From positions 1-38,335 of IMG/VR virus record IMGVR_UViG_3300040807_001774: a DNA stretch of 38,335 nucleotides; one strand, given 5' to 3'. The position numbers and the translations under genes were made by a program. This stretch comes from a virus. Below are positions 1 to 38,335 of the stretch, piece by piece. The notes beneath the pieces were generated by a model. That model was not told the origin of the DNA, searched no databases, and saw only the letters and a program-made list of their open reading frames with translations. The first letter of the stretch is position 1, and every line of letters starts with the position of its first letter.

Positions 1-2
1 CT

Positions 3-347
3 CATCGCTGGGATCTTGACATATCGTTCGGCAAAGACAATCGCTTGGGGATGCTCCACATGTGTCAAATGGCGATGGATAATAACGAACATGAGGTCAC
101 AACTTTCATGCCGAAGAAGGGCGATGCACTGTTCTGGAACAGCAGGGTAATTCATCGCGGTTCTCCGCCACGTAGGAACATTCCGAGACCAGCATTGATT
201 GGGCATTTTTCCAATCATTGGACTTGGTCAGAGTCAACAGAACGACCACAACTTAGTGAAGTAGTCGAATCAATGGAACGCGATCCAGATATGCGGTGGC
301 ACGGTTCCGGCTGGTATCGAGCCAACATGCATAACTCGGGAGAATGA
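3..347 (+). CDS. Phytanoyl-CoA dioxygenase-like (2OG-Fe(II)) protein, 5' truncated
   Basis: The reading frame is open from the left window edge, so the N-terminus lies outside the window. What remains is the C-terminal half of a PhyH-type double-stranded beta-helix oxygenase. A GDALFWNS strand leads into VIHRGS, which holds the distal iron-binding His. This is followed by RPALIGHF, whose Arg normally binds the 2-oxoglutarate carboxylate. The HxD motif would be upstream of the window. The protein is clearly homologous to the next gene: both share GDxxxWxS, HRGS, RP-x-LIGH and a His/Gly-rich end. They overlap by four bases (ATGA), so they are co-translated tandem duplicates. Such enzymes hydroxylate small molecules, glycans, proteins or nucleobases; the substrate here cannot be read from sequence. 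Confidence 0.8.
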   Translation, partial: HRWDLDISFGKDNRLGMLHMCQMAMDNNEHEVTTFMPKKGDALFWNSRVIHRGSPPRRNIPRPALIGHFSNHWTWSESTERPQLSEVVESMERDPDMRWHGSGWYRANMHNSGE

Positions 348-1096
348 TGAACGACAAAAGAAGCGTTGCGGAGCAGTACGAGCAAGACGGATTTTTTGTG
401 TTGCAAAGCGCTATCCCTGGGGAGGTTATTGATTCATATTTGGAGATGTACCAACATAACCATGGTGAATCTCTTGACGGATGGGGACGTAGCACGAAAT
501 ACTTGGAGCACCCGGAAATTCTTGACGTGCTTTGCCATCAAGCCATTGAAAGTGCCTTTGAAGAAATTGAGATGGCGGCAGCTCTGCACGTAGAAATGAC
601 CATGCAGAGATCCACCCAGTGCGGCTGGCACAAGGACGCTTTGCTGCCTGATCCTCATGCCAACTCAACTTATGTTGGCGTGATTGTCGCTTTGGGTGAA
701 CTTGACGACCAGTCTGGACCTTTTGAGTTGATCGTTGGTTCTCACAAGTGGGAACATATTTCTTTTGACGGAGAAAATCACAAAGACGCTGAGGACGAGA
801 TTGTCAATCAAAGAATCTTGGTTGAAATTGCGGAGAAGAAGCCAAAGATTTATCGTTTTGAAGGCAGCAAGGGTGATGTCGTAGGTTGGCACTCCCAGAC
901 CTACCACCGTGGATCTCGAGTTAGATCAAACCCACATCGGCCAACTTTGATCGGTCATTACTGTGGGACTTATTCTCACGAATTTCATCGCGGACCTTTA
1001 CCTCCTTACGAGGTGAGGAAGTCAGAGATGGAGAGTGAAACGATGAAGGATAGATATGCTCGCCACGGCGGGTCGGGGGCTTTGTATTTCTTGTGA
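344..1096 (+). CDS. Phytanoyl-CoA dioxygenase-like 2OG-Fe(II) oxygenase
   Basis: A complete 250-aa PhyH-family protein. The iron triad is visible as H96-x-D98 (in GWHKD) and H188 (in TYHRGS), with R199 (HRPTLIGHY) as the 2-oxoglutarate anchor. The length is at the short end for the family. Translation can begin at ATG 344 or the adjacent ATG 347; the first overlaps the upstream stop, which suggests translational coupling. It ends one base before the convergent glycosyltransferase gene. Together with its upstream twin and the glycosyltransferase it may modify a surface glycan or a virion component, but this is inference from position only. Confidence 0.85.
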   Translation: MMNDKRSVAEQYEQDGFFVLQSAIPGEVIDSYLEMYQHNHGESLDGWGRSTKYLEHPEILDVLCHQAIESAFEEIEMAAALHVEMTMQRSTQCGWHKDALLPDPHANSTYVGVIVALGELDDQSGPFELIVGSHKWEHISFDGENHKDAEDEIVNQRILVEIAEKKPKIYRFEGSKGDVVGWHSQTYHRGSRVRSNPHRPTLIGHYCGTYSHEFHRGPLPPYEVRKSEMESETMKDRYARHGGSGALYFL

Positions 1097-1097
1097 C

Positions 1098-2165
1098 CTA
1101 CGTGTAGTTGCTAATTAAAGCATCCCAATCTTTGGCCATTTCACGAACGTCAAGATGCTCACGTACCGTTTTGTAGACCTTTTCTGATTCTTCTTTCCTG
1201 ACTGAGTGGTTCTTTAGTTCCGCGAGGTGTTGTTTCCACTCGTCTGATGTTGAAGCTAGACGACCTATTCCGTATGTGGTTTGCAGACGCCGGTATTCGC
1301 TGATGTCCGAACATACGAATGGGATTCCTGCGGCGGCATATTCGATCGCTTTGATCCATGACTTGGCGTGATTGAACGGAACATCGTTAAGAGGTGCAAG
1401 CCCGACATCAAAGGATGTGAAGGCTTTCTGACCATACTGATACGGATCGAACATCGGTGATGTTGTGACTCTTCCTGGATCAATGCCTATTTTGCTTGCC
1501 ATTGTTGGTCCACCAGCGTAGCCGGTGTGGTGCATGCGGTATTCCCCGTCGGATAGTGAATCCTGCAATATCTCCAGATCCATGGAACGGTGTAGCGTTG
1601 ACCCGACCCATCCAAGGATTGGCTTCTTTGATGAAATTGGTTTTCTCTTGTACTTGTCGGTATCAACTCTGTTTTCAATCATGTGGACTTTGTCTGATCC
1701 AATACTGAATTCGTGTGCCATCTTTGAAAACAGGAAAGGTGTTGAGACAACCACTACATCTGAGAGTTTTATATTGCTTTTGTAGTAGTCAAGTGTTTCG
1801 TCGCTGTCAGCATTTTCTTGCAGTCTTTGATAAGCAAGATTGTCGCGATGCAAACCCCAGTACCAGTCATCTAAATCATTGATAACTAATTTATTTCTGT
1901 TTTTGGGGCTCATTAGATCTTCTGTCAATTGACGATGCATGATTCGCTGCATGATCACTACATCAATGTCGTAGTGCTGAGTTCCTCGATGGTCAACAAT
2001 TCCGAAACCTTTGTTCGGGTGAGTTGCTAAAAGTCCAGAGACATACTTGTGTTCAGAGTGGCGTTGCCATTGCTGTAGGCGGATGTAGTTAGCTCCGCCT
2101 GGAACGTTTCCGTACTGATTGAAGACTGTTCGCGACCAGTCGTTGGATGCAATCCCAATTTTCAT
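1098..2165 (-). CDS. Glycosyltransferase, GT4-like (GT-B fold)
   Basis: A 355-aa protein. The N-terminal Rossmann half has a Gly-rich stretch (GNVPGGANYIRL) and a conserved LDDWYWG segment. The C-terminal half begins near KKPILGWVGS (about residue 180), the usual start of the nucleotide-sugar-binding domain. It continues with SFDVGLAPLNDVPFN and an E-x-AAAGIPFVCSD segment, the place where GT4 enzymes bind the donor. No signal peptide or membrane segment is seen, so it should act in the cytoplasm. Phage glycosyltransferases typically decorate virion proteins, modified DNA bases or host surface polymers; the acceptor is not evident. It is the last gene of the leftward cluster and meets the oxygenase gene tail to tail. 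Confidence 0.85.
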   Translation of the reverse strand: MKIGIASNDWSRTVFNQYGNVPGGANYIRLQQWQRHSEHKYVSGLLATHPNKGFGIVDHRGTQHYDIDVVIMQRIMHRQLTEDLMSPKNRNKLVINDLDDWYWGLHRDNLAYQRLQENADSDETLDYYKSNIKLSDVVVVSTPFLFSKMAHEFSIGSDKVHMIENRVDTDKYKRKPISSKKPILGWVGSTLHRSMDLEILQDSLSDGEYRMHHTGYAGGPTMASKIGIDPGRVTTSPMFDPYQYGQKAFTSFDVGLAPLNDVPFNHAKSWIKAIEYAAAGIPFVCSDISEYRRLQTTYGIGRLASTSDEWKQHLAELKNHSVRKEESEKVYKTVREHLDVREMAKDWDALISNYT

Positions 2166-2206
2166 TAACCAATGCTTTCAGGTGCGAGTATCAAATCACC
2201 TTAGCA

Positions 2207-2395
2207 TCAGATTTCGTCGCCACCGCGACCTGCACCGCCGAATCTGCGGGGGGCGAGATCTCGGAACTGACCTGGGCGACTTGTTCTGCCAAGTGAACGC
2301 AGAAGTGCTGCAAGGGCACGACGCCACCAAGAAGGACGACGACGTCGATCTCCTGGGCTTACTTCTTCGTCAGGTAAAAAGGATGGAGTTGGCAT
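2207..2395 (-). CDS. Small Arg/Gly-rich hypothetical protein
   Basis: A 62-codon frame that fills the space between the ParB-like gene and the glycosyltransferase on the same strand. An AGAAG stretch lies five bases upstream of the ATG, a plausible ribosome-binding site. The product is very basic in its middle (DRRRRPSWWRR) and ends in a Gly/Arg-rich segment (FGGAGRGGDEI). The local DNA is visibly richer in G+C than its neighbours. I do not recognise a family. It may be a nucleic-acid-binding small protein or merely a chance frame in a GC-rich patch. The overlapping + strand frame (2119-2397) fits the operon less well. Confidence 0.45.
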   Translation of the reverse strand: MPTPSFLPDEEVSPGDRRRRPSWWRRALAALLRSLGRTSRPGQFRDLAPRRFGGAGRGGDEI

Positions 2396-2410
2396 AACTT
2401 CTAAATTTTA

Positions 2411-2968
2411 TCATCTATCCGCATTTGGTGGGCGTTCAATAATTGATGCCGTTTCGGTTGCATCTGCGGGCGCTTCAACTGGTATCCAAGCGTTTGAATA
2501 CTTGTGATCAGCGATATTCCTACTCTTCAGAAGGGTTCCATCAACCATAATGTCAATTTCGTCATAGTGCATTGCAAGTAAACGCTTGAAATCTTTTTCA
2601 TCGTACTTGCGTGACATTTTTACTTTTCTGATGATTCGTGCCATCTGTTTGCCTGCAACAGACCCCCGACCCCTGTTGAGTCGCAGGTGCATCATCATTG
2701 CCTCTGTGTCACTACAGTCTTCGTAGACCACGGGTACAAGGGACTTGTATTTCTTTTCAAACGGTTTCAGGGAGCCAGCAATTTCCCACCTGTAGTGACC
2801 GTCAATGATCACGTTGGTTTTCTTTTGGACAATGATTGGTTGGATCCAGCCGTAATCTTTCATGCTTTGGTAGAGCACGCGAAGATCTGGTTGCAAAACG
2901 TAGTTTGCTCGCCACTCTGCGGCGTTAAGGTCTTGTCCGTTAACCCATTGAATTTCTAACATATTCAT
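2411..2968 (-). CDS. ParB/sulfiredoxin-fold protein, IbrB-like
   Basis: A 185-aa protein with an N-terminal ParB-like domain. The family signature appears as IIDGHYRWEIA, preceded by a strand-helix unit ending in GWIQPIIVQ. ParB-fold domains bind and hydrolyse CTP, or act as nucleases or kinases, depending on the branch. This short version lacks the long C-terminal dimerisation region of chromosomal ParB. Its ATG overlaps the stop of the upstream PAPS-reductase-like gene by four bases. That exact pairing is the IbrA/IbrB arrangement known from enterobacterial prophages and many phages. AGGA nine bases before the ATG supports the start. Its role is unresolved; regulation or DNA modification are the usual suggestions. 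Confidence 0.78.
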   Translation of the reverse strand: MNMLEIQWVNGQDLNAAEWRANYVLQPDLRVLYQSMKDYGWIQPIIVQKKTNVIIDGHYRWEIAGSLKPFEKKYKSLVPVVYEDCSDTEAMMMHLRLNRGRGSVAGKQMARIIRKVKMSRKYDEKDFKRLLAMHYDEIDIMVDGTLLKSRNIADHKYSNAWIPVEAPADATETASIIERPPNADR

Positions 2969-4134
2969 CGGCTGTCATCCTGATAGTCAAGTGCATCCAA
3001 GGCTGCGAGTTCGTTGGCTTCCTCTTCTGCGATTCGTACGGTATGGGCTCGAGTTTTTGGTCCAACAGGGCTCACTGATGAGATGTTGAACTCGTTGAGA
3101 AGCAGGTTGCGAATCAGCCAAGAGATCGGATACGAGTACGGATCCTTTGTGTGCTTCTTTCTAAATTCGGCAGAAAACGCTAAAGCTCGTTTCCTGATGC
3201 CTGGCGTGAGCATGTTGTCGTCAATGCATAACTTGACGCCCTCCCACCCGAGAGTTGCATACGTTTTTATCATGTTCTCAATGTCAAACTCTGGCCACCA
3301 GCGACGTTGCGTGTCAATTTGCGGGAAGCATTCGTATAGCCGGTCGTAGAATTCGGGCTCGGTGGCGACCACATCGCCTATCCGCCGGATTGCTACTGCA
3401 TGCAGAGGGATACCAACACGAGTATTTGATTTGGTGATCGCAGCAAGGTCGTAGTATTCGCAGTAGGAAGCATTGTGTTCTTCACTGATGAATTTCAACA
3501 CATCATCTGTAGTCCAGTCATAAATGATTTTGGCGAACCGAAGCGGTATTGATTTTTTCATCCTGTAAGGGATGTTGATGTAGTTTTCGTGGAGTTTCTG
3601 AACACATGACCTGTACCTAATCATGGACTCATTCGCACGAACACCAGTGAGGAATGCGGTTCTTCCCTTCTTCCCCTGCATCGTGTAGTAGTCAATTGAT
3701 TGAGTGATGGTTTTACTCGGATCCAGACCGAAGTGTTCTGCGCGGATAGCCCAATCCGGCATCTCCCGGTACAGGCGACCTTCTTTTGCGCGTTTTTCTG
3801 ACCAAAGCAAGCAGTACTCTCTTCGACCTAGAACCCAGATCTCTTGACCCTGTGGCAAGCAGTACCACTCCATGTCCACCCAGTCGTAATTTCTTACTTC
3901 TTCAAGATATTTAACCACCACGGGTGAGACCATTTCTTCATCTCTGAAGATGACTTTGACTGGTCCGAGGTTTCGTTCTTCGTGGATTTCTTTCGCTAGG
4001 TACAGGACGGCAGTTGAATCTTTGCCTCCTGAAAACTGGACGCATACTGTGTCAAAGGTGTCGTAGACGTGTCGGATACGCTCGCGTGCAGCGTCAACAC
4101 ATGTCATGTCAAGAAACATTCGTTGGCGTGTCAT
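2965..4134 (-). CDS. PAPS reductase / PP-loop ATPase family protein, IbrA-like
   Basis: A 389-aa protein with a clear PP-loop SGGKDST at residues 35-41, the adenylate-binding motif of PAPS reductase, ATP sulfurylase small subunit and DndC-type enzymes. A long C-terminal part follows (about residues 200-389) without the Cys pair of true assimilatory PAPS reductases. It includes a WTTDDVLKF helix typical of the family. No other sulfur-assimilation gene is present, so assimilation is unlikely. The co-encoded ParB-like partner points to the IbrA/IbrB module. DndC-like phosphorothioation is an alternative reading, but DndB, D and E homologues are not seen. It overlaps both neighbours by four bases, so the cassette is a single operon. 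Confidence 0.82.
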   Translation of the reverse strand: MTRQRMFLDMTCVDAARERIRHVYDTFDTVCVQFSGGKDSTAVLYLAKEIHEERNLGPVKVIFRDEEMVSPVVVKYLEEVRNYDWVDMEWYCLPQGQEIWVLGRREYCLLWSEKRAKEGRLYREMPDWAIRAEHFGLDPSKTITQSIDYYTMQGKKGRTAFLTGVRANESMIRYRSCVQKLHENYINIPYRMKKSIPLRFAKIIYDWTTDDVLKFISEEHNASYCEYYDLAAITKSNTRVGIPLHAVAIRRIGDVVATEPEFYDRLYECFPQIDTQRRWWPEFDIENMIKTYATLGWEGVKLCIDDNMLTPGIRKRALAFSAEFRKKHTKDPYSYPISWLIRNLLLNEFNISSVSPVGPKTRAHTVRIAEEEANELAALDALDYQDDSR

Positions 4135-4730
4135 ATTGCGTAGTATCCCTTCCTGCGTGAACCCTTCGGCTTCTCTGCTTTGATTGGCCTACGGAGCAAA
4201 TAGAAGTGGAGCGCCTCAATCTTACGTTCTTGCTTGAGGCGGATTCGTTTTCCGTTTACCAGTTTTTGGTGTGGCATTTTGTTGCCGAGAATTTCGTTTA
4301 TCTGCCTGAGTGTGTAACCGGCGTCAAATATTTCCTGGGCAACTTCTTTGGCGTAGTCAGAAGGAACAGTGTGATCCTTGGAGTACGAGTCGGCTGTGAT
4401 CGCTAGAAGTTTTTGCTCCGTGCTGGGGAGAACTTTTTTCTGTTGTCCGTTTGCGATCTTCGATAGGTTCGCCCGAGAGAAACCCATCTTTTGTTCAATT
4501 GCTCGATACCCAATTCCATGTTCTCTCAGGTAGTTGATGTGTCTACGGGAACCTTCCGCTGAAATTAAACGAGGTTCTACGGGAGGTCCGGTTCCTTGCT
4601 TCGCTCTGCTGATTTTCCGCTTACGTTCACGAATGTAGATCCGGTGACCTTCTCTACATTCGTCGCATCTACAACCACCTGAGTATCTGCTGTGAGTTCC
4701 ATGTGGTGATTTGGGTCTTGTGTTAGCCAT
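4131..4730 (-). CDS. Zinc-knuckle and helix-turn-helix DNA-binding protein
   Basis: A 199-aa basic protein. The N-terminus carries a C-x-C-x2-C knuckle (GGCRCDECREG, C20, C22, C25) with His residues 7-10 positions before it, a motif familiar from actinobacteriophage small proteins. Residues about 68-95 form a helix-turn-helix (YRAIEQKMGFSRANLSKIANG). A second similar unit follows near residues 136-160 (GYTLRQINEILG, then KLVNGKRI). The tandem HTH layout suggests sequence-specific DNA binding. It lies between the ParB-like gene and the PAPS-reductase-like gene, overlapping the latter by four bases. It is therefore a candidate regulator or targeting subunit for that cassette (inference). Confidence 0.7.
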   Translation of the reverse strand: MANTRPKSPHGTHSRYSGGCRCDECREGHRIYIRERKRKISRAKQGTGPPVEPRLISAEGSRRHINYLREHGIGYRAIEQKMGFSRANLSKIANGQQKKVLPSTEQKLLAITADSYSKDHTVPSDYAKEVAQEIFDAGYTLRQINEILGNKMPHQKLVNGKRIRLKQERKIEALHFYLLRRPIKAEKPKGSRRKGYYAI

Positions 4731-4732
4731 AG

Positions 4733-5527
4733 TTAAAAGTTTGAGTGAGCATCAATGAAGCTCATGAGCCTTTCAGCCGTTGTGGATCCGTCATAACCTG
4801 GATCCATCCTCAGCCATCTAATAAACGAGTACCATTTTCTTTGTTGATCTGGGTCATCAAAAACAAGCGTGTATTGAACGACTGCTTTGCTTGAGCCTGA
4901 TTGCCCAATTGCAGTGCTGCCGCTTACTACTGCTTCTTTCTGGTCAACTTCCCCAGATGGGACAAGTCTACTCTCCCCAGAACTATTGTCAACAGTTGGG
5001 GTGAGGTTTGCTTGCTTGTCGCGTTCTGGTTCCTCAAGTTCGGGATTAATGATGACAGGAGCGATGTAGCCAGATTCCTCTTCAGAAATTGCTGTCAGAC
5101 GTGCCGCCTGTTCGTCAAGAGCCGCTAGTTCAAATTCGTCCCAACCCAAACCGTCCCACAAGTCGGAGAAATCAGAAACAACTTCGCTCAACAGTTCGTT
5201 CAGAAGTTCAGGATCCGTATGACCCATCTCTGTGGTGCGGTTGTCGGCAAGAGCGAATGCGACAGCAGTTGATTCATCAACTTTCATTTGTACTGCTGCG
5301 ATTTTGCTCCATCCTAAGCGTCGTGCTGCTTCGACTTGATGGTTTCCAGCAATGACGGTGTATGTGGAGTCGTCATTGGGACGAACGACAACGGGCTTGA
5401 CCTGTCCGAACTGTTCGTAGGAAGCCATGATGGCGTCTACGTTGCCTTTACGTGGATTGCCATCAAGTGGAACCAGGTCATCAAGGTTGACCAAAAGGTT
5501 TTTTAGAGACTTGTCAATTTTTTCCAT
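4733..5527 (-). CDS. ParB-like nuclease/CTPase-domain protein
   Basis: A 264-aa protein whose first 100 residues form a canonical ParB N-terminal domain: PRKGNVDAIMASYEQFGQ, then VKPVVVRP, then IAGNHQVEAARRLGW. The last is the box 2-type motif, here with Q in place of the usual R. The next part (ALADNRTTEMGHTD) is typical of ParB-like proteins paired with phage DNA methylases or terminases. The rest is low-complexity and acidic, with a final helical segment. It is a second, more classical ParB-like protein in the same operon as the IbrB-like one. The start overlaps the dCMP deaminase stop by 14 bases. Confidence 0.75.
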   Translation of the reverse strand: MEKIDKSLKNLLVNLDDLVPLDGNPRKGNVDAIMASYEQFGQVKPVVVRPNDDSTYTVIAGNHQVEAARRLGWSKIAAVQMKVDESTAVAFALADNRTTEMGHTDPELLNELLSEVVSDFSDLWDGLGWDEFELAALDEQAARLTAISEEESGYIAPVIINPELEEPERDKQANLTPTVDNSSGESRLVPSGEVDQKEAVVSGSTAIGQSGSSKAVVQYTLVFDDPDQQRKWYSFIRWLRMDPGYDGSTTAERLMSFIDAHSNF

Positions 5528-6014
5528 TGTTCAATACCACTTCTTTATTTACTTCAATTACTTTTATGCCTGCGGAAAGTAAAAATTGCCTAACGGTAAA
5601 CCAGTCCTCATAACTGTCGTCCGAAAAGCAGACCACCCTTTTTATCCCACTTGACGCAATTTGCTTTGCGCATCCGAAACAGGGGGGACCATTCACGATC
5701 AGTGTCGCGTCTTTTCTTTGAGCAGGGTCACTCCACAGTAATGCGTTCGCTTCCGCATGTTGAGCAATGCAGTTGTCGTAGACCGCTCCATTCGGTGACT
5801 GTTCATGAAGTCGGGGGCAGTGCCCTTCATTGCAATGCTTCATTCCGGGTGGGGAACCGTTGTAACCGAATCCAAGAACCCTGCCTTCTTCGTTCAGGAT
5901 CACCGCACCATATTGCCTTTTAGCGCAAGTCGAGAACGTCGCCGCAATCTCAGGCAATACTTGAAGCCATTTGATCTCACGACGGTTCACGTCAGTGACA
6001 ATATCATGGTTCAT
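5514..6014 (-). CDS. Deoxycytidylate (dCMP) deaminase
   Basis: A zinc-dependent deaminase converting dCMP to dUMP, which feeds thymidylate synthesis during phage replication. The active site is plain: H86-A-E88 (QHAEANA) and C112-x2-C115 (GPPCFGCAK). An inserted H/C-rich loop (MKHCNEGHCPRLH, about residues 58-70) is typical of the dCMP deaminase branch and binds a structural zinc. I chose ATG 6014 (166 aa): the TTG at 6029 lies inside the preceding small frame and lacks a ribosome-binding site. No thymidylate synthase gene is seen in the window. Confidence 0.93.
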   Translation of the reverse strand: MNHDIVTDVNRREIKWLQVLPEIAATFSTCAKRQYGAVILNEEGRVLGFGYNGSPPGMKHCNEGHCPRLHEQSPNGAVYDNCIAQHAEANALLWSDPAQRKDATLIVNGPPCFGCAKQIASSGIKRVVCFSDDSYEDWFTVRQFLLSAGIKVIEVNKEVVLNNGKN

Positions 6015-6015
6015 G

Positions 6016-6102
6016 TCAGTCAATTTCAAGAGTAGGGCGGGCGTGGTAGACGCTCCAGTAGGCGTTGAGGTTGATGAGGTTAACTTCTTTGACCTGAATC
6101 AT
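6016..6102 (-). CDS. Possible 28-aa small protein between coiled-coil gene and dCMP deaminase
   Basis: A short frame beginning with MIQVKEVNLINLNAYW that exactly bridges two operon genes. Its ATG lies two bases after the upstream stop and its own stop lies one base before the dCMP deaminase ATG. Such stop-start packing is how this operon is organised elsewhere. The ribosome-binding site is weak, so expression would rely on coupling. No family is recognised. It could instead be a short leader that keeps ribosomes moving into the deaminase gene. Confidence 0.4.
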   Translation of the reverse strand: MIQVKEVNLINLNAYWSVYHARPTLEID

Positions 6103-6104
6103 TG

Positions 6105-6443
6105 TCAGGTTTGCGCCCTCACATTTGCTGCCAGTGTACGCAAAGCGTCAATCGAGGTTCGCAAAGAGGACAGCCGTTCACGTTTAGCCTTCACTAGGGC
6201 TTCTGCGATCTTGTGCTGATGTATTTCTGCTTCCAACTTGTAGTCAGACCAGGCTTCGCGTTCTTTGATTGAACCTTTAGCCGACAGGTACTCTCTTGCC
6301 CATAGGTTTTTATAATTGGCTTCTTTTTCCGCTGCGTCAACTGCAAGAGCTTCAAAGGTTTCCGTTTCGTCTTCAAGCATTGATGTGAGCCGGATTATTT
6401 CCTGCTCAATCTCCACTTGACTAATTGGCGCATTTCTAGCCAT
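6105..6443 (-). CDS. Coiled-coil protein, phage replication/recombination region
   Basis: A 112-aa, almost wholly helical and charged protein (for example EIEQEIIRLTSMLEDETE and a KAKRERLSSLRTSIDALR tail). The frame stays open 86 codons further upstream. The ATG at 6443 is nevertheless the start because it is preceded by a strong GGAGA ribosome-binding site and overlaps the RuvC-like gene by only eight bases. A second helical protein of similar style lies at 7481-7990. The neighbours are nucleases and a resolvase, so a structural or accessory role in recombination is possible. No enzymatic motif is visible. Confidence 0.7.
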   Translation of the reverse strand: MARNAPISQVEIEQEIIRLTSMLEDETETFEALAVDAAEKEANYKNLWAREYLSAKGSIKEREAWSDYKLEAEIHQHKIAEALVKAKRERLSSLRTSIDALRTLAANVRAQT

Positions 6444-6966
6444 AGTATTTCTCCAATTCTGACCAGTTGATTTTGTCAAGGGCTTTCTTGTTTTCGGATG
6501 GCCAGTCGTATCGGTTATCACCGACGACGGTACGCCCCATCTCCTCAAGGATGAATGCGTCGCAAAGGTCGTCTGCTCCTGCTCCGCTCCAAACGATTCC
6601 TGTTCTTGCCGATACTGCTGAAACAACTTCGTTTTTGCTGGCGTTACCTTTCCCTGTTGCAAACTTTGCCCGAACTGTTGGTGGTACTTCGACATACCCA
6701 ACTCCTAACATATGTAATTGCAAACGAATAACTCCGCCCAGTTCACCAATTTTGTGTGCCTGCGAATTTTTGCTTGCAAACGAGTAGCCCTCAATCACAC
6801 AAAATGGAAAGTCGTTGCTGCTTATCCATGTTCTGAAATATGACTGTATCTCAAATAATCTTGCCGTTTCTTTGAGTTTGGAGTTAATTACTGTGCGGTC
6901 GTCTCCGCAGGACAGACCCGTGGAAGTCAACGACAGATCAACACCAGCAATTGGCTTACTGCTCAT
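6436..6966 (-). CDS. RuvC-like Holliday junction resolvase
   Basis: A 176-aa RNase H-fold nuclease of the RuvC type. The acidic metal-binding residues are visible: D10 in AGVDLSLTSTG, E59 in CVIEGYSFA, and D132/D133 with D136 in GADDLCDAFIL. An intermediate PPTVRAKFATGKGNASK segment matches the KxxxxGxGxAxK-like loop of the family. Such enzymes cut branched DNA made during replication and before packaging. It overlaps the HNH gene by 11 bases and the coiled-coil gene by 8. Confidence 0.87.
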   Translation of the reverse strand: MSSKPIAGVDLSLTSTGLSCGDDRTVINSKLKETARLFEIQSYFRTWISSNDFPFCVIEGYSFASKNSQAHKIGELGGVIRLQLHMLGVGYVEVPPTVRAKFATGKGNASKNEVVSAVSARTGIVWSGAGADDLCDAFILEEMGRTVVGDNRYDWPSENKKALDKINWSELEKYYG

Positions 6967-7318
6967 TTTCCCAACTCCGTTTCGCTAAACCTAGCGAGAA
7001 AGCCAGCGCAGGATAATCCCCAATACGCCGATGGCAAGGGCGGCACACAGCCATAAGATTGTCTTCTTCAAGAATCGAACCACCTTGGCTCCTTCGTACT
7101 ATTTCGTGTATGTCTACGCTGGCGTTTGAGACGTACGTGACTTTGCCGTCGTGGACAGCGAAAACTCTGCACGCTTCACAAACCGGACGCTCTTGCAACA
7201 GTCGTTGTACTAGAGGTCGTCGCTCCTCGTAAACTTTTTTTGTTTTTGCGGAGCGTTGATTCAGTTTGCCAGACCGTTTCAGGGGAGTTTTCTGCTGAAG
7301 CGGTTTGCGCCTTTTCAT
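6956..7318 (-). CDS. HNH endonuclease
   Basis: A 120-aa HNH nuclease with a highly basic N-terminus (MKRRKPLQQKTPLKRSGK). Zinc ligands are C47-x2-C50 and C92-x2-C95. The catalytic core is DIHEIVRRSQGG (H71) followed by N87 and H96 (VCRPCHRR). The ATG at 7318 overlaps the upstream stop by four bases. In many phages a small HNH protein works with terminase in packaging. Here it lies in the recombination block, so branched-DNA processing is equally likely. Confidence 0.87.
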   Translation of the reverse strand: MKRRKPLQQKTPLKRSGKLNQRSAKTKKVYEERRPLVQRLLQERPVCEACRVFAVHDGKVTYVSNASVDIHEIVRRSQGGSILEEDNLMAVCRPCHRRIGDYPALAFSLGLAKRSWENEQ

Positions 7319-7479
7319 TGAGTAGCAGGAGTCTCGGCTAATGCTCGACGTTGTGTCCGTTTCCGAATACGCCACTGACGCATGTATTCCTTCTGATACT
7401 GGTTATTTGCGTCAACGCAGATTTCGCAACGGCATCCTCGTACGTAGCCGGTTCGGCTGTGCTTAGTTGGTTCAGTCAT
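7315..7479 (-). CDS. Small zinc-knuckle basic protein
   Basis: A 54-aa protein with RGCRCEICVDA (C16, C18, C21) and a His upstream, followed by a basic helix (YMRQWRIRKRTQRR). The knuckle has the same C-x-C-x2-C layout as the HTH protein at 4131-4730. The ATG at 7479 sits one base after the upstream stop; a longer in-frame extension would overlap the coiled-coil gene and is unlikely. It probably binds nucleic acid. No enzymatic function is visible. Confidence 0.68.
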   Translation of the reverse strand: MTEPTKHSRTGYVRGCRCEICVDANNQYQKEYMRQWRIRKRTQRRALAETPATQ

Positions 7480-7480
7480 T

Positions 7481-7990
7481 TCAGATGTCACTTTCTTTAA
7501 TTGAGTCGAATGTCCATTTGCCATCCAGGAGATCCCAGAGAGCCCGGTCAATTGCTGTGTCTTCCAAGTCGTGCTCTTCAAGCATTTCTCGGTGTCGCTT
7601 AATGCCATTTTTTAGCATGATGATTTGCTTTGCCATGTCATCTTCAAATCGTGCGCCTGTCACGATCATTTTGCTGACTTGGGTTAGGCGCGAGTTGACG
7701 TGGAACTTGAAGCGCTCAATCTTCTTTGTTTGCTTCTCGTAATACGCAAGCGCTTCGCTAAGCAAAGCTTCGCCGCCGTCAATCGCTGAGTACCTTTCGG
7801 TATCCGAGTCAATGTCCGCCTGAATGCGTTCAAGTTGACTCTCAAGGTTCTGGACTAGGGCAATGAGAGCGCGCTCCCAGCGATCCCAGTTTTCCTGCTG
7901 GAAAAGAGTTTCCCGTACGTCTGCGCTTACTCGGTTCTTGACCTCTTCAGCAACAAACTTAGCGAATGCGTCGTCAGTGAGGGTTTTCAT
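7481..7990 (-). CDS. Coiled-coil hypothetical protein
   Basis: A 169-aa helical protein. An ALVQNLESQLERIQADID segment and a later IIMLKNGIKRHREMLEEHD segment have coiled-coil spacing. The start at 7990 is well supported: GGAGG lies four bases upstream and overlaps the stop of the nuclease gene. It is placed between the PD-(D/E)XK nuclease and the zinc-knuckle protein, so it may be an accessory or partner of the recombination enzymes. The family is not recognised. Confidence 0.65.
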   Translation of the reverse strand: MKTLTDDAFAKFVAEEVKNRVSADVRETLFQQENWDRWERALIALVQNLESQLERIQADIDSDTERYSAIDGGEALLSEALAYYEKQTKKIERFKFHVNSRLTQVSKMIVTGARFEDDMAKQIIMLKNGIKRHREMLEEHDLEDTAIDRALWDLLDGKWTFDSIKESDI

Positions 7991-7991
7991 T

Positions 7992-8750
7992 TCACCTCCA
8001 CGCAGGGCACTGCTTCTTGAAGTAACACCAGTTGCATAGGAACGCTTTTCGTGCTTCAAATTGTTCGTTGTTACAGGACTCATCTATTTCTTTCTTTACT
8101 TGCACGACATCAGCCGTGATTGCTTCAATTTTGTCGTCTGTTACTTTTCTACTGATTACTTTCGGTGCTTTCAGATAGATAAGGTCTAGACGTTTTGCTT
8201 CACCTATTTCTAACTCACGGCAAAGCGCAGCATAAATAAACAACTGTGAGAATTTGTCGTCTTCCCATTTCGGTGCAGGAACTTTTCCTGTCTTGTAGTC
8301 GCCGATAATGATTGAACCATCATCGTCAAAGCACAGCCGGTCAATGAAACCTTTAAGTTGAACTCCTCCTAGTTTTCCGTTGAGTTCAAGTTCGATCTCA
8401 TCAACTGTCGTCTCGGTGGGTTCTTCAATGCCCCAGAGATTTTCAATGCAAAACCAAGAATTCCACCGGAAGGTGTTGTGCTTGTCCTTACTGAGGATGA
8501 ACGCAACTTCTTCTTCGTACTTTTCGTTCCATAACTTCCGTGACAGCATGCGCGCTGTGTCAAGCGTCCTGTCATCGGGGTCAGTTGCATACAGTTCTTC
8601 AAAGACCTCGTGGACGAAGTTTCCCATCAGGGTTGCTTCTGTCGGAGGTTCTCTGAGACCGTCAATCTTTTGATACTTGAATTTCAGTGGACACTGCTTC
8701 CAAGTACCTATTGAAGAAGGGGAGAGATGAGGGGGAGGGGTGAATGTCAC
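7992..8750 (-). CDS. PD-(D/E)XK exonuclease with Fe-S cluster (RecB/Cas4-like)
   Basis: A 252-aa nuclease of the RecB/Cas4/AddB type. H47 lies in GNFVHEVFE, D137 in LKGFIDRL, D151-x-K153 in IIGDYKTGK, and Q169 in FSQLFIYAAL; together these make the exonuclease active site. C20 plus C239, C242 and C248 near the C-terminus match the four-Cys clasp that binds a 4Fe-4S cluster in AddB and Cas4. The start is GTG, overlapping the annealing-protein stop (GTGA). An exonuclease beside an annealing protein is the standard phage recombination pair, like lambda Exo and Beta. A lone Cas4 role is unlikely because no CRISPR array is present. Confidence 0.87.
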   Translation of the reverse strand: MTFTPPPHLSPSSIGTWKQCPLKFKYQKIDGLREPPTEATLMGNFVHEVFEELYATDPDDRTLDTARMLSRKLWNEKYEEEVAFILSKDKHNTFRWNSWFCIENLWGIEEPTETTVDEIELELNGKLGGVQLKGFIDRLCFDDDGSIIIGDYKTGKVPAPKWEDDKFSQLFIYAALCRELEIGEAKRLDLIYLKAPKVISRKVTDDKIEAITADVVQVKKEIDESCNNEQFEARKAFLCNWCYFKKQCPAWR

Positions 8751-9421
8751 GCCTCTGACTCTTCCTCACCTCGAATGATGATTTTTGCATCAAACGCTAT
8801 GCGGATGCACTCAACGAGAAGAGCGTCAAGTTGCTCTTCGGTGAACTCATGCGCCTTAGGTACAGGCTTGCCCCCGCTGTAGTCGTTCCAGAATTCTCGG
8901 ATCTGACTGACCTGGTCGTCATCAAACTCGTTGCGATACTTCAGGAACTCTTCGTACTTGGGGTTGACGGCGGGCTGTTGTTCTGCTTCATCTTGAGCGT
9001 ACTCAAGCTCAATGGCGTCAATGTCGCGAGCCAAATACAAGCCGACGCCGAACTGTTGAACTGCTTTCTTCAAAGCATCAGATACGGCACCTTTCATTTC
9101 GTCGCCGAGATCTACGATGTCACCGCTTTTGGTTCGCTTGATCTTTTGACCACCGATGCCGTCCTTCTCCACGACTCGGCCACCGATGACGGCATCAACC
9201 CGGACGTGGGCGACGATGTAGTCGGGATCTAGTTGATCGCGGTAGCAGGAAACAATTGTGCTGTTCCAGTTCTCCACACCCAACACGCGATTCAAGCGTG
9301 TGATGACTTCGGATACAGGAATGTAGGTGAGGCGTGCTCCGCCCTTGCTGAGTGTCTTTTCCATTTCCTCGGGAAAAGGTTCAGACAGTTTCTCGTAGAT
9401 ATGCTTACTGGAATCAGTCAT
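8747..9421 (-). CDS. Rad52/22-like single-strand annealing protein
   Basis: A 224-aa protein. The N-terminal part (YIPVSEVITRLNRVLGVENW) and the signature AVSDALKKAVQQFGVGLYL (about residues 111-130) are those of the Rad52/Rad22 annealing family. It pairs complementary single strands resected by the adjacent exonuclease. The C-terminal third is acidic and probably mediates partner contacts. The ATG is followed by a normal start; the upstream AAG-rich site is weak. Confidence 0.87.
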   Translation of the reverse strand: MTDSSKHIYEKLSEPFPEEMEKTLSKGGARLTYIPVSEVITRLNRVLGVENWNSTIVSCYRDQLDPDYIVAHVRVDAVIGGRVVEKDGIGGQKIKRTKSGDIVDLGDEMKGAVSDALKKAVQQFGVGLYLARDIDAIELEYAQDEAEQQPAVNPKYEEFLKYRNEFDDDQVSQIREFWNDYSGGKPVPKAHEFTEEQLDALLVECIRIAFDAKIIIRGEEESEA

Positions 9422-9432
9422 TTTCTTGCTTT

Positions 9433-9936
9433 CTACTTGTTATTACGGATGTTGATTTTCTCTACCGGCTCGCCGGTTTCACAGTATTCATCTGCAAGGA
9501 TTCCAAGAGAAGACAAAGCGCCGACCCTCCAGTAGGAAGGTTGAACATATTTGAGCATCTCTTTCATCATGTCTTCGTTTGACATGGTTACTTCGCCAGT
9601 GTCTAGGTCAATGGCGGATCTGCTAATGCGTGACGCTACGACGTTTGCTAGTTCGTCATGTTGCCATGCTTTTCTCGGCTTCGACCATCGCCGTTCAACG
9701 GTGTAGCCGTTATCAAGGTCAACGATCTCCTGTTCGGCCATCGCTGCTTGAGTTTTCTTGGACATCTCTTCAAAGATGATGCCCATGTCTGATCGGACAA
9801 TGCTCAACGACACCAAGATCTCGCACATCTGTGCAAGGTCAAAGTCTTCGGAGTTCACTTCCTTGACGTGATCGTAGAGAGCCATCACGTGACGTTTGTG
9901 TTCTTGTAGCCAGTTAGGGATATTTTCAGTAGTCAA
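9433..9936 (-). CDS. Hypothetical protein upstream of annealing protein
   Basis: A 167-aa protein of unknown family. It starts at TTG, with AAGGTGA a few bases upstream; the ATG inside that stretch is out of frame and stops at once. The middle contains DNGYTVERRWSKPRKAWQHDEL, an aromatic/basic patch that could contact DNA. The ends are acidic and helical. It is separated by 11 bases from the Rad52-like gene and lies directly downstream of the terminase gene, so it belongs to the recombination operon. No catalytic motif is visible. Confidence 0.6.
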   Translation of the reverse strand: MTTENIPNWLQEHKRHVMALYDHVKEVNSEDFDLAQMCEILVSLSIVRSDMGIIFEEMSKKTQAAMAEQEIVDLDNGYTVERRWSKPRKAWQHDELANVVASRISRSAIDLDTGEVTMSNEDMMKEMLKYVQPSYWRVGALSSLGILADEYCETGEPVEKINIRNNK

Positions 9937-9968
9937 CTCATCACCTTAATAATTGGTGGACATGTATG

Positions 9969-11273
9969 TCAGATGATGATAGCGGCTCTTTTCCGTTGAG
10001 GCAATCCTAGTCCGGTGAGGTGTGTGAATGCTCCTACGGCGGAGTCAACTTGGTCGTCGTGGTTTGCTGCCTCTGGGAATGACGCAAACTCGTCCAACCA
10101 TTCTGTTAGCCATGATCCACGTACAACTCTGACGTTCCCATTTGCTACCGCTGCGGCGAATGGGCGAGAGCGTGTGACTTTGTCGCCAGTTGATCGGATG
10201 CCAGCGAAGTCGTATCCTGGAAGTACGTAGCGGGCATATTGATCAAGTAGGGCTTTGCCTGATGAACCTGGCTCTTGCTCCATCCTGATGGCAACCGCAT
10301 GTCCGTCTTCGTAGGCTGTTTGAGAGATGAGGTGCTCCACTTGGTGACCGTTAACTCGCGCCTTTTTGACATCCAAGATGTATGCAACGCCTTGGTCAAA
10401 AAGCATTAGTGTTCCGACTGTCCAGTCAGGGTCAGGGTTTGATTGAGATGGCTCCGTGGCTGCTAAGTCCCAGAAACGTACGACTCGGGCAGCGTTGGTG
10501 ACTTCAGGTACATCTAGCGGGTCAATGATGATGAATGATTCTCTTTCAAAGAGACTTCCGAGACTGGTTGTCCACCAGTCACCTTCTTCAAGACGGCGGC
10601 GTTCAACTGGATCCAGTGCTTGTAGCGACTGACGGTATGAACTGGCGTCGATGCCTGGGTTGTCGGTCAACTTGGACGGCACAAAAATGCGACCGTGTTC
10701 TCTTCCCTCAACAATGAATCGTTGCCTAACCCAGTTGGGGGCTGGGTTTGATGCGGCTCGCATGCGGAGAGGAACCTGAGACAGTGGACCAGACGCTGGG
10801 CGACGGAGACGAGAGAATAGGTAGCGGTAATCGGACTCTCTGATTTCGGTAACCTCGTCCATCCCGATGAATTGGAACTCGGCACCTTTGTAGCGCAAGT
10901 AGTCTTGGCTGTTGTTGAGGTATCCAAAAGATATGCGAGCACCAGATGGGAAAACAGCGGTGTAGTTGTTGCTGTTCCAGCGAACGTCAGAGTAGGGGGC
11001 CATCCACGATACAAAACGGTCCATGATTGCTCCGGGGAGAGCCAGGTCGGCGTAGGTGCGCCTGAACAGGATCGCAGAGTAGTTGGGTACGTCAACGTAC
11101 TGAAGTGCTGCCATCAGAAGGGCGGATGACTTGCCACCACCTGCGGCTCCGCCGAAAAGTGCTTCAAGGGCGTAGGTTCGAAGGAAAACTTTTTGAGTGA
11201 CAGAGGCGTCTTCTGGGCAGAACTCCGACATTTTTGGTTCTAAGTATTCTAAGACTTTTTTCCAGTCACTCAT
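9969..11273 (-). CDS. terL: Terminase large subunit (ATPase-nuclease packaging motor)
   Basis: A 434-aa TerL. The ATPase has a Walker A loop GGAAGGGKSS (residues 41-50) and a Walker B FIGMDE (135-140). The RNase H-like nuclease has D269 (RFWDLAATEP), E332 before EPGSSG, and D406/D407/D410 (NHDDQVDSA). I chose ATG 11273 because GGAG lies six bases before it; GTG 11285 would add four residues. No small subunit is recognised nearby. Unusually, the gene is divergent from portal and capsid and is the first gene of the leftward recombination operon. Confidence 0.95.
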   Translation of the reverse strand: MSDWKKVLEYLEPKMSEFCPEDASVTQKVFLRTYALEALFGGAAGGGKSSALLMAALQYVDVPNYSAILFRRTYADLALPGAIMDRFVSWMAPYSDVRWNSNNYTAVFPSGARISFGYLNNSQDYLRYKGAEFQFIGMDEVTEIRESDYRYLFSRLRRPASGPLSQVPLRMRAASNPAPNWVRQRFIVEGREHGRIFVPSKLTDNPGIDASSYRQSLQALDPVERRRLEEGDWWTTSLGSLFERESFIIIDPLDVPEVTNAARVVRFWDLAATEPSQSNPDPDWTVGTLMLFDQGVAYILDVKKARVNGHQVEHLISQTAYEDGHAVAIRMEQEPGSSGKALLDQYARYVLPGYDFAGIRSTGDKVTRSRPFAAAVANGNVRVVRGSWLTEWLDEFASFPEAANHDDQVDSAVGAFTHLTGLGLPQRKRAAIII

Positions 11274-11330
11274 GCGGTGCTCCACTACTTGATCTATGAA
11301 GTAGTATAGGTTGTTGGAATAGAGGTCAAT
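11274..11330. promoter_or_regulatory. Divergent intergenic region between terminase and head genes
   Basis: This 57-base gap separates the leftward terminase operon from the rightward head operon, so both transcripts probably begin here or nearby. It contains the terminase ribosome-binding site and, on +, an AGAGG site for the small membrane protein. I see AT-rich hexamers (TATAGG) but no convincing -35/-10 pair, so promoter positions are not assigned. Confidence 0.35.
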
Positions 11331-11510
11331 GTGAAGAAACTGTTCAGCTGGCTGAAATCACGAGATTTACGTGCAGCAACCGCCAATATCATGATGCTGT
11401 CATTTATACTATTGACATCGGTAGGTGCTGCTTTGTTGTTGCCTGCTGCTGGTTTTATAACCGCAGGTGTCGCCTGTGGTGTTTTCGGCTACCTACTGGG
11501 GTCTGATTAA
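11331..11510 (+). CDS. Small two-segment membrane protein upstream of portal
   Basis: A 59-aa protein starting at GTG with AGAGG five bases upstream. A basic head (KKLFSWLKSRDLR) is followed by two hydrophobic stretches, about residues 20-38 (NIMMLSFILLTSVGAALLL) and 41-56 (GFITAGVACGVFGYLLG), and an acidic end. It ends two bases before the portal ATG. It is the first gene of the head operon. The role is unknown; a holin-like or membrane-docking protein is possible. The GTG start and small size make it easy to miss. Confidence 0.65.
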   Translation: MKKLFSWLKSRDLRAATANIMMLSFILLTSVGAALLLPAAGFITAGVACGVFGYLLGSD

Positions 11511-11512
11511 AG

Positions 11513-13729
11513 ATGGCATGGAATTCTAGACAGACCAAGGATTTGGCATCAGGTTCTCCTGATATGAAAGCCGCATCCCTGAGTCCGGGGGCTCCAGTCG
11601 CCTACAACACGGCAGTTGCCGGTAAGCCATATCGTGATTCATGGGATATTGAGCGTGCATACCGAGAAGGAATGCAGCGTGTTGTTTGGGTTTCCCGTTG
11701 CATTGACGCCATTTCGGGCAACCAAGCGCGCCTCCCGATGATTCTCCGCGACAACAACAGTCCTGTTGGTCAAGTTATTGACAAGGACAACAGCATTCTT
11801 GACATTCTGAATACAAAGAGCAACCCTGCGGAAAACTCTTTTGTGTTTAGGTATCGTCTATCCAGCCAACTTTTGATGTCGAGCCGTGGTGTTTTCATTG
11901 AGAAAGTTCGCGGCAGGGACGGACGAATCATCGCCCTTCAACTGCTTCCACCACAAAGCACGGCTCCAATCCCAGACCCAAAGACGTTTGTTTCAGGTTT
12001 TGAGGTTTCTCTTTCCCAAGGGAAAACTGTTCGGCTGAAGCCAGAAGACGTGATCTGGTTGCGACGCCCCCACCCTCTGGATCCTTACTTGTCAATGACC
12101 CCGATGGAGTCTGCTGGTATTGCAATTGAAATTGAGAACCTTGCTCGGGTCTACAACCGCAATTTCCTTCTAAATGATGGTCGCCCAGGTGGATTGCTCG
12201 TCGTTCGAGGAGAGATTGACGACGACGACAAAGACGAACTCCGTAGTCGTTTCCGTGGAAATCTAAACAAAGCAGGCGCTGTTAGTGTCATTGCTGCCGA
12301 TGACGGTGTTGATTTCGTAGATACCGGAAGCAACCCTCGTGATGCTGCTTACGCTCAGATGCGTCAGTTGACCAAAGAGGAAATCCTTGCCTCTTTCGGT
12401 GTCCCCGAGTCAGTGATTGGCAATGCTGCTGGGCGAACTTTCTCAAATGCCGCTGAAGAACTGCGTGTCTTCTGGATGGAGACAATGCTTCCCCACTTAG
12501 AGCCAATTGCTCGAGGTTTGGATGAGCTTGATCCGCAGTACTACTTGGACTTTGATACGTCAACGGTTCCAATCCTGATTATCTCCAAGCAGGAACGTCA
12601 GCGTTATTTGATGGATGAGTTCCAGCAAGGTCTGATTAGCGTCAACGAGTTCCGTGAGCAGACTGGTCGCAATAAGGTTGAGTCCGAGATTGCCGATCAG
12701 TTGTTGTCGAATCCGAACTTGGTTCCGATTGCTAACACCGAGAAGCCTTTTGCTGTGGAGGAACAGCAACCTGTTGCTGCTGGTGGCGCTGTTCCTGCTG
12801 GACCTGAAGGTGCAGCTCCTGAGCAGGGTGCTCCAGCGGAGAGCGCTCCTGCTGGTGCCCCTGGCGAGCAACAACCCGCCGCACCCGAAGAGGGCGTAGT
12901 CGCTGCCGTTGAGCCCGTTCCGGAGGGACAACTTTCTGCTTCTGGACATGGATCGTACGCCACGAAAATGAACACCCAAGCGCTTTCCGATTGGGATTCA
13001 AAGTCGGATAAGGCAACTGAGCGTTGGACGGACATTATTGATCGGGCGTTTGAGCGTCTATTTGAGCGTCAGCAACGTGTGGTGATTGAGAAAGCCATGG
13101 GAGTGAAGGCACGTCGTGCTATGGCTGATGGGTCTTTGACTGTGGATCAGATTTTTGATCTTGATGTTTGGGATCGCCAGTTGAAAGATGATCTTGAGCC
13201 GCTTTTCCGTGCGGTGCTAGAGGAGTCTGTGGGGTTGATCTCTGAGGAGTCAGGCATGGACGCTACGCCTGATGCTGATGAGGTTAAGGAATACCTTGAC
13301 AATCAGGTCGCTCGCTCCCAGAAGGTGAACGAGTCAACCCGTGAAGAGGTTGCAGCGGCTCTCATTGTGGCGATGGCTTTGACCGCTGATTCTGATGAGG
13401 ATCGGTCAAGTTTGTTGCGTGCGGCTATTACTGCAATCTTCGCCAACTTGCTTGGTAAAAGAAAGCGTATTGCTGCGGAGCATGAGACTCAGACGGCTAT
13501 GAATGCCGGTACTTATTTCGGTAGCAGAATGATTGGTGCTCCTACAAAGACGTGGAAGACCCGTAAGGATGCTCGAGTTCGGCAGGCGCACTCGCTGCTA
13601 GATAACAAGACCGTTGGCATCGCTGATGGGTTTGCTGCCGGGGATACGGTTCTTCGTTTCCCTGGAGATCCTTTGGCTCCGCCTCATTTGACGATCAACT
13701 GCCGTTGCAAGTTGAATTTTGACTCCTGA
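11513..13729 (+). CDS. Portal protein fused to MuF-like head morphogenesis domain
   Basis: A 738-aa protein. Residues about 40-410 form an HK97-type portal (for example VWVSRCIDAISGNQARLP, then EILASFGVPESVIG and a GRTFSNAAEE segment). A long Pro/Ala/Glu/Gln linker spans about residues 413-482. The C-terminal region (about 490-738) ends in the MuF signature: W-x-TRKDARVRQAH, GDPLAPP and INCRC. In most phages portal and MuF are separate genes; fusion guarantees one MuF per portal subunit. The portal forms the dodecameric DNA gate at one capsid vertex. MuF proteins stay in the virion and may be delivered with the DNA. Confidence 0.92.
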   Translation: MAWNSRQTKDLASGSPDMKAASLSPGAPVAYNTAVAGKPYRDSWDIERAYREGMQRVVWVSRCIDAISGNQARLPMILRDNNSPVGQVIDKDNSILDILNTKSNPAENSFVFRYRLSSQLLMSSRGVFIEKVRGRDGRIIALQLLPPQSTAPIPDPKTFVSGFEVSLSQGKTVRLKPEDVIWLRRPHPLDPYLSMTPMESAGIAIEIENLARVYNRNFLLNDGRPGGLLVVRGEIDDDDKDELRSRFRGNLNKAGAVSVIAADDGVDFVDTGSNPRDAAYAQMRQLTKEEILASFGVPESVIGNAAGRTFSNAAEELRVFWMETMLPHLEPIARGLDELDPQYYLDFDTSTVPILIISKQERQRYLMDEFQQGLISVNEFREQTGRNKVESEIADQLLSNPNLVPIANTEKPFAVEEQQPVAAGGAVPAGPEGAAPEQGAPAESAPAGAPGEQQPAAPEEGVVAAVEPVPEGQLSASGHGSYATKMNTQALSDWDSKSDKATERWTDIIDRAFERLFERQQRVVIEKAMGVKARRAMADGSLTVDQIFDLDVWDRQLKDDLEPLFRAVLEESVGLISEESGMDATPDADEVKEYLDNQVARSQKVNESTREEVAAALIVAMALTADSDEDRSSLLRAAITAIFANLLGKRKRIAAEHETQTAMNAGTYFGSRMIGAPTKTWKTRKDARVRQAHSLLDNKTVGIADGFAAGDTVLRFPGDPLAPPHLTINCRCKLNFDS

Positions 13730-13755
13730 TTTACTGAAAGTAGTTTTTCAGTAAA
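13730..13755 (+). terminator. AT-rich hairpin after portal gene
   Basis: A perfect 10-base inverted repeat, TTTACTGAAA and TTTCAGTAAA, with a six-base loop, starts right after the portal stop codon. There is no proper U-tract, so it may be a weak terminator, an RNA-processing site or a stabiliser that sets the portal:protease ratio. Hairpin is seen; function is inferred. Confidence 0.4.
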
Positions 13756-13821
13756 ATATGTCCACTTGTTGGTGCTCTTTGTGAACTATTATTTAAGAGC
13801 GTTACGACAAGAGGAGTTGAA

Positions 13822-15465
13822 ATGCAGATCTCAAATGCATCCGCACATGCCACAGAATTCAAGGCGATCTCTGGACAAATCAATGTAGACGAAGCACAGG
13901 GAATCGTTGAGTGCTTCGTTTCCGGAGTTGGCAACAAGGACAGCGTCGGCGACATTGTCCTTCCTGGCGCTTTTACTGAAAGTTTGAAGCGTCGCAAGCC
14001 TCGCGTGGTGTGGGGACACGACTGGAACCACCCAATTGGGAAAGTTCTTGAGATTTACGAAGTTGGACCAGCCGACAGGCGTTTGCCATCAAAAATGAAG
14101 CAAGCAGGAATTGGCGGTCTCTACGCTCGCGTCCAATTCAACCTCAAGTCCGAAAAGGGGCGAGAGGCTTTCACCAACGTGTCTTTCTACGGAGAAGAGC
14201 AGGAGTGGTCAATCGGCTACAAGACGCTTGAAGCCACGTACGACAACGAGCGCAAAGCGAATTTGTTGCGGGAAGTTGAACTTTATGAAGTTTCCCCAGT
14301 CCTTCACGGAGCGAACCAGCTAACTGGTACCATTTCTATCAAGTCAGATAAAACTGACGATGAAGTATCTTCGTTTGGTAAAAGCAAATGGAAGATGTTT
14401 GATAGGGAATTTGCCGCTCGGATCAAAGAGGACTACCCAGAGATTTGGAAAAAAGGCGGGAACATCAAAGGCAACGCTCAATATGCGATTCTGACAAAAA
14501 TCGCAGAAGAGGGCGGGGTCGCAAAGACTCAAGATCAGATCAACGCTCTCGAATTGCGCGAGGCGTGGGTGGCCCGCCACGAGGGAGACTTTCGCCTTCC
14601 AGGCGTGATCGCTCAGATCAAGTGGTTAGCGATAGGGGGCAGGGGCGAGGACTACATGAAGAACGTAGTCCGGGAAGCGATGAAGAAAGTTGATGAGCGC
14701 AAAAAGAAAGATGCTCTTGACGATCTAGATGAACTTGAAACCGTGATGGCTGAAGAAAAAGGTCATGGCGGGATGGAGTATCACTCGCTGAAAGTAGAGC
14801 TCGCCAAGCGTTTTGGTGGCCCCATCCGTGTTCGTGAAATCCGTGGCGGGAAAGTCACGTTTGATCACATGCATGATGGCGAACCAATGACAATGCGTGT
14901 CGGATTCCGTTACGTTGATGGGGAGTGGATGTTCGGAGAGCCTGAAAAAGTTGTTGTCCGAACGATTTATGTGACTGCCGAAGACGGCGACGACGAAGGC
15001 GGGAACCCGACAGAAGAGGGCGAAACCCCAACTCCTGATACTTACGGAAGTTCTCCCACTGAAAAAGATTGTGGCTGCGGATGTGGGGGCAGTGGCTCAG
15101 GAGACACCATGTCTCGTGTGCGTCAAATGCTTGACCTCATCAAGTCTGACGTGTCCGATGAATTGGAGGAAAAGGTCGGACGTGTCATCAGCGCGGGCAA
15201 TCTTGAGAAACTCCAGACGGCAATGAATCTGTTGCAAGAAGTGATCGCCGCTGGTGGTCGTGCAGAGATTGAAATGAAACTTCGAGCGCCAGCAGAGAAG
15301 TTGTTTGCAATCAAGTCTCACATTGATCCCGTTTTGCAGCATTACTCGGCAATTACTGAGGTTCACGAAGACGGAATCGCTATCAAATCTATTGACGGTG
15401 ACGTGGCGAACTTCAAGAATGCGCTCAAGACAGCAACCGAGTCGTACATCTCCAAGAATAGTTGA
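13822..15465 (+). CDS. HK97-family prohead protease with C-terminal extension domains
   Basis: A 547-aa protein; GAGGAG precedes the ATG. Residues 1-175 form the U35 protease, with catalytic H66 (VVWGHDWNHP) and S130 (EWSIGYKT) and the conserved EVELYEVSPV strand. Residues about 185-300 form a domain common in phage head proteins (DYPEIWKKGGNIKGN, then AWVARHEGDFRLPGVIAQIKW). A further beta-rich segment (about 325-385) is followed by an acidic linker, a C417-G-C-G-C421 motif in a Gly/Ser-rich hinge, and a helical C-terminus of about 118 residues. The protease clears scaffold and trims capsid subunits. The C-terminal helical part could act as the scaffold itself. HK97 proteases alone are about 200 residues, so the extra domains are unusual. 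Confidence 0.88.
   Translation: MQISNASAHATEFKAISGQINVDEAQGIVECFVSGVGNKDSVGDIVLPGAFTESLKRRKPRVVWGHDWNHPIGKVLEIYEVGPADRRLPSKMKQAGIGGLYARVQFNLKSEKGREAFTNVSFYGEEQEWSIGYKTLEATYDNERKANLLREVELYEVSPVLHGANQLTGTISIKSDKTDDEVSSFGKSKWKMFDREFAARIKEDYPEIWKKGGNIKGNAQYAILTKIAEEGGVAKTQDQINALELREAWVARHEGDFRLPGVIAQIKWLAIGGRGEDYMKNVVREAMKKVDERKKKDALDDLDELETVMAEEKGHGGMEYHSLKVELAKRFGGPIRVREIRGGKVTFDHMHDGEPMTMRVGFRYVDGEWMFGEPEKVVVRTIYVTAEDGDDEGGNPTEEGETPTPDTYGSSPTEKDCGCGCGGSGSGDTMSRVRQMLDLIKSDVSDELEEKVGRVISAGNLEKLQTAMNLLQEVIAAGGRAEIEMKLRAPAEKLFAIKSHIDPVLQHYSAITEVHEDGIAIKSIDGDVANFKNALKTATESYISKNS
15099..15111 (+). promoter_or_regulatory. Possible internal ribosome-binding site and start inside protease gene
   Basis: AGGAGA lies four bases before an in-frame ATG (15109), exactly at the hinge between the CGCGC motif and the helical C-terminus. 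Initiation here would give a separate 118-aa helical protein ending with the protease stop at 15465. Lambda uses the same device for scaffold Nu3 inside protease gene C. This is seen as a sequence pattern only. Confidence 0.35.
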
Positions 15466-15518
15466 CAAGCAAGTTCTTAGGGAATATCAGTAAAGTCGGA
15501 TTTTACGTCACAGCGAAA

Positions 15519-15534
15519 TGAAGTCGTTACTTCA
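15519..15534 (+). other. Short hairpin between protease and acidic protein genes
   Basis: TGAAGT and ACTTCA flank a CGTT loop in the 107-base gap 15466-15572. A weaker GTAAA/TTTAC repeat lies just before it (15490-15506). No U-tract follows. The rest of the gap holds an AT-rich stretch (TAAACT near 15554) that might be a -10 element, but no clear -35 is seen. Likely a regulatory or RNA-stability element. Confidence 0.3.
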
Positions 15535-15572
15535 GAACACTGGTTGCGTAGACTAAACTAAATGAGCAACAC

Positions 15573-17192
15573 ATGGACAGAGAAAAGTCTTTAGTGAAAA
15601 TCACCAACAAGTACCTTTGCATGGTTTCAGGTCAGAAACGAATGGAACCATGTTCTGGGTGCTCTAATCCCAAAGGCTGCTTGTCACGAGCAATGCAGTA
15701 CAAGGAGACAGAGGAAATGGAAAGCACCGAAGAAAAAGCCGTCGTCAAGATCAGTGCAGATGGCGATGTTATGAAATGTGCCAAAGGCATGGACATCAAA
15801 GAGTGTGGTTACAAGGGCGGCAAAGTATGTGGCGCTTGTGGAGCCATGGCTGTTGAGGCTAAAGACGATTCTCAAGATCTGGCTGAAGATGCGACAGAGG
15901 TCGCCGAGCTAGAGATTTCTGAGAAGGACGCAGAAGAGATCATCGAAGCAAAATCCGAAGATGCTCCTGCTGAAGAAGACGACGCTGATGCCGAAGAGGC
16001 AACCGAGGCTGATGCCGAGGAGAAAAGCGCTGACAGCATTGAAATTGAAATCGTTGACGCTGCTGACGTTGAGGAGAAGGCATTCGGTGCGCCCGCTCCT
16101 GTTCGCGGCGACGAGGACGAGGACGAGGAAGAGGACGAAGCTGAAGAGGCTGCTCCTGACGCAGAGATGGAAGACGAAGACGACGAGGACGGCAAGGGTT
16201 ACGGGATGATGAAGCCCGGCAAGCGTTCACGTCGCATGGCGATGAAGTCACTTGGCGTTGCCGAGGAAGAGGACGTGTTCCTCTGCCAAATGGAACGTAA
16301 GGTTTACTCAGCCAAAGACGACGTCTGCGCCAACTGCCCTGGCGGTTGCGCCCCCGAAGAGGGCATGCCCGGAATCCTTGATATTGAAGGTGTCGCTCTT
16401 GACATGTTCGGCGGCAAAGTTCTTTCTTCTGGCTATGCAGACGAAGCGGATCTGTTCATCGTTGACGTGATGGGCAAGGACGGGCGAGCATTTGAGATCC
16501 TCGCTGACGGTCAGACTGGTGAAGTTGTTAACTTCCATCGCCTGACAACGTCTGATCTTGAGAGCGCCATGGGTCAGAAGTCTCTTGAAGACGCAGAGAG
16601 CGCCTTGGTTGATATCAAGAGCGCCGAGCGTATTGCTTTGGAGATGCTGAAAGACGAACTGGGAATTGAAGGCAAAGTTCTTGAAGCCGACTCCGACCTC
16701 TTTGAGGGGTATGACTCGTACGTCTTTGAGATTGACGGCGAGAACGGCAAGTCGTACGACGCTTTCGTTGGTCTCGGCGGTGAGCGTTTCGGCTACGACG
16801 AGTACGACGCCTCTGAAGTTGTTGATATTGAAGCCGAAGCGGCTGAACTTGCGCTGAAGCGGATGTATTCAGACGACGAGCGTGAGAAACTCGCTGAGAG
16901 CGGCATGGCGATGGAAGACGGTTCGTTCCCAATCAAGGACGTTGAGGACTTGAAGAACGCTATTCAAGCGTATGGTCGAGCCAAGGACAAAGACAAGGCT
17001 AAAGCACACATCATCAAGCGTGCGATGGATCTTGACTCTGCTGACCTCATCCCAGAGAACTGGGTGCCAAAGAAGATCGCTGAAGAGGCTGAGGCTGCCG
17101 AGTCCGACGAGAAGAGCGCAGAAGACGACTTCATGGCAAAGATCATGGAGTTTGAAATGCTTTCCGTTGAGGACGAAATCGGCGAAGTCTGA
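15573..17192 (+). CDS. Acidic Cys-cluster head-region protein with DUF6582-like C-terminus
   Basis: A 539-aa, strongly acidic protein. Three Cys clusters appear in the N-terminal half: CSGCSNPKGC (residues 28-37), a C-x5-7-C set ending in CGACG (about 70-91), and C-x17-C-x2-C-x3-C around residue 240-260. They are separated by Glu/Asp/Ala-rich low-complexity stretches. Two PepSY-like repeats follow (ADLFIVDVMGKDGRAFEI and YDSYVFEIDGENGKSYDAF). The end (DGSFPIKDVEDLKNAIQAYG, then AHIIKRAMDLDSADLIPENW, about 444-497) matches a domain widespread in phage head proteins, recalled as DUF6582. It could be a scaffold or decoration protein. The start is uncertain: GTG 15594 after AGAGAAAAG is an alternative. 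Confidence 0.72.
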   Translation: MDREKSLVKITNKYLCMVSGQKRMEPCSGCSNPKGCLSRAMQYKETEEMESTEEKAVVKISADGDVMKCAKGMDIKECGYKGGKVCGACGAMAVEAKDDSQDLAEDATEVAELEISEKDAEEIIEAKSEDAPAEEDDADAEEATEADAEEKSADSIEIEIVDAADVEEKAFGAPAPVRGDEDEDEEEDEAEEAAPDAEMEDEDDEDGKGYGMMKPGKRSRRMAMKSLGVAEEEDVFLCQMERKVYSAKDDVCANCPGGCAPEEGMPGILDIEGVALDMFGGKVLSSGYADEADLFIVDVMGKDGRAFEILADGQTGEVVNFHRLTTSDLESAMGQKSLEDAESALVDIKSAERIALEMLKDELGIEGKVLEADSDLFEGYDSYVFEIDGENGKSYDAFVGLGGERFGYDEYDASEVVDIEAEAAELALKRMYSDDEREKLAESGMAMEDGSFPIKDVEDLKNAIQAYGRAKDKDKAKAHIIKRAMDLDSADLIPENWVPKKIAEEAEAAESDEKSAEDDFMAKIMEFEMLSVEDEIGEV

Positions 17193-17221
17193 CCTCTACA
17201 ATTTAAAAGAGGTATGGGGAC

Positions 17222-17506
17222 ATGGACCCTGTTACTGCTAGTCAAAAAGTGAATATTGCTATTCGTCGTGCCAAAGATCTAAGCGCATCAGCGAAGGCAC
17301 ACCCACTTCTTGACCGGCATAGGGAGCCAGAGTACGTCTACACGCCTTACGAGTTTCGCGGCACTCACGTAAAAAGGGTCATTGCTGATCCCGAGCGTGA
17401 ACTGGCTAACAAGGTAAGAAATGCTATTGCCGCTTCTCGTGCAGATATTTACGAACGTTTGCGTTCTCAATTTGCGAGCGATGACGATTGCGGATGCGAG
17501 AGTTGA
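17222..17506 (+). CDS. Small protein with Cys-Gly-Cys C-terminus
   Basis: A 94-aa, mainly helical and basic protein that ends in SDDDCGCES. GAGG lies several bases before the ATG. The same acidic-then-CGC pattern occurs in the protease hinge and at the end of the next protein, so these three neighbours share a tag. No family is recognised. Function may be as a minor head component. Confidence 0.68.
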   Translation: MDPVTASQKVNIAIRRAKDLSASAKAHPLLDRHREPEYVYTPYEFRGTHVKRVIADPERELANKVRNAIAASRADIYERLRSQFASDDDCGCES

Positions 17507-17514
17507 GGTAACCG

Positions 17515-18126
17515 ATGGAAGAAAAAGCTCCTACCCCTCCGGCGTTGCAGTCGGTTTTAGATCTGCCCCAAGAGCGGATCTCTGGTGACATTCTTCGTGG
17601 CTATGGACCTCGTCGTGGAAACTTGGAGCGTCTTCTCCGCTACTGGCGTCCGATTATGCGTAAACCTGGCGGTTTCCGTCGCTGTCGCCGAATTCTTGCA
17701 AATCACCCCGAGTTGTACCCGTTGGAGCGGATCTGCGCTTGGCTCCACCACGAAACAACTGGCTTGTGGCCAAATGAGGGATGCCATCATCCTGGCATGA
17801 AGAACTGTCGAGGCAAGCCTCGCAAGGGTCGTCGTGGTTCTTTGTGGACGGACAAAGAGTGGGAGCGTCGTTTGGCTCGCCGTTTCCGTCGGGGCAAAAA
17901 AGGGGCGTTGACCCCTCAAGAGAATTATGTTGTCACTGAAGGTGACTACACCTACGCCATGAAAGTCCTGAGCGAGTTCATGGAGATGGAGAAAGGTTTT
18001 GTTGACTATCTGCGAGATGACAAAAACTGGATCCATATTGGTGAAGACGAAAACGGCAACGAAGTAGAGCATGAATGGATGAAAGCCGACTCTGACGGCT
18101 GTGGCTGCGGGTGCGGCGATGGCTGA
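17515..18126 (+). CDS. Hypothetical head-region protein with CGCGCG tail
   Basis: A 203-aa protein. Residues about 25-95 are basic and rich in aromatic and His residues: GYGPRRGNLERLLRYWRP, then PGGFRRCRRILANHPELYPL and CAWLHHETTGLWPNEG. The latter part of this reads like a conserved actinophage family with several Cys/His that could bind a metal. The end is acidic and finishes SDGCGCGCGDG, the longest version of the Cys-Gly tag. It overlaps the next gene by eight bases. The function is unknown; its position suggests a virion or assembly role. Confidence 0.7.
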   Translation: MEEKAPTPPALQSVLDLPQERISGDILRGYGPRRGNLERLLRYWRPIMRKPGGFRRCRRILANHPELYPLERICAWLHHETTGLWPNEGCHHPGMKNCRGKPRKGRRGSLWTDKEWERRLARRFRRGKKGALTPQENYVVTEGDYTYAMKVLSEFMEMEKGFVDYLRDDKNWIHIGEDENGNEVEHEWMKADSDGCGCGCGDG

Positions 18127-20170
18127 TCGTCTGCCTCGCCCGCTTTCTTTCATTCGTCATTTCGTTCTTGACGACGAGCGGAAGCCAGCAACGGGGTTGT
18201 TTTATTTCCCTTTGCTCGGTTCTAAGGTGTTGGCTGAGCATAAGGGTCGCTTGTACCGCAACCAAAGCGTTAAGCGTGTTGGGGCACTCGGAGGTGGGCG
18301 GGCATCGCAGGCTGCTCAAGCCGCTGGCTCAATGCTTGCTCCAGGGAACGTGAGTCCTGCTCGTTCGCCTATTAGGTCTGGAATTTCTCGAGCTTTGACC
18401 CCTGGTGGTGGTCGTGGACGTGGATCTGTCCCACAGAAACCTGAGCGCGGCTACCGTTGCCCAGAAGGTTTCCAGTTTGGTGGACGTTTCACTGATGAGA
18501 ACTTCACAACTTGCGGTAAGCAGTTGTTTGACATTCCTTCATTACGGGAAACTCTCGCTCAGGCGATTTACCGTACCCGTGGCACTCGTTCCGTTGGATC
18601 TGGTGCTCCCTCTACGTCTACTGACGCTGAGGTTATTGAAGGTGGAGCGGATGACGCTACAGCACAGTTGATGGTTCAACGTGCCGCAAATGTTCCTCGT
18701 GTTGGGAACGAGGATAACAAGGCTCGTTCTGAAGGTATCAAACAGGCTGTTGATGCTGTTGCGAATCAAGATGCCGAATCGGGCGTGTTGGTACGTCGTG
18801 ACGGATTTTTGATGGTTCCTGTGGTTTCTGCTCAGGAACTGCGTGATGTTCCTGATAACAGGAACATGGAAGAAGCGGCGTACGTGATGTCGGCACGCTC
18901 TGCCGAACAACTTGGTGGCGACGAGCTGAAGTTCTTGTCAAACACGGGTGTCACATCTCTGGTGTACGTGACTCCTAACGGGGTGCAGTTGCGTTTGGAT
19001 AAGAAACGTGATCTGTCCACGGGTGAGCGTCGTCAGTTGGGTAAGGACGTGGCTGATGCGAAGAAGCAGGATGTCTCTACAGATCCTACGGCTCGACTGA
19101 AGTTTATTGCTGAGAAAACTGACGGGTCATTTGAATTCAGTCAAGATATCGGTGACGTCAAAGACGGGGATGAAACTATCTCGTCAGGTAAAAACAAGGG
19201 CATGCCTCGTTGGGCTGTTGGTGCGTTTGTAGAGCAGCCGGATGAACGAGTTGAAGATGCTGTTGATGATGATGGAGAGGTCACTGCTGCTGTACCAACT
19301 GCGGATGGTGATGCAGTTGCTCCGGATACTGAGGAGCGGATTGCCACGGTTAAAGGCGCTGTAGAGCATTTGAATAACGGTGGTCTTCTGTCTCAGTTAG
19401 ATCCTTCTGTCGTGTTTGAAGCATTGAAGAGAAGCGACCGGTACAAGGAGCGCGAACTTCGTGAAGACATCACTTTGTTTGAACCTGAAGAAGGCGCAAA
19501 GATTATTGTCAAAACCAACAACACTGATTTTGAACATCTGAGCGCACACTTCTCATCAGAGGTATTGCGGTCGCTTGGTGTGCAGGCTCCAGCAGTCAAG
19601 TTCGCTGGCGAAGGTGACGACAAGCCATTTGCTTACCGTTCTCCTGACGGGGTGATTGAAGGCACGTTTATTGACAGAAACTTGAGCCCTGGTGATCTTC
19701 CTCCTGAGCGAATTATTGGCGTTCAGATTGCGGACTGGCTGTCCGACACCCGTGACCGTTCTCCTGCCTCAATCATCGGCGTTCGCCAAGAGGAAAATGA
19801 GGATGAGTTTGATCTCGTTGCAGGTATTGGTCCTGCTTCTGCCCTGATTGGGTTGAGTGCTGAAGAGTTGGAAGAGCGTCGATCTTTGGATATCCCGGCT
19901 TTCTTTGAGTCAACGAAAACCTCTTACGGTCAAGATTTCTCTGAGGCGACAGATCAGCAACGTGACATTCTGATCCAGGTTCTCAATGCTCTTATTGATA
20001 GAGCACGTGAATTTGATTGGACGGAGTACCGCGAGAAATTAGCTGTTGACGGTAAACTAAGTGAAGGCGAAGAGCAACACTTGGAGATTGTTGAAACTCT
20101 TTTCAATGATCGTCTGAATAAGTTAGAGAACTCTCGTGAAGCACTGCTAGCGATCTTGGGTATTCAGTGA
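18119..20170 (+). CDS. Virion-region protein with degenerate kinase-like domain (putative pseudokinase)
   Basis: A 683-aa protein from ATG 18119; an upstream GTG (18101) would add six residues and is less likely. A motif RCPEGFQFGGRFTD with C114 and C132 matches the next protein without gaps. The C-terminal part from about residue 415 (EHLNNGGLLSQ) aligns with the kinase-like domain of the 2418-aa neighbour: K465 in IIVKT matches its lysine and the following Glu-containing helix is also present. The catalytic loop reads D546-RSPAS, with Asn replaced by Ser, and the DHG motif is lost (AGIGPAS near 568). It is therefore probably inactive and may regulate or scaffold its active paralogue. Overlaps both neighbours, so all three are co-translated. 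Confidence 0.75.
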   Translation: MADRLPRPLSFIRHFVLDDERKPATGLFYFPLLGSKVLAEHKGRLYRNQSVKRVGALGGGRASQAAQAAGSMLAPGNVSPARSPIRSGISRALTPGGGRGRGSVPQKPERGYRCPEGFQFGGRFTDENFTTCGKQLFDIPSLRETLAQAIYRTRGTRSVGSGAPSTSTDAEVIEGGADDATAQLMVQRAANVPRVGNEDNKARSEGIKQAVDAVANQDAESGVLVRRDGFLMVPVVSAQELRDVPDNRNMEEAAYVMSARSAEQLGGDELKFLSNTGVTSLVYVTPNGVQLRLDKKRDLSTGERRQLGKDVADAKKQDVSTDPTARLKFIAEKTDGSFEFSQDIGDVKDGDETISSGKNKGMPRWAVGAFVEQPDERVEDAVDDDGEVTAAVPTADGDAVAPDTEERIATVKGAVEHLNNGGLLSQLDPSVVFEALKRSDRYKERELREDITLFEPEEGAKIIVKTNNTDFEHLSAHFSSEVLRSLGVQAPAVKFAGEGDDKPFAYRSPDGVIEGTFIDRNLSPGDLPPERIIGVQIADWLSDTRDRSPASIIGVRQEENEDEFDLVAGIGPASALIGLSAEELEERRSLDIPAFFESTKTSYGQDFSEATDQQRDILIQVLNALIDRAREFDWTEYREKLAVDGKLSEGEEQHLEIVETLFNDRLNKLENSREALLAILGIQ

Positions 20171-23100
20171 TGAAACAAATCAGTTTTGTTAAAGATGTTG
20201 AGACTGGGGATCTGTACGGTTTCATTATCCGTGACGGAGATCGCGCTACCGCTATCGGCGCTACGCCACACGCTAAAACTTGGGCTAGTTGGGCAAATCA
20301 CTCAAAGATGTTGTCTGACCAGATGACCAAGTCACTTGATGTGACGTTGCAAAAGTCTGAGTCCTTTGACTTGAACACTAAGCGTCTTGAGGTTCTCAAG
20401 TCTCGTCTCCCACGTAACTTGTTTGATCAGATTGTTGATAACGCTGATGATGAGGCAATGATTATTCGTGGGACTCGTCACAAGACGATGGGTGCCAGGT
20501 TTATCAGTAAGTCTGTGAGCCAGCATAAACATCCTTACCAAGGTGTTGCTTCACGACCATTGAGTTCGTTCTCCCTCGCTGACCGTAAGGCTGCGATGGA
20601 ATACAAAGCAGTATTTGCTGAGACTCAACAGAAGTATTCAACGCTGAATATTCAGGTAAAGAAAAACCGGGCTGTTTTTGACCCGAACATTGGTCCAGGT
20701 GGTGGATGGCGTTGTCCTGACGGATCACTTTACGGCGGTCGCATCACTGACCGTTTTGGTCGTGGATGTGGTGGGGGTCTAACTCGCCGTATCGGTCGCG
20801 CAATCATGAATGCTGGTCGTCGTCTTGACGATCTTGGCGAAACGATGGATCAGCGTCGTGCTGTTCGTCGAGCGGCTCGGGTTGAGCGTCAAGCAGATCG
20901 ACGTGAGCGTGCAGCGAAAAAGATCCAGCGTGTCAGCGACTCTCTTGAGTCTTTGGCTCAGGCACTGGTTGGTGATTATCAGCCGTTGGAAGGTATTACT
21001 CCTAGACGTAAGCGTCGTCGTGGCGCTGGTGTTGTTGATGGGGATCTTCCAGATACAGACGTGCCTCGTGCGCGCCGTCGGAAGTTAGTTCCTTCTAAGC
21101 CAAAGCGGACAGTTGTTGCTGATGATTTGAAGAAGAAGCCTTCAGGTCGAAAAAAGCGTGGCGCTGAGGCTAAGCCGACAGAGTTGACTCCTCGGGTTCG
21201 TAAGTTGACTGAAAGTCTTGCTCAACGTCTCGTTGGCGACTACGAACCACTTGAAGGAATTGAAGGTCGTCCGCGACGGTCTCGTCGGTCTGACGGTGAT
21301 CAGAGAACGGTAATTCAGCGGATTCAAGATGCTATTGAGCGTTTCGTTTCTCGGTTGATCGGCGACTATGAGCCGTTGGAGGGAATCTCTCCTCGTCGTG
21401 ATCGTCGTCGCCGTGAGGTTGCGAAGAAAGTTCCGACTCCCGCTAAGAAGCCTTCTGGTAAGAAGACCCCGGCGAAGAAGACCCCAGCGAAGAAGCCTCG
21501 CGCCCAGAAGCCAAAGAAAAAGGATCGCGTCGCTGAGATCAATGACGAACTGAAAAAACTTAGCCAAGAGCGGATGTCAATTGAATCTAAGGAAGGCGCT
21601 TTCACCCAGAAAGAGAATGCGCGACTAAAAGAGATTGAGAAGGAACGCTCAGCTCTGCTCGTTGAGAGAGCGAAACTTGAGTCCGCCGATCCGATGCCTC
21701 AGGATATTCCAAGTCCTGATAAGCCTAAGAAGGTTAAGCCTGCTGCACCTTCAAAAGCAAAAGCCGGTAAGCAGTACGGTGGTGCCTTCAAGAACGGCGA
21801 CAACGCTAAGGCTAAAGCCGTTGAGCGTTCCATGGAGACTGGCCAGTCGCTTGTTGTGGTTCGTGGCGATGACGACAAGTTCCGAATCGTGGACGCTGAC
21901 CGTTTGAATGACGACGACTCCTTGATGGCGATGTTTGCTGTTACTCCTGAGGGTGGCTTTGTTGAATGGGACAACGACCTGTCGTTCGACGACAACATGA
22001 AGGTTGTCAAGGCTGCAATTGATCTTGAAGAAAAAGACATCATTGAGGAACTGAAACCTGTTCCGGTTGAAGATCTTGACCTTGAGTTGAAGAAGTCAAA
22101 GACAGGTTCTTTCTTGCCTGATGCTTTGAACTCAATCATGTTGGAAAACCATCGGAAGGGTGCTGACGCCGATTTCCGTAAGGCGTTCCACGAGCAACGG
22201 TTGAAGAACTGGTCGTTCTGGAAAAATCAAGTCGGTGACGACAAGTTTGAAGATGTCACTGACGCTAAGGGAGCGTTGGCTCTCATTGACGCTCACTACG
22301 AGAAGGTTTCAAAAACTGAGCCTATTGACGAGGCGCTGCTTGGCATGTTGCGTGCTGAGCGTAAAAACTTTTTGGCTATGTGGGTTCCTGATGATGGAAT
22401 GGACGAAGTCAATTTCTATGAGCGCTTTAACTATGTGAATCCGAAGCGGCGTCAGGCGATTATTCAGCAAGCAAATGTTGGCGAAATGCTGGTTGGCAAG
22501 AAGAAGAAGGCTGATAAGCCGAAGACGCCGAATGTTGATGCGCCTATCAATCCGGATAAATCTGTTGTCCCTGAGGCTGATGCGCCTGAAGCACCAAAAC
22601 CTCCGGATGCGCCTAAGCAACTTTCAGTGCCAGGTAAAGACGTGGAGCCTGACAAGGTTTTGAACCTTGGTGAAAACCCTGGCAAGTATGTCATGTCGTA
22701 TAAGCAGGGGTTGCGTTCAACTATTGAGAACTTGCCTGAAGATAAGAAGAATAAAAATGACATTCTCTATAAGAGCAATGACGAAATTGATGCAGCAGCG
22801 AAACTGAATGCTCAAGCTCCTGAGTTGCACGTTTTGAATTTGGAGTCTGAACAGGAGAATTTGTCTGAACTTCGTGGGGAGTTGTCAAAGAAGATAACGA
22901 ATGGTGAGACGGTCACTGAAAACGATGTCATCAAGTTGATCCGAGCAGAGAATAAAGTTCGCTACTACCAGACAGCGGTGGATCAAGATAACGAAGTATA
23001 TGAGGCGAGCGTTAAGGCACAAGAAGCCCAAGTGGCTGCTTTGCAAGCCAAGATTGATGCAGACAAGACCAACGTTCAACTCACTCAGCAGAAAAATTTC

Positions 23101-26100
23101 ACAGAGGCTGCTCAACTAGGTGCTTCTTTTGAGTTAGACAACGAGAAACTTCTGTCAAATGTTGACGACGTTGACGAATTGAAGGCTGACCCAGACGCAT
23201 ACATTGCTGCACTTGATGACGACTTGAGTTCAAAGAAATTTGAAGTCAACGCAGGATTGGCTGAGATGCACGTGAAGGTGTCTGAGGGAACTGCTACGGA
23301 GGACGACATTCAGTCGGCTCTCGCTAAGCATGCTGAAGTCCAGAAGTTGGCTGAGGTCGTGGAAGCCCTGAAGAAGAAGTCGGCGGCTGGCACGTTGTTC
23401 CCGTCAGACAGTGATGACGGCGACAGCGCAGAGTTCAACCCGTTCCGTGCAGACTTTGACACCTATGAAGGTGACACCACTCCTTTTGACACGTTTGCGG
23501 ATCGTTCTGCGTATCAGAAGAAACTTGACCAACTATTTGTTGATGCAAAGATTAAAGATGCGAACGCTCACTCGGCGGGTGAAAAAGACGGAAGCATCGT
23601 TGCGAGGTTCGGTAAAGAAGATGGAACTGTTGACGAGAAAGCAATTCTTGACAAGTTAGGCGAGCTCGGCAAGGCGTATGACGGGATAAATGCGGCGAAC
23701 CTGCAAAAGATGGGTTCTGGAGAGTTAAGCCCTAACGATCTTGAGTTGAAGTATCTGGCTATGGCCGAGATTGAGAAAACTAAACATGCTCTCACTCGGT
23801 CTTACGCAATTAACGCTGAGTTGAAGAAGAAAAACGAAGATGACAGCCTGACAACTCCAGATTTGATGCCGGATGCTGATCTTCCAGATGATCTAACCGA
23901 CGGTCTCCCTGAAGTTGACAACATGGAGTCTGCGATCAAGGACTCGATTGATAACTTCACTCCGACCAAAGCAACTATTGCCTCCGCTAAATCAAAACTG
24001 ATTTCAGACGCAGAGTTCAACGACCTCAAGACGGAAGATGACGTCAACGCTTACTACGATTACTTAGAAGCACGAATTGCTGGCTTGTCGGCACCGTTTG
24101 AAATTGTTGCTGTTGCTGATGAGCCGAACTATGAGGCGCTGAACGCTCATTTCGGAAGTGAAGAAGAGTTCAACCATGCTCTCGCTGTTCACAAGCACAA
24201 AAAGGCGTTGGAGAAGTGGGTCAAAGTATCTCGTATCAGCGCCATAGAGTCGCTTGCTGACTCTGAGAACACTGATGCGCCTGACAAGCCGAAGACGATA
24301 AATCCTGATTCACCAGGTGACGCGGCTGGCCACATTCTCTCTCACTTGAAGGCTTCTGCTCCTGACTTCAAATATGACACGCAGAAAGAAAAGCAAGAAG
24401 CCAAGGGCAAGACAATGCAGGGTCAGATCTCAAACGCTGACTATGGCACCGACTTGCTTGACTCCCTTCCGGTTGACTTCTACGATCTTTCCGCTCAGGA
24501 ACAGATTGACGTCCTCCAAAACCTGACTGGTAAAAACAACCCGAACTCTGCATTGGGTGAGATTTACAAGACCTACATTCTCCGTGCCAACGGAGACAAG
24601 GAAAGTCTTCAGATACTCCAAACAGGCATTGACAACCCAAGCGATCAAAACCTTGTAACTCAGATCCTGCAAGCAACTGGAACAAACTCGTTGCAGGACG
24701 CTATTGATGTCGCCGCATCCGATCTTGACGCAGCAACTGACAAACTTGGTGCTGCTAACGACGAGATCTTGAAGTTGCGCGCTATGCGTGATGTAAGCAC
24801 TGCTCGTAACAAGTACATCGCTGCGCTGTCTGCTCGAATGTCAGATCCTTCACTTCCTGACAGCGAGAAGAAACTTGTCTATCAAGAACTTAAGAAGTAC
24901 GCCGACTTTGTCCCAGAGGACAAGCGCTTAGCCTTCAAGCAGGGAATGCTGAACATCAAAGATGTGCAGTCAAAACCATCCGACAAAAACACCGGCTCTG
25001 GAATGCTTTCCACTCCAGATTTTGATCCTGTTCTTCTCGGTTCAACATCTGACACTGGTGACGCTGTCGCACAAACAATCCCAGTTGGCAACGCCGGACT
25101 CTTTGACGTTGAAGACGCTGCAACGCATGTTTCCACGGGTGGCGCTTTGTCTCAAGTCCCAGACGATTTCTTGAAGGACTCAATTGTTGCCAACCTCGGC
25201 GAGAACAAGAGGTTCCAGCCATTTGCGATCACTCAAGGATTCAACCCCGACAACTTCGCTGTTGTTGATTCAGTGACAGGCAAGAAGTACATCATCAAAA
25301 CCGAAGATCGCAACCACATGGGTCACATCCAAGAAGCTCTTGGGGCGCACTTGGCGAACGAACTCGGGTTCCCAACTGCTGGTATCCGATTTGGTTCAGC
25401 AGTAAAAGACACGAACCTCCCTGGTCCACAGCAATCTGCGGAAGGTGTCACCCAGGGTCGCGGTCGAACAATGGTCATTGAACACCTTGAGAACCAGTTC
25501 CCCAATAATGAGGTCAAGTCTCTCCATCAGATCCCTGCGGATGCGCAGTTGACCGGAGAATCAATTGCTCGGATGATGGTTCTTGACAGGACAATGAACT
25601 ACTTTGATCGCACGCCCGGCAACATGTTTGTAGTTAAAGGGTCTGACGGTAAGTGGAATCTGCATCCGATTGACCACGGTAATGCTTTCCGTGACTGGGG
25701 TGGTTCAGGTGCAGAACAAGGCGCTGGCTTCACGAAGGTCACGAAGGGCGACAACGTTGACCTCATGGGTCTTGTTGCCAAGTTGTCTCCTGAAGAGAAA
25801 GAGAAATGGGCAAACGCTCTCAACAAGGCGTCACGGAAGGTTGCAAAGTTGGACATGGATTCCGCTTTGAAAGCCAAGTTGACGTCCGGGAACGTCGTCG
25901 GTAACGAGGATGTGCAGCGCCTAGACAAGCACATCGCGTACTTGAAGACGAAACAGTCAAACCTTGACTGGGATGCCATGACCACATCTGCTTTGGCGAA
26001 GGCTGGCTACAGCCAAGAAGAGATTTCTGACATTCTCACTGGTGGACCAGCAGTCAAGAAATTTGCAGTGAATCAGGGTGATAGCCCTGCTGCTACAGCG

Positions 26101-27426
26101 GTTGAGAAAATGAAAGCCAAGTCTGGTACACGTAACTTTGGGCACGTCATGTTGTGGGACGGCGAAGATATTGAAGGTTTCGCTGTTCGAGCCCAAGACA
26201 TCAAGACCACTGGGATGCCTGATGCGGATGGAAATGTTGGTGGTTCTGGCAAGATCGCAACGATGCTCAACTTGAAACTCCGTGGTGACGCTCACGCCAA
26301 GATGCAGTCAGAACTTGAAAATCCTGAAGCAAATGGCTGGACGTACTTGGTTCAGGGCAAAGCAACTGCTCGGTACTCAACCCAACTTGGAGCCAAGGCA
26401 GGCGAATCCAAGAGTTTCAACTTCAACAACCCGAAGACCTCCCCTGGTGATGAAGATGTAATGACGTATCGGAAAGTGATGCCTGATGGCACTGTCATTT
26501 TGGCGACAAAAACGTCTAATACTAAATCTTCGTACCATGCGACGTATTCGGTCATTTTGCCCGGAAAGTCGGATGACGTACTCAATGATGCAAACGTGAC
26601 GTCGGCTCTTTCAAACTTGGGTGTCAAGAACCATGGCAATCCAACACCGGAGGATGTTCGCAATTATGGCGTTATGACTGCCGGTCGCGCAGTGTTGGGT
26701 GCATCAAATCTGACTGGCAATGAGGACATTGACGACATGCTTGATGCCTTGACTAAAGCCGGTATTGACCCAGAGGGTATCTCAATGCGACCGACAACTA
26801 CTGGCGAGTTGAAAGTTATGTTTTCTCCGGAGGATGCAAAGAAACTGAAAGAGAAGTACAAACTTGGTCCGTTGTATCACGATGTGATGTACAAGTCTGA
26901 CTCATCAGTTGACGAAAAATTCTTGTCAATTTTGGCAACTGGGTCTTTGGGTTCAACAACGACTCGCTTCAACGGAGGCATTGGCAAAGCGGGTGGCTCA
27001 TCAGCGGCAGACGCTAAGAACAAAGGTAGCGCTGACTATGTGTTTTTGGGTACTACCTCTGAGACTTCTGCTGGTTCGTACAGTAATGGAAAGGTTTATA
27101 CGCCACCAGAGTTGATGATGGCGTATGCCGACATGTACACCCAGCAAAATGATGCTTGGGGCGAGTTGAATGCTCGATGGGGTCACGATAAAGCGTTCCA
27201 AGCCACTGCTGGCGGTAACCAGATGATGGTTCGGGATAGCGTCCCAGCGTCGTCGTCAATCTATGTCACAAGTACTGCTAGTTCTGTGATTCAAAATTTG
27301 CAGGCGATTGGTATTACCGAAATTGACGGCGTCCCAGTTTCTGACATAGTTGTCACTCCGGCGGAAGCGGATGCAGCTTACCAGAAGTTGCTTAGTCGTT
27401 TGAAAGCAGAAGGGATCATCGCATGA
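20170..27426 (+). CDS. Giant multidomain protein: kinase-like domain and possible ART-like C-terminus
   Basis: A 2418-aa protein; ATG 20170 overlaps the upstream stop by one base, and GTG 20167 is a less likely start. Order: beta-rich N-terminus; C-x17-C motif (C182, C200); basic region with three LxGDYxPLEGI repeats (266, 354, 396) and a Lys/Pro/Ala tract (TPAKKTPAKK); long helical, coiled-coil and acidic middle (about 470-1640); kinase-like domain (about 1650-1900) with K1710, D1813-RTPGN1818 and D1835-HG, the pattern of PI3/4-kinase and HipA-like folds; then a beta-rich region; then a C-terminal domain (about 2230-2418) opening LYHDV (H2237) and containing GGSSAADAKNKGSADYVF, which resembles ADP-ribosyltransferase-like folds. 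It lies between protease and capsid genes, which suits an ejected virion effector. A tape measure is unlikely: no hydrophobic segments are seen. Confidence 0.8.
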   Translation: MKQISFVKDVETGDLYGFIIRDGDRATAIGATPHAKTWASWANHSKMLSDQMTKSLDVTLQKSESFDLNTKRLEVLKSRLPRNLFDQIVDNADDEAMIIRGTRHKTMGARFISKSVSQHKHPYQGVASRPLSSFSLADRKAAMEYKAVFAETQQKYSTLNIQVKKNRAVFDPNIGPGGGWRCPDGSLYGGRITDRFGRGCGGGLTRRIGRAIMNAGRRLDDLGETMDQRRAVRRAARVERQADRRERAAKKIQRVSDSLESLAQALVGDYQPLEGITPRRKRRRGAGVVDGDLPDTDVPRARRRKLVPSKPKRTVVADDLKKKPSGRKKRGAEAKPTELTPRVRKLTESLAQRLVGDYEPLEGIEGRPRRSRRSDGDQRTVIQRIQDAIERFVSRLIGDYEPLEGISPRRDRRRREVAKKVPTPAKKPSGKKTPAKKTPAKKPRAQKPKKKDRVAEINDELKKLSQERMSIESKEGAFTQKENARLKEIEKERSALLVERAKLESADPMPQDIPSPDKPKKVKPAAPSKAKAGKQYGGAFKNGDNAKAKAVERSMETGQSLVVVRGDDDKFRIVDADRLNDDDSLMAMFAVTPEGGFVEWDNDLSFDDNMKVVKAAIDLEEKDIIEELKPVPVEDLDLELKKSKTGSFLPDALNSIMLENHRKGADADFRKAFHEQRLKNWSFWKNQVGDDKFEDVTDAKGALALIDAHYEKVSKTEPIDEALLGMLRAERKNFLAMWVPDDGMDEVNFYERFNYVNPKRRQAIIQQANVGEMLVGKKKKADKPKTPNVDAPINPDKSVVPEADAPEAPKPPDAPKQLSVPGKDVEPDKVLNLGENPGKYVMSYKQGLRSTIENLPEDKKNKNDILYKSNDEIDAAAKLNAQAPELHVLNLESEQENLSELRGELSKKITNGETVTENDVIKLIRAENKVRYYQTAVDQDNEVYEASVKAQEAQVAALQAKIDADKTNVQLTQQKNFTEAAQLGASFELDNEKLLSNVDDVDELKADPDAYIAALDDDLSSKKFEVNAGLAEMHVKVSEGTATEDDIQSALAKHAEVQKLAEVVEALKKKSAAGTLFPSDSDDGDSAEFNPFRADFDTYEGDTTPFDTFADRSAYQKKLDQLFVDAKIKDANAHSAGEKDGSIVARFGKEDGTVDEKAILDKLGELGKAYDGINAANLQKMGSGELSPNDLELKYLAMAEIEKTKHALTRSYAINAELKKKNEDDSLTTPDLMPDADLPDDLTDGLPEVDNMESAIKDSIDNFTPTKATIASAKSKLISDAEFNDLKTEDDVNAYYDYLEARIAGLSAPFEIVAVADEPNYEALNAHFGSEEEFNHALAVHKHKKALEKWVKVSRISAIESLADSENTDAPDKPKTINPDSPGDAAGHILSHLKASAPDFKYDTQKEKQEAKGKTMQGQISNADYGTDLLDSLPVDFYDLSAQEQIDVLQNLTGKNNPNSALGEIYKTYILRANGDKESLQILQTGIDNPSDQNLVTQILQATGTNSLQDAIDVAASDLDAATDKLGAANDEILKLRAMRDVSTARNKYIAALSARMSDPSLPDSEKKLVYQELKKYADFVPEDKRLAFKQGMLNIKDVQSKPSDKNTGSGMLSTPDFDPVLLGSTSDTGDAVAQTIPVGNAGLFDVEDAATHVSTGGALSQVPDDFLKDSIVANLGENKRFQPFAITQGFNPDNFAVVDSVTGKKYIIKTEDRNHMGHIQEALGAHLANELGFPTAGIRFGSAVKDTNLPGPQQSAEGVTQGRGRTMVIEHLENQFPNNEVKSLHQIPADAQLTGESIARMMVLDRTMNYFDRTPGNMFVVKGSDGKWNLHPIDHGNAFRDWGGSGAEQGAGFTKVTKGDNVDLMGLVAKLSPEEKEKWANALNKASRKVAKLDMDSALKAKLTSGNVVGNEDVQRLDKHIAYLKTKQSNLDWDAMTTSALAKAGYSQEEISDILTGGPAVKKFAVNQGDSPAATAVEKMKAKSGTRNFGHVMLWDGEDIEGFAVRAQDIKTTGMPDADGNVGGSGKIATMLNLKLRGDAHAKMQSELENPEANGWTYLVQGKATARYSTQLGAKAGESKSFNFNNPKTSPGDEDVMTYRKVMPDGTVILATKTSNTKSSYHATYSVILPGKSDDVLNDANVTSALSNLGVKNHGNPTPEDVRNYGVMTAGRAVLGASNLTGNEDIDDMLDALTKAGIDPEGISMRPTTTGELKVMFSPEDAKKLKEKYKLGPLYHDVMYKSDSSVDEKFLSILATGSLGSTTTRFNGGIGKAGGSSAADAKNKGSADYVFLGTTSETSAGSYSNGKVYTPPELMMAYADMYTQQNDAWGELNARWGHDKAFQATAGGNQMMVRDSVPASSSIYVTSTASSVIQNLQAIGITEIDGVPVSDIVVTPAEADAAYQKLLSRLKAEGIIA
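20965..21387 (+). repeat. Three LxGDYxPLEGI coding repeats in the giant protein
   Basis: The 11-residue unit L(V/I)GDY(Q/E)PLEGI occurs at 20965-20997, 21229-21261 and 21355-21387 (residues 266, 354 and 396). Each is preceded by a helix like SLAQRL and followed by an Arg-rich stretch such as PRRDRRRR. Codons differ between copies, so the protein sequence rather than the DNA is what is kept. They could be docking or cleavage motifs. Confidence 0.8.
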
Positions 27427-27863
27427 TGCGCCAAATCCCGGTTTGGGTAAAGGTTGGCGAAGAAACCTTCAAGGATTTTGACGTCATGGACAAGTACCTG
27501 ACCGATGAAATGAAGTCAGCCGGTGTTGTCATCGCTGGACCTGTCGTTTTATCTGGAACTACTTCAGATAATCGTAAGTGGCTGTCTGACTACGAAACTC
27601 CAATGATGGTTTCTTTCATTAATATGGGTGACGACAAGATGATGTCGGTGTCGGATGGCTCTCGTGTTCATCCGATCATTTTGGATGGCACCGTGTACAT
27701 GGACGATAAGCGCATCGCTGTGCCCACCTTGTACCACGGCTTGATTCATGTCCGGAAGTTTGATCGATCAGATCTTGCGTCTTTGCCGGTTCCTGCTAAA
27801 CACCGCAAGTCGGTTAAAGCCTATGTTGATTTTATTCGTACCCCTGACGACGAGGAAGAGTGA
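27423..27863 (+). CDS. Hypothetical protein after giant effector gene
   Basis: A 146-aa protein starting at ATG 27423 (overlapping the giant gene's stop by four bases) or ATG 27426. It is beta-rich (MRQIPVWVKVGEETF, then VAGPVVLSG-like strands) and ends in a basic helix and acidic tail (RTPDDEEE). The opening MRQIPVWVKV faintly resembles the MKQISFVKDV opening of the giant protein; this may be chance. Tight coupling suggests a chaperone or partner for the giant protein. No family is recognised. Confidence 0.65.
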   Translation: MMRQIPVWVKVGEETFKDFDVMDKYLTDEMKSAGVVIAGPVVLSGTTSDNRKWLSDYETPMMVSFINMGDDKMMSVSDGSRVHPIILDGTVYMDDKRIAVPTLYHGLIHVRKFDRSDLASLPVPAKHRKSVKAYVDFIRTPDDEEE

Positions 27864-27868
27864 TTTAA

Positions 27869-28216
27869 GTGAAGAAAGCTCTTCTGTATTTTGACCTCGT
27901 CAAGAACGGTGAACAAATTCCGCAAACAGTTTTCATTTATAATGACGGTGAAGTCAAAATCGTCGGCAATGAACTAACGATGGGTGGTTCAATGCAGGCA
28001 ACTTCACTCAGGAACACTTTCGCGGCTTTGACTGCTAAAGAGTCCGAAGATGCTGCTCGCATGATTTTTGACGAGTACACACCAGCCGCTCCTGGCTACA
28101 CCGCACAATCCTTTGTCGTTGACTATGAAGGCGAAGGCAAAGAAATGGCGGACGACATGTTTAACAAGTTGTCCTCACGCAACTTTGATAACGCGAAGAG
28201 GAAAAAAGATGGCTAA
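27869..28216 (+). CDS. Hypothetical protein
   Basis: A 115-aa protein with a GTG start; GGAAGAG lies upstream and five bases separate it from the previous stop. A beta-hairpin-like N-terminus (ALLYFDLVKNGE, then VFIYNDGEVKIVG) is followed by helices and a basic end (NAKRKKDG). It overlaps the next gene by eight bases. No family is recognised; the context is the putative virion-effector block. Confidence 0.65.
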   Translation: MKKALLYFDLVKNGEQIPQTVFIYNDGEVKIVGNELTMGGSMQATSLRNTFAALTAKESEDAARMIFDEYTPAAPGYTAQSFVVDYEGEGKEMADDMFNKLSSRNFDNAKRKKDG

Positions 28217-29318
28217 GCAAGAGGATCCAAAGAAAATGGCTTACCGGATGGCTCGCTACATGGGCTGTTCCGGTGTTCATCAGAACGACGACGGCGTCTG
28301 GATGCCTTGCAAGTCGCCTGAAGAACTAATGCGACTGTCGGAACGGGCAGAACCACAGAAAAAGTCAATGATTGTTGAGCCTGAGAAGAAACGTCGTCGC
28401 CGCAAAAAGCGTGGAAAAGACTGGGAAGAGCTAGGCGAAGGAGGTGTCGGAAGCATTGACACCCTTCCTGGTGGCGGTCTTGTTTCTGGCACTGGTGTTG
28501 GCGGTAAAGCCGTGAAGGGATTTCTATACGGTCGAGCAAAGCCTCGCTTAGGTGACCCTGATGTTTTTACCTCTCCGGATGGTGCCCGTTTACGGTCTCG
28601 GCAGTTGGGGTGCGTTGGTATTGCGCGTCGCCAAACCCCAGATGGTGATGTTGTATGGACTCCTTGCACGAATATGTCTGATTATCGGCGTCGGACAGGT
28701 GTCGGACCGCAGGCTCGGCGTGATCGCGAACGTGCCGAACGTCGCTTGCTCCGCCGATTGCGTCGTTTGTCTCGCAAAGAAACAACGGATAACAGTTTGC
28801 TGGGAGAACTAGAATCTCTTCAGAAGGATCTAAATGATTCTTCTTTGACTCAGGTTAAGAAAGTCCGAAAGGCTCGCTCTGACCGTGCCGCAGCAACTCC
28901 GGCTTTGCCTAGTGAAAGAATCAGTGGTTCGTCTCGGAATCCGAAGGGGAGTGCTAGTTCGGCGTCGTCTGCTTCCAAAATTACTCTGAGCGATGAAACC
29001 ATCAACGCATTGCGTAATAAGGTCAAAGAACATAACGAGAAGATGCGTAAGAAGAACAAACCGCAGCACACGATGGCGAGTCTTGGTCGCTTGAAGTCGG
29101 TTTGGCGTCGTGGAGCAGGAGCGTTTTCTTCTTCCCATCGACCGGGAATGACTCGTTCCCGTTGGGCATTTGCTCGGGTGAACGCATTTTTGTACCTGTT
29201 AGATAAAGGTAAACCACGTAATTCTCGCTACACGACTGATAACGATCTGCTTCCAAAGGGTCATCCTCGCAAGGGTGGATCAAAAAGTTTGCGTCATATC
29301 AACGAGGCGGATTTTTAA
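28209..29318 (+). CDS. Phage head-region protein with RGAGAFSxSHRPG domain
   Basis: A 369-aa, very basic protein from ATG 28209, with AGAGGA upstream. Two copies of a Cys motif, GCSG(V)...DDGVWMPC and GCVGI...DGDVVWTPC, fall near residues 19-34 and 138-157. A Lys/Arg cluster (KKRRRRKKRGK) follows the first. The C-terminal domain (about 275-355) reads RRGAGAFSSSHRPG, ARVNAFLYLL and YTTDNDLLPKGHP. This is a block found in head-gene proteins of many phages (recalled as a DUF5824-like family; name not certain). Probably a structural or DNA-associated virion protein. Confidence 0.7.
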   Translation: MAKQEDPKKMAYRMARYMGCSGVHQNDDGVWMPCKSPEELMRLSERAEPQKKSMIVEPEKKRRRRKKRGKDWEELGEGGVGSIDTLPGGGLVSGTGVGGKAVKGFLYGRAKPRLGDPDVFTSPDGARLRSRQLGCVGIARRQTPDGDVVWTPCTNMSDYRRRTGVGPQARRDRERAERRLLRRLRRLSRKETTDNSLLGELESLQKDLNDSSLTQVKKVRKARSDRAAATPALPSERISGSSRNPKGSASSASSASKITLSDETINALRNKVKEHNEKMRKKNKPQHTMASLGRLKSVWRRGAGAFSSSHRPGMTRSRWAFARVNAFLYLLDKGKPRNSRYTTDNDLLPKGHPRKGGSKSLRHINEADF

Positions 29319-29341
29319 CTAAAAGTATCTAGTTCCACTAG

Positions 29342-29458
29342 ATGCAAATGTCAATCGTTTATCATGTAAATCAAGACAGCAAGTGGCTGGGTGCTTACCT
29401 GAGCCTAGATGTCCTAAACAACATCCAGAAAACCCAACCACAACTCTACGAGGAGTAG
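29342..29458 (+). CDS. Possible 38-aa leader peptide before capsid gene
   Basis: A short frame (MQMSIVYHVNQDSKWLGAYL...) in the 145-base gap between the previous gene and the capsid gene. Its stop lies five bases before the capsid ATG and its last codons contain the capsid gene's GAGGAG site, so translation of the leader could couple to capsid synthesis. It lacks a ribosome-binding site of its own. A 7-base hairpin (29327-29343) covers its ATG. It may be chance. Confidence 0.33.
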   Translation: MQMSIVYHVNQDSKWLGAYLSLDVLNNIQKTQPQLYEE

Positions 29459-29463
29459 GAACA

Positions 29464-30825
29464 ATGTCAGTAGACGAATCACGTCTCAGCGAACTTCAAG
29501 GCGCACTCCGCCAGAAGATGGCTGACAACAAGGAAATCGCCGATTCTTTCAAGATGGAAGACGGCGTCATGCAGGTAACTGCTGAGCAGAAGTCGGCGTT
29601 CGACAAGAACATGACCGACATCAAGGAAATCAAGAGCCTCATTGAGGGCATTGAGGGAATGCGCGAAGTTGAGCGTTGGAGCGAAGCTCCTGCCGCCGAC
29701 TCGGTTGCCATGAAGGCTGACGCCCAGGCGTTCGCCACCGAGGTTGCCGACGCCGTCCGCAAGGGTGCAAGCGCCAAGTCTCTCGGCGAGCTCTTCATTG
29801 CCTCGGAGGAGTTCAAGAGCCTCAATCAGGGTCGTAACGGTGCGAACATGCCGTCGCCTTGGCAGCTCAAGACCTCTGACTTCACCGGTTACAACGTCAA
29901 GGACGTCTACTCGGCGCTCCCCAGCGGTACCCCTGGTTCATTCGGCGCTATCCAGCGCGATCCGATTGTGGACCAGCCGACCCGGACCCGTCGCGTTCGC
30001 GACCTGTTCCCGGCTCGCACCACCACCGCTGCGGTCATCGAGTACTTCCGCATGATCGGGTTCACCACCCCCGGCACTTCTGCGGTCAACGCTGCTTCGT
30101 CGGTTGCTGAGCGTAACGGCTCGGACTTCCACTTGAAGCCGCAGTCCTCGATGCAGTTCATCGGCGAGCAGGCTCCTGTCCGCACGTTGGCTCACTGGGA
30201 AGCCGCACACCGCAACGTTCTCGCTGACGAGCCGCAACTCCGCTCGATCATCGACAACGAGCTCATGTACGGTCTCCGTCTTGAAGAGGACGATCAGCTC
30301 CTCAACGGTGACGGAACTGGTGAGAACCTCACCGGTATCCTCCAGACCAGCGACATCCAGACCTACAACTGGTCTGACGGCAACTACGACGCTTCAAACG
30401 CAGCCCTCACCGATAAGAAGGTTGATGCGATCCGTCGTGCCGCTACCCTCTCGTTCCTTTCGTACTACGAGCCAACCGGCGTCGTGATGCACCCGAACGA
30501 CTGGGAAGAGATTGAGTTGTCGAAGGACGCCAACGGTCAGTACCTCGTTGCTGTCTCCGTCGCCATGGGTGGCGAGCCTCGCATCTGGCGGATCCCCGTC
30601 ATTGAGACTCCTGCTATCGCCGAGGGCACCGCTCTCGTCGGAGCGTTCGGAACCGGCGCACAGTTGTATGACCGTGAGCAGGCCAGCATCCGTATCAGCG
30701 AGCAGCACTCGGACTTCTTCGTTCGCAACGCGATCGTCGTCCTTGCTGAGCAGCGCCTCGCCCTCGCGGTGAAGCGTCCGGAGGCATTCGTCAAGGTTTC
30801 GTTTGACGCAGCCCCCACCAGCTGA
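29464..30825 (+). CDS. HK97-fold major capsid protein
   Basis: A 453-aa capsid protein of the Phage_capsid family. Residues 1-120 form a charged helical delta-like domain, the part normally removed by the prohead protease. The body has typical strands and loops: RVRDLFPARTTT, then FIGEQAPVRTLAHWEAAHRN, then LLNGDGTGENLTGIL, VVMHPNDWEEIEL and IWRIPVIETPAI. The ATG at 29464 follows AGGAGTAGGAA; in-frame codons upstream are not part of the gene. Its DNA is visibly more G+C-rich and uses preferred codons, as expected for the most highly expressed gene. A terminator follows it directly. Confidence 0.95.
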   Translation: MSVDESRLSELQGALRQKMADNKEIADSFKMEDGVMQVTAEQKSAFDKNMTDIKEIKSLIEGIEGMREVERWSEAPAADSVAMKADAQAFATEVADAVRKGASAKSLGELFIASEEFKSLNQGRNGANMPSPWQLKTSDFTGYNVKDVYSALPSGTPGSFGAIQRDPIVDQPTRTRRVRDLFPARTTTAAVIEYFRMIGFTTPGTSAVNAASSVAERNGSDFHLKPQSSMQFIGEQAPVRTLAHWEAAHRNVLADEPQLRSIIDNELMYGLRLEEDDQLLNGDGTGENLTGILQTSDIQTYNWSDGNYDASNAALTDKKVDAIRRAATLSFLSYYEPTGVVMHPNDWEEIELSKDANGQYLVAVSVAMGGEPRIWRIPVIETPAIAEGTALVGAFGTGAQLYDREQASIRISEQHSDFFVRNAIVVLAEQRLALAVKRPEAFVKVSFDAAPTS

Positions 30826-30848
30826 ACATAAACACTCAGTAGAGATTG

Positions 30849-30885
30849 CCCCTCGGCTCTTCGGAGCCGGGGGGTTTTCTCTTTT
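30849..30885 (+). terminator. Rho-independent terminator after capsid gene
   Basis: An 11-base-pair stem (30849-30859 with 30864-30874, one G-U pair) closed by a UUCG tetraloop and followed by TTTTCTCTTTT. It ends the head operon and isolates the strongly expressed capsid message from the surface/lysis genes. Confidence 0.93.
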
Positions 30886-30937
30886 ATGGACATAGCACTA
30901 TTTGACTCCCTGCTATTATTTATGTGGAGGTGGGCTT

Positions 30938-32956
30938 TTGTCTCGTAATAGGCGTCGTGGGATTTGGGGAATATTTGCGCCTGTAGCAATATTGGCGTTT
31001 ATTTCTGGCACCCCTACCGCCAACGCCTCGTCCTACACGGTCACCGAGGAATCCGACTGGTACTTTGAAGTTGAGCAGGACGGCACTGATGTCGTCATCT
31101 ACGGCAACAGTAACCAGTCGTGCGAAGAGGCAACAGTTGACCCACACCTATGGTTGTATGACGACAAAGACACACTGATCGCATACGACGACGACGGCAA
31201 CTTCAACGATCAAGACCAGTGCGTGTCGTCGAAGATTTACACGACGCTGGACGCTGGCGACTACCGCCTACGCGCAGGATATTACCCTGAGCAGTTAGGG
31301 CTTGGGAACACGCCCGAGTGGGGGACAAGTGATTATGAACTTGTCATTACAGATGTTCAGTTGACTGGTGGAACACCGACCACGACGACCACGACGACGA
31401 CCACAACTGTTCCGCAAACAATCGGAGCACCAACAAACCTCACCCTGACCGTTGACTACTTCAACGGAACCGTTACCGCCGACTGGGATGCACCAACCAG
31501 TGGCACACTCGATCCTGAACGATACGCAATCGGATTTGGTCTCAACGATGACGGCAACGCCGGTCCATACGGAGTGGCGACGGGAAATGTCGGTGACGAA
31601 AACGCATTGAACACCGCATACACATTTGACGCCTCATATATAGAAACTCTTTTCAACGAGGCTCACGGGCTATTTAACGTAGCTATCAGATCAGATAATG
31701 ACACGGAAGCCAGGTACTCCTCCTGGACGCCTGTCCAGTCAACGACAATCATGAACATGCCCGACGTTGTTGACAACCAAACGTACGTGGTGGACAGAGC
31801 GACCGGGGATCTGACGTTTAGTTGGGACGCTTCTTCCGACGGATTTGTGGATCCATCTCATTACCAAATCGCTTGGAACGACACCGGGAACATGTGGGAA
31901 CTAGAAGACGAAGGTGCTATCTCCAGCACTGGGACTTTTTCTCAAACTTCTTACACAGTTGCATACGAAGATATTGGTAGTGGTGTTAAATATTTTAATA
32001 TTCTGGCGTGTGGTTCTGAAGGGGACTGCCACATCGGTGAAACGATGGAAATTGAGGTTTCAGCACCACCGCCACCAACGACAACCACAACAACCACAAC
32101 GACAACGACAACAACCACCACAACATCAACGACGACAACAACGACAACGCTGCCGCCAACAACAACGACTTCCACAACATCTACAACAACCATACCCACC
32201 ACAACGTCTACAACGACGACTACAACGGAGGTGCCGCCATCAACAACTACTTCGACGACTACGGTTCCCCCAACTACGAGCACTTCCACGACAACCACCA
32301 CATCAACAGCGCCGCCAACAACAACGACAGTCGCACCTACCACTACCGCTCCAACTACAACCACCACTACATCGTTGCCACCGACAACGACGTCGTCGTC
32401 TACGACCACCTCAACTGTCCTGCCTGCAACGACGAGCCCGACGACCACCGTAGCGCCGACGCCTACTACCGTTCCAGAAAACCTGGCTCTGCTACCTGAT
32501 GACGTTGTAATTCAGACAGAACCAGAAGAAGGGGTTCTGGATATTGAGGATCTGAAGAACGTTGAGCCTGACGAAGTTCTCCTGATTTCAAAGATTGAAG
32601 ATCAAGAACTCGCCGAAGACGTAGCCCACGTTCTGGACGGCGAAGTCTCTGTTGAAGAAATCACCGAGATCGTTCAATCTGAAAACTTTGAAACGCTTGA
32701 CGACGGCGTGAAACAAGCTATCGCCAAAGAGCTTTCAGATGAATCTAAAGAGATCAAAGAGACATTTGAGGAAGAAGTCAACATCTTCGAAGGCGGATTT
32801 GACGACTATGTGCCTCAGGACTCTCTAGTTGACGTGGGAACACGTCGCGTCATCACTGCGGTAACAACAATTGCCGTCGTTATCCCTACTTCTGGCGGTG
32901 GTTCCGCTGGAGGTGTGAGCAAATCAAAATCTTCATCCCGAGGGGGGAGGAAATAA
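30938..32956 (+). CDS. Secreted Thr-rich surface protein with PPC- and FnIII-like domains
   Basis: A 672-aa protein. The start is TTG 30938, with GGAGGT six bases upstream; the longer TTG frame at 30902 has no such site. An N-terminal signal peptide (basic RNRRRG, hydrophobic core, ANA cleavage) precedes a beta-sandwich of pre-peptidase type (about residues 33-145). A short Thr run, two FnIII-like modules (about 160-380), and a Thr/Ser/Pro tract of about 130 residues follow. The end is an acidic helical domain, then a hydrophobic stretch (VITAVTTIAVVIP) and a basic tail. It looks like a host-style cell-surface protein. In a phage it could be a fibre, a spanin-like lysis aid, or a surface-exclusion factor. 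Confidence 0.7.
   Translation: MSRNRRRGIWGIFAPVAILAFISGTPTANASSYTVTEESDWYFEVEQDGTDVVIYGNSNQSCEEATVDPHLWLYDDKDTLIAYDDDGNFNDQDQCVSSKIYTTLDAGDYRLRAGYYPEQLGLGNTPEWGTSDYELVITDVQLTGGTPTTTTTTTTTTVPQTIGAPTNLTLTVDYFNGTVTADWDAPTSGTLDPERYAIGFGLNDDGNAGPYGVATGNVGDENALNTAYTFDASYIETLFNEAHGLFNVAIRSDNDTEARYSSWTPVQSTTIMNMPDVVDNQTYVVDRATGDLTFSWDASSDGFVDPSHYQIAWNDTGNMWELEDEGAISSTGTFSQTSYTVAYEDIGSGVKYFNILACGSEGDCHIGETMEIEVSAPPPPTTTTTTTTTTTTTTTTSTTTTTTTLPPTTTTSTTSTTTIPTTTSTTTTTTEVPPSTTTSTTTVPPTTSTSTTTTTSTAPPTTTTVAPTTTAPTTTTTTSLPPTTTSSSTTTSTVLPATTSPTTTVAPTPTTVPENLALLPDDVVIQTEPEEGVLDIEDLKNVEPDEVLLISKIEDQELAEDVAHVLDGEVSVEEITEIVQSENFETLDDGVKQAIAKELSDESKEIKETFEEEVNIFEGGFDDYVPQDSLVDVGTRRVITAVTTIAVVIPTSGGGSAGGVSKSKSSSRGGRK
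32078..32470 (+). repeat. ACN-codon tract encoding the Thr/Ser/Pro-rich stalk
   Basis: Almost uninterrupted Thr codons with PP, VPP, APP and SLPP interruptions. Codons vary (ACA, ACG, ACC, ACT), so this is a protein-level low-complexity stalk rather than a simple slipped DNA repeat. On the reverse strand it creates a long Val-rich frame that is not a gene. Confidence 0.9.
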
Positions 32957-32958
32957 AA

Positions 32959-33159
32959 ATGAAGAAAGCACTATCTCTAATAAAAAAGAAGATTGTTCAA
33001 CTTTGGTTTGAGTTGGGCGATCTTGCATGGACACTCGCTGGGACGGGTCTAGTTTTGATCACTTTGAGTGGAGACACACTCAAATGGGGTCTTTACATGT
33101 CTATCTCTGCTTTGGTGATCCATTTACTGGTAATTATTTCAAGTTCAGGAGATGAATGA
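32959..33159 (+). CDS. Small membrane protein in lysis region
   Basis: A 66-aa protein with GGGAGG before its ATG. The basic amphipathic N-terminus (MKKALSLIKKKIVQ) precedes two hydrophobic stretches, about residues 20-37 and 42-60. It lies between the surface protein and the holin, overlapping or abutting the latter. Probably a second holin or an antiholin. Confidence 0.65.
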   Translation: MKKALSLIKKKIVQLWFELGDLAWTLAGTGLVLITLSGDTLKWGLYMSISALVIHLLVIISSSGDE

Positions 33160-33160
33160 T

Positions 33161-33400
33161 ATGGACATGTGGTGGGGAATTGCAAAAAGGATATTTGCAT
33201 ATTTCGTAATGACTGCCCTCGGAATGATCGGCACAGGAACTCTTGTCGGCATAGAAGTTTGGCAGGCTGCTGTGATGGCAGGCGTTACGGGTGTCGCAAA
33301 AGTCGTTGAAGGCTTGGCTCGCGCTTATGTCGGTGACGGTCAACTTGATCAGGAAGAGATCAACGAGGTTTTTTCCGCAGCTCCAGTCATGACTAAGTGA
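33161..33400 (+). CDS. Holin, r1t-like
   Basis: A 79-aa protein from ATG 33161 (MDMWWGIAKRIF), nine bases after AGGAG; ATG 33152 would add three residues but sits directly on that site. One hydrophobic segment (FVMTALGMIGTGTLVG) and a second Ala/Val-rich one (AAVMAGVTGVAKVVEGLA) are followed by DGQLDQEEINEVFS. That ending is the usual tail of r1t-like actinophage holins. It forms membrane lesions that release the endolysin encoded next. Confidence 0.78.
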   Translation: MDMWWGIAKRIFAYFVMTALGMIGTGTLVGIEVWQAAVMAGVTGVAKVVEGLARAYVGDGQLDQEEINEVFSAAPVMTK

Positions 33401-33472
33401 ATAAAGGCATTCAGCCACAGCACATAACTTCACAATGCTAAAATAGAAGCATCCACAACCAAGGAGTTTGTA

Positions 33473-34507
33473 ATGGCTAAGCGCCCGTACACCGGATTTG
33501 ACGAAATCGCTTCAGGCAAGCGTGCTGGAATGGAAGCACTCATTGACCTTCTTGAAGCACATTTTGGGCTTTGGAATAACGGAAGCTTTGGCGTTCGTAA
33601 GAAAAGAGGAAAATCCTCGTACAGCGTCCATGCGACGGGTCGAGGGGCGGACCTTTCTTGGCGAGGTAAGCCATACCGTGGAACTGGTAACTACGAAGAC
33701 GCTTGCAAAATGATGGACTTCCTCGTGGAGAACGCCGACGCACTTCACATTGAAGCAGTCTTTGACTACTACCCAAAGCCTTGGGGTCGCGGATACAAAT
33801 GCGACCGAGATGCTTGGCAGGTCTATGACAAAAAGGCGTTCAGCGGCGCACCTAACGGAGATTGGGTACACGTCGAGATATCGAATGAAAAAGCCGATGA
33901 CGCCCAGTTCTACATTGACGCATTCAAAGAACTCCTTGGTGACGCCCCCGTTGAGGTGAAAGCGTCTGCTTCTGCTCCTGCGCCGAAGGCTCCACGAGGC
34001 AAAAAGCCGTGGCTGACCAAGGGTTCAAAAGGTGACGAAGTCAAGGAAATGCAAGAGATTGTTGGCGCTACGGCTGACGGTGACTTTGGTTCAAAGACCG
34101 AAGAGGCTGTGCGTGCTTGGCAGTCAACGCATGATCTCCATGTTGATGGCATTTGGGGACCAGGGTCTGCCGGTCACGCCGCTGAGGGTTGCGATCATGA
34201 TGGCGGTTCAGCCCCTGCTCCCAAGGCTCCAGCGAAAAAGCCTGCCGCCAAGGTTGTTGTGCCGGATGATGGTGGCGATGACGGTTCCGAGGCAAAGTTG
34301 TTGCCTTATCCTGGTTCGCCAGTCAAGCGTCTTTCTTCAGGACCCGTTGTTGAGCAAATCCAGAATCGTGTGGGTGTTGCGACCGACGGAAAGTTTGGTC
34401 CTCGCACATTGGAAGCAGTTCGTCGTTTCCAGCGTCAAAACCGTGCTCAGTGTGGTCCGGCTGATGGTGTTGTCGGTCCTCGCACTTGGAAAGCAATGTT
34501 TGGCTGA
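33473..34507 (+). CDS. Endolysin: M15-like peptidase with two peptidoglycan-binding domains
   Basis: A 344-aa protein with AAGGAG before the ATG. The N-terminal peptidase has SVHATGRGADL (H53, D60) and WVHVE (H133), the zinc ligands of VanY/M15 D-Ala-D-Ala-type peptidases. Two PF01471-like cell-wall-binding modules follow, about residues 181-238 (KGSKGDEVKEMQ, then DGDFGSKTEEAVRAWQ) and 285-344 (DGKFGPRTLEAVRRFQ), separated by Ala/Pro/Lys linkers. No signal peptide is present, so it needs the adjacent holin for export. It cleaves host peptidoglycan at lysis. Confidence 0.92.
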   Translation: MAKRPYTGFDEIASGKRAGMEALIDLLEAHFGLWNNGSFGVRKKRGKSSYSVHATGRGADLSWRGKPYRGTGNYEDACKMMDFLVENADALHIEAVFDYYPKPWGRGYKCDRDAWQVYDKKAFSGAPNGDWVHVEISNEKADDAQFYIDAFKELLGDAPVEVKASASAPAPKAPRGKKPWLTKGSKGDEVKEMQEIVGATADGDFGSKTEEAVRAWQSTHDLHVDGIWGPGSAGHAAEGCDHDGGSAPAPKAPAKKPAAKVVVPDDGGDDGSEAKLLPYPGSPVKRLSSGPVVEQIQNRVGVATDGKFGPRTLEAVRRFQRQNRAQCGPADGVVGPRTWKAMFG

Positions 34508-34540
34508 AAAAATCAGCAAAGCCAATAGGGGGCTTAAAAA

Positions 34541-35986
34541 ATGGGTTTCGTTCGGAGAAATGTTGCGAATGTCATTGGCGTTGCTCTAATTGCTATTGGA
34601 TGCCTAAGTGTCGTTCCGACACCATCGTTTAGCACGCCTGCTTTTGCCTCCGGTAGCGGTGGCGGACCTATGGTTTTGGACGGCATGGACCCTGCGTGTC
34701 ACGCCGTGTATGGAGAGGGAACAGAAAACTATATTGCCAAGGTGTTGGACAGTGTTTACTCGCAGTCTTTGATGCCGGGCAACAACGGAAAAATTGCGAT
34801 TCTGGGTGTTGGTTCGTCGGTCGGTGGGTGCGGTAGCGACTGGGACACCCAGATTCCTATCTTCCTTTCATCTTTTGATACTGCCCCTGAAGTCGAGTTC
34901 TTCAATACGGAAGCAGAAATTGACACATTCTTTGGGACGAACATTGTTTCTGATCCGCCGCGTGTTATCTGGATTCCTGACGACTGGGGACGTAGTGGGG
35001 CTATCAGCGGCAAGTTCACTGATAACGCCGAGAAGATTGCTGACTATGTGAACTCTGGTGGTGGTTTGTTTGCTAACTACAACACCTTCGGGTGGCTTAC
35101 CGCCCTGTTGCCTGACGCTGTATTCAACGATGGTGGGTGTAATGGTGGTCCAGACGCTACCGCTGATGGCACTACTGATTTCGGTTTGACTAACGCTGAC
35201 GTTGTCGCCTGTTGGCACGGATACTTCACCGGAGATCTTGGTGGTTTGAGGACACTTGCAGAATGGGAATACCCAACTGGATCATCAAGCATCGTGGCAG
35301 TGTCCATCGGCGGTGGCGAAGTTTCACTGCCAAGTTCTTTCACTTTGACGATTTCCCCAGAGAACCCGAATGCCGGGGAAGATCTCATTATCACTGCGGT
35401 AGCCCAAACACTTGATGGCACGCCGCAGGAAGGTGTGGAAGTTACCGTGACGGTTAGTTCTGGTCCAGATGCTGGCGAAGTGCTCACGGCTACCACCGAC
35501 GCTAGTGGTGTTGCCACAATCACGGTGAGAACTGAGAGCGAAGGTACTGCTGTCTACACGGCGACCGCAACAGTTAATGGTGTTGAGAAGACCGTTTCCG
35601 CGACTGTTTCATGGAATCCTCCGACTACGACCACTGAGGCTCCTACGACGACCGCAGCGCCAACTACTACTGCAGCACCGACTACGACTCAAGCGCCTAC
35701 CACGACCGCAGCGCCAACCACTACTGAAGCGCCAACCACTACTGAAGCGCCAGTTCCTGAAACGACTGAAGCTCCAGCACCAGCGCCTGCGACTACCGAG
35801 TCTCCCACCACAACCGAAGTTGTTACAACGACGACAGAACATGATCATTCAAGCCATGATCACGGCGTCCTTCCGGTCACAGGTGGCTCAACCAATAGCA
35901 GATTGATACTTGCAGTAATCATGATCAACGCCGGGATTCTGACTATCGGGATCTCCTCAATCCGCAGAAAAGCTGCATCGAAATGA
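34541..35986 (+). CDS. Phage-encoded LPXTG cell-wall-anchored surface protein
   Basis: A 481-aa protein with a signal peptide (residues about 1-37, ending AFA-SG). An alpha/beta domain (about 40-260) has several Cys and motifs AILGVGSSVGGCGSDWD and YVNSGGGLFANYN, resembling amidotransferase-like folds. An invasin/Big_1-type Ig-like domain (about 265-355) and a Thr/Ala/Pro stalk follow. A His-rich patch (EHDHSSHDHG) and the sortase motif LPVTG (444-448), a hydrophobic segment and an RRKAASK tail complete it. All parts of a Gram-positive wall-anchored protein are present. GGGGG lies nine bases before the ATG. It probably acts on the infected cell's surface, not in the virion. Confidence 0.85.
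   Translation: MGFVRRNVANVIGVALIAIGCLSVVPTPSFSTPAFASGSGGGPMVLDGMDPACHAVYGEGTENYIAKVLDSVYSQSLMPGNNGKIAILGVGSSVGGCGSDWDTQIPIFLSSFDTAPEVEFFNTEAEIDTFFGTNIVSDPPRVIWIPDDWGRSGAISGKFTDNAEKIADYVNSGGGLFANYNTFGWLTALLPDAVFNDGGCNGGPDATADGTTDFGLTNADVVACWHGYFTGDLGGLRTLAEWEYPTGSSSIVAVSIGGGEVSLPSSFTLTISPENPNAGEDLIITAVAQTLDGTPQEGVEVTVTVSSGPDAGEVLTATTDASGVATITVRTESEGTAVYTATATVNGVEKTVSATVSWNPPTTTTEAPTTTAAPTTTAAPTTTQAPTTTAAPTTTEAPTTTEAPVPETTEAPAPAPATTESPTTTEVVTTTTEHDHSSHDHGVLPVTGGSTNSRLILAVIMINAGILTIGISSIRRKAASK
35624..35752 (+). repeat. TTTxAP coding repeats (wall-spanning stalk)
   Basis: Seven to eight units of PTTT(E/A/Q)A encoded in tandem with varied codons. Such stalks let sortase-anchored domains reach through the cell wall. 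Confidence 0.9.
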
Positions 35987-36216
35987 AAGACATGAAAGAA
36001 AGAACCATGTACGTGCTTGCCGTCGGTGTCATGGCAGCAATCCTCGTTGCCATTGTCGGCGACTATCTCGTTGCTGCTATTGAGACTCGAACAACTGGCG
36101 AGGCTGTTGAAGTTTCTTCTGACGTGATGACGCTTGTCCAGACTGCTCTTGGCGGTGTCATCGGTATCATCGGTGGATACTTCGGTGCCAAGGGTTCCAA
36201 GAAGGATGACGACTGA
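35983..36216 (+). CDS. Small two-segment membrane protein (holin-like)
   Basis: A 77-aa protein overlapping the surface-protein stop by four bases (ATGA); internal Met codons at 35992 and 36007 are alternative starts. Two hydrophobic stretches (YVLAVGVMAAILVAIVGDYL and LGGVIGIIGGYFGA) end in a charged GSKKDDD tail. It has the size and layout of a class II holin. It may work with the holin at 33161 or with the surface protein. Confidence 0.68.
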   Translation: MKDMKERTMYVLAVGVMAAILVAIVGDYLVAAIETRTTGEAVEVSSDVMTLVQTALGGVIGIIGGYFGAKGSKKDDD

Positions 36217-36231
36217 ACTTTGAAGTCATTA

Positions 36232-36324
36232 ATGAAGATAATCTTGTGGGTAGCCACAATAATTTCTTTCATGTCTGGTATCTTGATGGCTGGTTTAATA
36301 CTGAATAGTTTTTTCAATAACTAA
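36232..36324 (+). CDS. Possible 30-aa single-span membrane peptide
   Basis: A frame MKIILWVATIISFMSGILMA... with one continuous hydrophobic helix and an Asn-rich end. The ribosome-binding site is weak (GAAG). It fills half of a 300-base stretch otherwise empty of long frames, and the codons are clean. It could be a lysis-related peptide or a chance frame. Confidence 0.42.
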   Translation: MKIILWVATIISFMSGILMAGLILNSFFNN

Positions 36325-36334
36325 GGATCCCATC

Positions 36335-36466
36335 ATGTCGTCATCTACTAAATCAAAATGGTCAAAAGAAGACCGCCAAAGGTTCTCAGACAAAAACGTT
36401 TTGAGAGCAAAAACTGTGCCTGCCAAGCGCAAGCCTGAACCTACTGCTAAAGAGTGGGACAAATAG
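36335..36466 (+). CDS. Small basic hypothetical protein, 43 aa
   Basis: A frame with AAGGA eight bases before the ATG. The product is soluble and basic (SSSTKSKWSKEDRQRFSDKN, then AKRKPEPTAKEWDK). It starts 10 bases after the previous small frame. No family is recognised; the good ribosome-binding site and tight packing support it. Confidence 0.5.
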   Translation: MSSSTKSKWSKEDRQRFSDKNVLRAKTVPAKRKPEPTAKEWDK

Positions 36467-36475
36467 TTTCCGCTA

Positions 36476-36505
36476 TTGACATCTCTGTGGAGATTCAACA
36501 ATAAT
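36476..36505 (+). promoter_or_regulatory. Candidate sigma70-type promoter before SNase-like gene
   Basis: TTGACA (36476-36481) is a perfect -35 box. AATAAT (36500-36505) is a fair -10 with an 18-base spacer. The SNase-like ATG follows 12 bases later with GGGGAAGG upstream. This is the best promoter match seen in the window. Confidence 0.5.
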
Positions 36506-36516
36506 CGGGGAAGGTT

Positions 36517-36861
36517 ATGAGGACACTCCATGAAGCCAAACTTGTCAAGATTGTTGACTCAACGACCATTGATCTTCTTATTGAGTTGGGGTTTGGTGTA
36601 TCTACTCGGATACGCTTGCATTTACATGGTGTTGAGGCTCCGGCTGAACCGAGCCCCATGAGCGATGCCCCTGGTTGGCAAACTGCGATCGACTACATCT
36701 ATGACTGGTTTGCTGGACATACAGTCGTTTATGTGGGGACAGTTCTGTCATCAGGCGAACCTGAAATTTTCTACGGCTATCTTTTCAGTGACATAAAGAT
36801 GACTTCATGCCTAAATGATTCCTTGGTTGATGCAGGTCTTTTGTTGCCTAAATCAATGTGA
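36517..36861 (+). CDS. SNase-like OB-fold protein
   Basis: A 114-aa protein resembling the thermonuclease fold: VKIVDSTTIDLLIELGFGVS, then RIRLHLHGVEAPAEP and a C-terminal FYGYLFSD ... LVDAGLLLP. The R and the Glu of GVEAP sit where SNase keeps catalytic Arg and Glu, but the usual DGDT calcium-binding loop reads VDSTT, so nuclease activity is doubtful. It has its own likely promoter. Small SNase-like proteins are frequent in actinophages; the role is not established. Confidence 0.65.
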   Translation: MRTLHEAKLVKIVDSTTIDLLIELGFGVSTRIRLHLHGVEAPAEPSPMSDAPGWQTAIDYIYDWFAGHTVVYVGTVLSSGEPEIFYGYLFSDIKMTSCLNDSLVDAGLLLPKSM

Positions 36862-36912
36862 AAACTGTCAACGTTTACTAAAACGTGTAAGCAGTTGTTG
36901 TAAAATGTAACC

Positions 36913-36956
36913 GAGGGAAAAGTTCCCTCTCACTAGATCTCTAGATGAAGAGGGAA
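36913..36956 (+). promoter_or_regulatory. Possible RNA switch sequestering a ribosome-binding site
   Basis: Three segments: A GAGGGAA (36913-36919), B TTCCCTCT (36923-36930), C AGAGGGAA (36949-36956). B can pair with A (7 pairs, 3-base loop) or with C (8 pairs). C is the ribosome-binding site of the following ATG (36961). A:B leaves the site free; B:C hides it. Pairings are seen; switching and any ligand or trigger are inference. Confidence 0.45.
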
Positions 36957-36960
36957 GATC

Positions 36961-37230
36961 ATGGACATTTCCATGGGCGAAGCAGTAGCAGCGGTTGCAG
37001 TCGGACTTGGGACATTACTTACAGTCCTCATTGAGAAACTACGCAGAGACAACAACCGCGACCATGGAATGGTGAGAGACATCCTTAAAGACATCCACGG
37101 AGATGTTGAAGACGTCAAGACAGACGTCAGGCGGGTTAGTGAGCGTGTTGATGACCACATTGAGTGGCATATGAATCAGGCGGCTCCTGCTCCGAAGAAG
37201 CGAGGACGCCCTCCGAAGCAATCTAGTTAA
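36961..37230 (+). CDS. Membrane-anchored coiled-coil protein with AT-hook-like end
   Basis: An 89-aa protein. One N-terminal hydrophobic helix (VAAVAVGLGTLLTVLIE, residues about 9-26) is followed by a charged coiled coil (DILKDIHGDVEDVKTDVRRV) and a C-terminal KKRGRPPK, which matches the AT-hook core RGRP. GAGGGAAG lies five bases before the ATG. Layout resembles small actinophage membrane proteins near lysis genes. The AT-hook-like end is unusual for a membrane protein and might tether DNA to the membrane. Confidence 0.68.
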   Translation: MDISMGEAVAAVAVGLGTLLTVLIEKLRRDNNRDHGMVRDILKDIHGDVEDVKTDVRRVSERVDDHIEWHMNQAAPAPKKRGRPPKQSS

Positions 37231-37244
37231 GTTACTATTTCTGA

Positions 37245-38015
37245 ATGAGCGGTTCTGAATTTCCTTTACTCGCTTCCAGAAAAAATCTCATATCTGAAGA
37301 TACGTGTCTAAACGCTATTGAACTATTTGAAAACGCTGATCTTGGTGAGAGTTCTCCCCTCCACCGCACCTTTGACCAGAAATGTGGAACACTCAATATG
37401 AGTGTTTTGTCGCCTTGGCTTCCCATATCCGGTTTGCGAGTTGGGGATCCTATGGCACATCTGGCTGGCTTAGGTGTTGACGATCCATCAGCGAAATTCA
37501 TTCTGGATGAGCTAGTTGAGCCAACTGAAAAGTTCATGACGGAAAGCAGGGGACATCAAATGCACTGCTTGTCGTTCTCAATCAAAAAGTACCCAGTTGG
37601 TTCGTTTATGAATCAACATTCAGATCAACCTATCGTTTCACGTTGGTTCAGTAACGACCAACTAGAAAATATTGGGGGCTTCTTTAGAAATCGACCCTTC
37701 CCGCTTTTCCTTCTTGATTCAAGTTGCTCGCTGCTACTGAACGAAGATTTTGACGGTGGCGAGATTTACTTTTGTGCTAACGGAGCCCCTGACAGCAACC
37801 CGACGTTAGTTATTGATCAAGAAGCAGGCGAGGTGTACGGCTGGCCATCGTCAGAAATGTACAAACATGGCATAAAGCCAGTGATTAGCGGCGAACGCTA
37901 CGTTTTCGTTGGTCACTACGCTACGAAATACACACTTGATGCGTATTTTGAGATAGGTAAAATGTTTTTACCTGAGGAAAGTTTTTTGATGTTTGGCGGT
38001 ACAGAGAGAAACTAG
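37245..38015 (+). CDS. 2OG-Fe(II) oxygenase, prolyl 4-hydroxylase-like
   Basis: A 256-aa protein with the iron triad H125-x-D127 (FMNQHSDQP) and H208 (YKHGIKPV), and R218 (SGERYVFVGHY) as the 2-oxoglutarate anchor. The strand NEDFDGGEIYF (about 166-176) is typical of the P4H/PKHD branch, so it is a different subfamily from the two PhyH-type enzymes at the left edge. Related enzymes hydroxylate proline or other residues in proteins. The ribosome-binding site is weak. The substrate is unknown; Pro-rich stalks encoded nearby are possible targets. Confidence 0.87.
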   Translation: MSGSEFPLLASRKNLISEDTCLNAIELFENADLGESSPLHRTFDQKCGTLNMSVLSPWLPISGLRVGDPMAHLAGLGVDDPSAKFILDELVEPTEKFMTESRGHQMHCLSFSIKKYPVGSFMNQHSDQPIVSRWFSNDQLENIGGFFRNRPFPLFLLDSSCSLLLNEDFDGGEIYFCANGAPDSNPTLVIDQEAGEVYGWPSSEMYKHGIKPVISGERYVFVGHYATKYTLDAYFEIGKMFLPEESFLMFGGTERN

Positions 38016-38022
38016 AGGCGTC

Positions 38023-38142
38023 TTACTGAAACGCTCCACATTGGTGGCATCGCTCGTCGCTTCGAGCCAGCAACATTCCGCACTCAATGCAGTACAAGTC
38101 AAGCTTGTCGTCTGTTTCAACCTTCTCTACAGGGTCTTCCAT
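38023..38142 (-). CDS. Tiny zinc-ribbon protein, 39 aa
   Basis: A reverse-strand frame MEDPVEKVETDDKLDLYC... with two knuckles, C18-x2-C21 and C32-x2-C35, and few other residues. Such short double-CxxC zinc ribbons are common phage proteins that bind nucleic acid or RNA polymerase. It is convergent with the oxygenase gene, seven bases from its stop. AGATAGG precedes the ATG at short distance. Confidence 0.65.
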   Translation of the reverse strand: MEDPVEKVETDDKLDLYCIECGMLLARSDERCHQCGAFQ

Positions 38143-38255
38143 GAACCTATCTTAGAACAGGCGAGGGTTCCTCATGCGCAATAGTGATGTGAGATAATGT
38201 ATATGGATACCGGGGGATTTAAAGAAGCCGAACCCTATTTTTAGGATTTATCCAA

Positions 38256-38335
38256 ATGATTGACATTTCCTCCGAAAGCGTGTGGCATAGCGACGGTCAT
38301 CGCATGTACATGCAACTCAACCGCAACGAACTCTC
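38256..38335 (+). CDS. Start of a gene leaving the window
   Basis: An open frame from ATG 38256 to the window edge (MIDISSESVWHSDGHRMYMQ...). AGGA lies ten bases upstream. The 113-base gap before it contains GATAAT (about 38194), a possible -10. Only 26 residues are visible, too few to assign a family. Confidence 0.5.
   Translation, partial: MIDISSESVWHSDGHRMYMQLNRNEL

What the first reader, a model, noticed from the sequence alone, without database searches (positions are those of the whole stretch)
18119..27426. Adjacent pseudokinase and kinase paralogues in a phage head operon
Seen: both proteins contain a region opening H(L/V)xxxGGxLSQ, then a strand with a lysine (IIVKT and YIIKT), then a Glu-containing helix (SAHFSSEVLRSLGV and QEALGAHLANELGF). 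The large protein keeps DRTPGN and IDHG, the catalytic and metal-binding motifs of PI3/4-kinase and HipA-like folds. The small one has DRSPAS and AGIGPAS instead. Known: kinase/pseudokinase pairs often act as enzyme plus allosteric regulator. Inferred: a phage-encoded pair that may be packaged and delivered to the host.
Basis: partly seen in the sequence, partly recalled or inferred. Interest (0 to 1): 0.87.

Follow-up and report, generated by a model that had tools for sequence, protein, structure and literature searches.

The report
Phage head kinase beside ancient pseudokinase
In a family of uncultured phages, the genes that build the virus head include a giant protein with an intact-looking kinase domain and, just before it, a conserved protein that ends in a long-degenerate copy of the same kinase fold; the degenerate copy is kept even where no kinase was found, so it is probably a structural or docking part rather than the kinase's private regulator.

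Summary
P0001 (18101-20170) ends in a domain modelled with the HipA/CotH/CtkA/PI4K kinase fold (pLDDT 89); P0002 (20167-27426) has a related domain at aa 1634-1930 (pLDDT 85). Profile comparison joins them (E 1e-14). P0002 keeps the five catalytic residues, P0001 two. Among relatives the split is clean: 36 of 36 distinct domains in other operon proteins keep 4-5, 40 of 40 fused to the P0001 module keep 0-2; one branch (100/100) separates them. The pseudokinase is old and looks selected.

A dedicated enzyme/regulator pair is not supported as a rule: of 34 distinct pseudokinase proteins with a classifiable next gene, 11 precede a kinase and 23 a giant protein ending in another module (X); 29 of 44 records searched show no intact kinase (records may be fragments). 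In the window the genes lie between head protease and capsid gene. A Cys motif is shared with kinase-type giant proteins but lost or altered in the X type. I read these as head-associated proteins, the kinase as a probable injected effector, the pseudokinase as a structural or docking part. Packaging, activity and docking are untested.

The parts
18101..20170 (+). P0001, 689 aa: N-terminal module (aa ~1-381) plus C-terminal pseudokinase domain
   Evidence: alternative ATG start at 18119
18455..18532 (+). P0001 Cys motif, aa 119-144 (RCPEGFQFGGRFTDENFTTCGKQLFD)
19319..20167 (+). P0001 pseudokinase domain (aa 407-689, 283 aa modelled)
   Evidence: alignment A3; AlphaFold2 pLDDT 89.4; PDB matches
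19754..19771 (+). P0001 catalytic-loop equivalent DRSPAS (D552 kept, Asn position is S557)
20167..27426 (+). P0002, 2419 aa giant protein: conserved N-terminus, long middle region, kinase domain, C-terminal module
20710..20787 (+). P0002 Cys motif, aa 182-207 (RCPDGSLYGGRITDRFGRGCGGGLTR)
25066..25956 (+). P0002 kinase domain (aa 1634-1930), HipA/CotH/PI4K-like
   Evidence: PF00454 2.5e-5 and HipA_2 1e-4, both under their cut-offs; AlphaFold2 pLDDT 85.1
25606..25623 (+). P0002 catalytic loop DRTPGN (D1814, N1819)
25669..25680 (+). P0002 metal-binding motif IDHG (D1836)
26467..27423 (+). P0002 C-terminal module of unassigned function (27% identical to L005; its end matches phrog_3145, E 8.5e-4)
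9969..11285 (-). terminase large subunit (named by eye, not family-tested), flanking marker
   Evidence: homologues in 7 of 21 mapped loci
11513..13729 (+). portal protein fused to MuF domain
13822..15465 (+). prohead protease (S78)
15573..17192 (+). 539-aa acidic protein, conserved neighbour (homologue in 18 of 21 mapped loci)
17515..18126 (+). 203-aa protein immediately upstream of P0001
28068..29318 (+). 416-aa protein (DUF3721 + DUF5824) between P0002 and the capsid gene (homologue in 18 of 21 mapped loci)
29383..30825 (+). major capsid protein (HK97 type)

Best explanation
P0001 and P0002 are head-operon proteins of a family of uncultured phages. SHOWN (by sequence and model): P0001 ends in a HipA/CotH/PI4K-fold domain that has lost most of the catalytic set in every relative examined; P0002 carries a domain of the same family with the set complete; the two groups are separated by one well-supported branch; the degenerate domain is conserved, with signs of purifying selection, whether or not an intact kinase is found in the record. 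INFERRED: the kinase-type giant proteins are packaged in the head and ejected with the DNA; the P0002 kinase phosphorylates a host protein or other host molecule early in infection, as head-borne enzymes such as T4 Alt modify host targets; the P0001 pseudokinase is a structural or docking part of the head or of its cargo, working with whatever giant protein follows it rather than regulating one kinase.
For: Fold: pseudokinase CotH Z 14.1, CtkA 13.9, PI4KII 13.0, HipA 12.9; kinase CotH 13.5, PI4KII 12.9, CtkA 11.8, HipA 11.2. Homology. Catalytic positions K, E, D, N, D kept in kinases 36, 34, 36, 36, 36 of 36 and in pseudokinases 10, 3, 15, 9, 2 of 40. One branch, 100/100, separates the 40 from the 36. 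dN/dS 0.024-0.092 in five pseudokinase pairs, 0.077-0.160 in six kinase pairs. Gene order. Cys motif in 58 of 60 distinct P0001-type proteins and in 21 of 22 kinase-type next proteins, in up to four proteins of one operon. Retention without kinase. A cultured actinophage with a related capsid protein has an annotated VIP2-like ART toxin in the same region.
Against: No evidence of packaging or ejection was obtained; position and motif are indirect. The Cys motif is absent in its strict form from all 23 module-X giant proteins and in a loose form from 13 of them, so it is not a general cargo tag and the docking idea lacks a common feature. In module-X phages the capsid gene is mostly far downstream (about 6 to 28 kb in the records checked, and the ranges), and the protease was not reached in those loci. 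Foldseek TM-scores to PDB are modest (about 0.3-0.5), and ordinary protein kinases are also among the hits of the P0002 model. Tail-sheath model PF04984 was found in 1 of 20 records. Four of the five pseudokinase pairs have dS above 1. Records may be fragments. Near-invariant D545, D549, R553 and E478 could mean a ligand site rather than a scaffold.
Confidence: 0.42

Rival explanations
1. Dedicated kinase/pseudokinase pair: the P0001 domain is the allosteric regulator of the P0002 kinase.
For: Adjacent, overlapping genes and homologous domains. A virus precedent: vaccinia B12 pseudokinase and B1 kinase (PMC6395007, abstract and outline seen). 11 of 34 classifiable pseudokinase proteins precede a kinase.
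Against: 23 of 34 precede a giant protein with another module and 29 of 44 records show no intact kinase; 11 of 11 classifiable N-only relatives have kinases without a pseudokinase; the pseudokinase is not a recent sister of the neighbouring kinase. A regulator that later took another role in the X lineage is not excluded.
Confidence: 0.17
2. Morphogenesis: the kinase acts in the producing cell on head proteins, and the whole block is scaffold or assembly machinery, not an injected effector.
For: Position between protease and capsid gene in the window, and shared neighbours in the 21 mapped loci.
Against: In module-X phages no kinase was found although several of the same neighbours are present; the number of intact kinases in a locus varies from none to three, which suits cargo better than an essential assembly step.
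Confidence: 0.2
3. The P0001 domain is not dead but binds a ligand or does different chemistry with a relocated site (E478, D545, D549, R553).
For: Conservation of E478 35/40, G493 40/40, D545 40/40, D549 37/40, R553 39/40 beside the lost positions. The pseudokinase SelO is known to AMPylate (recalled); the pseudokinase profile hits SelO chains only at E about 0.5.
Against: The metal-binding Asp is kept in 2 of 40 and the Lys in 10 of 40; G493 and R553 are as common in the intact kinases and D545 is frequent there, so part of the conservation is structural.
Confidence: 0.15

Closest known systems
HipA / CtkA / CotH / PI4K-type atypical kinases
   Same: Fold of both domains; DRxxxN and IDxG motifs, Lys and alpha-C Glu in P0002
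   Different: Embedded in giant phage head-operon proteins; the window's domain is below the Pfam cut-offs; the P0001 branch is catalytically degenerate
Polyvalent proteins of phages (Iyer et al. 2017, PMC5512222; passages and section 10 seen)
   Same: Large multidomain phage proteins encoded with head genes and predicted to be injected, some with kinase domains; also zeta-toxin-like kinases fused to MuF (passage)
   Different: The protein kinases described there are a reduced Ser/Thr/Tyr-kinase group mainly in Verrucomicrobia-Chlamydia and Bacteroidetes (pro)phages; here a HipA/PI4K type plus a conserved pseudokinase
MuF polymorphic toxins (Jamet et al. 2017, PMC5576092; passages seen; authors recalled)
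   Same: Head-associated conserved N-terminus with variable C-terminal domains
   Different: MuF is on the portal here; the giant proteins have another N-terminal module; only one K/X change is needed on the tree; the word kinase does not occur in that paper's main text
Head-packaged ARTs of the T4 Alt / VIP2 type (PMC9503650; passages seen)
   Same: Enzymes encoded in the head-gene region and thought to be injected; an annotated VIP2-like ART lies between portal and capsid genes in Gordonia phage ChisanaKitsune
   Different: Kinase in the window; no kinase, pseudokinase or Cys motif found in the 31-37 kb pieces of three cultured phages examined, plus-strand frames
Vaccinia B1 kinase / B12 pseudokinase (PMC6395007; abstract and outline seen)
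   Same: Virus-encoded paralogous kinase and pseudokinase
   Different: Here the pseudokinase persists in records where no paralogous kinase was found

Membership tests
HipA/PI3-4K-type kinase superfamily (P0002 domain) | Predicted kinase fold of this type | tested here: met
   pLDDT 85.1; CtkA E 5.5e-7 (TM-score 0.32-0.35); CotH Z 13.5 (rmsd 4.2, 232 aligned), PI4KII 12.9, HipA 11.2
HipA/PI3-4K-type kinase superfamily (P0002 domain) | Catalytic Lys, Glu, Asp, Asn, metal Asp | tested here: met
   K1711, E1723, D1814, N1819, D1836 present; 34 of 36 distinct domains keep five, 2 keep four
HipA/PI3-4K-type kinase superfamily (P0002 domain) | Score over a curated family cut-off | tested here: not met
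   PF00454 24.7 against 27.1 bits; HipA_2 22.1 against 27 bits; no PF07804 match in the window record
HipA/PI3-4K-type kinase superfamily (P0002 domain) | Phosphotransfer activity | not testable with these tools
   needs biochemistry
Pseudokinase (P0001 domain) | Kinase fold | tested here: met
   pLDDT 89.4; (CotH Z 14.1, rmsd 3.3, 231 aligned)
Pseudokinase (P0001 domain) | Loss of catalytic residues across the family | tested here: met
   0-2 of 5 kept in 40 of 40 distinct domains
Pseudokinase (P0001 domain) | No phosphotransfer activity | not testable with these tools
   needs biochemistry; some pseudokinases have other activities (recalled)
HipBA toxin-antitoxin system | Adjacent HipB-like antitoxin | tested here: inconclusive
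   Neither P0001 nor the downstream 146-aa ORF shows an HTH family in Pfam at E<=1; no dedicated HipB search was run
MuF polymorphic toxin | MuF domain N-terminal to the effector domain in one protein | tested here: not met
   MuF is on the portal protein; P0002 has no MuF match in Pfam or PHROGs
Polyvalent protein / head-packaged effector | Encoded among head genes of a portal-terminase phage | tested here: met
   (window)
Polyvalent protein / head-packaged effector | Present in virions and delivered into the cell | not testable with these tools
   needs virion proteomics

The most novel reading that the evidence does not exclude
An old, catalytically degenerate kinase domain was built into a conserved head-operon protein and now serves as a dock, or self-protection cap, for the giant protein encoded next to it, whatever that ends in: a live kinase in some phages, an unrelated module (X) in others. 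This would be a pseudokinase used as virion hardware rather than as a signalling regulator.
Probability: 0.18. Interest if true: 0.82.

Novelty: new variant of a known kind. Interest (0 to 1): 0.62.

Why it matters
In the papers seen, head-borne phage effectors are discussed mainly as ADP-ribosyltransferases and other enzymes. Here HipA/PI4K-type kinases, up to three per locus, take that place in uncultured phages, and a catalytically degenerate paralogue has become a conserved part of a head-operon protein. The clean split (0-2 against 4-5 catalytic residues, 40 against 36 domains) makes the question testable: what does a phage do with a pseudokinase that is kept where no kinase is found? The Cys motif shared by the P0001-type and the kinase-type giant proteins gives a handle for finding further members.

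Tried and rejected
Recent local duplication: rejected; the pseudokinase group is split from the kinases by one 100/100 branch (the program warns of long branches, one join of them among the pseudokinases). Chance resemblance: rejected. A first shuffle control went against me: among 96 of 100 shuffles that gave a result the best reached score 123.9, probability 99.6%, E 8.8e-23, above the real pair. I reran the same shuffles both ways: with the extra -glob flag the outlier returns, an alignment of one column, the only one of 100 with a score of 50 or more; without the flag, the mode used for, 99 shuffles reach at most 18.9. Single-seed search from the window's kinase reached only L003 and L005 besides itself; with six kinase seeds the first round already held 11 P0001-type domains at E<1e-3, best 2e-6, and iteration brought in the rest. 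P0001's HMM hit kinases of L088-L091 weakly, 16-18 bits.

Host and prophage search: 11 and 21 pattern hits in genome contigs, none encoding a relative. Cultured phages: no tblastn match for P0001 and P0002 at 1e-3 or for an L088 kinase and an L078 N-module at 1e-2 in 50,697 records; an L075 kinase hits 4 Vibrio phage records (best E 2e-4) and an L083 kinase hits Gordonia phage Upyo at E 0.3. By structure, BFVD holds close matches in uncultured Caudovirales, the second annotated as PI3-/4-kinase, and weaker ones in Gordonia phages GodonK and Sixama and in haloarchaeal tailed viruses, so kinases of this fold in phages are not new in themselves. PADLOC: 0 families for 3 of 4 domains; the L088 kinase has two weak hits (5.8e-4, 8.4e-3).

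Cys motif as a general cargo tag: weakened on recount. Strict pattern in 10 of 11 and 11 of 11 kinase-type next proteins but 0 of 23 module-X ones; loose pattern in 10 of 23 of these. Module X looks ADP-ribosyltransferase-like to my eye only (recalled motifs); Pfam and PHROGs scans of C-termini gave nothing convincing and a profile search of PDB sequences one hit at E 0.51, so I leave it unnamed. The L062 C-terminus looks kinase-like by eye but matched nothing. I first thought of frequent cargo swapping; the N-module tree needs one K/X change and one gain or loss of the pseudokinase (44 rows, 22 of the 23 X rows), so I do not claim it, and the direction is open because the tree is unrooted. 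dN/dS: pairs with undefined dS (L053/L056, L074/L075; kinases L078/L074, L003/L005) and the near-identical L065/L068 pair (dN 0) were dropped; the near-identical L008/L040 kinase pair is counted. From the 80 distinct domain rows, four short ones (the split kinases of L081 and L082) were dropped before the counts. Literature: listings only, 15 of 1,755, 20 of 181, 20 of 62, 4 of 4, 8 of 8, 1 of 1 and 1 of 1 papers; none listed is about this family, but most hits of the broad searches were not shown and most subscription papers are not held. After the recount I lowered the best explanation from 0.45 to 0.42 and the novel case from 0.22 to 0.18, and raised the regulator rival from 0.15 to 0.17.
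Full report
WHAT IS THERE. The window is a 38,335-base virus record. Its head region reads portal-MuF (11513-13729), prohead protease (13822-15465), a 539-aa protein, small genes, P0001 (18101-20170), P0002 (20167-27426), small genes, a DUF3721/DUF5824 protein (28068-29318) and an HK97-type major capsid protein (29383-30825). Two longer records (137 and 72 kb) hold identical P0001 and P0002. Two details are corrected: the spacing of the GG motif, and the helix Glu of P0001, which is out of register (A482 stands at the kinase position).

FOLD. AlphaFold2 with an alignment of 18 relatives gives the P0001 C-terminal domain pLDDT 89.4 and pTM 0.88. Foldseek's best PDB matches are CtkA (2.5e-4), CotH and HipA, with TM-scores of 0.4-0.5 by query length; the second aligner gives CotH Z 14.1 (rmsd 3.3, 231 residues), CtkA 13.9, PI4KII-beta 13.0, HipA 12.9. 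The P0002 domain, with 29 sequences in the alignment, gives pLDDT 85.1 and pTM 0.85, CtkA 5.5e-7 with low TM-scores and some ordinary protein kinases in the list, and CotH Z 13.5, PI4KII-alpha 12.9, CtkA 11.8, HipA 11.2. Residues 211-228 of that model are below pLDDT 50. By sequence the kinase profile finds CtkA (3.3e-4) and PI4K/PI3K chains; 15 of 29 kinase members match PF00454 and 6 of 29 HipA_2 at E<=0.01, and the window's own domain stays below both cut-offs. 18 of 29 match PHROG 3162, of unknown function, at E<=0.001.

HOMOLOGY OF THE TWO DOMAINS. Profile against profile gives probability 98.3% and E 1.1e-14. Column shuffles in the same mode reach at most 18.9 against 105.6 (99 shuffles with a result); with gappy columns trimmed, 150 shuffles reach at most 24.4 against 107.9 and the reversed profile 17.0. 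An earlier control run with a global-alignment flag gave a shuffled profile above the real pair; one search shows that it was an alignment of one column that appears only with that flag. A search seeded with six kinases finds 11 P0001-type domains in its first round at E<1e-3 and the rest by iteration; seeded with the window's kinase alone it does not.

KINASE OR PSEUDOKINASE. Of 80 distinct domain rows in the loci held, four short ones (kinases split over two ORFs) were dropped. Of the 76 left, the five catalytic positions (Lys, Glu, Asp, Asn, metal Asp) are kept in 36, 34, 36, 36 and 36 of 36 domains outside the P0001-type protein, and in 10, 3, 15, 9 and 2 of 40 domains fused to it. No pseudokinase keeps more than two; every kinase keeps four or five. 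A maximum-likelihood tree puts the two sets on the two sides of one branch, support 100/100, in all of 200 bootstrap trees. The window's P0001 keeps the Lys and the catalytic Asp but not the Glu, Asn or metal Asp. Five pseudokinase pairs with a usable dS have dN/dS 0.024 to 0.092, six kinase pairs 0.077 to 0.160. Four of the five pseudokinase dS values exceed 1, so these are indications, not exact rates.

SURROUNDINGS. In 21 loci mapped, the same kinds of genes were found in the same order as far as each locus reaches: protease in 13 of 21, portal-MuF in 11, the 539-aa type in 18, the 416-aa type in 18, the capsid gene in 8. The phage capsid model is found in 22 of 23 records searched. In the kinase-type relatives the block is compact; in most module-X phages checked the capsid gene lies about 15 to 28 kb downstream of the P0001-type gene, in L070 about 6 kb (with the contig ranges), and the protease was not reached. 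A Cys motif (RCPxGxxxGGxxTDxxxxxCG) is shared by P0001 and P0002. It is found in strict form in 58 of 60 distinct P0001-type proteins and in 21 of 22 kinase-type next proteins, but in 0 of 23 module-X ones (10 of 23 with a loose pattern); up to four proteins of one operon carry it (L088). In N-only relatives such as L088 the P0001-type protein lacks the pseudokinase and up to three intact kinases lie in the neighbouring proteins.

IS IT A PAIR? Of 43 distinct P0001-type proteins with a pseudokinase (two cut at an end), the next giant protein carries a kinase in 11, a different C-terminal module (X) in 23, both in 0, and cannot be classified in 9. Of 44 records that I chose among those behind the loci and searched whole with the kinase profile, 15 have an intact kinase; in the other 29, all of them pseudokinase phages and several of them near-copies, only a weak match in a frame of P0001-type length or nothing was found. 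None of 22 of these has a PF00454 match at E<=0.1, while the three records with kinases put in as controls did. Virus records may be fragments. 11 of 11 classifiable N-only relatives have kinases. So neither partner seems to need the other, which speaks against a dedicated regulator, though not against one in the window's own lineage. On a tree of the N-terminal module the K/X difference needs one change and the pseudokinase one gain or loss, so these are few old events.

MECHANISM. Gene position suggests proteins that go into, or build, the head. Cultured actinophages whose capsid proteins are the nearest found (Gordonia and Brevibacterium, 45-48% identity) have large uncharacterised proteins and, in ChisanaKitsune, an annotated VIP2-like ADP-ribosyltransferase toxin between portal and capsid genes, but no kinase, pseudokinase or Cys motif by my profiles in the pieces examined. 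Published work argues that many enzymes in this place are packaged and injected (PMC5512222 and PMC9503650, passages seen). By analogy I take the P0002 kinase as a probable injected effector and the P0001 pseudokinase as a structural or docking part. The first is inference from place and fold; the second is inference from retention without the kinase, and the missing motif in module-X proteins weakens it. The conserved D545, D549, R553 and E478 of the pseudokinase leave room for a ligand or another chemistry.

WHAT IS NEW. Kinases of this fold in phages are already in databases: BFVD's best match is an uncharacterised 955-aa protein and the second is annotated as PI3-/4-kinase, both from uncultured Caudovirales. 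The protein kinases in polyvalent proteins described in 2017 are of another, reduced type. None of the papers listed in my searches is about a phage head-operon pseudokinase, but only the top of the broad listings was shown. The part that looks new is the family-wide, old pseudokinase fused to a conserved head-operon protein and its persistence where no kinase was found. I rate it a new variant of a known kind (head-operon effectors). The host is unknown; an actinobacterium is a guess from the capsid relatives and an LPxTG-like protein in the window.

Noticed in passing
P0001 18455-18532 and P0002 20710-20787; L088 9245-20041: A Cys motif (RCPxGxxxGGxxTDxxxxxCG) is shared by P0001-type and kinase-type giant proteins, up to four per operon, but is lost or altered in module-X giant proteins.
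   Followed up: partly
L014 11844-17390, L027 11824-18510, L070 11812-15657 and others: Giant proteins of pseudokinase-only phages end in a common module X with invariant RG, GxG, GxD and NR residues; ART-like by eye only, no database match.
   Followed up: partly
L081 5872-8199 and 8196-8957; L082 5432-7759 and 7756-8517: A kinase domain split between two overlapping ORFs (N-terminal part in one, catalytic part in the next), in two related records.
   Followed up: no
L062 16480-17289: C-terminus with a kinase-looking stretch (NWDAPLNDN...RLDVGGSL) after module X; no Pfam or PDB sequence match.
   Followed up: partly
window 34541-35986: 481-aa Thr-rich protein ending in LPVTG, a hydrophobic stretch and basic residues, like a sortase signal (read by eye).
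   Followed up: no
window 30902-32956: 684-aa protein with long Thr-rich repeats downstream of the capsid gene (read by eye).
   Followed up: no
window 28068-29318: Conserved neighbour with DUF3721 and DUF5824, with homologues in 18 of 21 mapped loci.
   Followed up: partly
window 26467-27423: P0002 tail module shared with L005 (27% identity), its end matching phrog_3145; function unknown.
   Followed up: partly
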